From positions 1 to 41,139 of the forward strand of contig JAGCPK010000154.1 of assembly GCA_017965725.1 (NCBI GenBank): a stretch of 41,139 nucleotides of DNA. The letters are read 5' to 3'. The position numbers and the translations under genes were made by a program. Origin of the DNA: Prevotella sp. GTDB taxonomy: Bacteria; Bacteroidota; Bacteroidia; Bacteroidales; Bacteroidaceae. Under the pieces are notes generated by a model. It made no database searches. It was not told the DNA's origin and saw only the letters and a program-made list of their open reading frames with translations. This document shows, one piece after another, positions 1-41,139 of this stretch; positions within the stretch are counted from its first letter, which is position 1; every line of letters starts with the position of its first letter.

Positions 1-237
1 GGAGAGAGTGGCATTACTGTTACGCTGAATGGGGATGAAGCCTCTGATAGGGGCTTGAGCCAAGATCAGTCGTGGACGGTTGAGGTTCGAAGTGCCACAA
101 CGGGCCAGTTGATGGCAACGCAGTCATCGACGAGCCGCTCTGAAACAATTTCCACCGCAGGATGGCCGAAGGGCATATACATTGTCAAGGTAACCGTTGG
201 CAAGGAGGTTCTGACAGAAAAGGTTGTTGTGAAATAA
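1..237 (+). CDS. C-terminal end of a secreted protein with T9SS-like sorting tail (5' truncated)
   Basis: The reading frame is open from the first base of the window to the TAA at 235-237, so only the last 78 residues of a larger protein are present. They have the shape of a type A C-terminal sorting domain of the type IX secretion system: a beta-rich stretch (WTVEVRSATTGQLMATQ), a conserved Gly-aromatic turn (PKGIYIVKVTV) and a short basic last strand ending in EKVVVK. In Bacteroidetes such tails direct outer-membrane export and are cleaved off. A TTG at 55 could be read as a start, but nothing supports it and the frame continues upstream. The function of the missing N-terminal part cannot be read. 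A hairpin terminator follows at 284-388. Confidence 0.75.
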   Translation, partial: GESGITVTLNGDEASDRGLSQDQSWTVEVRSATTGQLMATQSSTSRSETISTAGWPKGIYIVKVTVGKEVLTEKVVVK

Positions 238-283
238 GATAGTAAATAGTTCCTTGCGCGTATGCGTTAGTAGGGATATGCAG

Positions 284-388
284 AAAAGAAGCGGCCCTTG
301 TGACCCTTCCGACCCCCAAGTTCTTCGAAGAGTGAAATGGCAGAATAGAGTTTAGGGGTCACGAGGGCCGGAAGGGTCGCTTCTTTTT
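284..388 (+). terminator. Long imperfect hairpin terminator with two alternative pairings
   Basis: AAAAGAAGCG (284-293) pairs with CGCTTCTTTT (378-387), which runs into a T tract (384-388). Inside it two pairings compete: 294-306 with 356-368 (GGGTCAC against GTGACCC, one G-U), or 303-310 (ACCCTTCC) with 370-377 (GGAAGGGT). It follows the plus-strand gene ending at 237, and its A-rich left arm would also give a U tract on the minus strand. Confidence 0.65.
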
Positions 389-480
389 GGAGTATTACAA
401 CTATATAGGTAGATGCATGGGTAGGTTATTACATATAGCCCCAAAAGTAGGCTGAAATTTATCAAAAACAGGCCGAAATC

Positions 481-521
481 AAAAAATATCAGCCTGATAT
501 TTTATAAAATCAGGCTGATAT
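481..521 (-). terminator. Intrinsic terminator of the TonB receptor operon
   Basis: ATATCAGCCTGAT (486-498) and ATCAGGCTGATAT (509-521) form a perfect 13-base stem with a 10-base AT loop. Read on the minus strand, the stem is followed by ATATTTTTT from the A run at 481-486. It lies about 85 bases downstream of the stop of the minus-strand gene ending at 606. Confidence 0.8.
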
Positions 522-605
522 CATTCATTTTCTGTCACCATGTGATGAGCGTTGTTCTTTACTCTTCACTATCACCTGTGACTTCTTCCGTTAAACAAAT
601 TTTCA

Positions 606-1886
606 TTAATACTGAGAAACAGACGGGAATTCATACACCAGATACTGGACGTTGGGGTCTGTCGGATAGTTGGTGAGTCGTCCAGTGCGTGAGACAAACG
701 ACAGTATGCCATTATAGATGCCATTACCAAATGTGTATTGATCACCGTAGATATTGATATAGTGAATACGACGGGCGTCGTAGTTCAACAGTTGTTCTGC
801 GTCGAAGACGGGCATACCATCGATGAGCACCAGTGTCGGAAGAGTCGTATTGTAGGGGTCTTGCTCTTTACGGACAAACATCTGTGTTACACCATTGACC
901 TTCCTGTGATTGACGCAACTCACATATTCGATAAGCACCTCACGGATGGTGTGGAACTGACGGTACTCGTCAAGATTATAGGTCAGATAAGGTTTGGTGC
1001 CAAGCACTGTTTCATCATAGTCTAATGGTACGACATCTTCTGCCGTGTCATCAGAAAAATCACCCAGTTTTATTTCATGCTTGGCAGGTGCAATGGCTAT
1101 CTGATGCCGTTGCATGTCCATGGAGCGGGCTTCCACCTCGCTGCGCTTATAATGGAACACGAGATGCGGGAGACGCTTGGGGAGCAAGGTGACAAAAGGA
1201 CTGATCATCTCGATAGGCAGACTAACGCCTGTGGATGATGCTGCAGAGAGCACTAACGGTTGCTTGCCTTGAATGCCGTAGGTGTAGAAGACGGCAGTGG
1301 AGTCATCCTCCATCTTCCCCTCAAAATAATGTATCTGTTTTCCTATGATGGCTAAGGAAGGGATAATCTGACTGCTCTTGAAGATATGGCCGTCATAGGC
1401 GTTTTTTATACGAGCCTTGATGATGTGGCCTTCCGTCTCGCGTACATCGGCATCCTTTACCAAAGTGGAGAAACTCGTCTCTTCGCCTGTCTGCGGATAA
1501 CTCAGGGAGTCGGGATGCGTGATCCTGACCCATTCAATGTCGTCGTCCTCGCTCTTGCGAAGGGGATTGACGACAGCGACAAGTTGTTGAGACACCCTGA
1601 TGTTGTGGCGAGTATAGACTGACAATACATAATACCCGCTATGGAGGTTGGAAGGCAGTTCGATAATGCCAGTTCCCGTTCCCTCCTTGACACTTAACAC
1701 GGTACCAGCCGCCAGACCATACGTGTCACACAGTTCTGCGTAGGCTATCAGGGCATTGTCAGCAGTCACGCTGACTTTCATCGCCTCACCGGCAAGATAC
1801 CAGGTGCGGTCTGTCTCAATACTTGCGGCAAAGGTGCTCAGGGAAAGCACCAATGCTGCTATCAGTGACATTATTCTGCTATTCAT
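606..1886 (-). CDS. Secreted MG2-like / TonB-plug-like protein without a barrel
   Basis: Predicted 426-residue exported protein. A signal peptide (LIAALVLSLSTFAAS) is followed by an MG2-like macroglobulin segment starting at about residue 24 (ETDRTWYLAGEAMKV). The last 85 residues look like the plug domain of a TonB-dependent receptor: TLVLIDGMPVFD, then YINIYGDQYTFGNGIYNGIL and SFVSRTG. No beta-barrel follows, so this is a soluble plug-like module. The start is ambiguous: in-frame ATGs lie at 1967, 1910, 1892 and 1886. I chose 1886 because it gives an 8-base overlap with the upstream gene and a standard signal peptide, and because AAAGCAATGAAAATGAA there matches AAAGCAATAAAGATGAA at the amylase start. 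It is third in an operon with a receptor and a DUF4249 lipoprotein, so a role in that uptake system is inferred. The substrate is unknown. Confidence 0.75.
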   Translation of the reverse strand: MNSRIMSLIAALVLSLSTFAASIETDRTWYLAGEAMKVSVTADNALIAYAELCDTYGLAAGTVLSVKEGTGTGIIELPSNLHSGYYVLSVYTRHNIRVSQQLVAVVNPLRKSEDDDIEWVRITHPDSLSYPQTGEETSFSTLVKDADVRETEGHIIKARIKNAYDGHIFKSSQIIPSLAIIGKQIHYFEGKMEDDSTAVFYTYGIQGKQPLVLSAASSTGVSLPIEMISPFVTLLPKRLPHLVFHYKRSEVEARSMDMQRHQIAIAPAKHEIKLGDFSDDTAEDVVPLDYDETVLGTKPYLTYNLDEYRQFHTIREVLIEYVSCVNHRKVNGVTQMFVRKEQDPYNTTLPTLVLIDGMPVFDAEQLLNYDARRIHYINIYGDQYTFGNGIYNGILSFVSRTGRLTNYPTDPNVQYLVYEFPSVSQY

Positions 1887-3084
1887 TTTCATTGCTTTCA
1901 TCATCATCATCTTCTTCTTGTGGCCAAAAATCGGGTTTTTCGATATATGCTCCTTTGAATCTGACATCGAGTTGGAAATCGTATGCCCATGCCGTCTTCA
2001 CTACAAGAACCCCTTTATCATAGCCTTCATCCCATTCGCACAGGTACATGCCTTTCTCTACCATCTGGCAACAACCTTCATCGCCTAAGTTTTTGAACCA
2101 TACACGGGTATCCTCTCGCTGAGGACGGTATATGGAGAAATCTTTGGCATTGAGGAAGAACCGGTATTCACTCGTATTCAACGAGCAGCCAACAAAACCG
2201 ATCACACGCTTGTTTGACGTGAGACAATGGATATTGGTTGGCAGGGCAGACGGTTGTGGCGTGAACAGTCCTCCCATCTCTGAACCAGCCTGACGCCGTG
2301 CCAGTTCATACTCGTACTCTGCCTTTGTGATGGCACGTTGATAGACCATACCGCTATACATGTAATAGACACGCTCATCGCTACGGTCTATGTCGTATAG
2401 TTTGAGTCTCTGGATGTGCTGACCATCGTAATTGGTGCTAGCGCCAACCATGATCGTCGAGCCTGTCGCATCTTTCCATCCAACCTCAGGAAAGAGGTTG
2501 TTCTGAAACACGCGCTTCATTGTTTCTGTGTCGAAATACATGTGGGTCGAATAGTCGGAATGTACTTCCCACGTCTCGTCGTATGTCCACGAATAGTAAT
2601 TCGTCTGATTAGGATCAAAAGGTGTGTCGGGAGTGATGAGCACATCGATACTGCTTTCCGGTGTGTCCTGCGTCCCACTTACGTTAGCGATAGCCTCGGT
2701 ACGCAGAGGTTTCTGAGGTTCAGACTCATAGACCTCACCGTCATACTCAATATGCAGATAGTATTCCACATCAGGAGAGAGGGCGTCAATCCAGCAGGTG
2801 TAATATCCGCTGTTTTCCTGCGTCGTCATGTATTCAGAACCGTCGTTTCCGCATATAGAGACTTTTGCTCCCCATACTATGTTATGTTCATAGGTAGAAT
2901 TGAGACCCTGTGTATGTGACAGCGTAAACTTGTTCATTCTGTTAGCACATATCGAGCCTTCAACAACAAGTAAGTTGGAATCTTCGTCAGGAACATCTGC
3001 TTCAAATTCTTCAATACAGCCCGACAGTGAAATGCCTGTCAGGAGACAAAGCACAAAATATATCGATTTTATCAGTTTCATCAT
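1879..3084 (-). CDS. DUF4249 family outer-membrane lipoprotein
   Basis: A 401-residue lipoprotein precursor: hydrophobic signal, then lipobox LSGC with the modified Cys at residue 23, then an acidic tether (IEEFEADVPDEDS). The following beta-rich region (LLVVEGSICANRMNKFTLS, VWGAKVSICGNDG, YYTCWIDALSPDVEYYLHIEY) matches the Bacteroidetes DUF4249 family. That family is usually encoded next to a TonB-dependent receptor and is thought to be its surface lipoprotein partner. Here the receptor stop is 3 bases upstream and the MG2/plug-like gene overlaps its 3' end, so the three are surely co-transcribed. Two ATG codons open the gene (3084 and 3081). The C-terminus is very acidic. The ligand cannot be deduced. 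Confidence 0.85.
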   Translation of the reverse strand: MMKLIKSIYFVLCLLTGISLSGCIEEFEADVPDEDSNLLVVEGSICANRMNKFTLSHTQGLNSTYEHNIVWGAKVSICGNDGSEYMTTQENSGYYTCWIDALSPDVEYYLHIEYDGEVYESEPQKPLRTEAIANVSGTQDTPESSIDVLITPDTPFDPNQTNYYSWTYDETWEVHSDYSTHMYFDTETMKRVFQNNLFPEVGWKDATGSTIMVGASTNYDGQHIQRLKLYDIDRSDERVYYMYSGMVYQRAITKAEYEYELARRQAGSEMGGLFTPQPSALPTNIHCLTSNKRVIGFVGCSLNTSEYRFFLNAKDFSIYRPQREDTRVWFKNLGDEGCCQMVEKGMYLCEWDEGYDKGVLVVKTAWAYDFQLDVRFKGAYIEKPDFWPQEEDDDDESNENE

Positions 3085-3087
3085 ATC

Positions 3088-6054
3088 TTAGTTGAATCGT
3101 ATATTAAGTGAGACATAAGGAATGGCAGTGCCAAACACAGAGAGTTTATATCCCTTTATATCCTCACCCTCGGTGACATAATAGACATTATAGGCATTTT
3201 TGCGAGCAAGGGCATTATACACACCTATGGAGAAAGACGTATGAAGGAATGAAGTCAACTTATGAGTCGGCTCAATATTAAACGCAAGGTCCAAGCGCAT
3301 GTAGTCAGGAATACGGTATTTGTTGCGGTCTGTATAGTACGGCATGTATTTCTTATTATACGAGTCGTAGTATTTTCCGGCTGGCAGTGTCGTCGGACGA
3401 CCTGTGGCATAGTTGAAGTTGCTGGAAAGGCTATATCTCTCGGTAAACTTAAAGTTGAGCACAGCCTTCACCTCATGAGGCCTGTCGTATTCGGAAGGAT
3501 ACCAGTCGCCATTGTTCAGAGGCACTGCTACCCGCTTGTCATCCTGGCGGAGCAAAGAGCGTGCGAAGGTATAACTCACCCATCCATTCAACCTGCCTAT
3601 AGGCTTCTTCGCCTGAAGTTCTATGCCGTATGCTTGTCCCTTGGTTGAGATCACGTCGGTCTCAAGGTGATGGTTCATCAGCAGGACTGCGGAACTGCGG
3701 TAGTTGAGATAGTCGCTAATATGCTTGTAATAGACTTCCGCAGAGAACTCGTACTTCTTGCCGGCTGTCTCATGGTAGATACCAGCAGCCACCTGCCAGC
3801 CATTCTGCGGTTTGATATTATAGTCGGAGAGTTTCCAGATATCCGTCGGCGACATGATGGAAGTATTCGACACCTTATGGATGTACTGGCGCATCGTGTT
3901 GAAGCCTGCCTTTAAAGAAAGATTCTCCTTGAGGGAATAGCGAGCCGACAGACGTATCTCAGGCGCATGATAGGTCTTGATGATACCTGTCTCACTACGT
4001 GTCTCCAACAAAGTTGCTTCTGCAGGAAGTTCACCATCAGCATAAATATTCACGTCGCGAGGACCAAGCGCATTGAACATAGAATAGCGCAAACCGGCAG
4101 AAACCGTTAACTTATCTGTGAGCGAGCGTTCATAGTCAATATATACTGCGCTCTCCAACGCCTTTTCTTTCTGTAACTGATCTGTCTTGATGCATGACTC
4201 CTCACCGATAGGCTCATACTTACCACCCTGCACATCATAATGCTGCACGGAGAGACCATAAGAGAGAGATTCCTTTTCGGAAAGACGCTGACGGATATGT
4301 AACTTACCCCATAACTGGTCAATGCCGAAACTTAGTCGGGCAGCCATGGAAGCAGTGCCCCAGTCCTCATTGAAATAATCGTAGTGGTCAAGTCCGGCAG
4401 AAAGTGTTGCCGTCATATTTTCATTCAGGATAGAGCGCCACTCTGCAGAGATGTTACGGTTCTGATAGCCATAATTATCTTGTGAACTGAATGAGAACTT
4501 ATCCTTACTCCAATAGCCAAACACCTTGAGACGATGCATATTATTAATCCTCCATGTCAGTACGCCACCGAAATCATAGAAACTGGCAGAGCCGTTCTTG
4601 TAGCCACTATCCTCTGGTAATTTCTTGAGAATCCAGTCGCTATATGTTGTACGACCATTCAACAATAGCGATACATGATCCTTGACGACAGGTATCTCCA
4701 AATTCGCCTTACTGGTCAGCGCACCAATACTTGCCGAACCCGTAAACTTCTGCATGTTTGCCTCCTTTGAGGTTACTTTCAACACACTGCTGATCCTGCC
4801 ACCGTATTCGACAGGAATACTCGACTTGAACAATTCCACATCCTCAACCGCGTCGGAGTTGAACGACGTGAACAGTCCGAAAAGGTGTGACGGATTATAT
4901 ACTGTCCCGCCATTGAAAAGTATCAGGTTCTGGTCGGTGGCACCGCCTCGCACATTATAGCCGCTTGAAGCCTCTCCAACGGTAGTGACACCTGGCAGCG
5001 TAAGTACGATCTTCATGATATCTGACTCGCCAAAGGCAGATGGGATGTTCTTCAGTATCTGAGGCTTAAACTTCTCGGAACCCATCGTTATGCTATTCAC
5101 TGCCGACTGACGTCCACCAACAACGACGATCTCGTCAAGTTCCTGATCATCGGAGATACTTGCCCTTGCTTTCTTCACACCTGGTACCACATAGACCTTG
5201 GTCTTATCCGACCCCACCATGGACAATGTATCGCTATCAAGAACGGGAATACCGGTGATGAGGGATTCAGAGGTGAGAGGTGAGGGGTGAGAGGTGAGAG
5301 AAATGTCTGCTGCTGGAGTATTCCCTCCTTGGTATTCTCTTACCTCTTGTCCCTTACCTCTTACCTCTATATCCATCGGTGAGCCCTTCACGCTCCCAAT
5401 CACTTTTGTAAGACTTCTCTCACGCTCACTCTTTGAGAAGGAAAGTCGATTCTGTTTTGCAAACTGCTTGATCTGTCTTTTCTGTTCAGGAAAGAGTTTC
5501 GCAACATCCGAAGCGCGCTTCACATGATACTTCTCTCCGTCGGGAGTAATTAGCGTATAATACTCGTTGGTACTGAGTAACTTTTGAGATTTTTTTCCTC
5601 CAAAATAGTTTTCACCACTATAAACCTTCCATACACTATGATAAAGACGAATGCCATTAGTGCTTCCATCACAAAGCAGAGACGCAAATCGTGTGCTATC
5701 CTCTGGATCATGCACATATCTGTGCCCATCCATCTCAAACCAGTCGATGTAATCTTGCTCAGGCAGACAAAAAACACTTCCCACAGGAGAGAGGACAACA
5801 ACTCTCTGTTTCAGTTGGTCAAAACGGAGTTGAACGTCGTCATAGACCACACCATAATAACTGATGCGGCCTTTATACATTCTTGTGTTGTCCCCATAAT
5901 ATGGGATATTATGCCACAATGTTGTTTGGTACTGTGGTTCAACAGACCCTATATACAGGCGAGCATAATCAGCAGCGGAGGGGAAGTACCCCTGAGCCCC
6001 AACATTCTGTATGACGAACATCATACAGACAAATACCAATATATATTTTTTCAT
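3088..6054 (-). CDS. TonB-dependent outer-membrane receptor
   Basis: Predicted 988-residue receptor taking up an unknown ligand across the outer membrane with TonB energy. It has a signal peptide (MKKYILVFVCMMFVIQNVGAQ), an N-terminal extension of about 285 residues unlike the usual carboxypeptidase-like domain, a possible TonB-box region near residue 310 (ELDEIVVVGG), and a plug domain at about 330-440 (SGYNVRGGATDQNLILFNG; VELFKSSIPVEYGGRISSV). A barrel follows and ends in an aromatic-terminated strand (YVSLNIRFN). The start at 6054 puts the initiator directly before the signal peptide; the ATG at 6072 would add six residues. It heads the receptor, DUF4249, MG2/plug-like operon. Residues 229-262 are encoded by a palindromic repeat (5270-5367), so this part of the extension is probably a tolerated insertion. 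Confidence 0.9.
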   Translation of the reverse strand: MKKYILVFVCMMFVIQNVGAQGYFPSAADYARLYIGSVEPQYQTTLWHNIPYYGDNTRMYKGRISYYGVVYDDVQLRFDQLKQRVVVLSPVGSVFCLPEQDYIDWFEMDGHRYVHDPEDSTRFASLLCDGSTNGIRLYHSVWKVYSGENYFGGKKSQKLLSTNEYYTLITPDGEKYHVKRASDVAKLFPEQKRQIKQFAKQNRLSFSKSERERSLTKVIGSVKGSPMDIEVRGKGQEVREYQGGNTPAADISLTSHPSPLTSESLITGIPVLDSDTLSMVGSDKTKVYVVPGVKKARASISDDQELDEIVVVGGRQSAVNSITMGSEKFKPQILKNIPSAFGESDIMKIVLTLPGVTTVGEASSGYNVRGGATDQNLILFNGGTVYNPSHLFGLFTSFNSDAVEDVELFKSSIPVEYGGRISSVLKVTSKEANMQKFTGSASIGALTSKANLEIPVVKDHVSLLLNGRTTYSDWILKKLPEDSGYKNGSASFYDFGGVLTWRINNMHRLKVFGYWSKDKFSFSSQDNYGYQNRNISAEWRSILNENMTATLSAGLDHYDYFNEDWGTASMAARLSFGIDQLWGKLHIRQRLSEKESLSYGLSVQHYDVQGGKYEPIGEESCIKTDQLQKEKALESAVYIDYERSLTDKLTVSAGLRYSMFNALGPRDVNIYADGELPAEATLLETRSETGIIKTYHAPEIRLSARYSLKENLSLKAGFNTMRQYIHKVSNTSIMSPTDIWKLSDYNIKPQNGWQVAAGIYHETAGKKYEFSAEVYYKHISDYLNYRSSAVLLMNHHLETDVISTKGQAYGIELQAKKPIGRLNGWVSYTFARSLLRQDDKRVAVPLNNGDWYPSEYDRPHEVKAVLNFKFTERYSLSSNFNYATGRPTTLPAGKYYDSYNKKYMPYYTDRNKYRIPDYMRLDLAFNIEPTHKLTSFLHTSFSIGVYNALARKNAYNVYYVTEGEDIKGYKLSVFGTAIPYVSLNIRFN
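5270..5367. repeat. Palindromic GAGGTGAGAGGTGAG-type repeat inside a coding sequence
   Basis: A purine-rich arm built from GAGGTGAGAGGTGAG units (5270-5300) and a pyrimidine-rich arm (5337-5367) are inverted copies, 25 of 31 positions matching, separated by 36 bases. The frame of the TonB receptor passes through without a stop, encoding a Gly/Arg/Glu-rich then Ser/Pro/Thr-rich segment. The look is that of a REP- or MITE-like element inserted in frame. Confidence 0.6.
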
Positions 6055-6118
6055 GCCTTTAAATTCGCTCACGATTTTTTCGTAAGCGTTTTTATTTGTC
6101 TTACTATCTATTTAATGG

Positions 6119-6126
6119 CAAAAGTA
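6119..6126 (-). promoter_or_regulatory. Candidate -7 promoter element for the TonB receptor operon
   Basis: The minus strand reads TACTTTTG, matching the Bacteroidetes TAnnTTTG element, 65 bases upstream of the receptor start. I see no good TTTG element upstream at the usual distance. Confidence 0.45.
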
Positions 6127-6170
6127 GTAAAAACTTGCATGAAAATGGAAAACTTTAACAAAGTTTCACT

Positions 6171-8000
6171 TTATCGGAGGACAACTTTCCGTTTGTTGAC
6201 GATATAGATGCCCTTGGGTAATTGCTGGAGGTTTCCGTCTGTGCGTACCAGTCGTCCGTCGAGGGTATAGACCTTCCCGTCACCGATAGTCTCTGTGAAC
6301 ACAGGACTGATGCCGGAACTGTAATTCTCCGTCACATCATCCACCAGATACTTTCCTTCACTGTTCTTGGTAGTGGTAATCTCGAAGAACTTGTCTTTGG
6401 TGACATTCGTGACATCGACTGTCTGCGGACTGCCAGAGCCTGTGCTGAACACGAAACTCACGGCATCATAATCCTCGTTGATAGTGTAGGTCTGCGTGTA
6501 CCATGTCTTGCCGCCCATCTCGGTGGTGCTCGTTACCTTGTCACCAGGCCAGTTGCCGTTCTTTGGCGCATGACTGCCGTCGCCACCCCACGTCCAGAAG
6601 TTCACACTGCTCCATTCTACCTGGTCTGCATTCACATGGACGGTGATGGTATAGGACTGGAAAGTGCTGGCCATAAATGTCGGATAGACGATGCTCTCTG
6701 GCTCAATGCCGCTGACGTAATAGACATAGTGGTAGCCGCTGAGGACTTTCTTCCATTCTGTACTTGTTGGCTCGTAACTGTCGGCTTTGGTGCCTACCAC
6801 GCAGAGCAACTTACCGTTGGTGCCTATGGTCTGCACGGCATAGTAGTCCTTGCTTGAGGCCATGTTGGTAGGCGTACTGGTATTAGTGATGCCCACGGCC
6901 TTACGTACTGCCACCATATTGGCAATATCCTGCTTATAGGCTTTCCAGTGGGTCAGGAAGACGCACGGCGTGCCGGGCATGGCTAACAGATAGGCATTGG
7001 CTGCCAGCGTGTCCTTCTTGATGGGATCCTGGGCGGCGTTAGCGCGTTTCTCCGTGTCGTGATTCTCTACAAAGGTAACGGCATACTGGCGATAGGCTCC
7101 GCTCTGATAGTCCTTGCTGACGAGGGGCCAGTTGCCATCGTTCTGCTTGCCGAGATAGGTCCAGTCGCCTTTGTTGATGGCGTTGCGCACAGTGTAGCGG
7201 AACTGGAAGTCGAAGGCGGCGCTGGTCTTATCTGTGCCGTCAATCCAGTTCTTGATGGTGTTGGAACTGTCCCAGCACTCACCAACGGAGAACTGCGGCT
7301 TGCTGTCTTCGTTATACATCTTTGTATAGGATGCACTGTAGCCTTTCACCATGTCGTAGCGGAAACCTGTATAGCCGAGGTCTTCCAATAGATACTTCAG
7401 GTAGGCTTTCACGCTCTTCTGCACGTTCTCGCTCTTGTGGTCGAGGTCGCGCATACCGTCCCAGCCTTCGCCAGTATCGTTGTTCGTGCTGAGACTGTAA
7501 CCGTTCTGTGTGGCCCATTTCTTCGTCTCACCGCCGTCATCGTTGGCACAGATGTCCGTCGATACCATCTCGTATGTCACACCATTGTAGGTTTCCTTCG
7601 GGAAATCTACCCAATTGCTTACGTTCTTGCGGTGGTTAATCACCACGTCGGCAATGGTGCCGATGCCCTTCTCTTTGAAGGTCTTGATCATCGAACGTAG
7701 TTCGGCCTCACTGCCGAAACTGCTGTTCTGGTTAAACCAGTACAGATCGTCATAGCCCATCGACGTGCCGCCACAGTTGCCGCTCTGAGGTACCCATACC
7801 AGGTCGAATGTGGTGGCCAGGTCGTCGGCCTGCTTTTCCAGTCGTGTCCACTGGGTGTCATTGAAGGAGTCCCAGAAGAAACCCTGAAGCATCACGCCAG
7901 GGTAATCCTGCGGCCAGCCTTGGGCGGTAGCAGTGATGAGTGAAAAGTGAATAGTAAATAGTAGTGCGAGTAGTCTCGCGAAACGTGTTGCCTTGTTCAT
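6171..8000 (-). CDS. Secreted GH13 alpha-amylase with starch-binding module and T9SS-like tail
   Basis: A 609-residue exported glycoside hydrolase family 13 enzyme, expected to cleave alpha-1,4 bonds in starch-like glucans. Motifs, numbered from the 8000 start: region I DVVINH (118-123), region II GFRYDMVKG with nucleophile Asp216, region III GECWD with acid/base Glu241, and region IV FVENHD with Asp315. The catalytic set is complete. At about 455-560 is a starch-binding module resembling CBM26 (FWTWGGDGSHAPKNGNWPGD). The last 35 residues (VYTLDGRLV, LPKGIYIVNKRKVVLR) look like a T9SS sorting tail, so surface or extracellular location is inferred. An ATG at 8024 has AAGGA close before it; I prefer 8000 because it starts the signal peptide. 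The signal-peptide core is encoded by a repeat-like TTTACTATTCACTTTTCACT tract. No susC/susD pair is adjacent. Confidence 0.9.
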   Translation of the reverse strand: MNKATRFARLLALLFTIHFSLITATAQGWPQDYPGVMLQGFFWDSFNDTQWTRLEKQADDLATTFDLVWVPQSGNCGGTSMGYDDLYWFNQNSSFGSEAELRSMIKTFKEKGIGTIADVVINHRKNVSNWVDFPKETYNGVTYEMVSTDICANDDGGETKKWATQNGYSLSTNNDTGEGWDGMRDLDHKSENVQKSVKAYLKYLLEDLGYTGFRYDMVKGYSASYTKMYNEDSKPQFSVGECWDSSNTIKNWIDGTDKTSAAFDFQFRYTVRNAINKGDWTYLGKQNDGNWPLVSKDYQSGAYRQYAVTFVENHDTEKRANAAQDPIKKDTLAANAYLLAMPGTPCVFLTHWKAYKQDIANMVAVRKAVGITNTSTPTNMASSKDYYAVQTIGTNGKLLCVVGTKADSYEPTSTEWKKVLSGYHYVYYVSGIEPESIVYPTFMASTFQSYTITVHVNADQVEWSSVNFWTWGGDGSHAPKNGNWPGDKVTSTTEMGGKTWYTQTYTINEDYDAVSFVFSTGSGSPQTVDVTNVTKDKFFEITTTKNSEGKYLVDDVTENYSSGISPVFTETIGDGKVYTLDGRLVRTDGNLQQLPKGIYIVNKRKVVLR

Positions 8001-8049
8001 CTTTATTGCTTTTAGTTGGTTCATTATCCTTGATTATTGATTTCTGGTG

Positions 8050-8057
8050 CAAAGATA
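8050..8057 (-). promoter_or_regulatory. Candidate -7 element for the amylase gene
   Basis: The minus strand reads TATCTTTG followed by CACC, matching TAnnTTTG, 50 bases upstream of the chosen start. It lies between the trpB terminator and the amylase, so the amylase is probably transcribed on its own. Confidence 0.55.
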
Positions 8058-8157
8058 AGCAAAAAGCAGACAGGTGATACTTCAATTGGCTATAAATATG
8101 CGAGTTATGTAGTGCAAACGGTTGCACATATAAATCACCGAGAATGTATATCCGTTT

Positions 8158-8190
8158 AAAAAAGAAGCCGAAAGTTTGACTTTCGGCTTC
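8158..8190 (-). terminator. Intrinsic terminator of trpB
   Basis: GAAGCCGAAAGT (8164-8175) and ACTTTCGGCTTC (8179-8190) form a perfect 12-base stem with a 3-base loop. On the minus strand six U residues (8163-8158) follow. It begins 4 bases after the trpB stop. Confidence 0.9.
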
Positions 8191-8194
8191 TAGA

Positions 8195-9559
8195 TTATGA
8201 CTGTTTGTCGAGTTCTGCAAGGTTCGCTGCAATCATCTCGTCGGTGACGGTGTAGTTCTGGAGGTCACCCTTGATGAACGACTCGTAACTTGGCATATCG
8301 ATGAGTCCGTGACCAGAGAGGTTAAAGAGAATAACTTTCTCCTCGCCTGTCTCCTTACACTTGTTTGCCTCGCGGATAGTGGCAGCGATGGCGTGACAAC
8401 TCTCCGGTGCGGGGATGATGCCCTCGGTACGGGCGAAGAGCATACCGGCCTCGAAGGTCTCGAGTTGTGGGATATCAACACCTTTCATGTAGCCGTCCTT
8501 AATCAACTGGGAGATGATCATGCCGGCACCGTGATAGCGCAGACCGCCAGCGTGGATGTTGCTCGGCTTGAAGTTATGACCGAGGGTGTACATCGGCAGC
8601 AGTGGGGTGTAGCCGGCCTCGTCGCCGAAGTCGTAGCGGAACTGACCGCGTGTGAGTTTCGGACAACTGTCGGGTTCGGCAGCAATGAACTCGGTGTGAC
8701 GTTCACCGCTGAGGTTGTGACGCATGAAGGGGAAGGCGATACCGCCGAAGTTGGAACCACCACCGAAGCAAGCAATCACCATGTCGGGATACTCACCGGC
8801 CATCTGCATCTGCTTCTCTGCCTCCAGACCGATGATGGTCTGGTGCAGACCTACGTGGTTGAGCACGGAACCCAGAGTATATTTGCAATTTGGTGTGGTG
8901 GTAGCCAGTTCGACAGCCTCTGAGATGGCAGTGCCGAGAGAGCCACTGTGCGTCGGATCTTTGGTCAGAATATCCTTACCGGCACGGGTGGACATCGAAG
9001 GCGAACCTGTCACCACGGCACCGAAAGTGCGCATGATGCTAGAGCGATAAGGCTTCTGCTGCATGGTAATCTTCACCTGATAGACAGCGCAGTCGAGACC
9101 GTAGATCTTGGCGGCGTAGGAGAGGGCAGCACCCCACTGTCCGGCACCTGTCTCGGTGGTCACGTTGGTTGTACCTTCCTGCTTAGCGTAGTAGCACTGG
9201 GGCAGGGCGGAGTTGATCTTGTGTGAACCGAGGGGGTTGGTGGATTCGTTCTTGAAGTAGATGTGGGCAGGGGTGCCAAGGGCCTCTTCAAGGGCGTAGG
9301 CGCGCACCAGCGGAGTAGAACGATAGAACTTGTACTTGTCGAGCACTTCCTCAGGGATATCTATCCAGCGATGCTCTGTGTCGAGTTCCTGCACGCAACA
9401 CTCACGGGGGAAGATGTGTGCGAGGTCATCGACACCCAGGGGCTGCTTCGTAGCAGGATGGATGGGGGGCATCGGTTTGTTGGGCATGTCTGCCTGAATG
9501 TTGTACCACTGTGTTGGGATCTCACTCTCTTGGAGGATGAATTTCTTTTGTTTAGCCAT
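8195..9559 (-). CDS. trpB: TrpB2-type tryptophan synthase beta chain
   Basis: A 454-residue pyridoxal-phosphate enzyme that joins indole and serine to make tryptophan. The PLP lysine is Lys114 in NPLGSHKINSA, the substrate loop is TETGAGQWG (135-143), and the phosphate-binding loop is FGGGSN. The length, the N-terminal extension (IPTQWYNIQADMPNKPMPP) and motifs such as ITMQQKPYRS mark the TrpB2 group rather than the ordinary TrpB1 of about 400 residues. No trpA or other trp gene is adjacent, which is usual for TrpB2; members are thought to work with free indole. It has its own promoter and a strong terminator, so it is monocistronic. Confidence 0.93.
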   Translation of the reverse strand: MAKQKKFILQESEIPTQWYNIQADMPNKPMPPIHPATKQPLGVDDLAHIFPRECCVQELDTEHRWIDIPEEVLDKYKFYRSTPLVRAYALEEALGTPAHIYFKNESTNPLGSHKINSALPQCYYAKQEGTTNVTTETGAGQWGAALSYAAKIYGLDCAVYQVKITMQQKPYRSSIMRTFGAVVTGSPSMSTRAGKDILTKDPTHSGSLGTAISEAVELATTTPNCKYTLGSVLNHVGLHQTIIGLEAEKQMQMAGEYPDMVIACFGGGSNFGGIAFPFMRHNLSGERHTEFIAAEPDSCPKLTRGQFRYDFGDEAGYTPLLPMYTLGHNFKPSNIHAGGLRYHGAGMIISQLIKDGYMKGVDIPQLETFEAGMLFARTEGIIPAPESCHAIAATIREANKCKETGEEKVILFNLSGHGLIDMPSYESFIKGDLQNYTVTDEMIAANLAELDKQS

Positions 9560-9592
9560 GATTGTAAGTTTTTGGGATTAAGATATCCGTTG

Positions 9593-9600
9593 CAAAGGTA
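9593..9600 (-). promoter_or_regulatory. Candidate -7 element for trpB
   Basis: The minus strand reads TACCTTTG followed by CAACG, matching TAnnTTTG, 34 bases upstream of the trpB start. Confidence 0.55.
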
Positions 9601-9608
9601 CAATAATA

Positions 9609-9640
9609 AATTGACAATTGATAATTGACAATTGAGAATT
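9609..9640. repeat. ATTGACAATTG short repeat tract
   Basis: Overlapping copies of AATTGACAATTG / AATTGATAATTG occupy the gap between the sensor-kinase stop and the trpB promoter. The unit is nearly self-complementary (CAATTG cores), so the transcript could fold weakly, but no proper terminator is visible. Confidence 0.5.
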
Positions 9641-9657
9641 TTGTTTTTTTTGCAGTT

Positions 9658-11337
9658 TTAAGCACTGAGGCTCTCGAGGAACTCTTTGGGTTGTACGCCA
9701 AATTGTTTTTTAAAACAGGTGGAGAAGTATTTCGGGTCCTGGAAACCGACGCGGTAGGCGAGATCACTGACGCGGAGGTTGGGGTTAGCCTTGGCAAGCC
9801 GGTAAGCCTCTTTCATACGGATATCGCGGATGAAAGTGCTGACGTTCATGCCCGTGATGGCACGGAGTTTGTTGTAGAGTGTTGAGGGACTGGCGCCCAT
9901 GTCGGCGGCAAAGGCATCGCGATCGTAGTCTGCATCATCTAGATGGGCATGCACACAATCGAGGGCGCGTTTGAGGAACTCCTGTTCGGGGGTGGGCGCC
10001 TCTTCTGGTTTGGTGGCTTCGTCGTCGTCAATCTTCGAAGCATATTCTTGTTGGGCACGCTTGCGGTTCTCAATGATATTGTTGATGCGCAACTTGAGTT
10101 CGCTTAGGCGGAAAGGCTTTGTCAGGTATTCGTCGGCACCGATGCGGAGGGCATCCTCATGGTCTTCTGATTGTGTCTTTGCCGTAAGCAGAATGATGGG
10201 CAGATGTTTGTAATTGTCATCTTCCTTGATAGTCTGGGTCAGTTCCAAACCGTCCATTTCCGGCATCATTACGTCCGAAATAATGAGGTCGAGGTCTGTC
10301 TTGTGGATGATGTCAAGGGCTTCTTTGCCGTTCTTCGCCGCAAACACTCGGTAATATGCCCTCAGCATGTGCTGCATCAGCATCAACAGTTCCAGATTGT
10401 CTTCGACAATGAGTATCTTATAGGTATCCTCATCGTCCATATCCTCCATAAAGGCTTCCTTGTTGACATCGGGGACATCGGTGGGGAAGTCGATGATGGC
10501 ATTCTTAGGAATGTTGAAGTCTATCTTGTGCTCCTCGTCAATCTGTTCGGTTTTGAAAGCTTCCTTCGTAATGGGCAGGCTGAGGCTGAAGGTTGTGCCG
10601 TGCCCTTCTTCGCTCTCACACTCGATGGTGCCGTTGTGCAGATAGACCAAATCACGTGTTAAGGCCAAGCCAAGGCCAGTGCCGATGGTCTTGTGACGAC
10701 GGTATTCGCCGTCGTAGAAGCGTTCAAAGAGATGTTTCATCTTATCTTTGGGGATGCCATTGCCTGTATCGCGTACCTTAATATATAAATGGTCGTAGTT
10801 CCGACTGGTTTGTACGTCAAGGTTTACCTCACCCTGTTCGGTGTATTTGGCGGCATTTGAGAGCAGATTGTAGATGATTTTGTCGAGTTTGTCGGTGTCT
10901 ATCCATCCCATCATACTCTGGGGGATACAACTAATGGTGAAAGTCAGGTTTTTCTTCGCCATCAGAGGCTCCAGACAGAGGGCTGTGTTATGGATGTACT
11001 GCATGACATCGCCATTGGCCACTTTCAGTTTCAGTTCTCCTGCCTGTGATTTACTGGTTTCCAGTATCTGTTGCAGCAGGCGTACCATACGCTGGATATT
11101 CATCTGCATCATGTCGTAGTCGTGGGTGTACTTTGGGGCTTCTTCGCGCAGATGATCCACCGAGGCGGAGATGACGGTGAGGGGGGTCAGCAGTTCGTGG
11201 GTGATGTTGGTGAAGATTTTTCCCATCTGCAGACGCTGTCTGACCTTGGCATTGCGGCGGTGCAACTCTCTTCCTAAGAAAAAAGCAGCGACTCCAATGG
11301 TTAAAATCACGATTAGAATGATCACCTGAAGGTTCAT
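9658..11337 (-). CDS. Hybrid histidine kinase / response regulator with AraC output, no sensor domain
   Basis: A 559-residue one-protein two-component regulator. Order: one N-terminal membrane helix (about 3-22), HisKA with phospho-acceptor His47 in FTNITHELLTPL, an ATPase domain (N-box Asn157/Asn161, GNGIPKDK, GTGLGLAL), a receiver domain (about 306-410; acidic IVEDN, phospho-acceptor Asp355 in ISDVMMPEMDG, Lys407), and an AraC-type helix-turn-helix (about 455-555, GFQDPKYFSTCFKKQFG). This is the inner half of a Bacteroides hybrid two-component system, but the periplasmic beta-propeller/Y_Y_Y sensor of several hundred residues is missing. The start is the only plausible Met before the helix and follows a TACTTTTG promoter element, so truncation by a wrong start is unlikely. 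The signal may come from a partner protein. Targets are unknown. Confidence 0.9.
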   Translation of the reverse strand: MNLQVIILIVILTIGVAAFFLGRELHRRNAKVRQRLQMGKIFTNITHELLTPLTVISASVDHLREEAPKYTHDYDMMQMNIQRMVRLLQQILETSKSQAGELKLKVANGDVMQYIHNTALCLEPLMAKKNLTFTISCIPQSMMGWIDTDKLDKIIYNLLSNAAKYTEQGEVNLDVQTSRNYDHLYIKVRDTGNGIPKDKMKHLFERFYDGEYRRHKTIGTGLGLALTRDLVYLHNGTIECESEEGHGTTFSLSLPITKEAFKTEQIDEEHKIDFNIPKNAIIDFPTDVPDVNKEAFMEDMDDEDTYKILIVEDNLELLMLMQHMLRAYYRVFAAKNGKEALDIIHKTDLDLIISDVMMPEMDGLELTQTIKEDDNYKHLPIILLTAKTQSEDHEDALRIGADEYLTKPFRLSELKLRINNIIENRKRAQQEYASKIDDDEATKPEEAPTPEQEFLKRALDCVHAHLDDADYDRDAFAADMGASPSTLYNKLRAITGMNVSTFIRDIRMKEAYRLAKANPNLRVSDLAYRVGFQDPKYFSTCFKKQFGVQPKEFLESLSA

Positions 11338-11357
11338 GTCGATTTGTTTTGTTGGGA

Positions 11358-11365
11358 CAAAAGTA
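11358..11365 (-). promoter_or_regulatory. Candidate -7 element for the hybrid kinase gene
   Basis: The minus strand reads TACTTTTG, matching TAnnTTTG, 21 bases upstream of the start codon, implying a leader of only about 14 bases. Confidence 0.5.
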
Positions 11366-11446
11366 GAAAAAAAACTCGAAAAAGCGATAAAAAGACAAGA
11401 TTAAATTCATTTTTAGGGCAAAATAAGTGGAATTTTCGTGATTTTG

Positions 11447-11480
11447 GGTAGAAAAATCGTCAATTAACGCATTTTCTACC
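11447..11480. promoter_or_regulatory. Imperfect dyad, possible operator
   Basis: GGTAGAAAAATCG (11447-11459) and CGCATTTTCTACC (11468-11480) are inverted copies with 11 of 13 positions matching and an 8-base spacer. It sits between the minus-strand kinase promoter and a plus-strand promoter-like sequence. No binding protein can be named. Confidence 0.35.
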
Positions 11481-11500
11481 TTTAATGATTATATGTCAAC

Positions 11501-11626
11501 CTTGGTTTCTTTTTAAAATACTACTTTTGCATCAGAAAAGATTTTTAATGGTTAAGGTTTATGGTTGATTAATTTAGTTTTTTAAAGTTAACACAGAAAA
11601 AGGTCCGTTGTGAAACGGACCTTTTT
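11501..11626 (+). ncRNA. Candidate short transcript / small RNA
   Basis: A plus-strand TACTTTTG (11522-11529) with CTTG at 11501-11504 (17-base gap) resembles a promoter. Transcription would begin near 11536 and stop at the hairpin plus T tract at 11597-11626, giving about 90 bases. It contains a six-codon frame (ATG 11548 to TGA 11568, MVKVYG). The same hairpin serves trxB on the other strand, so the terminator alone is not evidence for this RNA. Without expression data or conservation this remains a suggestion. Confidence 0.3.
11597..11626. terminator. Bidirectional intrinsic terminator downstream of trxB
   Basis: AAAAAGGTCCGTT (11597-11609) and AACGGACCTTTTT (11614-11626) form a perfect 13-base stem with loop GTGA. 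A and T runs at its ends give a U tract on either strand. It lies 19 bases after the trxB stop. Confidence 0.88.
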
Positions 11627-11645
11627 CCTTTTAAATTGGTGTCTA

Positions 11646-12578
11646 TTATTTGTTCATAAGAAATCGTTCAGCCTCAATGGCAGCCTGACAGCCGCTACCG
11701 GCTGCGGAGACGGCCTGGCGATAAATAGGATCGGCACAGTCGCCTGCCACGAATACGCCAGGAATCTTCGTCTTGGGTGTGCCCTCGATCTTTTTTAGGT
11801 AGCCCACTTCATCAGTTTCAAGCCATTCTTTGAAAATGTCAGTGTTAGGTTTGTGCCCAATGGCGAGGAAGAAACCATCGATGTCAATATCTACCAGTTC
11901 CTCATCAGGTTCACCTTTACGTTTCACGAGATGGGCACCTTCCACACCATTCTCACCGAAGAGTCCAATCGTGTTGTGCTCAAAGAGAATTTCGATGTTC
12001 TCGGCCTCACGAACACGCTGTTGCATCACCTGGGAGGCGCGAAGGAAGGGTTTGCGCACAATGAGATACACTTTCTTGGCTAGTCCAGAGAGATAAAGGG
12101 CATCTTCGCAGGCGGTATCACCGCCGCCAACGACAGCCACGGTCTTCTTACGATAGAAGAAACCGTCGCAGGTAGCACAAGCCGATACACCCTGTCCGTT
12201 GTACTTACGTTCATCGTCGAGACCAAGGTATTTGGCAGAGGCACCCGTGGCGATGATCACGGTGTCGGCCTCAATCTCCGTACCGTCCTCTGCCGTGCAG
12301 AGGTAGGGAGCCTTTGAGAAATCCACCTTCACAATCTCGCCGTCGCGGATGTCGGTGCCGAAGCGCTCTGCCTGTTCGCGCAGGTCCATCATCATCTGGT
12401 TGCCATCGACACCCTGCGGATAGCCGGGGAAGTTCTCCACTTCGGTGGTCTGGGTGAGTTGGCCGCCAGGCTGCATGCCGCTGTATTCAATGGGGTTGAG
12501 GTTGGCACGGCTGGCATAGATGGCTGCTGTATATCCGGCAGGGCCACTGCCGATAATCAAACACTTTGTTTTTTCCAT
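11646..12578 (-). CDS. trxB: Thioredoxin reductase
   Basis: A 310-residue flavoprotein that uses NADPH to reduce thioredoxin in the cytoplasm. Numbered from the 12578 start: FAD-binding GSGPAG (10-15), redox-active CATC (Cys134, Cys137), NADPH-binding VVGGGDTA (about 155-162), and a C-terminal FAD motif VFVAGDCAD. Length is normal for bacterial TrxB. The frame can be extended to 12638, but that adds 20 residues (MNQRRRLRPS...) overlapping the upstream gene; the ATG at 12578 lies one base beyond the stop of the peroxidase gene and starts exactly at the FAD fold. It is co-transcribed with the glutathione-peroxidase-like gene, and a strong terminator follows. Confidence 0.95.
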   Translation of the reverse strand: MEKTKCLIIGSGPAGYTAAIYASRANLNPIEYSGMQPGGQLTQTTEVENFPGYPQGVDGNQMMMDLREQAERFGTDIRDGEIVKVDFSKAPYLCTAEDGTEIEADTVIIATGASAKYLGLDDERKYNGQGVSACATCDGFFYRKKTVAVVGGGDTACEDALYLSGLAKKVYLIVRKPFLRASQVMQQRVREAENIEILFEHNTIGLFGENGVEGAHLVKRKGEPDEELVDIDIDGFFLAIGHKPNTDIFKEWLETDEVGYLKKIEGTPKTKIPGVFVAGDCADPIYRQAVSAAGSGCQAAIEAERFLMNK

Positions 12579-12579
12579 G

Positions 12580-13131
12580 TTAGTGTAACAGTTGCTCAAT
12601 TTCTGCGGCGATGGTCTCAATCTTCTCCGTTGGTTCAAAACGGGCGACTACCTGACCCTTCTTATTAATGAGGAACTTGGTGAAGTTCCACTTGATATCG
12701 GCCTTCTTCTGGTAGTCGGGATCAGCCTTTGACAACATGTCATCGAGGATGTGGGCAATGGGGTGCTCCATATCCCAACCAGCAAAGCCTTTCTCATTTT
12801 GCAGGAACTTAAACAGCGGGTCAGCGTCCTCACCGTTCACCTTGACCTTTTTGAAACGGGGGAATTCTGTGCCGAAATTCAGTTTACAGAACTCGTGGAT
12901 GCTCTCGTCTGTGCCGGGAGCCTGCTGGCCGAACTGGTTACAGGGGAAGTCGAGGATTTCGAAACCCTCAGCGTGATACTTCTTGTAGAGAGCCTCCAGT
13001 TCGTCGTACTGAGGAGTGAAGCCGCATTTTGTGGCGGTGTTCACGATGAGCAACACTTCGTTGGCGTATTCCTTCAAAGATACGTCCTTACCTTTTCTGT
13101 CTTTGACAGAGAAATCATAAATGGTTTTCAT
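12580..13131 (-). CDS. Thioredoxin-type (Cys) glutathione peroxidase
   Basis: A 183-residue peroxide-reducing enzyme. Peroxidatic Cys36 lies in NTATKCGFT, the second conserved motif is DFPCNQFG (61-68), and Cys83 in EFCKLNFG sits where the resolving Cys of thioredoxin-dependent members lies. The active-site Trp and Asn are in IKWNFTKF. There is Cys rather than selenocysteine. Family knowledge says such enzymes are reduced by thioredoxin rather than glutathione. The next gene, one base downstream, is thioredoxin reductase, which supports this. The pair probably forms a peroxide-defence operon from a TATCTTTG promoter at 13168-13175. Confidence 0.92.
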   Translation of the reverse strand: MKTIYDFSVKDRKGKDVSLKEYANEVLLIVNTATKCGFTPQYDELEALYKKYHAEGFEILDFPCNQFGQQAPGTDESIHEFCKLNFGTEFPRFKKVKVNGEDADPLFKFLQNEKGFAGWDMEHPIAHILDDMLSKADPDYQKKADIKWNFTKFLINKKGQVVARFEPTEKIETIAAEIEQLLH

Positions 13132-13167
13132 TTGCTATTTATAAATAATGTATAGTTTCTGCGGGTA

Positions 13168-13175
13168 CAAAGATA
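13168..13175 (-). promoter_or_regulatory. Candidate -7 element for the peroxidase-trxB operon
   Basis: The minus strand reads TATCTTTG, matching TAnnTTTG, 37 bases upstream of the peroxidase start. Confidence 0.55.
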
Positions 13176-13206
13176 AGTATTTTATTTGGCATCGCCAAAT
13201 AAAAAC

Positions 13207-13249
13207 CAAAAAAAGTGCGTCGATGGCATATGCAACTACCATGGACGCA
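13207..13249 (-). terminator. Intrinsic terminator of rpmE2
   Basis: GTGCGTCGATGG (13214-13225) pairs with CCATGGACGCAC (13238-13249), 11 of 12 positions. On the minus strand a run of seven U residues follows (13213-13207). It begins 27 bases after the L31 stop. Confidence 0.85.
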
Positions 13250-13275
13250 CCTTTATAAATCTTGCGGTTATAATC

Positions 13276-13530
13276 TTACTTCTTCGCAGCCTTACCGTAG
13301 CGGCTCATGAACTTATCAACACGACCTGCGGTGTCAACGAGTTTACTCTTACCAGTATAGAACGGGTGAGAGGTACTGGAGATTTCGACTTTTACCACTG
13401 GGTAAGTTTCGCCTTCGAATTCCACTGTATCATTTGTCTTTGCTGTGGACTTCGAGAGGAACATATCGCCGTTGGACATGTCCTTGAACACGACGGGGCG
13501 ATAGTTGTCTGGATGAATTCCTTTTTTCAT
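13276..13530 (-). CDS. rpmE2: 50S ribosomal protein L31, type B
   Basis: An 84-residue protein of the large ribosomal subunit. The opening [17 protein letters not shown] and the segment [24 protein letters not shown] are typical of L31. It has no cysteine, so it is the zinc-free B form, which usually stands in for the zinc-binding form. It has its own promoter element (13581-13588) and terminator, so it is a single-gene unit, divergent from the EEP-family gene. Confidence 0.95.
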
Positions 13531-13580
13531 TTTGAGTTAAAATATTAATGTTTAAAAACTAAAGTCGCATAAAGCGGGTG

Positions 13581-13588
13581 CAAAGGTA
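13581..13588 (-). promoter_or_regulatory. Candidate -7 element for rpmE2
   Basis: The minus strand reads TACCTTTG followed by CACCC, matching TAnnTTTG, 51 bases upstream of the L31 start. Confidence 0.55.
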
Positions 13589-13607
13589 CGAAGATTTTTT
13601 GAAATTT

Positions 13608-13639
13608 GCAAATAGTTTCGAAAAAAAATAGTATCTTTG
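13608..13639 (+). promoter_or_regulatory. Bacteroidetes-type promoter of the EEP gene
   Basis: TTTG (13608-13611) and TATCTTTG (13632-13639) are separated by 20 bases, a full -33/-7 match. The predicted start of transcription near 13646 leaves a leader of about 15 bases. Confidence 0.7.
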
Positions 13640-13660
13640 CACCAATAAAACTCGTTTTAT

Positions 13661-14713
13661 ATGAAAAAGTCTGGTTTATTACTGCTAACGATACTCCTGT
13701 TTCTGAGAGTAAGTCCTATCATGGCACAACAGAAGAAGTTCTCAGTTTATGCCATTGGTTTTTATAATCTGGAGAATTTGTTCGACACCTGTCATGATGC
13801 AGGTAAAAATGATTACGAGTATCTGCCCGAGGGAACCAATAAGTGGACGAGTCTGAAATATACCCATAAGTTGCGTAATATGGCCCGAGTGCTCTCGGAG
13901 ATGGGTACCGACAAACTGCCGAAGATCGGATGTGCCGCCATTGGCGTGGCTGAGGTGGAGAATGCCAAGTGTCTAGAAGACCTTTGCAGCCAGGAACCGC
14001 TGAAAGCCAAGAATTTTCAGTTTGTGCATGTTGAGGGACCAGATCAGCGCGGTATCGATTGTGCGTTACTCTACAATCCTACTCTGTTTACGGTGCGTGA
14101 CACGAAACTCGTACCTTATATATATAGGTTACCACAAGATTCGCTTAGGGCCACTCGTGGTTTCTTGGTGGTAAGTGGTACAATAGCCGATGAGCATGTG
14201 ACCATTATCGTTAATCACTTGCCGTCGCGTGGAGCCACCTCGTTCTATCGTGAGGAGGGCGGTTCGCAACTGAAGGCTGTAAAAGACTCATTGATTGCTG
14301 ATGACCCCAACGTGAAGTTACTTATCATGGGCGACATGAACGACGACCCTCAGGATAAATCGATGGCGAGATGTCTTGGTGCTAAGCGAAAAATAAATGA
14401 TGTAGGTGACGGCGATCTCTATAACCCCTGGTGGGATGTCCTCGCTTCTGGCACGGGTACGTTGATGTATAACGGTGCCTGGAACCTCTTCGACCAGATT
14501 ATCCTCTCGCCTTCTTTGCTCGACCGCGATAAGGCAAAGGACTACTCTTCGTTGAAACTCTTCTCGCACCAGATATTCCGTCGCGATTATCTCTTCCAAA
14601 AAGAGGGTAAATACAAGGGCAATCCCCTGCGTACGCAGGCTAGTGGTGTTTGGCTTGATGGTTATAGTGACCACCTCCCTACCGTCGTCTATCTTATTAA
14701 AGAGCAAAAGTAG
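13661..14713 (+). CDS. Exported endonuclease/exonuclease/phosphatase family protein
   Basis: A 350-residue protein with a signal peptide (LLLLTILLFLRVSPIMAQ) and the EEP fold. Metal and catalytic motifs appear in order: FYNLENLFD (34-42), GVAEVEN (Glu near 97), IIVNHLPSRG, the catalytic-type LIMGDMNDDP, and a final YSDHLPTV with the terminal His. The family includes nucleases, sphingomyelinases and inositol phosphatases, so the substrate cannot be given. Export implies a periplasmic or outer-membrane place of action, perhaps nucleic acid or phosphate scavenging. The start is fixed by the promoter about 15 bases upstream and by the signal peptide. udk follows after 26 bases and is probably co-transcribed. 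Confidence 0.88.
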   Translation: MKKSGLLLLTILLFLRVSPIMAQQKKFSVYAIGFYNLENLFDTCHDAGKNDYEYLPEGTNKWTSLKYTHKLRNMARVLSEMGTDKLPKIGCAAIGVAEVENAKCLEDLCSQEPLKAKNFQFVHVEGPDQRGIDCALLYNPTLFTVRDTKLVPYIYRLPQDSLRATRGFLVVSGTIADEHVTIIVNHLPSRGATSFYREEGGSQLKAVKDSLIADDPNVKLLIMGDMNDDPQDKSMARCLGAKRKINDVGDGDLYNPWWDVLASGTGTLMYNGAWNLFDQIILSPSLLDRDKAKDYSSLKLFSHQIFRRDYLFQKEGKYKGNPLRTQASGVWLDGYSDHLPTVVYLIKEQK

Positions 14714-14739
14714 AATATAATTAATAATTTACATTAAAA

Positions 14740-15375
14740 ATGATTATTATTGGAATAGCAGGCGGTTCGGGTTCCGGCAAGACCACCGTCGTAAAACGCA
14801 TTGCCAAGGCTCTGCCGCCACATTGTGCCGCCATCATCCCGTTGGACTCTTATTATAATGATACGACGGCTCTGACTGACGAGGAGCGGCGCGCCATCAA
14901 TTTCGACCACCCTGATGCCTTCGACTGGAAATTGTTGACGGAACAGATCAAGAAACTGCGCAATGGTGAGGCCATCGAGCAGCCCACCTATTCATACGTA
15001 CTCTCAAATCGTCTGCCAGAGACTGTCCATGTGGAACCAAAGCCCGTGATTATCCTGGAAGGTATCATGACTTTGCACCACAAGAAACTGCGTGATATGA
15101 TGGACTTGAAGATTTTTGTGGATACCGACAGCGACGTGCGCCTCATCCGTAACATACGTCGTGATGTGGTGGAGCGTGGACGTACCGTCGATATGGTGCT
15201 TGACCATTATGAGAACGACGTGAAGCCGATGCACGAGCAGTTTATCGAACCCACGAAAAAATTTGCCGACCTTATTATTCCGTGGGGCCGCGAGAATAAG
15301 ACGGGCATTAATATCCTCAAGACCTACATCGAAGGTTTCTCCAAAGAGGTCAAGGAGGAGATGAAGCATACTTAA
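14740..15375 (+). CDS. udk: Uridine kinase
   Basis: A 211-residue cytoplasmic kinase of pyrimidine salvage, phosphorylating uridine or cytidine. Walker A GGSGSGKTT begins at residue 7. Other family signatures are IIPLDSYYND, the substrate-binding region INFDHPDAFDW, the PTYSYVLSNR loop and VIILEGIM. The lid region contains RLIRNIRRDVVERGR. Length is standard. It lies 26 bases after the EEP gene and its 3' end overlaps the convergent DUF308 gene by 4 bases. Confidence 0.95.
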   Translation: MIIIGIAGGSGSGKTTVVKRIAKALPPHCAAIIPLDSYYNDTTALTDEERRAINFDHPDAFDWKLLTEQIKKLRNGEAIEQPTYSYVLSNRLPETVHVEPKPVIILEGIMTLHHKKLRDMMDLKIFVDTDSDVRLIRNIRRDVVERGRTVDMVLDHYENDVKPMHEQFIEPTKKFADLIIPWGRENKTGINILKTYIEGFSKEVKEEMKHT

Positions 15376-16049
15376 TCAACAGGAATGATGGAATCTTCCT
15401 GGACTTCTTCGGTGATTTCTTTTTTGACTTCTTCAGCGACAGGAATCTCCTGAACCTTGTCGAACTTGCGCTTCTCATTATGGATCTTGATGGCGTTGAT
15501 GAGTTCAGTAACGCCATAGAGCAGGGTACACCAGCCGAGGATAAGCATGGCCATGGCTGGGGGATCCATCGGACGGATGATAACATAGAGTCCTGTGAGT
15601 AGAATAATGCTGGGGAAAATCCAGTAGCCAAAGCCGATGTGGCCGAAACGACGCGCGTTGAGCAGGGTCATGAACTGGTTGACTGCACCTAGTACGAGGA
15701 TTGCCCCAATAATATACATCAGTCCTGTAACAAAGACCGTCGGGGTGAGGGCCAGCAACAGACCGAGGATGGCACTTCCGACACCCACGATGGGGAAGGT
15801 GGGCTTAGGTATTGCGATACGCTGCCCCTCGGCATCGGTGATATAGGCACCATCAGGCAATGACTCCTGTTTGGAATACTGACGGAGGGAGTGATAATAG
15901 ACAACCATTGAGATGATGCCTGATAGGAGGAACAGCACACCGATAGCAATAGTTATCCATGTGACGGTGTTGTCGGGGTACTTGATCAGCATGATGCCGA
16001 TGGCGATGGCGCAGATGGCACGGAAAACGGAACTCTGTAATATCTTCAT
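15372..16049 (-). CDS. DUF308 / HdeD-like integral membrane protein
   Basis: A 225-residue membrane protein with about six hydrophobic segments, including IAIGVLFLLSGIISMVVYYH, FVTGLMYIIGAILVLGAVNQ and IFPSIILLTGLYVI. The pattern of short paired helices with Gly-rich turns fits the DUF308/HdeD family, whose E. coli member is linked to acid stress; the biochemical role is unknown. The C-terminal 40 residues are charged and acidic (VQEIPVAEEVKKEITEEVQE) and probably cytoplasmic. It is convergent with udk and has a clear promoter of its own. Confidence 0.8.
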   Translation of the reverse strand: MKILQSSVFRAICAIAIGIMLIKYPDNTVTWITIAIGVLFLLSGIISMVVYYHSLRQYSKQESLPDGAYITDAEGQRIAIPKPTFPIVGVGSAILGLLLALTPTVFVTGLMYIIGAILVLGAVNQFMTLLNARRFGHIGFGYWIFPSIILLTGLYVIIRPMDPPAMAMLILGWCTLLYGVTELINAIKIHNEKRKFDKVQEIPVAEEVKKEITEEVQEDSIIPVD

Positions 16050-16077
16050 GTCATTAAAGTTTTCAAGTTTTATTTTG

Positions 16078-16109
16078 CAAATTTAAATAAAAAAAGTGAT
16101 ATTAGCAAA
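16078..16109 (-). promoter_or_regulatory. Bacteroidetes-type promoter of the DUF308 gene
   Basis: On the minus strand TTTG (16109-16106) and TAAATTTG (16085-16078) are separated by 20 bases. It overlaps the region of the divergent phosphatase promoter. Confidence 0.6.
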
Positions 16110-16117
16110 TAAATTGC

Positions 16118-16125
16118 TATTTTTG
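16118..16125 (+). promoter_or_regulatory. Candidate -7 element for the histidine phosphatase gene
   Basis: TATTTTTG matches TAnnTTTG, 18 bases before the ATG at 16144. This excludes the upstream in-frame ATG at 16096 as the start. Confidence 0.55.
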
Positions 16126-16143
16126 CAGCAAAATAGCTGGAAT

Positions 16144-16650
16144 ATGACCATTTTATACTTAGTCAGACATGGAGAAACGGTTGATAATGTCAACCAAATC
16201 ATGCAGGGACAGACGCAAGGGCAACTGACGGAGAATGGTATCCGTCAGGCGCAGGAGGTAAGAGACCAACTGGCTTCTGAGCATTTTGACGCCATCATCG
16301 CCAGCGACCTGAAACGATCGGTTGATACGGCGAGGATTATTGCGGAGTCACACCATTTGGAGTTGATAGAGACCCCTCTGTTGAGAGAAAGAGACTGGGG
16401 TGGCTTTACAGGGCGGTATATCCCTGAGTTGAGAGGCGTGACGTGGCCTGATGACATAGAGACATTAGAAAACCTTCTTTCCCGGGCTGGTGAGTTCATC
16501 ACCTATGTCAAGACGACGTATCCAGGAAAGAAGGTGCTGGCCGTGGGGCATGGCATTATCAACAAAGCCATCCAGGCAGTATATTATGGAAAACAGATGA
16601 GCGAGGTACAGAAGATGACCAATGCTGAGGTCAGGATTCTCGAACTCTAA
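16144..16650 (+). CDS. Histidine phosphatase family protein (phosphoglycerate-mutase-like)
   Basis: A 168-residue enzyme of the branch with phospho-histidine catalysis. The signature LVRHGETVDN places the catalytic His at residue 9. DLKRSVDTARIIAE carries the conserved basic residue, ERDWGGFTGR the conserved acidic region, and VLAVGHGIINKAI the second catalytic His. The substrate is not evident: relatives include phosphoglycerate mutases, alpha-ribazole phosphatase and broad phosphatases, and the context does not choose. The start at 16144 fits both the motif, which begins at residue 6, and the promoter at 16118-16125. It is convergent with the next gene, 6 bases apart. Confidence 0.9.
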   Translation: MTILYLVRHGETVDNVNQIMQGQTQGQLTENGIRQAQEVRDQLASEHFDAIIASDLKRSVDTARIIAESHHLELIETPLLRERDWGGFTGRYIPELRGVTWPDDIETLENLLSRAGEFITYVKTTYPGKKVLAVGHGIINKAIQAVYYGKQMSEVQKMTNAEVRILEL

Positions 16651-16656
16651 TCAGTT

Positions 16657-17721
16657 TTATCTACGGCCTCCGAAGTGTCCGCCGCCTCCACCGCGAGAAC
16701 CACCACTGCTATGAGAGGAGGATCCGGCACTGCTGTGCGAGGAACTGCTGCTACGAGAGGGGCTGGTAGTGGTACGGGTGCTGGTGCGTGGAGCACTGCT
16801 ACTGTGAGAGATGCTACTGCTCTGCGACCTGTTGCCACTGAAAGACCCGCTACTATTGCTACTGCTGCGCGATGGTGTAGAAATTGTGCGCGATGGGGTA
16901 CTGTTATTATTGCGCGACGGCGTGGTAATCGTGCGTGACGGGGTATTATTGTTACTATTATTGCTGCGGTTTGGAGCCGTCGTGTTCGGACGTGTATTCT
17001 CCCTGCGAGAACCGCTGAACGAACCCTGCCTGTTTTCAGATCTGTTACCGCGGTTGTTCTCAACCCTGCTGCCACGATTGTTGTCGATTCTGTTACCACG
17101 ATTGTTATCAACTCTGCCGCCACGATTGTTATCAACTCTTCTACTGCCGCGGTCAGGTCCACCAGTCACACGGGTAGAACTATTACGATGGTTGCGGAAG
17201 TCGCCACGATCCCAACGGTCGTGCATGCCTACGTGCTCTCTTCTTGGGGCGCGGAAGTGGTCTCTGCGATCGTAATAGTAGCCATGTCCACCATGAACAT
17301 GCCAGGCATGTCCGCCACGATAGGTGGCATAGAAAGCAGGACGTCCGAAATAGAAATAGTCGCGGTGCGGATAGCGGGCATAGATACCGAAGTGCCAGTA
17401 GCCTGCCTCCCAATAGAGCGGACGATAGAAATAGGTGGCTGCGATGTAAGCCTGCCACTGCCAGTCGAGCAGGATATAACTCAGGTCGAGGTTACGACGC
17501 TCCCAATAGGTACCGAAGACGTCGGCACGCCCAGTCACACCCATCAGATAGTCGAGGTTGATTTCGTAGGCTGCCTCATACTGCTCGTCGGTGAGGTTGA
17601 GTTCGTATGCCATCTTATCAGTTAAGAACAAGGCTTCGTTGCGGGCCTGCTCGAAACTCATTGCATATGCCGACACCGTCATGGTGAGCATTGCGATCAG
17701 GGTCATCATCATCTTCTTCAT
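16657..17721 (-). CDS. Exported low-complexity Arg/Gly/Asn/Ser-rich protein
   Basis: A 354-residue protein of unknown function. A signal peptide (1-20) is followed by an alpha-helical segment (about 22-60) and an aromatic-rich region (about 70-150: YFYRPLYWEAGYWHFGIYAR, FYFGRPAFYATYRGGHAW). From about 160 on it is low complexity: four or five copies of RVDNNRGG-like repeats (195-231), TPSRTITTPSR-type repeats (259-286), Ser-rich tracts and a Gly-rich end (GGGGGHFGGRR). The strongly basic repetitive tail suggests binding to anionic polymers such as polysaccharide, nucleic acid or cell wall; that is inference. The start at 17721 begins the signal peptide; the frame continues to 17784 without support. 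Similar aromatic-plus-repeat proteins occur in Bacteroidales, but I cannot name a family. Confidence 0.75.
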   Translation of the reverse strand: MKKMMMTLIAMLTMTVSAYAMSFEQARNEALFLTDKMAYELNLTDEQYEAAYEINLDYLMGVTGRADVFGTYWERRNLDLSYILLDWQWQAYIAATYFYRPLYWEAGYWHFGIYARYPHRDYFYFGRPAFYATYRGGHAWHVHGGHGYYYDRRDHFRAPRREHVGMHDRWDRGDFRNHRNSSTRVTGGPDRGSRRVDNNRGGRVDNNRGNRIDNNRGSRVENNRGNRSENRQGSFSGSRRENTRPNTTAPNRSNNSNNNTPSRTITTPSRNNNSTPSRTISTPSRSSSNSSGSFSGNRSQSSSISHSSSAPRTSTRTTTSPSRSSSSSHSSAGSSSHSSGGSRGGGGGHFGGRR

Positions 17722-17807
17722 AATTGTATCATTTTTAATTGTTCGACATCTTTTTTTACTATTCACGATGCAAAGGAACAACATTTTTCGTATGTTTACA
17801 AAGGATT

Positions 17808-17852
17808 TTCCCTAAAACGAGGGGGGAAATTCCCTAAAAAGATGTATCTTTG
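17808..17852 (+). promoter_or_regulatory. Promoter and 22-base-spaced direct repeat upstream of the Wzi-like gene
   Basis: TATCTTTG (17845-17852) followed by CACGG is the -7 element. Upstream, TTCCCTAAAA occurs twice (17808-17817 and 17830-17839), 22 bases apart, about two helix turns, with the second copy ending 5 bases before the -7 element. A palindromic GGGAAATTCCC overlaps the second copy. No -33 TTTG is visible, so activation through the repeats is plausible. Confidence 0.45.
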
Positions 17853-17890
17853 CACGGAAATGACGAGAAACGTAATAAATAAAACGACTT

Positions 17891-17895
17891 GGAGG
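17891..17895 (+). promoter_or_regulatory. GGAGG ribosome-binding site that decides the start of the Wzi-like gene
   Basis: GGAGG lies 9 bases before the ATG at 17905. Shine-Dalgarno sites are rare in this window. Earlier in-frame ATGs at 17842 and 17860 fall on the promoter or at the transcription start. Confidence 0.6.
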
Positions 17896-17904
17896 ATAAA
17901 AGTG

Positions 17905-19386
17905 ATGGTGATGATCATCACTTGTCATTTGTCGCTTACTACTTCCTTCGCCCAGGTGGATAGCCTGTGTTATCGGGCAGAGTTGCAGACCACATTAGGA
18001 ACAGGCGATTATAATCCATTGTGGTTGAATGCCAATAAATATGGACTCAGTTCACTGAAGACGAGAAACGGTTATCTGCGTGGTGCCGTTGAGCGTCCTT
18101 TATCATTGAATGACGGACGGAAATGGGGCTTTGGCTTTGGCGCGGATGTGGCTCTGGCTGCAGGCTTCACAAGTACACTAGTGGTACAACAAGCGTATGT
18201 GGAGGGACGTTGGCTCAAAGGTATGTTGACCGTGGGAGCCAAGGAACAGCCGATGGAACTGAAAAACATGGAACTGAGTAGTGGACCGCAGACGTTGGGT
18301 ATTAACGCCCGTCCAATACCGCAGGTCAGGGTGGCTCTTCCCGATTACTGGATAATCCCCGGAACCAAGCAATGGCTTGCTCTGAAAGGACATATCGCTT
18401 TTGGTAAAACGACAGACGATAAGTGGCAAAAGGACTTTTCTAGTCAGCAGAGTCGATACACCGAGGGAACGCTTTATCATAGCAAGGCGGGCTATCTGAG
18501 AATCGGTCCGAAGAATGTTACGGTGACGGTAGGGTTGGAGATGGCGAGTCAGTTTGGCGGAAAAGTCTGGCTCTTTGACAATGGTATCAAACAAGAGGTA
18601 GAAAATCAGAGTGGACTGTCTGCGTTCATGCATGCCCTATTCTATGGAGGCTCAGACAAAACGGACGGAGATTTCAAGAATACGGAAGGCAACCAGTTGG
18701 GTAGTGGACTGATTCGTGTTGACATCCATCAACCAGATTGGAGCCTTGGACTTTATGCCGACAAGTTCTTTGAGGACTATTCGATGATGGTTCACATGAA
18801 TAAGAGTGGCGACGGCTATTTTGCCTATGACTTCAAGGATTTCCTGCTGGGTGCAGAATTGCAGTTGGAGCGTACACCTTGGCTGAAAAGTGTTGTACTC
18901 GAATACCTCTATACAAAGTATCAGAGCGGTCCGGTATATCACGATCAGACATCCAATGTACCCATCCAGATCAGTGCCCGCGACAATTACTATAACCATT
19001 ATCTTTTTACAGGATGGCAACACTGGGGACAGGTGATGGGCAACCCGCTCTATCTCTCACCACTATATAACGAGGATGGTGCCATCGAGGTAAAGCACAA
19101 CCGCTTTGTGGCTTGGCATCTTGGAGTGAACGGCGATCCGGCAATGAACTGGCACTATCGGTTATTGGCTTCTTGGCAGAAAAGTTATGGCTCCTACTAT
19201 TATCTGCCCGTTGAGCCTGTCAGCAACTGGAGTCTATTGGCTGAGGCATCATGGAACTTGCCAAAGGGCGGATGGAGCATCAAGGGTGCTATGGGTCTTG
19301 ATTCTGGAGACTTGCGGGGAAAGAACTTTGGCTTTCAGTTGGGAGTTCAGAAGACGGGTTGGTTGAACATAAAGAAGAAACGGTGA
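17905..19386 (+). CDS. Capsule assembly Wzi-like outer-membrane barrel protein
   Basis: A 493-residue exported protein with a short signal peptide (MVMIITCHLSLTTSFAQ) followed by a beta-barrel pattern of alternating aromatic strands throughout, such as YNPLWLNANKYGLSSL, YLRGAVERPL and WGFGFGADVALAAGF. Features of the Wzi-type capsule assembly family are the N-terminal NPLWLNANKYG segment, ELSSGPQTLGINARPIPQVR and VLEYLYTKYQSG. Wzi in E. coli helps anchor capsule at the surface; Bacteroidales homologues usually sit with polysaccharide loci. Here two such clusters lie just downstream. The start is set by the GGAGG site. Its TGA overlaps the ATG of the next gene (TGATG), so the two are translationally coupled. 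Confidence 0.8.
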   Translation: MVMIITCHLSLTTSFAQVDSLCYRAELQTTLGTGDYNPLWLNANKYGLSSLKTRNGYLRGAVERPLSLNDGRKWGFGFGADVALAAGFTSTLVVQQAYVEGRWLKGMLTVGAKEQPMELKNMELSSGPQTLGINARPIPQVRVALPDYWIIPGTKQWLALKGHIAFGKTTDDKWQKDFSSQQSRYTEGTLYHSKAGYLRIGPKNVTVTVGLEMASQFGGKVWLFDNGIKQEVENQSGLSAFMHALFYGGSDKTDGDFKNTEGNQLGSGLIRVDIHQPDWSLGLYADKFFEDYSMMVHMNKSGDGYFAYDFKDFLLGAELQLERTPWLKSVVLEYLYTKYQSGPVYHDQTSNVPIQISARDNYYNHYLFTGWQHWGQVMGNPLYLSPLYNEDGAIEVKHNRFVAWHLGVNGDPAMNWHYRLLASWQKSYGSYYYLPVEPVSNWSLLAEASWNLPKGGWSIKGAMGLDSGDLRGKNFGFQLGVQKTGWLNIKKKR

Positions 19387-19820
19387 TGAAACGATTTGTA
19401 TTATATATAATAATAGGTATAGGATTGACGGCCTGTAGTAACGTGGAATTCTCTAACAATGGCGACCTTGATGGCTTCTGGCTGTTAAGCAGCGTGGATT
19501 CGATTCAAATTGGAAAGAACTATGACTGTCGTACGCTTGGGTTGACCTGGGCTTTTCAAGGAAAGATACTAGAAGTTAGGGATGTGAACAGGGTACATCA
19601 GGATATTATCATGTCGTTTAATCATACAGACAACCAACTAAAGACATTTTCTCCTTATTTGGTGTATCGAGAGGAGGGCGACTGGCCAATAGACGATACG
19701 GACTATCTGAAACCTTACGGTATCAATAGACTGGAAGAGAGTTTCAGAGTGTTGGAGTTGACAAGTAGTGAAATGACGCTGGAGTCAGATATCTTACGGC
19801 TTCATTTCAGGAAATACTGA
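19386..19820 (+). CDS. Small lipocalin-like lipoprotein
   Basis: A 144-residue lipoprotein precursor: hydrophobic signal, then lipobox LTAC with Cys near residue 17. The mature part opens with DLDGFWLLSSVDSI, reminiscent of the first strand of lipocalin-like proteins, and continues as alternating short strands to ILRLHFRKY. The family call is tentative. The ATG at 19386 shares a base with the stop of the Wzi-like gene, so it belongs to that operon and may work with the barrel protein at the outer membrane. It ends 5 bases from the convergent GT2 gene, with no clear terminator between. Confidence 0.7.
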   Translation: MKRFVLYIIIGIGLTACSNVEFSNNGDLDGFWLLSSVDSIQIGKNYDCRTLGLTWAFQGKILEVRDVNRVHQDIIMSFNHTDNQLKTFSPYLVYREEGDWPIDDTDYLKPYGINRLEESFRVLELTSSEMTLESDILRLHFRKY

Positions 19821-19825
19821 GTTTT

Positions 19826-20635
19826 TTATCTAAGCAGACGTAAGTATATCTTTCGTCTCCATTGGCTAGGCAACATGCGTATGATGGTACGGATGGCAGT
19901 ATTCAATACCATACGTCCCCAACTAATGTAGCCTTTCTTGTAAAATGAGATCTGAAGGGGAATCTCCCTGCGGGAATAGTTCCATCCGCCACGACGCCTG
20001 GCAAAATCATCAGACATACGGAAATAGAGCAGTGAACGCTGAATATTGTAGAATTTGCTGCCCCTCAGCATCATCCGTACCCATAGGTCGTAGTCTTCCA
20101 CCTGAGGAGAATGGATATAATAGCCTGCAGCCTTGACAGCCTGATGGCGGAACATGACCGTAGGATGATTCATGGGATTACGCTTCTTACCGAATTGAAT
20201 GATAGCTTCATGGTCTTCAGGTAACCTACGGGTTGACAAGATATTGGAAATGCTGTCGGAAAATTCGTCTGCCCAAGAACCGACAATATCATATTCAGGA
20301 TGACTCTTCATGAAATTAACCTGAGTCTCAAAACGGTCAGGTTTGCAGATGTCGTCAGCATCCATACGGGCCACCAGATCATAGGTGCAATACTTCAGTC
20401 CTTCGTTGAGGGCATGACCGATACCGCCATTCTCCGGCAACTTGATGGTCTTCAGTTCAGGGTGGTTCTGCTGACTTTTAGTGATGATATCGTCCAACTC
20501 AGAAGTCAACGGCCCATCCTCTACCAGTACGATTTCCGTGGCTGGTAGTGTCTGGCTAAAGAGGCTGTCGAAGCATTCGCGTAGGTGTTTAGGCTCCTCT
20601 TTTTTATATATAGGAATTAGTACAGAAAACTCCAT
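19826..20635 (-). CDS. Family 2 glycosyltransferase
   Basis: A 269-residue GT-A enzyme that transfers a sugar from a nucleotide donor, normally with inversion (beta linkage). It starts directly with MEFSVLIPIYKKEE, followed by EIVLVEDGPL, GGIGHALNEGL and the metal-binding DXD-type motif ARMDADDICKPDR. The acceptor-side motif is VEDYDLWVRMMLRG. The basic hydrophobic C-terminus suggests membrane association. It is the last gene of polysaccharide cluster A, 56 bases after the fucosyltransferase, with a possible promoter of its own at 20653-20660. In a blood-group-like scheme it would add the beta-linked galactose to the first sugar; that is inference. Confidence 0.9.
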   Translation of the reverse strand: MEFSVLIPIYKKEEPKHLRECFDSLFSQTLPATEIVLVEDGPLTSELDDIITKSQQNHPELKTIKLPENGGIGHALNEGLKYCTYDLVARMDADDICKPDRFETQVNFMKSHPEYDIVGSWADEFSDSISNILSTRRLPEDHEAIIQFGKKRNPMNHPTVMFRHQAVKAAGYYIHSPQVEDYDLWVRMMLRGSKFYNIQRSLLYFRMSDDFARRRGGWNYSRREIPLQISFYKKGYISWGRMVLNTAIRTIIRMLPSQWRRKIYLRLLR

Positions 20636-20652
20636 ATCTTAATTTTCGGGTG

Positions 20653-20660
20653 CAAAAGTA
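20653..20660 (-). promoter_or_regulatory. Candidate internal -7 element before the GT2 gene
   Basis: The minus strand reads TACTTTTG followed by CACCC in the 56-base gap between the fucosyltransferase and the GT2 gene, so the last gene of cluster A may also be expressed independently. Confidence 0.45.
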
Positions 20661-20691
20661 CTCAAAAAAAATGAAAAACGTTCATAAATGA

Positions 20692-21564
20692 CTAAATAAT
20701 TATCCAAGAATTTGAGATTGGCGTGTGTGCACCGCTAATATTCCACCATTTTCTGGGTCCAATGACCACTTTATTCTTGTTCGTGTTCAGCCAAGCTCCC
20801 CACCAAGAGAAGGAAGAGTTTGCGATGATTTGGTGGTGACAGAGGGACATAAGATGTATGTCTTGGAAACTCTTTTCGTTCATATTCCAATCCACATAGA
20901 TAGTCTCGGTCTGTCCAAGAAGGGTTGCAAGATGTCTGCGACACCACGAAGCGTCATCAGAAAAAATGCAGAAGACCTCAGGACTCACCATTTCTCTCAT
21001 CCGCTGGATGGCTGTCTGATAATAATCTATGTCGCAGATGTTACGGAAGAGTTTGTCTTTCACATAGTCTCCGCGACGGATGTGGATGGCGCAACTATTC
21101 TTCTCAGTAACATAACGGGCGGTTTTTTGATTTCGTTCATCGTTAAATGCGGGAAAAGAAAAAGATTTCAAGATGACCTCACGAATAGCAATGAAGTATT
21201 CTTCATGTTGCCAATAACCGTCATAATAGGTATCGCCTTCGCGGGTTAAGGCTGTCGAATTAAAAGCATAATCAACCCTTTCTTTGAGCATGGTTTTCCT
21301 GCAAGGCAGAATTCGACTACCGATGCGCCATGTTTGGAAGTTTGGGTAGGGATAAGCCACTTTTGCCACTTCTTTCCAATTGGCTTTTTCATAAGTCACA
21401 TTGAATATTTTCGGCATTTCGAAGCCCCGATGCTTGTGGTAGCCATTGAAGCAGTGAAGATCCAACAATATGCGTTCTTCAGGGAAGTGCTTACGCAGTG
21501 CTTCGTAGAGAGCAAACTGAAACATCTGGTTACCCAGTCCTCCTATAATTTTGACTATCTTCAT
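20692..21564 (-). CDS. GT11 alpha-1,2-fucosyltransferase
   Basis: A 290-residue GDP-fucose-dependent transferase. The three GT11 hallmarks are present: the N-terminal IIGGLGNQMFQFALY (6-20), the donor-binding HIRRGDYV (161-168), and the C-terminal ANSSFSWWGAWL. Known members transfer fucose to O-2 of terminal galactose, making H-type structures. The start at 21564 overlaps the flippase stop as ATGA and begins directly at the GT11 motif; the frame extends upstream to 21636 without support. No GDP-fucose synthesis genes lie in the window, so the donor must come from elsewhere in the genome. It neighbours a GT6 gene, which is significant because GT6 enzymes act on the product of this reaction. 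Confidence 0.93.
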   Translation of the reverse strand: MKIVKIIGGLGNQMFQFALYEALRKHFPEERILLDLHCFNGYHKHRGFEMPKIFNVTYEKANWKEVAKVAYPYPNFQTWRIGSRILPCRKTMLKERVDYAFNSTALTREGDTYYDGYWQHEEYFIAIREVILKSFSFPAFNDERNQKTARYVTEKNSCAIHIRRGDYVKDKLFRNICDIDYYQTAIQRMREMVSPEVFCIFSDDASWCRRHLATLLGQTETIYVDWNMNEKSFQDIHLMSLCHHQIIANSSFSWWGAWLNTNKNKVVIGPRKWWNISGAHTPISNSWIII

Positions 21565-22862
21565 TGGCTTTTCTTCTTTCTGTATTGTTTCCAGTAATAG
21601 AGTGGGGTAGTAGCCACGTAAAATGCCTGTTGCCAAAGGCTGCAGTGTATCAGTCTGCCTGCGATATAACTTACGACAATACTATTCAGGATACTATAGA
21701 CTACCAATAGTGTTAGCAGCACCTCCATATTGTATTGTATGCCCACAAATAGAATTAGTACAAGAACCGTCCTCCTCACGATGTCAAGTTTGAAAAGCAT
21801 GTCAGTGCGTCCTTTCACCAACAGAATGTCCTGATTGATGTCGGAGAAACAAAACACAAACCCTATCACACAGAAATATCTCAGATAGGTGGCTGCCAAT
21901 GCCCATTCCGGGGGGAACAGTAGTCCAATAAACTCATCAGCAAAGATAAACAATAGCACCATGACGGGTGCCAGCACCCAAAAGGCAGTCCCTGTTACCC
22001 GTTGACTATACCGGCCTAGTGCTTCATCATCATTTTGGAAAGTTGACATCATGGAGTAACTTACTCGTTTAATGCCATAACATAAGGTACCTGATGTGAG
22101 ATAAGGTATTTTATTTGCCATGGTGTAGTGGCCTAATATAGTGGCGTTGTAAGCCTTACCTATGACAAAGTTTGGCAAATTGTCTGTAATGGCTGCCAGA
22201 ATATTACTACCAAGTAGGTTCATCGAGAACTTCAGGTATTTCTTTACACACCCCATTGAGAAGTACCATTGTGGGCGCCATTTGCCGAACAACCAGAAGA
22301 AAAGCGTCTGCAGGATTGCAAACGATAGGTTTTGCACAATCAGCCCCCATACATCGCGCCTGTAGTAACTCACAGCAATACCAGCGATACCCGATAAAAA
22401 TACCGCGCAGAAAGATATCAACGACACAGTCTTGAAGTTAACCTCTTTGAACAGTAATCCTTGCTGGACGACGATAAGCGACTGGAATATAAGTGCGAGG
22501 AATGCTACGCGTATCAGGATCGTTAAGCGGGGTTGTTCGTAGAAGTCGGCTATCAAAGGTGCAGCCAACCAGATTATTCCATATACCGCTGTGCCTAAAA
22601 GGATATTAAACCAGAATATTGAACTCTCGTCATTTTTAGTCACGTTTTGTTCGTGTATGAGTGCCTGAGAGAAGCCGCTATCAATTAGGATAGTCGAGAA
22701 AGCCAGAAAGATACTCATCATACTCACCAGTCCGAATTCCTGAGGTGCTACGAATTGAGCGATGATAAACATACAGAGTACTTGTATGCCCATTTTTGTC
22801 ACTCTTTCCGTCATGCTCCAGAAAGTGCCCGTTACTGATTTTCTTATTCCAATCTCTTCCAT
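21561..22862 (-). CDS. Polysaccharide flippase, Wzx/MOP type (cluster A)
   Basis: A 433-residue inner-membrane protein with about 12 predicted helices, expected to flip the lipid-linked repeat unit to the periplasm. The opening (VTGTFWSMTERVTKMGIQVL then FVAPQEFGLVSMMSIFLAFS) and VWGLIVQNLSFAILQTLFF are typical of the WzxC-like branch of the polysaccharide synthesis family. It starts at 22862 within TAATG, sharing one base with the stop of the GT6 gene, and ends in an ATGA overlap with the fucosyltransferase. Such tight coupling argues that GT6, flippase and fucosyltransferase are one functional unit. Confidence 0.88.
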   Translation of the reverse strand: MEEIGIRKSVTGTFWSMTERVTKMGIQVLCMFIIAQFVAPQEFGLVSMMSIFLAFSTILIDSGFSQALIHEQNVTKNDESSIFWFNILLGTAVYGIIWLAAPLIADFYEQPRLTILIRVAFLALIFQSLIVVQQGLLFKEVNFKTVSLISFCAVFLSGIAGIAVSYYRRDVWGLIVQNLSFAILQTLFFWLFGKWRPQWYFSMGCVKKYLKFSMNLLGSNILAAITDNLPNFVIGKAYNATILGHYTMANKIPYLTSGTLCYGIKRVSYSMMSTFQNDDEALGRYSQRVTGTAFWVLAPVMVLLFIFADEFIGLLFPPEWALAATYLRYFCVIGFVFCFSDINQDILLVKGRTDMLFKLDIVRRTVLVLILFVGIQYNMEVLLTLLVVYSILNSIVVSYIAGRLIHCSLWQQAFYVATTPLYYWKQYRKKKSQ

Positions 22863-23629
22863 TATAAATACCATCTTATCGCATCGTACAGAATGACAAT
22901 GCCTTTTTTCAAACGTCCTATTATGGAAAAGTCCCTACCTTTATTGTAGTAGGTGTCGAATCTTGCCTTGTCGCGTATCACAATCTTCGCCTCAAAGGGC
23001 ATCTGTTTCCCCTCTATATAGGCATAAGCGGGTGATAAAGGTTTACAGGCATGGTCGCGCAGGTAACAGTTCAGGTGACTCTCATCATGATACTTGGCGA
23101 TGATTCCCTTTTCCAGATCGTCATGAATGTGCCTGCTGCACGTCTCGGCCAGCATCAGATAATCGTTGGTTCTACCACCGTTCAAACTCCCCATATAGTA
23201 TTTGTAATTCCCTTTTCGAGGTGGAATATAGGCCTTTGATGCCTTGTTGCGTTCGTAGGGGTATCGCCAGACTGGTTTATTATAGTAGCCCGGATGTATT
23301 ACCGCTGCCAATGATGTTGGTAATATTGTCTCATCCACAGGTGCCACAAAAAGCATGTTCGCATTCAGAAAAAAAGTATAGTCGTATGCTTTTAAAATAT
23401 CGGCAATGCTTAGGAACAAGTCGAAGCGCATGAGTGAGTCCATGGGGAATCCTTGGCATTCGCGATGTATCAGTGTTACATTGGGCGCTGTTGTCAACTG
23501 ATCGTTGTCCGTCCACACATAGTAATGCTTCTCCTTGCCTTTTAACATGTAGCGCTCGGAACTCTCATAGAAAGTCTCGAAGAACTGGGCATAACGCCCT
23601 GTGCAGATATATAGCAGTGCTATCTTCAT
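22862..23629 (-). CDS. GT6 glycosyltransferase, histo-blood-group A/B-like, metal-independent type
   Basis: A 255-residue retaining transferase resembling the human ABO enzymes. Shared landmarks: IHPGYYNK and YERNKASKAYIP (human HPGFYG and YERRPQSQAYIP), YYMGSLNGG (human YYLGGFFGG) and YHDESHLNCYL (human WHDESHLNKYL, with the catalytic-site Glu). In place of the metal-binding DVD of animal enzymes it has FLNANMLF (Asn89-Ala-Asn91), the NXN change known from metal-independent bacterial GT6. Residue 146 is Met, as at human position 266 of the B (galactose) enzyme, while 148 (human 268) is Ser, so donor choice between UDP-Gal and UDP-GalNAc is open. The expected reaction is alpha-1,3 addition to Fuc-alpha-1,2-Gal, and the fucosyltransferase lies two genes downstream. 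It overlaps the EpsG stop by ATGA. Confidence 0.9.
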   Translation of the reverse strand: MKIALLYICTGRYAQFFETFYESSERYMLKGKEKHYYVWTDNDQLTTAPNVTLIHRECQGFPMDSLMRFDLFLSIADILKAYDYTFFLNANMLFVAPVDETILPTSLAAVIHPGYYNKPVWRYPYERNKASKAYIPPRKGNYKYYMGSLNGGRTNDYLMLAETCSRHIHDDLEKGIIAKYHDESHLNCYLRDHACKPLSPAYAYIEGKQMPFEAKIVIRDKARFDTYYNKGRDFSIIGRLKKGIVILYDAIRWYL

Positions 23630-24783
23630 TTTTCCCAGTACATGTTATAATTATGGAAACGATCGCTAAAGTCGTAGAAAGAGTATGGTATCAGGTGGTA
23701 CCATTCATTTCTGAATGTCAGAATGATGGCCATCCTTATGGCTAGTATTATGAGTATTGTCACCAGCATCTGTTGTCTCAGGGCAATACACTGGTGTTGC
23801 GCTCCTGTATAGGTCAGGTCGCTTGTGGTGTCTGTAAACTTGAAGAAGGTCATATAAATAAATGGCCAGATATACACATTTAGGCGGAAAAAACTGAGAA
23901 AAGACGGTGTAATGATGCAAACACAAAGACCGAACATCCCTGTCCAGAACACTGTCTTGTCTGGTTTTTGTATGCCCATTTTATTGTATAAGTAAAGACA
24001 ACATAGTATGAGCAACAGCATAAGAGATCCGTCAAGTAACGCAGCAACAGGGAAGGTGTTACGCTTTATGTTCATGATAAAGTATTTTGTTTCTGACAAT
24101 CCAAGAAGGCTGAACATCTCGTAAACAAGGAAAGAGAAAAAAAGGGCGGAACCTAATACAAGAAATACATTACGCTTACATATTTTTAATCTCTGCATCA
24201 AAGGCAGAATAAGCATTACAAGTGCAGATAAGTGGAATAGGGATGCTAACAATACGAGTAGTGTATAAGGCTTCCATCTGTCTTGTTGTAGATAGGGAAA
24301 TGCAATATAAAAAAACATGAGAGCAAATGATTGGCGGATAAGACAGTATTGGTCGAACAGAATCCCAGATAATAACAGCATTAAAAGTGCAAGGGCAATA
24401 TTCCTTGTCTGGCTGGAGATAAATCTGGCATTACCCCAACTAATTATTAAAGAAGAGAATATGATGATTGTAAATGGTTCTTTCGATATGTATTTAATGA
24501 GGAAATGCTGTACTACTTGATATCCATATTCAAAATTGAGCATTAATCGATAGACGAAGATAGATGAGTCTATGTAGTTATGCTGTCTTGTTAGTTGATA
24601 GTAGGATCCATAATAGTGAGGTGTGTCATTCAATACTGTGATGTCCCTGAACCCAAAGAATCCGAAGAGTAGGATGAAACAAGTAATTAACTGGAACAGC
24701 CGTGCTGCTCCAGGACGCTTGAATTGCTTCGAGAGGAAGTGAACTCCAAGGAAGAGGGCAAAATACAGGAAGATGATACCCAT
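23626..24783 (-). CDS. EpsG-family polysaccharide polymerase (Wzy-like, cluster A)
   Basis: A 385-residue inner-membrane protein with about ten hydrophobic helices. EpsG-type features are the early FFGFRDITVLNDTPHYYGSY segment, the middle CLIRQSFALMFFYIAFPYL (an RQ..A motif after helix 4) and WKPYTLLVLLASLFHLSALVMLI with the conserved FH. It probably polymerises the repeat units in the periplasm, since no other polymerase candidate lies in cluster A. The start codon at 24783 is 13 bases after the Wzz stop; the end overlaps the GT6 gene by ATGA. Confidence 0.82.
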   Translation of the reverse strand: MGIIFLYFALFLGVHFLSKQFKRPGAARLFQLITCFILLFGFFGFRDITVLNDTPHYYGSYYQLTRQHNYIDSSIFVYRLMLNFEYGYQVVQHFLIKYISKEPFTIIIFSSLIISWGNARFISSQTRNIALALLMLLLSGILFDQYCLIRQSFALMFFYIAFPYLQQDRWKPYTLLVLLASLFHLSALVMLILPLMQRLKICKRNVFLVLGSALFFSFLVYEMFSLLGLSETKYFIMNIKRNTFPVAALLDGSLMLLLILCCLYLYNKMGIQKPDKTVFWTGMFGLCVCIITPSFLSFFRLNVYIWPFIYMTFFKFTDTTSDLTYTGAQHQCIALRQQMLVTILIILAIRMAIILTFRNEWYHLIPYSFYDFSDRFHNYNMYWEK

Positions 24784-24796
24784 GTCTCAAGAAGCC

Positions 24797-26362
24797 TTAT
24801 TCCTCTTCGGCTAGGATACGTTTAACGTTCTGCTTGACGTAGAAGAAGAATGCGGGAAGGGCTATTCCCAGCAATAGGGCCAGTATCAGTATCGTTCCTT
24901 TCTTTGGGAATACAGGTTTCAGTTTTCCCATTGGAGGTGAAACGATGCGTAGGTTCTGGGCATTATAGACTTGGGTGAGATTGTTCTCTTCGCGCTTTTC
25001 AAGCAGATAGATATAGAGGGCTTCAACAATCTTGTGCTGACGTTCTGCTGGAAGAATCTTCGATACCTTTTCTGGTGCAACGGATATCTGCTGCTTCAGT
25101 TTCTGATCTTCGCGGCTGATACCTTTCTGACTAGCCTGTAATTGTGCGACAGCCTGATCCAAAGAGTTGATGATAGCTTTTCGCATACTACTCAGTTGGT
25201 TGTCAAGGTCCTTAACAAGCGGGTTATTCTCGCTGCTGTTTTCCGCCATGCTGTTGCGCTGCAACTGTAGTTTGTTGTATTCGCCGATCTGGATGGCCAC
25301 ATTCTCATTATCGGGCAGCAGATTAGCTGGCAACACTTGGTTTGTACCGTCTTCTTTCTTGACTTGGTTGCGCATCTGCTCCATCATGTAAAGTTGGTTA
25401 TTCACCTTTACTTGTGCCTCATAAGTCAGGGCGGCATTCTCCATGTACATCTTGGCAGCCTCTGTATAATCGGGCATAAGGTTCCTACCCCTAAACTGGG
25501 CGATGTTATTGTCAAGTCCGCTCAGTTCTGCCTCAATATCCTTGATACGTTCGTTAATGAAACGGGTGGAGGCATCAGCTGTACTTTGCTTATCCTTCAT
25601 CCACTCTTCCTGATAGACTTGTATGAGGGTGTTAATAATTAATTCTGCCCGTTCACCCGACATATCTTTACAGGTAATGCTGATGATATTCGTCAGGTCG
25701 TCAGCCAGGTCGATGTCTATCTGACTCATCAGAGTTTCCACACGGTCGTATTTCCTGTCTTTCGTGATGCGGATGGTCATCTCGCTCTCATTCATCATAC
25801 AGGTATTGAAGGACTTTGTGGCAATGACTGATACAGAACCAATAGGTGTCTGACAGACGGAATTAATCTTCCCTTGTACCTCGCCGTCGAATTTATCCTT
25901 GTTTTTACGGAACTTATAGAGTGTAAAAGTGCCGTCTTTCCGCAGGTCCATTTTCATATATGCCCCCTCCTTGTCAGTCAACTTGGGAAAGGTTACTTTG
26001 ATGGGCAGTGTCTCTTCATAGAGTTCTTTTTTCATCAGTCCGTCATAGACTTCATAGCGGGTGTCGAGTCCCAAACGGCTTACCACCTCTTGTATAAGAA
26101 AAGGTGAAGAGAATATCTGTATCTCGTTCTCAACATTTGACATGATGTTCAATCCGGCCATGCCAGCCAGCATACCCATGTTTGATGCCATTGAGGAAAG
26201 CAACCCGCCACCACCGTTCTCGTCTTTGACGAGTACAGAGGCGGTTCGCTCATATTTTGGAACAGCAATCATGAGAAAAAGGATGGCCAACACCACACAT
26301 AAACAGACTGTTGCTGCAAACCATTTCCACTGCTTCCTGCAGTCTTTAATATATGTATTCAT
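24797..26362 (-). CDS. Wzz-type chain-length determinant protein (cluster A)
   Basis: A 521-residue inner-membrane protein controlling polysaccharide chain length. Membrane helix 1 is at about 15-35 and the Wzz signature follows (VPKYERTASVLVKDE). A Gly/Met-rich loop (LLSSMASNMGMLAGMAGLNI) and VENEIQIFSSPFLIQEVVSRL come next. Coiled-coil segments lie at about 265-310 and 375-430, and the second membrane helix near the end (ILILALLLGIALPAFFFYV) is preceded by a Pro-rich stretch. There is no C-terminal tyrosine kinase domain, unlike BY-kinase fusions. It lies 9 bases after the Wza-like gene in the cluster A operon. Confidence 0.9.
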   Translation of the reverse strand: MNTYIKDCRKQWKWFAATVCLCVVLAILFLMIAVPKYERTASVLVKDENGGGGLLSSMASNMGMLAGMAGLNIMSNVENEIQIFSSPFLIQEVVSRLGLDTRYEVYDGLMKKELYEETLPIKVTFPKLTDKEGAYMKMDLRKDGTFTLYKFRKNKDKFDGEVQGKINSVCQTPIGSVSVIATKSFNTCMMNESEMTIRITKDRKYDRVETLMSQIDIDLADDLTNIISITCKDMSGERAELIINTLIQVYQEEWMKDKQSTADASTRFINERIKDIEAELSGLDNNIAQFRGRNLMPDYTEAAKMYMENAALTYEAQVKVNNQLYMMEQMRNQVKKEDGTNQVLPANLLPDNENVAIQIGEYNKLQLQRNSMAENSSENNPLVKDLDNQLSSMRKAIINSLDQAVAQLQASQKGISREDQKLKQQISVAPEKVSKILPAERQHKIVEALYIYLLEKREENNLTQVYNAQNLRIVSPPMGKLKPVFPKKGTILILALLLGIALPAFFFYVKQNVKRILAEEE

Positions 26363-26371
26363 AGTGGGTGA

Positions 26372-27157
26372 TTATTTAAAGACGAGTACGGCTATTGTTG
26401 TAAGAACAGAGGCAAGCGACAGCCAGAAGGAAATGGAACGGGTCTCATTTCCTGATGCTGTTGACTGTCTTGCCTTGGTGTCGTTGGCTTTAATATAGAT
26501 AATGTCGTTTTGGCGAACATAGTAGGCTTCGGAAGAGAGGAGGTCCTTGGCAGAGTTGAGTCCCAGCACATAAGCCTTTCTTGTACCGTCAACATCCCTT
26601 ACCACCATGATGCTGTCGCGCTTTCCATAGACACCCATGTCGCCAGCCTGTCCAAGTGCCTCAAGTAAGGTCACGGCATCTTTTTGTATCGGATAGACAC
26701 CTGGTTTGTTCACTTCTCCTGTTATGGTGTAACTCAGATTCATGAATTCCACAGTGACATTAGCATCTTTCAACTGCTCTTCTTGCAGTTTCTTCTGGAT
26801 AACCTGTTCTGCTTCATATCGGCTCAGGCTTTTTAACTGGATCTTTCCCAAGACGGGAAAGTCGATGTTTCCGTCTGGTCCTAATGTATAACCTGTCACA
26901 TAGACATTTCCATCTGTCTGTCCGGACTTCATACTGGTACTGATACCCTTATTGAAGAGACTGCTCATCAAGGGATCCTTGCTTTTGACGAGGATGCTGA
27001 TCTGGTCTTTGGGTTGCAGGCGGATGGTACCGTCAACAGAGGTTGTTATGACCTGCCCATTGGTCAGGTCTTGCAGGTAGTTGAAGTTCTTGGGGGTGCT
27101 GCAAGCGGAGATCAAAGCCGTTGCAATCGTCAACAAAAGTATTTTCCCTGTTTTCAT
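26372..27157 (-). CDS. Wza-like polysaccharide export lipoprotein (cluster A)
   Basis: A 261-residue outer-membrane lipoprotein precursor with lipobox LISAC (Cys19). The poly-export domain is visible as IRLQPKDQISILVKSKDP and VTGYTLGPDGNIDFPVLGKI, followed by one SLBB domain (YTITGEVNKPGVYPIQKDAVTL cut at YTITGEVNKPGVYPI). A hydrophobic C-terminal helix (SFWLSLASVLTTIAVLVF) could cross the outer membrane as in Wza, or the inner membrane. It is the second gene of cluster A, 2 bases after the initiating transferase, and is much smaller than the export protein of cluster B. Confidence 0.9.
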   Translation of the reverse strand: MKTGKILLLTIATALISACSTPKNFNYLQDLTNGQVITTSVDGTIRLQPKDQISILVKSKDPLMSSLFNKGISTSMKSGQTDGNVYVTGYTLGPDGNIDFPVLGKIQLKSLSRYEAEQVIQKKLQEEQLKDANVTVEFMNLSYTITGEVNKPGVYPIQKDAVTLLEALGQAGDMGVYGKRDSIMVVRDVDGTRKAYVLGLNSAKDLLSSEAYYVRQNDIIYIKANDTKARQSTASGNETRSISFWLSLASVLTTIAVLVFK

Positions 27158-27159
27158 GT

Positions 27160-27789
27160 TCAGAACTTTTTGCCAAATGCTATATTCAGGAAGGTCAGTA
27201 TCAGCAATTTCGCATCAAACCAAAGTGAACGATGCTCCAGGTAGAAGAGGTCGAGTTCAAGTCGGCGGAGCATCTTCTCCATGGTATCAGTATAACCATT
27301 ATACAAAGTGGCATATGAGGTGACTCCTGGTCTGACTTGGTAGAGATAAGTGTAACGTGGGTCTCTCTCCATAATCTGGTCGATGTAAAACTTCCGCTCA
27401 GGTCTTGGACCGATAAAGGCCATCTCACCTTTCAAGACATTCCACAACTGGGGCAGTTCATCCAAATGGTGTCCGCGGAGAAATTGTCCCACCTTAGTCA
27501 TTCGGGTCTCCCGATCATGCTGGTAGAGTGCCGGACCGTCTTTTTCCGCATCAACCCTCATACTACGGAACTTATAGATGTTGAAAGGCCGCCCGAATCT
27601 TCCTATCCGTTCTTGCTTGAAGATGGCAGGGCCTCCGTCTTCTCGTTTGACGGCAATGTAGCAGACCAGCATCAAGGGAGAAAAGACAATCAAGCATACA
27701 AACGCCGTACAAAAGTCAATAATCCTTTTGATATTGCGCTCAAATTCGTTCATTCCATCAACAATATATCCGTCTCTGAGGGTAGTCAT
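27160..27789 (-). CDS. Initiating undecaprenyl-phosphate sugar phosphotransferase
   Basis: A 209-residue monotopic phosphoglycosyl transferase (bacterial sugar transferase family), putting the first sugar phosphate on undecaprenyl phosphate. Landmarks: an N-terminal re-entrant membrane helix (FCTAFVCLIVFSPLMLVCYI), the KQERIGRFGRPFNIYKFRSM region, HLDELPQLWNVLKGEMAF and IGPRPE. It is the short form without the extra membrane domain of WbaP. The first ATG at 27789 is used; a second at 27753 (MNEFERNIKR) is possible. It is the first gene of cluster A, behind a structured leader. Cluster B lacks such an enzyme, so this one could serve both. The sugar, often a HexNAc or a diamino sugar in this class, is not determined. 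Confidence 0.92.
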   Translation of the reverse strand: MTTLRDGYIVDGMNEFERNIKRIIDFCTAFVCLIVFSPLMLVCYIAVKREDGGPAIFKQERIGRFGRPFNIYKFRSMRVDAEKDGPALYQHDRETRMTKVGQFLRGHHLDELPQLWNVLKGEMAFIGPRPERKFYIDQIMERDPRYTYLYQVRPGVTSYATLYNGYTDTMEKMLRRLELDLFYLEHRSLWFDAKLLILTFLNIAFGKKF

Positions 27790-27909
27790 TAATCAATAAT
27801 TAGATATTTTGAGTTTCGTTTAATTTAAAACGAAACTCCATGGTTTTTATTGTATATTTTTTCAAAAAAAACATTATTCCACAAATAATACAATGTTCTT
27901 TTTTAAATT
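27790..27909 (-). promoter_or_regulatory. Structured leader of cluster A with attenuator-like hairpin
   Basis: Two structures lie between the predicted transcription start (about 27909) and the first gene. The first is a weak AT stem (AACAT with ATGTT, extended by TATT with AATA) followed on the minus strand by eight U residues (27871-27864), attenuator-like. The second is a perfect 11-base stem, 27811-27821 with 27828-27838 and a 6-base loop, ending 22 bases before the start codon without a U tract. Regulation by attenuation or processive antitermination is inferred; no nusG-like (UpxY) gene is in the window. Confidence 0.45.
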
Positions 27910-27915
27910 CGGCTG

Positions 27916-27947
27916 CAAAGATACAAAAAAACTTAGATATATGCAAG
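27916..27947 (-). promoter_or_regulatory. Promoter of polysaccharide cluster A
   Basis: On the minus strand CTTG (27947-27944) and TATCTTTG (27923-27916) are separated by 20 bases. No flanking inverted repeats like those of invertible Bacteroides capsule promoters were seen. Confidence 0.6.
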
Positions 27948-28005
27948 AAATATACTCTTTTTATCTAGTGTTTCTTCGTACCTTTGTAGGAAAGGCTATC
28001 TGTGC

Positions 28006-29124
28006 TTATGATAATTCTTGATATATCTCCATATGTCGGTTGATAACTTCTTCTATGGAGAATTTTGCAACAGCAATTTTCCGAGACTCTTTTCCCATAG
28101 CAATTCTCATTGCTTCGTCGTTTACTAGCAATGCTATTTTTTCCGCCAGTTGCTCAGGCGATTTAATGGAAATGAGGAATCCGTTTAACCTATCGACAAC
28201 AGTCTCTCTGCATCCAATCCAGTCGGTGGTAATGATAGGACGTCCTATAGCAGTGGCTTCTATTAGTGACTTGGGGATTCCTTCGCGATAATAGGATGGT
28301 AGTAGGACGACGGCAGCTTCTTCTAAGAGTTCCTTGACATCAGTGCGTTGCCCTAGATATTGAATGTATTTCCCGTCACAGACCTCGTCGAGTACTTCTT
28401 TGCTGACGGCACTCGGATTCGTTTCAATCAGACCGCACAGTAGAAAACATATTTTGTCTTCATAATCTGGCTTAAGTATTTGGGCGGCTTTGATAATATC
28501 CAAGACGCCTTTTTCCTCTACCATTCTTGATGTATAGAGCATTTTAAGTGGGTAGCCAGTTACTGCAGGCGTTTCCTGAAAGACATCCAAATTGATTCCT
28601 GAACCGTTGATACGTCTTATCTGATCAGGGCGAATAACACCTCTTGATACAAAGAAATCTCTATCTTGGTCGTTTTGGAAAATGGTCAGCACCTTCTCTC
28701 TGCGATGTGCAAAGCGTACCAGTTTCATGAAGATCCATTTGATAGCAGTGTCTACTTCTCCATTTTCAAATAATACTCCCAAACCATTAATGGCATTTAT
28801 TACACGTGGAACGTGTGCCAGTTTTGCCGCCAATCCCCCCCAAAGGGTAACTTTTATACTGACATGGTGCACCATGTCAGGTTTTTCTTTCCGATATAAC
28901 TTATATAGGAATTTTAAGGTTCTTAGCTCTTCTATGGGATTAGAACCGACTCGATTGATAGGCAGATCGATGAAACGTACTCCCATCTTTTCAATCTCCT
29001 CCCGAAAACCGGTGTCTGCTGCCACAACAGTCACGTCGTAACCGTTTTTGACTGCTGCCGCTACAACATCTCTCCGGTGGGAGATTAATTGGTAGTCGAT
29101 ACTAAAGATATAAAAAAGCTTCAT
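28006..29124 (-). CDS. Family 4 glycosyltransferase (between the clusters)
   Basis: A 372-residue GT-B enzyme. The N-terminal domain opens with MKLFYIFSIDYQLISHRRDVV and contains DMVHHVSIKVTLWGGLAAKL. The C-terminal donor domain has LYTSRMVEEKGV and the GT4 signature EGIPKSLIEATAIGRPIITT with the EX7E pair. The overall style resembles CapM/PglA-type transferases that add the second sugar to a lipid-linked HexNAc, so it could work right after the initiating enzyme encoded next to it; this is inference. It has its own promoter (29163-29170) and is separated from cluster A by 216 bases with another promoter. It may feed either cluster. Confidence 0.88.
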   Translation of the reverse strand: MKLFYIFSIDYQLISHRRDVVAAAVKNGYDVTVVAADTGFREEIEKMGVRFIDLPINRVGSNPIEELRTLKFLYKLYRKEKPDMVHHVSIKVTLWGGLAAKLAHVPRVINAINGLGVLFENGEVDTAIKWIFMKLVRFAHRREKVLTIFQNDQDRDFFVSRGVIRPDQIRRINGSGINLDVFQETPAVTGYPLKMLYTSRMVEEKGVLDIIKAAQILKPDYEDKICFLLCGLIETNPSAVSKEVLDEVCDGKYIQYLGQRTDVKELLEEAAVVLLPSYYREGIPKSLIEATAIGRPIITTDWIGCRETVVDRLNGFLISIKSPEQLAEKIALLVNDEAMRIAMGKESRKIAVAKFSIEEVINRHMEIYQELS

Positions 29125-29162
29125 TTATAAACTGAATTCCTTCTGTATATTCTTAGAGGGTG

Positions 29163-29170
29163 CAAAGGTA
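29163..29170 (-). promoter_or_regulatory. Candidate -7 element of the GT4 gene
   Basis: The minus strand reads TACCTTTG followed by CACCC, matching TAnnTTTG, 39 bases upstream of the GT4 start. Confidence 0.55.
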
Positions 29171-29253
29171 CGCATATTTTCTGATAAAAATGTATAATGT
29201 GCTTGTTTTTTTTATTTTTTCGTTAAAAAACCTATTATAATGTTTCATTTTCT

Positions 29254-29284
29254 TTTGAGATTTACAAAAATGTTATTACTTTTG
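29254..29284 (+). promoter_or_regulatory. Promoter of the beta-helix gene
   Basis: TTTG (29254-29257) and TACTTTTG (29277-29284) are 19 bases apart, a full Bacteroidetes-type match. Transcription would start near 29291. Confidence 0.7.
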
Positions 29285-29336
29285 CAAAGGGATTAATAAA
29301 ACTATAACAATGCGACAATATCATTGTAAAGAGCAT

Positions 29337-30635
29337 ATGAAAATGAATTTATTTCTTAAATACCGGGCATTGACAGTCCTTATTGGCCTTATGGTATGCA
29401 TGATGGCTGGCGCAGCCCCAACTTATTACGACACAGCCAAGGGTAATATACACCAGCTTTTTAAAAACGGACAGGGCATGTATGTATTACGCTACACCCA
29501 CAAATTTAGTGACACTTTACATGTCCCCCGAGGCTGTGAGGTGAAGTTTAAAGGTGGGAGGTTAGCGGGACCAATAATGTTTGATGATACTAAATTGAGT
29601 GGTAAAGTCAATCTGAAGGGATCACACATACGTGGTAGTGTAAGAAACAATACGTTTAATGCTTCATGGCTTTGCGCTATGGACGGAGTGACTGATGATG
29701 CGCCGCTCATTAATGAGATTATTGCAACCTGCAGAAATGTTTTTTTCCCTAAAGGAATATACCGCTTGGTATCTGCCTATAAGCGTGAGAAATTTCATAT
29801 AGGTATTAATCAGGATAACATTTCGCTTTCAGGAGAGAAAGGAACAGTATTTCTGACGAAGGAGCAGTTGGGAATAGTATGCGTATTCAGCAAGCCTTAC
29901 GATATCGCTAATAGCGTAAGGAATATACAACTGAAAGGCATTACTTTCCGTACAATTAATGATGGTAGCGTGTTTCTACAGTGGACACATGCTATCCAGA
30001 CAAAGGGGGTAAATGGTTTTACCATGGAGAACTGCACCATAGAGGATTTTTGGGGTGATGGTATCTGTCTGAATCATTACGGTGATAATCCTGAGACGGG
30101 TGAAAGGGCGAGAAATCAGAATGTGAGAATAGAAAATAACATCATTATTGGCGGTGATCTCCACAATAACCGCAATGGCATATCGGTTATAAATGGCCAG
30201 AATGTTTTGATTCAGGGAAATGTTATACGTAATACATCGCGTAAAGATATGCCAGGAGCCATTGATGTTGAGCCGAACAATTCCGCATACACCATCGAGG
30301 ATATCAGAATTATTGGCAACACTATCGAAGAGTCGCGTGGAAGATGTGGGGCTATCGAAATATGTATGGTCAATGGTGGTCCAGGATATCACATATACGT
30401 GGAGAATAACTATATTACCAAGTCTAATTTGGGGTTATATTTCTGTCTGAAGACAGAAGATACGACAGAGCACTTTGTTATACGTAACAACCACATTACT
30501 GCTGATACACCGCCTTATAAATTCGTAGGAAACGGCAAGTCGAAGAATTGGAATATTAGCGGTAATAATTTTAAGCGCTCTGTTAGTCAGAAGATACCAG
30601 GAGACTTACGTATTGAAAACCTGCAGGTAAGGTGA
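29337..30635 (+). CDS. Exported right-handed beta-helix (pectate-lyase-like) protein
   Basis: A 432-residue protein with a signal peptide (FLKYRALTVLIGLMVCMMAGA). After an N-terminal strand-rich region (LHVPRGCEVKFKGGRLAGP) comes the pectate-lyase-superfamily opening DGVTDDAPLINEI and VFFPKGIYRLVS. Parallel beta-helix rungs follow: FTMENCTIEDFWGDGICLNH, VRIENNIIIGGDLHNNRNGI, VLIQGNVIRNTS, IRIIGNTIEES, IYVENNYITKS and FVIRNNHITAD. Such folds are polysaccharide lyases, hydrolases, epimerases or binders; catalytic residues cannot be assigned. ATGs at 29310, 29337 and 29343 all precede the signal peptide, so the start is uncertain. It is the only plus-strand gene inside the polysaccharide region and has its own full promoter. 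It may trim, modify or degrade one of the two polymers. Confidence 0.8.
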   Translation: MKMNLFLKYRALTVLIGLMVCMMAGAAPTYYDTAKGNIHQLFKNGQGMYVLRYTHKFSDTLHVPRGCEVKFKGGRLAGPIMFDDTKLSGKVNLKGSHIRGSVRNNTFNASWLCAMDGVTDDAPLINEIIATCRNVFFPKGIYRLVSAYKREKFHIGINQDNISLSGEKGTVFLTKEQLGIVCVFSKPYDIANSVRNIQLKGITFRTINDGSVFLQWTHAIQTKGVNGFTMENCTIEDFWGDGICLNHYGDNPETGERARNQNVRIENNIIIGGDLHNNRNGISVINGQNVLIQGNVIRNTSRKDMPGAIDVEPNNSAYTIEDIRIIGNTIEESRGRCGAIEICMVNGGPGYHIYVENNYITKSNLGLYFCLKTEDTTEHFVIRNNHITADTPPYKFVGNGKSKNWNISGNNFKRSVSQKIPGDLRIENLQVR

Positions 30636-30645
30636 TGATAAAGAA

Positions 30646-30671
30646 TCAAAAAGAGGCTCCTTACGCCTCTT
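30646..30671 (-). terminator. Terminator of cluster B overlapping the last stop codon
   Basis: AAGAGGC (30651-30657) pairs with GCCTCTT (30665-30671) with a 7-base loop, and the minus strand continues into U residues. The TAA of the acyltransferase gene (30663-30661) lies in the loop. On the plus strand only a weak T-rich stretch follows, so use by the beta-helix gene is less certain. Confidence 0.7.
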
Positions 30672-31251
30672 CTATTCTTCTTATTATCTTTGCAGGGTTT
30701 CCTGCGGCAATGCAATTGTCAGGTATATCTTTAACAACAACGCTGCCTGCTCCAATCTTAACATTGTTGCCAATGTGAACATTCCCAATAATGGTAACAG
30801 TGGCACCTAGACTGACATTGTTGCCAATAAATGGGCGTCCTGCTGATGTTGAACCTAATGTGGTACAGTGAAGACAGGTAAAGTTGTCTCCGATGGTATC
30901 GGCATTTAAAATAGTTGCGTAAGGGTGGGCAATACGGCAACCTTTTCCCATCTTTAGTGTTTTGGAAATAGTAAAGTATTTGTCTCCTGGCCTATACCAT
31001 CCGATGAAAAGACTGGCGATAGGACCAATTCTAAAATAAAATAACGAGCGGAAGTATGCGTCGTTATGCAGGAAATAAAGTAATCCGATGATGGGGGACA
31101 TACGAAGGTCTATTCTTTCTAACATTCTTTCTACATCGCTTCTGATGAATTTGTTTCTACCTCCAATCATAAAATGGGGTATGTAAAGCCATCCAAATAC
31201 CAAAGCTCCGAAAAGACGGAAACTGTTTCTTATTTTTCTTTTGTTAACCAT
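30661..31251 (-). CDS. Hexapeptide-repeat acyltransferase (serine acetyltransferase-like)
   Basis: A 196-residue left-handed beta-helix transferase, probably using acetyl-CoA. The first 100 residues are partly hydrophobic (LFGALVFGWLYIPHFMIGG; FYFRIGPIASLFIGWYRPGD). Hexapeptide rungs follow: CRIAHPYATILNADTIGDN, FIGNNVSLGATVTIIGNVHI and GNNVKIGAGSVVVKDIPDNC, with the family end IAAGNPAKII. A catalytic His is probably in FTCLHCTTLG. Such enzymes in polysaccharide clusters O-acetylate a sugar; classical serine acetyltransferase activity is less likely here. It is the last gene of cluster B, 4 bases after a GT4 gene. Confidence 0.85.
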   Translation of the reverse strand: MVNKRKIRNSFRLFGALVFGWLYIPHFMIGGRNKFIRSDVERMLERIDLRMSPIIGLLYFLHNDAYFRSLFYFRIGPIASLFIGWYRPGDKYFTISKTLKMGKGCRIAHPYATILNADTIGDNFTCLHCTTLGSTSAGRPFIGNNVSLGATVTIIGNVHIGNNVKIGAGSVVVKDIPDNCIAAGNPAKIIRRIEEA

Positions 31252-31255
31252 ATTT

Positions 31256-32329
31256 TTAATTCTTATTATTTTTATTATTTGTCACTTCTTCGTATATAGT
31301 GATGTATTTGTTGGTTGTTTCTTGAATGTCATATTGTTGGGAACGGTGTTGGCATTTTTCCGCTATTATTTTATAAGTATGATTGTCTGAGTGTAATAGT
31401 TTGACAAGTTTACTTAAAGCCTCTGCATCTCCTTTAGGAAATAGTAGACCAGCACCTTCTACCACTTGCCTAAGTCCATCAACGTCAGAAGCAATAACGG
31501 GTAAGCCTGCAGCCATGGCTTCTACAGCTGCTAGTCCAAAACCTTCCCAGTGAGAAGACTGAATTGCAATGTCTGCATTAGTGAGTAAAGTGGCAATGTC
31601 ATCTCTGGCCCCGAGGAAATGGACTCTTCCCTGAATTTTGAGACTATTGCACAGAGCCTTACATGTTTCTAAACGGCTACCATCGCCGATTAGTAAGAGA
31701 TGCAGGGTGGTAGGTAGCAGCTGCATAGCACGGAGAACAGTGTCCTGGTCTTTGGAGACTTCAAACCGTGAAACCATGATGAGGGTATCTGGCTGATACT
31801 TACTGTGTGTGGCGGGTTTGAAGGCAGACAAATTAATGCCATTGTGTACCACCGTGAAACGTAGGTCAGTGGTAGCTGCTCCCAACCAATTAGTAAGTGC
31901 ATACTGTGTTTGCTCACTGATGGAAATTATTCTTCGATAACGGCTGTATACAAATTGTTCTATAGGTCTCAAATACCATTTCCCTCTACGCTTGTTGGAA
32001 GTAGAATGTTCTGTATAGACCATAGGTATATGTTTGAAGATGCTAGCAAAAGCTGCCCAATATATTGTGGGAAAAAGGTGAACATGGATAACGTCGTAGT
32101 TTTTAATAATCCTCCTGACAAAAAAAATGTTCTTTAGACTATATATTGGCAAAATAGATGTGATAATAGTGATGCCGGCATCTTTAATGCGTGAAGAGAA
32201 ATCATTGTCGATTTCTTTGTTGACCAATAGCGTTACCTCATGTCCATGGGATAATAATGGCAGAAAATCGGAAAGAAGTCTTTGGGCTCCCCCAATTTCA
32301 AGTGATGAGATAATATGCAGTATTTTCAT
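31256..32329 (-). CDS. Family 4 glycosyltransferase (cluster B)
   Basis: A 357-residue GT-B transferase. The N-terminus carries the classic acceptor-domain loop HIISSLEIGGAQRLL, with IHVHLFPTIYW further on and the linker VVHNGINLSAF. The donor domain has LIMVSRFEVSKDQ, LLLIGDGSRLE and the GT4 signature EGFGLAAVEAMAAGLPVIAS with the EX7E pair. Linkage and sugar cannot be told. The C-terminus is Asn/Lys-rich (NNKNNKN). The codons are AT-rich like its neighbours, fitting the usual exchange of such genes between strains. A 159-base gap upstream holds a possible promoter. Confidence 0.9.
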   Translation of the reverse strand: MKILHIISSLEIGGAQRLLSDFLPLLSHGHEVTLLVNKEIDNDFSSRIKDAGITIITSILPIYSLKNIFFVRRIIKNYDVIHVHLFPTIYWAAFASIFKHIPMVYTEHSTSNKRRGKWYLRPIEQFVYSRYRRIISISEQTQYALTNWLGAATTDLRFTVVHNGINLSAFKPATHSKYQPDTLIMVSRFEVSKDQDTVLRAMQLLPTTLHLLLIGDGSRLETCKALCNSLKIQGRVHFLGARDDIATLLTNADIAIQSSHWEGFGLAAVEAMAAGLPVIASDVDGLRQVVEGAGLLFPKGDAEALSKLVKLLHSDNHTYKIIAEKCQHRSQQYDIQETTNKYITIYEEVTNNKNNKN

Positions 32330-32409
32330 CTTTTATCTGATTTTTTCTATTTCTTTGGAAATCTACCCAAAAGCCATTCTCGAGTCATAACATTCTAGAA
32401 GCATGCTGC

Positions 32410-32417
32410 CAAAAGTA
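32410..32417 (-). promoter_or_regulatory. Possible internal -7 element in cluster B
   Basis: The minus strand reads TACTTTTG in the 159-base gap between two GT4 genes, the only sizeable gap in cluster B. There is no matching TTTG upstream. Confidence 0.3.
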
Positions 32418-32488
32418 TCCATGTAATTATTGCGGTTATTTGTCATATATTTGTATTAAGTGACTAATATGAATTAAATCTGTTTTTC

Positions 32489-33655
32489 TCAATTACTTTC
32501 CAACAATTGTGTCTTGATGAATTTTAGTATATTACTTACCCGATTCTCTATAGAAAGTTGTTTTGCTTTTTCTAAAGATGCTTTGGATTTTTTTAGTTGT
32601 ACTTCAGAATTACTTTTTATTTCTATGATTGCATCTGCTATTTGCTGGATATTCATCGGGTCAACTAATATAGCATTACTCTCGTTCAAAATGTCATAAT
32701 TAAAGGGCAGATTAGAAGAAATAATAGGCAAGCCACACGCCATGGCTTCTATGATTGCATTTGAACATCCTTCAGCCTGTGTTGGTAAGACAAAGACATC
32801 TGCAGCGTTCAGATATGTGACGATCTCACTATGATTCAGACTTCCTTTGAATAAGATACCATCACATTCCGGTTCTTCGTAAATACCACCAGACGTGATG
32901 CCAATAAAGATGGATTTAATATGTGGGTCATTCAGTAGTGATATAGCATCAGATACGCGTCGGCATCCTTTTCTTGTGTTAAATCTGCCACAGAACGCTA
33001 CAATGAAATCGTCCTGAGGATAACCCAGTTTTTCTCTTGCAACCTTTTTCCCTATATGGTAGAATTCTTTAGGGTTTACTGCATTGGGTAATACAATAGT
33101 TTTGGATCTTTCGGTTAGATGATGGGCAATACTTTCCTCAAGGTTTTTTGTGGAAACGCAGATAACACCTTTTATATATTCTTTAAGTGTATTTATACGG
33201 TGCGCATTAAGATATTGGTCTATTGTTATTTCGTCTTCACCAGTTGCAACGAAAGATGATATTCCATTTTTTACAGCAAAGTCGAGAATGTTGTCTGCTG
33301 CTTTCCAAAAATGAGAGTAAATGATATCGGGTTTAATCTTTATCTTTTTTGCTGTCCGATTGATAATGAAACGGTCAATACGTATCGATAACTTATAGAA
33401 GCGCCCTTGTCCCAATGTAAAGGAGAATGGCCTTAATATTGTCATTTCACGTAGTCCCTCAGAAGTGTTTATCTTAACTTTATATTTTTGTGGGCAGAGT
33501 GGTATTCTGTGTTTCCAACATGTTGTCAGGGATTGTGGTGCCAGCACAATGACGTTCATGCCTTGTCGCACCATTTCTTCTGCTAATACAGCAACGAATG
33601 CTGACAATTGGTTTTTGGGCGATGGATATGATTGGGCTGAAATCAGTATATGCAT
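32489..33655 (-). CDS. Family 4 glycosyltransferase (cluster B)
   Basis: A 388-residue GT-B transferase. The start MHILISAQSYPSPKNQLSAF is the acceptor-domain opening seen in enzymes resembling TuaC/AmsK; DIIYSHFWKAA and VVLPNAVNPKEF-like sequence (IVLPNAVNPKEF) follow. The donor domain has VAFCGRFNTRKGCRR, LFKGSLNHSEIVTYLNAADV and EGCSNAIIEAMACGLPIISS with the EX7E pair. It follows the EpsG-type gene by 9 bases. The coding sequence is markedly AT-rich compared with the housekeeping genes to the left. Confidence 0.9.
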   Translation of the reverse strand: MHILISAQSYPSPKNQLSAFVAVLAEEMVRQGMNVIVLAPQSLTTCWKHRIPLCPQKYKVKINTSEGLREMTILRPFSFTLGQGRFYKLSIRIDRFIINRTAKKIKIKPDIIYSHFWKAADNILDFAVKNGISSFVATGEDEITIDQYLNAHRINTLKEYIKGVICVSTKNLEESIAHHLTERSKTIVLPNAVNPKEFYHIGKKVAREKLGYPQDDFIVAFCGRFNTRKGCRRVSDAISLLNDPHIKSIFIGITSGGIYEEPECDGILFKGSLNHSEIVTYLNAADVFVLPTQAEGCSNAIIEAMACGLPIISSNLPFNYDILNESNAILVDPMNIQQIADAIIEIKSNSEVQLKKSKASLEKAKQLSIENRVSNILKFIKTQLLESN

Positions 33656-33664
33656 ATAATAGAA

Positions 33665-34879
33665 TTATTCAATTTCACGTACGTTGTTATCACTTTCCTC
33701 TGCCATAACAGCCTCTTGATGAGCTATTTCACGTATATAGACACTTTTGTCTTCGTGGAGAATGCAAGTATAGGGATAGAAGAAATCGTAAAAGTGGGTT
33801 TTTGTTGACTGGTATGGTGTCATGTATCTAAGCAGCAAGAGGAATAACGTTCCGGCTAATACTCCCATTCTGATAATTAAATGATTCTTGACACGAAACA
33901 GCATATATAAAAAGTCAGCCAACATAATTAGATAGAATATCTGAACATAGTTGTAGAGGCGATTGAAGCCTGCCAATGAACTGGCAAGAATGCCCAGCGC
34001 AACCATGAATGAAATCATCTTCTCCTTGTGTTTTCGTTGTCCCTCGGATGTTTCCTGAGACGTGACGGAATACATGATGACAAATGGGAAAATAAGATAG
34101 GTGATGGCAGATCGCAAAAATCCGAAAATGGTACTTGCCTGAATAGAATAAAACAGAATCTTCTCCACCATAGCACCCATACCTCCAAGGACAGCTAACA
34201 TAATCTTCCCAAGGACGAGGTCGCTTAACAGCCAGATACAAAATGCTATAAAGAAGGCAATCATCAATGTTATCCAGGATATGCGAAAGCGTACTAATGG
34301 AAAAAGTAGCATAATAGCAGCAGAAATATGGAAAAGTAATGCTATCGGTAACATGAGAAAATATATCCACTTTTTGCCATTTATCCAGTTGTGCATTCCA
34401 ATGAGTGCAAAAGCCATGGCAAAACCTTCTCGCATGACTTCTGTATTAAAGACAAAGTATTGTAGGGTAAAGAAATAGACAAGCAGGAATAGAAAGTATC
34501 TGTGGGTGTATTTACTGACAATGTAGCAAACGGCAGTGTTAATTGCTGCACTCTGTGCTAATTGTACGAAATAGAAAGAATGGAAGACAGCCTTACCACA
34601 CATGTTGATGAGCGTCCAGAAGGGCATTTGACCTTTCAGCATAAATTGTAGCCAGATAAAATCTCCTGCTTCAGAAAGGTCAGAAGGATATTGCTCAAAT
34701 TCTTCCATATAAGTGAATTTGTCACCTCCTAACCCGTAACTAAAACCCGTCAGACATATTAAATAGCCGCACATGAGCCACAAACGATGCTGCTTGTGAC
34801 TATCATATTCCTCTACGCTGTCATAGCGAAAAGAGAAGTAGGCTGTCATTAATATGAATATGAGATAGAAAATGCTCAT
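33665..34879 (-). CDS. EpsG-family polysaccharide polymerase (Wzy-like, cluster B)
   Basis: A 404-residue membrane protein with about ten helices. EpsG-type features are LTGFSYGLGGDKFTYMEEFE near residue 45-65, the middle NTEVMREGFAMAFALIGMHN (here RE where relatives have RQ), and WIYFLMLPIALLFHISAAIM with the conserved FH. The charged C-terminus is cytoplasmic or periplasmic. It probably polymerises the cluster B repeat unit. Its start overlaps the previous gene by ATGA. It is clearly different in sequence from the cluster A polymerase, as expected for different polymers. Confidence 0.82.
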   Translation of the reverse strand: MSIFYLIFILMTAYFSFRYDSVEEYDSHKQHRLWLMCGYLICLTGFSYGLGGDKFTYMEEFEQYPSDLSEAGDFIWLQFMLKGQMPFWTLINMCGKAVFHSFYFVQLAQSAAINTAVCYIVSKYTHRYFLFLLVYFFTLQYFVFNTEVMREGFAMAFALIGMHNWINGKKWIYFLMLPIALLFHISAAIMLLFPLVRFRISWITLMIAFFIAFCIWLLSDLVLGKIMLAVLGGMGAMVEKILFYSIQASTIFGFLRSAITYLIFPFVIMYSVTSQETSEGQRKHKEKMISFMVALGILASSLAGFNRLYNYVQIFYLIMLADFLYMLFRVKNHLIIRMGVLAGTLFLLLLRYMTPYQSTKTHFYDFFYPYTCILHEDKSVYIREIAHQEAVMAEESDNNVREIE

Positions 34880-35892
34880 GAACGTTCTATTTGTATTTGC
34901 AACTTGTTTTCAATAAATCTTATGAGTGTTTCGGGTTTTATTATTTCTTGATAGGGATTCTTCTGGCCTGAAAATGCGTTAGCAGAGGAAATGAAATCCC
35001 AGTTGATTGTCTTTTCATCGTTGAAAATGGAAATATAACGCTCATCATATACCTCAGTACTACGGATGCTGGTATTGTTGGTCACCAGTTTCTTGTTCAT
35101 GGCAATGGCTTCCCATGTCCGTAGAGTAGGACTCTGGGCATTGTGTTGCAGTAACTCAATAATGCAGTTGCTTGCAGCACAATTTTCCAAATTCTCATGA
35201 TATGAGATAGATTTATCGATATAAAAAAAACCCTCGCCAGCAATACGTTTCTTCTCTGGGACTTCAATCATCACCATTTTGCATTTGATTCCCCTGTTTT
35301 TAGCCTCTTTGCAGAGATTAATCAATAGAGGCAGACGCCCTTTATCACGTCCGAGGAAATACAAATCGTATTTTATGTCATGATTGCTGAGACTTTGAGG
35401 GATGACAGAGAAAACAGTCGGGTGATATAGTAGTCCATGTTTCTTGGCATCTATGGCATCGTAACTAATGAAGAGGTTTGCATGTTGCTTGAAGTAATCT
35501 ACATCAATTTGTTTATGTGAATAAACATCTATAATTGTTTCAATTAAGTCTTGTGCATAACAGACTATTGGCGCTTTTGGATAGTGCTTTCTTAGATACG
35601 GGAGCAGTCTGATGCCGCCTTCCATTCGAAGCCATTTGTCTAAAATAAGGAAACAGGGCTGCTCCTCCTTTTTAATGTGGCGAAGGTAAAGTGGATTCCA
35701 CTTCTCCTTGAATGGAATTGTGATGATGTTATTTAGTTTTGGGTTAAACTGAATGCGCTGTAATTGTCCCGTCCAGCCTTTTGGTCTGAAGGTTGGAATA
35801 TACGATATCTTGGGGTCGTCTATCAATTCTTTATAAGCTGTCAGATACACATCCCAGTCGTCACCAAATATAATAAGTCGGTAGTTATCCAT
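34876..35892 (-). CDS. Putative glycosyltransferase of unassigned family (cluster B)
   Basis: A 338-residue soluble protein I cannot assign. It starts MDNYRLIIFGDDWDVYLTAY without a signal peptide. The middle has DVDYFKQHANLFISYDAIDA and KYDLYFLGRDKGRLPLLINL, which reads like the two-domain hinge of a GT-B transferase. The C-terminal part has CIIELLQHNAQSPTLRTWEA and AIAMNKKLVTNN, similar in logic to the donor-binding E...E helix of glycosyltransferases in capsule clusters. It overlaps the flippase gene by 8 bases and the EpsG gene by 4, so it belongs to the pathway. Role as a transferase is inferred from context and these patterns. Confidence 0.65.
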   Translation of the reverse strand: MDNYRLIIFGDDWDVYLTAYKELIDDPKISYIPTFRPKGWTGQLQRIQFNPKLNNIITIPFKEKWNPLYLRHIKKEEQPCFLILDKWLRMEGGIRLLPYLRKHYPKAPIVCYAQDLIETIIDVYSHKQIDVDYFKQHANLFISYDAIDAKKHGLLYHPTVFSVIPQSLSNHDIKYDLYFLGRDKGRLPLLINLCKEAKNRGIKCKMVMIEVPEKKRIAGEGFFYIDKSISYHENLENCAASNCIIELLQHNAQSPTLRTWEAIAMNKKLVTNNTSIRSTEVYDERYISIFNDEKTINWDFISSANAFSGQKNPYQEIIKPETLIRFIENKLQIQIERS

Positions 35893-37111
35893 TGGCTACA
35901 TGTTTAGTGAATCTGACATAATAGTAAATTAAGCACGAAAAATATACTGTATCACAGAGAATGGATGTTGCAATAGCGCCTTTAGTATTGAAAAGCCATA
36001 CTAGAAGAGTGTACCCCAACAGTCTGAACACCCCATTGGCAATGCTTGCGTTGCGCACAGAAACCCCTTGTCCATGTGAACAGAGATATCGGTTGAACAT
36101 ATCCCCCAAACCATGAATACAGAAACCCACAGACAAAATAGAGGCGTATGTGCCTACGATGGCATAGCGGTCAGTATAAAGAAATTCCACCACTGGGCGT
36201 ATTAGCAGAATAAAGATGATGCATGTGGTGATGGTCAGTCCCACGGTGACTATTATTACTTTCTTAGGAATGGCAGGTTGGGTGGCAAACTTTTTGAAAT
36301 ATGTGGTTCCCACAATAGCAGGTAGGGCAGCCAATGGCGAGGTGACAGTGAGAGCCAATGTATAAAAGCCCACCTCAGTATTGTCTTCATTGAAATAGCC
36401 CAAAGAGATGCCCGCCAAGTAGTTGGTCGAAACCATCACCAGTGAACCAATATATAGTTGTAACCCATATTTTCTATTTTCCTCGTTGAGTTTTTTCCAG
36501 ATAGGTTTCAGCTGATGGAACAATGGCTTGGTGGCAATGATGATAACCAGGTAAATAGCCGAATAGGTACCCCATTGCAGGAGTACCATTCTCTCAGAGG
36601 TTGCACCAAACATGGAGTAGATAGCATAGCCGATAGGTACGTAGATGAGATGAGGTAGGAGCCTTGCCAGTGAAAGTAAACCAATCTGGTTGTCCCCCTG
36701 GGCAGTCTGGTCAATATAGTTCTGGAACAGCGGATAGAAACATACCGGCATCGATAATATGAAAAGCCATGCCACCTGAGGCTGATCACTATGTAGGAAA
36801 TAACTCACAGGCATTGCCATGCACAGCAAAGAACATGCTCCGACCAGAATAATAATCATCATGCCTTTTACGCGGGCCACATAGTTTCGGTCATCCGAGA
36901 GTGCCATCAGTCTGGCACCCGATAGGAAATATCCAAAGAGCAGAAACGTGGTTACAAAGTTGATGATATTCTGAACATATCGAACGTCACCATATTCTGC
37001 AGGATTCAGAAAACGTGTGTTTACGATGGAACATAAGACCCCCATGAATACCCCCATGAGTGTGGAGGCATAAAGCATGACGACCTGTCTTTTCTGTTGC
37101 GGGATGACCAT
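35885..37111 (-). CDS. Polysaccharide flippase, Wzx/MOP type (cluster B)
   Basis: A 408-residue inner-membrane protein with about 12 helices. It opens with a short basic N-terminus, then VVMLYASTLMGVFMGVLCSI and RFLNPAEYGDVRYVQNIINF, the usual first two helices of oligosaccharide flippases. Later parts include GFYTLALTVTSPLAALPAIV and FCIHGLGDMFNRYLCSHGQG. It should flip the cluster B lipid-linked unit. It lies 14 bases after the Wzz gene and overlaps the next gene by 8 bases. It shows no close resemblance to the cluster A flippase. Confidence 0.88.
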   Translation of the reverse strand: MVIPQQKRQVVMLYASTLMGVFMGVLCSIVNTRFLNPAEYGDVRYVQNIINFVTTFLLFGYFLSGARLMALSDDRNYVARVKGMMIIILVGACSLLCMAMPVSYFLHSDQPQVAWLFILSMPVCFYPLFQNYIDQTAQGDNQIGLLSLARLLPHLIYVPIGYAIYSMFGATSERMVLLQWGTYSAIYLVIIIATKPLFHQLKPIWKKLNEENRKYGLQLYIGSLVMVSTNYLAGISLGYFNEDNTEVGFYTLALTVTSPLAALPAIVGTTYFKKFATQPAIPKKVIIVTVGLTITTCIIFILLIRPVVEFLYTDRYAIVGTYASILSVGFCIHGLGDMFNRYLCSHGQGVSVRNASIANGVFRLLGYTLLVWLFNTKGAIATSILCDTVYFSCLIYYYVRFTKHVANG

Positions 37112-37125
37112 GCGCCGTTATAATA

Positions 37126-38172
37126 TTAGAACCATTCTTTCAGCTCTTTGCGGAATAGATGGCAAATTGTGCCGCATGTTGCCAGGAATAGCATTATAGC
37201 GACAAAGATCATACGTTTAGGACCAGCCGGTTTAATGGGTACGGTGGCATTTTTCAACTCTGTGAAGGCAGGTGTGTTTTCCTGCACTTTGGCCATGGCC
37301 TCCTCAAGACGAGTGCTCATGGCTGTATAGACGTTGTATTTTGCCTGCATGTCGTTTTCCATGTCCTGCATCTTCAGTTCAACACTTCTCAACGACACAT
37401 TCGTACTGGCATCTGAGAAGGCGGCATATTTTAAACGCGCCTTATCGTAATTGGCCTTAGCCTCTGTCGTCAGTTTATTGTAATATTCCAGGTCGATGCG
37501 TGATTTCTTAGTGCGGTAATCTGTGACAAAATCTTGAAGGTGTTGCTTGATACTGTCGGCAAGTAAGGCGCAGACCAACGGATCCTGATCGGTTACTTCA
37601 ATCGTAATGACATCGGTAGTACGGCTGTAGGTACACTGGATGTTCTTTTGTATTTTTTCTATGATGCCAGTAGTAGTTCGAGATAACTCGAAAGGATCAA
37701 ACCTCTTGCCGTCCTTACCGGGGATTTCTTCTTCCTGATCGGCAAAGAGGGATGTAACCCATCTCTTTATGGGTAGGAAAGGCAATAGGAGAATGTTTTT
37801 CTTCTGATGTTCTTTCATGTAAGTGAAATAGTCGGTTTCCACTTCGCCGTCCATGGTTTTCACCTTGATATCCAGAAGACCTACAATAAATTTGGTTGAC
37901 TCAAAAAGATCAGGGTAGAGTTGAGGATAGATGGCATCAGAAGAGCCGTTGCCGATGTTTACTCCAAAATTGGAGGCTAAAGAGGCTAAACTACCCACAT
38001 CTTTTGCCTCTGCTGATTCTGGGGCAACAGAAACCTCTGTTGTATAGTATCGGGGCTGTGGTAAAATCCACAGGCATGAAAGTACAAATGTTATGCCCCA
38101 GACCTTGAAAAACAAGGGCTTTCTATTCCACAGTGTTGACCATATTTTTTTGAAATCTATATTTTTATTCAT
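37126..38172 (-). CDS. Wzz-type chain-length determinant protein (cluster B)
   Basis: A 348-residue inner-membrane protein. Helix 1 (FFKVWGITFVLSCLWILP) is followed by RYYTTEVSVAPESAE, the typical Wzz region LGSLASLASNFGVNIG (SLASLASNFGVNIG as read), and YPDLFESTKFIVGLLDIKV. A helical region lies at about 195-290, and the second helix near the C-terminus (MIFVAIMLFLATCGTICHLF) is preceded by the Pro-rich VPIKPAGPKRM. No kinase domain. It is 173 residues shorter than the cluster A Wzz. It lies 6 bases after the export protein gene, as usual for such pairs. Confidence 0.9.
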   Translation of the reverse strand: MNKNIDFKKIWSTLWNRKPLFFKVWGITFVLSCLWILPQPRYYTTEVSVAPESAEAKDVGSLASLASNFGVNIGNGSSDAIYPQLYPDLFESTKFIVGLLDIKVKTMDGEVETDYFTYMKEHQKKNILLLPFLPIKRWVTSLFADQEEEIPGKDGKRFDPFELSRTTTGIIEKIQKNIQCTYSRTTDVITIEVTDQDPLVCALLADSIKQHLQDFVTDYRTKKSRIDLEYYNKLTTEAKANYDKARLKYAAFSDASTNVSLRSVELKMQDMENDMQAKYNVYTAMSTRLEEAMAKVQENTPAFTELKNATVPIKPAGPKRMIFVAIMLFLATCGTICHLFRKELKEWF

Positions 38173-38178
38173 ACTCCT

Positions 38179-40713
38179 TTACTTTGTGAGGTTAGCAATG
38201 GTGGCAATCATCGTGGTGAGTGAGGCGAAACTTGTACCCATGCTGATGATTTCCGGTAGTGTGAGTTGGCGGCGGGCATGTTTGGTTGGTACCACGATCT
38301 GACAGCCGGGTCGTGGCTTGTGTTTCCGGTCTGCCTTAGCCACCATACCATTCATATAAATAATAATGGTTTTACTTTTCTTGGCAGTGGTGGTGGTACC
38401 TCCAGCAAGTTCGATGTAGTAGTCGGCATCTTTGCCTGCCATGTAGCGGACGGTATTCGGATAGAGCACTTCACCGTTGATGCTGACGGTACTGGTGTAT
38501 TTAGGAACTACGATGCGGTCACCTTCACGGAGTATGGGGTCATCATCACTGCCTGGATTCCTGAGAGCCTTGTCAAGCTCAATGGCTACAGGGTATGTAC
38601 TCATAGTGACAAGTTTGCTCACATCGATAGAGTCATTTCCAGAGTTTCTTTGGGCTGTGCGGAGCATCGTCGTCATCATCTCCTGTTCTTCTTGAGTCAT
38701 TCGGCGCAGCAACTTGGCTCCTTCAGGATAAGCATGTTTGGTGATGCCACCAGCCTGTTTGATGATGTCGCTGAGGCGCTGGTTACTGTTTGTCAGCGTA
38801 TAGTCGCCCTTGAATTGCACCTCGCCCTCAACGGTTATATTCTGCTGTTCGATGTAGTTCGGGCTGCGGCGGATATATACTTCATCGTATGGCTGAAGGG
38901 TGAAAGGTGACTCTCCTTGTGGGATGGTGAAATCGGGGTTTAGTTTGAAACTATAGGTGAAAGCCAGTGTGTCGCCTGCTTCTGTAGCATCGGGATCGAT
39001 GATGCGACGTGCCACGTCCACCTTTGCGAGTGAGGCGGCATTGGTCAGACCACCAGCCTGTAATACCAAGTCTTCGACGGTCTCATTTGCGGCGTACCTA
39101 TAGATACCAGGGTAGTTCACCTCTCCGTGTATGGTGATGGTTTGGTCTAGTTTCTCTTCTTCGCGACTGGCGATATAAAGCACGTCCTCGTTCTTCAGTT
39201 CCACATCGGGTACGGTGCCTTCAAGGATGCCCTTGATGTCAATACTCTGCATCTTCAGGGTGCGGTCAGCCTGCATACGGTGCATCACGGCATGATTGCT
39301 GACGGCGTTTTCTGTCAGTCCGTCTGCTGCCTCGATGAGTGACTTCACGGTACAAATGTTTCCCCCCACATGGTACATGCCTGGGCGGAACACGGCTCCC
39401 TTCACCTCCGCCATGTTCTGATAGCGGTTGAGGGTGGAATCGACGGATACGGAATCCTCGTCCATCAGTTTGAAGTCGTTGAGATCAAACTCTCCAACGC
39501 TGAAGACGGAGTATTTCTGACCAGCCTTGCGGTTCACACGGATGGCTTTTGTATAAGCATCGCCAGTGAATCCGCCCGCATAGCGGAGCAGGGTAGCGGC
39601 GCTTTCCGTTTTCTTCATCTCATAGAACATCGGGCGTTTCACCTTACCCGTGATGTTTACTAGAGCCTCATAGGGGCTCACGGTGATGATGTCGTTATCT
39701 TGTAGTCGTACGTCGCCCGTCAACTTGCCGTTGAGCAGGAAATCATAGACATCGACCTTTGAAAGGAGGCGTCCGTCACGATACACCTGCACGTTTCTCA
39801 GCGTTCCAATCTCGTTAGGTCCACCAGCCATATAGAGCGCGTTATAGACGGTGGCGAATGCCGACATGGTGTATGTTCCAGGCATCATCACTTCTCCTAT
39901 GACGCTGATGGTAATCGTACGTGTCTGTCCGAGAGTCAGGTCGATACTTGAGTTCTGATATCTGGGACCGAGTACGCTTCTGAGTCTGGACTTGGCTTGT
40001 TTGACTGACAAGCCTCCCAACGAGATGACACCCACGCCTTCAATGGTAATGGTGCCATCGGGGGAGATGGTCTCGCTGACACTTTGTTGCGAGGCACCCC
40101 AAATATCGACATTGACCACATCACCAGGGCCGAGACGATAGTTCTGTGGTGTAGCGAGGTTCATGCTGCTTTCGAACGTCAGGTTCTTGTTGTTGAAGAT
40201 GTCATGTCCGAAAATCTTTCGTTTCGGTTCTGTCTCCTCTTCTTCCTCGTATATATATTTCAGCGAGTCGGGCATCATGAAGTCCATGGCCTCGTCCATC
40301 TCCACGAATTGCTCGTCGTTCTCATCATAGGTGTTTTTCTTTGTCCTAGGCTTACCGTCTTTTTTGCGGAATTGAGAAACGTTTCTCTTTTCACGCTTCT
40401 GCCTTTCCTGCTTGACCTCTCCGTTGGCCTCTCTCATGCGGTTCTTCACACTTTGTGAGCCAGCCGTGATGTCTTCTCCACCTAAGGATCCGTTCTTGAT
40501 CTGTCTCTGGTACTTCTGCTGGATACGCCGGATCTGGTCGATGGTGACGCCACGCTGCATTAATTGTGTGACCATCTGCTGGCGCGATACGCCCTTTGCA
40601 TTCTGTTCGACGACATAGTCCATTACTTGATTGTCGGTCATTCCAGACTGTGCCCAACCAGCTGTTGCGGCCAGCATCATAGAAATAATAAGAGATGATA
40701 GTCTTTTCATCAT
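38179..40713 (-). CDS. Long multi-SLBB polysaccharide export protein (Wza-like, cluster B)
   Basis: An 844-residue exported protein. A signal peptide ending TAGWAQ has no lipobox. A helical, charged region (about 25-165) contains VSRQQMVTQLMQRGVTIDQI and many basic and acidic stretches. The poly-export domain follows (YRLGPGDVVNVDIWGASQQ, about 192-262), then six SLBB-type segments recognisable by their G-E/K-V...PG core: ISVIGEVMMPGTYTM, VNITGKVKRPMFYEM, AEVKGAVFRPGMYHV, ITIHGEVNYPGIYRY, ITVEGEVQFKGDYTL and VSINGEVLYPNTVRY. It probably forms the periplasm-spanning or outer-membrane exit channel of cluster B. ATGs at 40740, 40713 and 40710 are possible; 40713 starts the signal peptide. It heads the cluster B operon. 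Confidence 0.9.
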   Translation of the reverse strand: MMKRLSSLIISMMLAATAGWAQSGMTDNQVMDYVVEQNAKGVSRQQMVTQLMQRGVTIDQIRRIQQKYQRQIKNGSLGGEDITAGSQSVKNRMREANGEVKQERQKREKRNVSQFRKKDGKPRTKKNTYDENDEQFVEMDEAMDFMMPDSLKYIYEEEEETEPKRKIFGHDIFNNKNLTFESSMNLATPQNYRLGPGDVVNVDIWGASQQSVSETISPDGTITIEGVGVISLGGLSVKQAKSRLRSVLGPRYQNSSIDLTLGQTRTITISVIGEVMMPGTYTMSAFATVYNALYMAGGPNEIGTLRNVQVYRDGRLLSKVDVYDFLLNGKLTGDVRLQDNDIITVSPYEALVNITGKVKRPMFYEMKKTESAATLLRYAGGFTGDAYTKAIRVNRKAGQKYSVFSVGEFDLNDFKLMDEDSVSVDSTLNRYQNMAEVKGAVFRPGMYHVGGNICTVKSLIEAADGLTENAVSNHAVMHRMQADRTLKMQSIDIKGILEGTVPDVELKNEDVLYIASREEEKLDQTITIHGEVNYPGIYRYAANETVEDLVLQAGGLTNAASLAKVDVARRIIDPDATEAGDTLAFTYSFKLNPDFTIPQGESPFTLQPYDEVYIRRSPNYIEQQNITVEGEVQFKGDYTLTNSNQRLSDIIKQAGGITKHAYPEGAKLLRRMTQEEQEMMTTMLRTAQRNSGNDSIDVSKLVTMSTYPVAIELDKALRNPGSDDDPILREGDRIVVPKYTSTVSINGEVLYPNTVRYMAGKDADYYIELAGGTTTTAKKSKTIIIYMNGMVAKADRKHKPRPGCQIVVPTKHARRQLTLPEIISMGTSFASLTTMIATIANLTK

Positions 40714-40787
40714 ATTTATTTGTTTGGATTTCGCGTACATATTTTATAATATAACCCTCCAAAGGCGAATTTATTGTTTTTTGCGTG

Positions 40788-40795
40788 CAAAAATA
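40788..40795 (-). promoter_or_regulatory. Candidate -7 element of cluster B
   Basis: The minus strand reads TATTTTTG, matching TAnnTTTG, 75 bases upstream of the export protein start. It shares the intergenic region with the divergent ssrA promoter. Confidence 0.5.
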
Positions 40796-40814
40796 CAACA
40801 ATTTTCTCAAAAAT

Positions 40815-40846
40815 CTTGTTAATTTGTCAAAAACTTGTTATATTTG
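40815..40846 (+). promoter_or_regulatory. Promoter of ssrA
   Basis: CTTG (40815-40818) and TATATTTG (40839-40846) are 20 bases apart, the same arrangement as at the cluster A promoter. Transcription would start near 40853, leaving a short leader to be trimmed from the tmRNA. Confidence 0.6.
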
Positions 40847-40870
40847 CACCCGATTACGACATTTATGTCC

Positions 40871-41139
40871 GGGGGTGACTGGATTTGACGGCAAGTCGAG
40901 ATGGTACGTAAGCACGCGGAGTGAAGACTGTGTTCTCCATAATCAAGTCGGTCGAAAAATTAATTGGCAACAATGAGTATGCTCTCGCTGCTTAATCGAA
41001 GTACAGTAGATTGCTAGCTTAATTCTCTTGCCAGGCGAGAGAACGAGACGTCGCTCCGAGGATGTTGTTCCGAATCCAAAGGTCAAGCGGCGCAGGTTAA
41101 ATCGGAAATAGTCTTGTCAGGCCTCGATGGCTAGATGAA
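40871..41139 (+). ncRNA. ssrA: tmRNA, 3' truncated by the window end
   Basis: The RNA rescues stalled ribosomes and tags the unfinished protein. The 5' end GGGGGTGACTGGATTTGACGG is the conserved tRNA-like half (cited in part: GGTGACTGGATTTGACGG). The tag frame runs from the resume codon GGC at 40966 to TAA at 40993-40995 and reads GNNEYALAA, of the ALAA-ending Bacteroidetes type. Paired segments after the stop (TTCTCTTGCC, GGCGAGAGAA) are the start of the pseudoknot region. About 269 bases are present; the 3' pseudoknots and acceptor half lie beyond the window. Confidence 0.93.

Follow-up and report, generated by a model that had tools for sequence, protein, structure and literature searches.

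The stretch of Prevotella DNA analyzed here, 41,139 nucleotides in its full length and referred to as the window, probably harbors a Wzy-dependent locus by which a Prevotella-type bacterium would make a capsule of H-like units capped by a GT6 glycosyltransferase, with the genes for polymerase, GT6 and flippase (Wzy-GT6-Wzx) forming an exchangeable module. The set of eight genes that had been proposed for positions 19826-27789 on the minus strand was recovered completely. All are complete open frames, and their families were assigned by profile search: an initiating transferase (PGT), Wza, Wzz, an EpsG-type Wzy, GT6, Wzx, GT11 and GT2. The presence of PGT, Wzx, Wzy, Wzz and an export protein in one place characterizes a Wzx/Wzy-dependent locus. 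The features are:

17842..19386, plus strand, Wzi-like capsule assembly outer-membrane protein, convergent neighbor (PF14052, 1.3e-10)
19359..19820, plus strand, small putative lipoprotein
19826..20635, minus strand, GT2, predicted maker of the galactose-ended GT11 acceptor (PF00535, 1.9e-29, 103 bits)
20692..21564, minus strand, GT11, predicted alpha-1,2-fucosyltransferase, 290 aa (PF01531, 2.5e-31, 109 bits, scored without the first Met)
21561..22862, minus strand, Wzx flippase of the MOP family (PF13440, 3.6e-74, 250 bits, computed on 21561-22874)
22862..23629, minus strand, GT6 glycosyltransferase of the ABO/BoGT6a type (PF03414, 2e-34; NF041524; 4ayj, E 4e-51)
23626..24783, minus strand, Wzy, polymerase of the EpsG family (PF14897, 1.4e-31, 110 bits)
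24797..26362, minus strand, Wzz-type chain-length protein (PF02706 and GNVR only, 30 and 39 bits)
26372..27157, minus strand, Wza-like polysaccharide export lipoprotein (PF02563, 55 bits, and SLBB)
27160..27789, minus strand, PGT, PglC-like initiating sugar-1-phosphate transferase, 209 aa (PF02397, 2.9e-61, 207 bits)
27916..27923, minus strand, Bacteroidetes-type -7 box TATCTTTG upstream of PGT (pattern only)
28006..29124, minus strand, PglA-like GT4, just upstream of PGT (8dqd, E 6e-42)
21565..24601, no strand assigned, swapped terminal cassette comprising most of Wzy, GT6 and Wzx, without blastn match in the related genome G508

The PDB relatives of PGT are WbaP and PglC (best E 6e-28), and a profile search found no kinase domain in the Wzz-type protein. 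The one- to four-base overlaps reported in the initial annotation around GT6, flippase and GT11 are borne out: Wzy and GT6 share 4 nt (ATGA), GT6 and Wzx 1 nt (TAATG), with 22862 taken as the Wzx start (an alternative ATG lies twelve bases upstream of it), and Wzx and GT11 4 nt (ATGA), with GT11 starting at 21564. The view of the cluster as one tightly coupled operon holds for these genes but less well for GT2, which lies 56 nt downstream of GT11. The gap contains a -7 box (TACTTTTG) at 20660, matched to what we take to be the Bacteroidetes-type -7 consensus, as for the other promoter boxes, and GT2 may therefore be transcribed from its own promoter.

The GT6 protein exceeds the curated cut-offs for PF03414 (119 bits versus 25) and NF041524 (NCBIfam Gltr_6, 296 bits versus 250) and carries N89-A90-N91, i.e. 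an NXN instead of a DXD motif, as in the metal-independent bacterial branch of CAZy GT6. BoGT6a, likewise an NXN enzyme, matches it with 177 bits across window residues 1-223. In the alignment, the catalytic Glu192 of BoGT6a is kept as E183, and the donor-binding residues Tyr13, Arg73 and Lys231 are kept as Y13, R68 and K221. Five substrate-contact residues are changed (Thr134 to Pro124, Trp189 to Tyr180, Trp66 to Phe61, Asn69 to Asp64 and Thr70 to Ser65), and the exact acceptor may thus differ from that of BoGT6a; a general need for Thr134 and Trp189 in A/B synthases is not established.

The GT11 translation contains GGLGNQMFQ and HIRRGDY(V), the latter including the HxRRGD motif of CAZy GT11. 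GT11 is often found without GT6: among 399 genomes of the family, 119 contain GT11 and eight contain GT6. At the other GT6 loci of this set a GT11 resides within 3 kb in every case (7/7). In named genomes, 71 of 80 GT6 loci, each retrieved with up to 10 kb of flank on either side, include a GT11, five of the 80 stemming from the same genomes as the set of seven; the 71 comprise 68 detected with a GT11 HMM and three found later, one of them merely a cut-off GT11 start. Among the matches listed, EpsG control loci feature a GT11 within 10 kb in 7 of 79 cases, with one weak match in control genome G062 that has no assigned place, and count and control differ in method, the former relying on an HMM built from eight GT11 proteins of this analysis, seven of them from loci picked for GT6, at E < 1e-5 and the latter on PF01531. 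The nine GT6 loci without GT11 include four that are covered for 10 kb on both sides, namely L079 and L093, L104 and L105 from Paenibacillus. For L063 a disrupted GT11 and for L113 recoded stops had been considered; both ideas were dismissed, as the GT11 frame is open in either locus. In Bacteroides cutis, a GT6 close to BoGT6a (365 bits) adjoins a GT11. The source genome of the window contains the precursor genes Fkp, ManC-like, Gmd and GalE, while Fcl, which completes the de novo synthesis of GDP-fucose, was not identified there. Bacteroides makes capsules with host fucose by means of Fkp; the source genome shares this gene and additionally has Gmd. A second, weak GT11 is encoded elsewhere in the same genome, so that fucose use need not be confined to the locus described here.

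In four of the 80 GT6 loci, from four Prevotella genomes, GT6 and Wzx are one protein of 670-675 aa, the GT6 part being 66-68% and the Wzx part 72.5-78.4% identical to the window; domains were assigned by a Pfam search on one of the four fusion proteins. Among cultured GT6-type species, Prevotella sp. ne3005 has the fused protein and Segatella paludivivens DSM 17968 has GT6 and Wzx unfused. The fusion fits GT6 as the final cytoplasmic step before flipping and provides a direct way to study the selection of completed units by Wzx. A different arrangement is present in G508. Blastn of the window against its loci (L153/L154) yields matches at 19822-21564 and 24602-27790 and none between, and tblastn gave no match for GT6 and Wzx of the window in the G508 locus. 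PGT, GT2 (91% identical) and GT11 are kept in G508, and Wzy'-Wzx'-GT2b stands where the window has Wzy-GT6-Wzx. Across 21 loci with GT11 orthologues, seven contain GT6, 13 contain GT2b and one (L174) neither, and a tblastn recheck of the 20 besides the window agreed with this survey. GT2b is defined by a match to the G508 gene, with 35-73% identity outside G508, and the class may therefore span more than one specificity. On the GT11 tree the cassette state changes five times, four of the changes being forced by well-supported branches; a wider tree, with added rows picked for having GT6, features nine changes and no clustering. A Fisher test of cassette against flippase type was based on 7 and 11 loci, leaving out L174 as well as L182 and L190, the flippases of which belong to neither type, and its P values are rough because the loci share ancestry. 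From these patterns we infer a polymorphism of the ABO kind, built on an H-like core with PGT-GT2-GT11 largely shared. Exchange of Wzy-GT6-Wzx on the shared core would leave related species with a GT6-capped or an otherwise capped H-like core. The scales are evenly balanced on whether this is a Prevotella counterpart of the ABO polymorphism, in which Wzy-GT6-Wzx or Wzy'-Wzx'-GT2b was repeatedly exchanged between species on the H-like core and, in some, the ABO-type transferase became joined to the flippase such that uncapped units stay in the cytoplasm.

The earlier proposal of four transferases acting in turn has gained support from the families themselves, the dependence of GT6 on GT11, the GT6-flippase fusion and the exchange of GT6 and flippase on a kept GT11 and GT2. 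Judging from its family, PGT would load the lipid carrier with the first sugar, GT2 would add a hexose, probably Gal, and GT11 would attach an alpha-1,2-linked fucose, resulting in an H-antigen-like end. GT6 would then cap this end with an alpha-1,3-linked sugar, Gal (B-like) being likelier than GalNAc (A-like) because the donor pocket of the enzyme reads Met-Gly-Ser. Once capped, the unit would pass to Wzx, encoded beside GT6 and fused to it in some relatives, the EpsG-type enzyme would polymerize the flipped units, and Wza and Wzz would export the polymer, which the Wzi-type protein would help to hold at the surface. The A or B character, the linkages and the polymer of this product are predicted from the genes.

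The same locus could build blood-group-A-like units if GT6 transferred GalNAc, a possibility to which we give limited credence. UDP-GalNAc is commonly at hand in bacteria of this kind, which favors such units. BoGT6a, the best studied bacterial relative, is of the A type and has been shown to transfer GalNAc to a Fuc-Gal acceptor without needing a metal (PMC3961637). The donor pocket speaks against it: M146-G147-S148 in the window is replaced by Ala-Gly-Gly in BoGT6a and by Leu-Gly-Gly in ABO chain 4c2s, whereas ABO chain 3sx3 has Met-Gly-Ala. In the human enzymes, Leu266/Gly268 stand for A and Met266/Ala268 for B (PMC4202792), and the window pocket looks nearer to human B than to A. Met-Gly-Ser is not universal in such operons, L077 and L086 having Met-Gly-Gly and L022 Met-Gly-Cys. 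It is improbable that GT6 works on an unfucosylated or otherwise built acceptor, with the GT11 fucose in a side branch elsewhere and no A/B trisaccharide formed; the changed contact residues and the nine GT11-less loci point in this direction, but GT6 nearly always occurs with GT11 and not vice versa, and G508 exchanges GT6 while keeping GT11 and GT2.

The PglA-like GT4 might add the second sugar of a five-sugar unit in the manner of WbnH from E. coli O86. Its relationship to PglA and its position just upstream on the same strand are in line with this idea, which we nevertheless consider doubtful: the gene has its own -7 box at 29170, occurs among 29 related loci only in G508 and lacks linkage to GT6 in relatives. 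In G508 a WecA-like initiator (PF00953) comes after it, a combination that would fit cluster B, for which a profile search found no initiator here, and GT4 probably serves another cluster. O-antigen synthesis likewise employs EpsG/Wzy, Wzx and Wzz, and Bacteroidota O-glycosylate proteins. There is accordingly some ground for a product other than a capsule, namely the O-antigen of LPS or a glycan attached to protein, yet either is unlikely in view of the Wza-type exporter in the operon and its Wzi-type neighbor, which suggests a capsule. The Wzi-like gene is matched in 21 of the 29 related loci searched (partial loci and duplicate genomes counted) and the small putative lipoprotein in 19 (duplicates counted), the latter without match in L154 (G508) or L173 (G610).

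Bacterial blood-group mimicry is already known from E. coli O86, B. ovatus and H. mustelae. In E. coli O86, WbnK is presumably the GT11 enzyme. The Wzx/Wzy pathway of this strain, with WbnH, WbnJ, WbnK and WbnI, leads to a blood-group-B-bearing repeat (PMC4506291), anti-B binding has been reported (PMC4982269) and WbnI is a GT6 (PMC4202792). GT6 and an alpha-1,2-fucosyltransferase within a Wzx/Wzy pathway are common to E. coli O86 and the window, a likeness by description and not by sequence. The window differs in stemming from Bacteroidota, in its PglC-type initiator, in Wza/Wzi capsule export and in a GT6 that resides beside the flippase and is fused with it in relatives. Furthermore, the GT4 enzyme WbnH acts second in E. 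coli O86, whereas no GT4 is assigned to the unit in the window, the adjacent PglA-like GT4 having its own -7 box. BgtA from Helicobacter mustelae, a GT6-family enzyme that synthesizes the blood group A structure (PMC4202792), is likened to the window enzyme by description as another bacterial GT6. A pattern search for GT6 in viral contigs was without match, and blastn of E. coli genomes with two GT6 genes (L118, L129) returned nothing or just chance matches of 24-32 bases.

Gut bacteria are regarded as the stimulus for natural anti-A and anti-B antibodies, and Prevotella occurs in large numbers in guts and rumens. To our knowledge, few producers of blood-group-like antigens are known at the gene level. 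A Prevotella GT6/GT11 capsule with a swappable capping module would yield named candidates for the source of such antibodies, and relatives that apparently swap the part responsible for the last sugar could help to explain the origin of natural anti-blood-group antibodies.

All eight genes that the initial annotation placed in one operon at 19826-27789 on the minus strand are complete and fall into the families it named, as judged by profile matches. Their 5' to 3' order is PGT (initiating sugar-1-phosphate transferase), Wza (exporter), Wzz (chain length), Wzy (EpsG-type polymerase), GT6, Wzx (flippase), GT11 (predicted alpha-1,2-fucosyltransferase) and GT2. Gaps of 2, 9 and 13 nt separate the genes from PGT to Wzy, and the overlaps claimed around GT6, flippase and GT11 are indeed present (Wzy/GT6 4 nt, GT6/Wzx 1 nt in TAATG, Wzx/GT11 4 nt). 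These overlap lengths lead to the following extents:

20692-21564, minus strand, GT11, delimited by its overlap with Wzx
21561-22862, minus strand, Wzx, most likely extent

The 56-nt spacer between GT11 and GT2 contains a TACTTTTG box, and boxes of this kind also precede PGT (27923) and a GT4 gene further upstream (29170); all are pattern matches only, and the same scan matched elsewhere too, within genes included. For the PGT leader (27790-27925) two main hairpins are predicted, one with a T run directly 3', an arrangement that may act as an attenuator lying between the promoter and PGT.

GT6 and GT11 occur in 8 and 119, respectively, of 399 family genomes, own genome counted. GT11 resides within 3 kb of GT6 in all seven other GT6 loci of the family, and the window is alike. 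Named genomes contributed the 80 best of 237 GT6 loci, chiefly from Bacteroidota, together with some from several further phyla; five of them come from genomes already represented by the seven family loci. GT11 was present in the retrieved locus in 68 of the 80; tblastn on the remaining 12 added L063 and L113, where it is complete, and L135, where its start alone is on the contig, giving 71 of 80. By tblastn, GT11 was not found in L071, L079, L093, L099, L104, L105, L106, L122 and L136. L071 ends 1.5 kb past GT6, L122 sooner, and the L099 locus spans 3.5 kb; 10 kb on each side are covered for L079, L093, L104 and L105. Around EpsG genes, taken as a control in 101 family genomes, GT11 lies within 10 kb in 7 of 79 loci; the loci compared are related and the methods slightly different, and P values are indicative only. 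A GT6 acting on a fucosylated acceptor would need GT11, not vice versa, and the asymmetry seen is the one expected for such an acceptor. GT11 also adjoins the GT6 gene of Bacteroides cutis, whose product is close to BoGT6a, the characterized Bacteroides ovatus enzyme (365 bits). For the three Paenibacillus loci L093, L104 and L105, without a GT11 found within 10 kb, another acceptor may perhaps be used. Their GT6 frames comprise about 360 aa from putative starts, with some 120 residues ahead of the GT6 part. A second, weak GT11 of the own genome (L026, G000:C33:23604-23924) lies beside a lipid A acyltransferase gene.

The solved structures closest to the window GT6 are BoGT6a chains (E 4e-51), followed by ABO transferase chains (from about 8e-26). 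It carries NAN at the DXD position, a replacement of the kind described for the metal-independent bacterial GT6 branch in PMC3961637. Catalytic Glu192 of BoGT6a is conserved as E183, and donor-side Tyr13, Arg73 and Lys231 as Y13, R68 and K221. In contrast, Thr134, Trp189, Trp66, Asn69 and Thr70 are replaced by Pro, Tyr, Phe, Asp and Ser, five changes that speak against a simple transfer of function. The donor-selecting stretch, YYMGSLNGG, aligns with YYLGGFFGG (4c2s) and YYMGAFFGG (3sx3). As the A enzyme has Leu266/Gly268 and the B enzyme Met266/Ala268 (PMC4202792), the predicted Met-Gly-Ser pocket appears nearer to B than to A. Met-Gly-Ser recurs in seven of nine operons of much the same gene set from named genomes (L057-L060, L063, L065, L066), the other two (L077, L086) having Met-Gly-Gly; the GT6 of L022 has Met-Gly-Cys.

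A relative lacking GT6, G508, has the same neighborhood. Within 13571-27790, blastn matches it at 13571-17836, 19822-21564 and 24602-27790 (75-81% identity); unmatched are 21565-24601, i.e., most of Wzy, GT6 and Wzx, as well as 17837-19821 (Wzi and a lipoprotein) and, further upstream, the GT4 stretch 27791-29370. Protein identities are 84% for PGT, 85% for Wzz, 65% for Wza, 79% for GT11 and 91% for GT2. Wzy, by contrast, is 44% identical, the flippase belongs to a different type, and the GT6 position is taken by a gene of the GT2 family, GT2b. At a threshold of E 1e-70, 21 of 299 genus genomes, own counted, contain a close GT11; seven of the 21 loci contain GT6 (window, G150, G644, G677, G541, G667, G411), 13 GT2b and one, G456, neither. 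Rechecking the 20 loci besides the window by tblastn gave the same assignment: all six GT6 loci have the window-type flippase and none has GT2b, while the 13 GT2b loci lack GT6 and have the G508-type flippase in 11 cases and neither type in two (L182, L190). The better polymerase match follows the cassette in all 13 loci with a match (five GT6, one by a small margin, and eight GT2b including G508); seven of the 20 match neither type by tblastn. Of these 20 loci, 19 have a GT2 match and 17 a PGT match. This co-distribution suggests that the capping transferase travels with the flippase and often the polymerase, the core mostly remaining in place. When mapped on a tree built from the 21 GT11 proteins, the cassette label requires five changes, four of them forced by well-supported branches, and does not cluster clearly (122 and 139 of 500 shuffles were as low). 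Nor does Wzi follow the cassette strictly: the window protein shares 55-71% identity with its counterparts in eight GT6-type loci and 30-31% with those of G508 and G610, but identities to the remaining GT2b loci run from 30 to 69%; in three GT6-type loci (L022, L066, L188) no Wzi was found in the stretch covered.

In four Prevotella-type genomes (L057, L058, L059, the latter from Prevotella sp. ne3005, and L060) GT6 and flippase form a single frame of 670-675 aa, the parts being 66-68% and 72.5-78.4% identical to the window GT6 and Wzx. Pfam detects both domains in L057, and the junction as aligned lacks the last GT6 and the first Wzx residues. The four fusions may stem from one event, and a GT6 joined to the flippase is consistent with GT6 acting last among the cytoplasmic transferases. 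Other long GT6 frames are present in a Dysgonamonadaceae MAG (L084:10001-12862, 953 aa, GT6 N-terminal) and in Akkermansia muciniphila CSUN-56 (L124:3478-5841, 787 aa, GT6 C-terminal). GT6 homologs also occur in 71 phage records, 60 named Synechococcus; in one (H4) a feature beneath the GT6 match is annotated as a family 11 glycosyltransferase.

The upstream GT4 (28006-29124) resembles PglA from Campylobacter jejuni (E 6e-42), whose linkage is similar to the one made by WbnH of E. coli O86 (for WbnH, PMC4506291), and could contribute to a five-sugar unit. We consider this less likely, however, as a homolog (E 1e-60) is found in 9 of 120 genus genomes, own counted, and among 29 related loci in G508 alone, where a WecA-like initiator gene comes after it. 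The second polysaccharide cluster (cluster B, 30661-40740) encodes a Wza-like protein with several SLBB domains, Wzz-like, Wzx and Wzy proteins, two GT4 and a hexapeptide acyltransferase; an initiating transferase was not found in it. In G508 its counterpart is followed by GT4 and the WecA-like gene. Given that no initiator turned up in cluster B, GT4 would more likely serve this cluster.

The own genome (161 contigs, 2.66 Mb, 85% complete) encodes GalE, Fkp with both of its domains (856 aa) and, next to Gmd, a ManC-like protein; as Fcl is not among the genes identified, salvage via Fkp is the route seen complete. That bacteria mimic blood groups by means of GT6 enzymes is already known (PMC4202792, PMC3961637, PMC4982269, PMC4506291). 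In the open-access literature, by titles and abstract openings, we found no description of a GT6 locus in Prevotella, of GT6 fused to a flippase or of an exchanged GT6 cassette.
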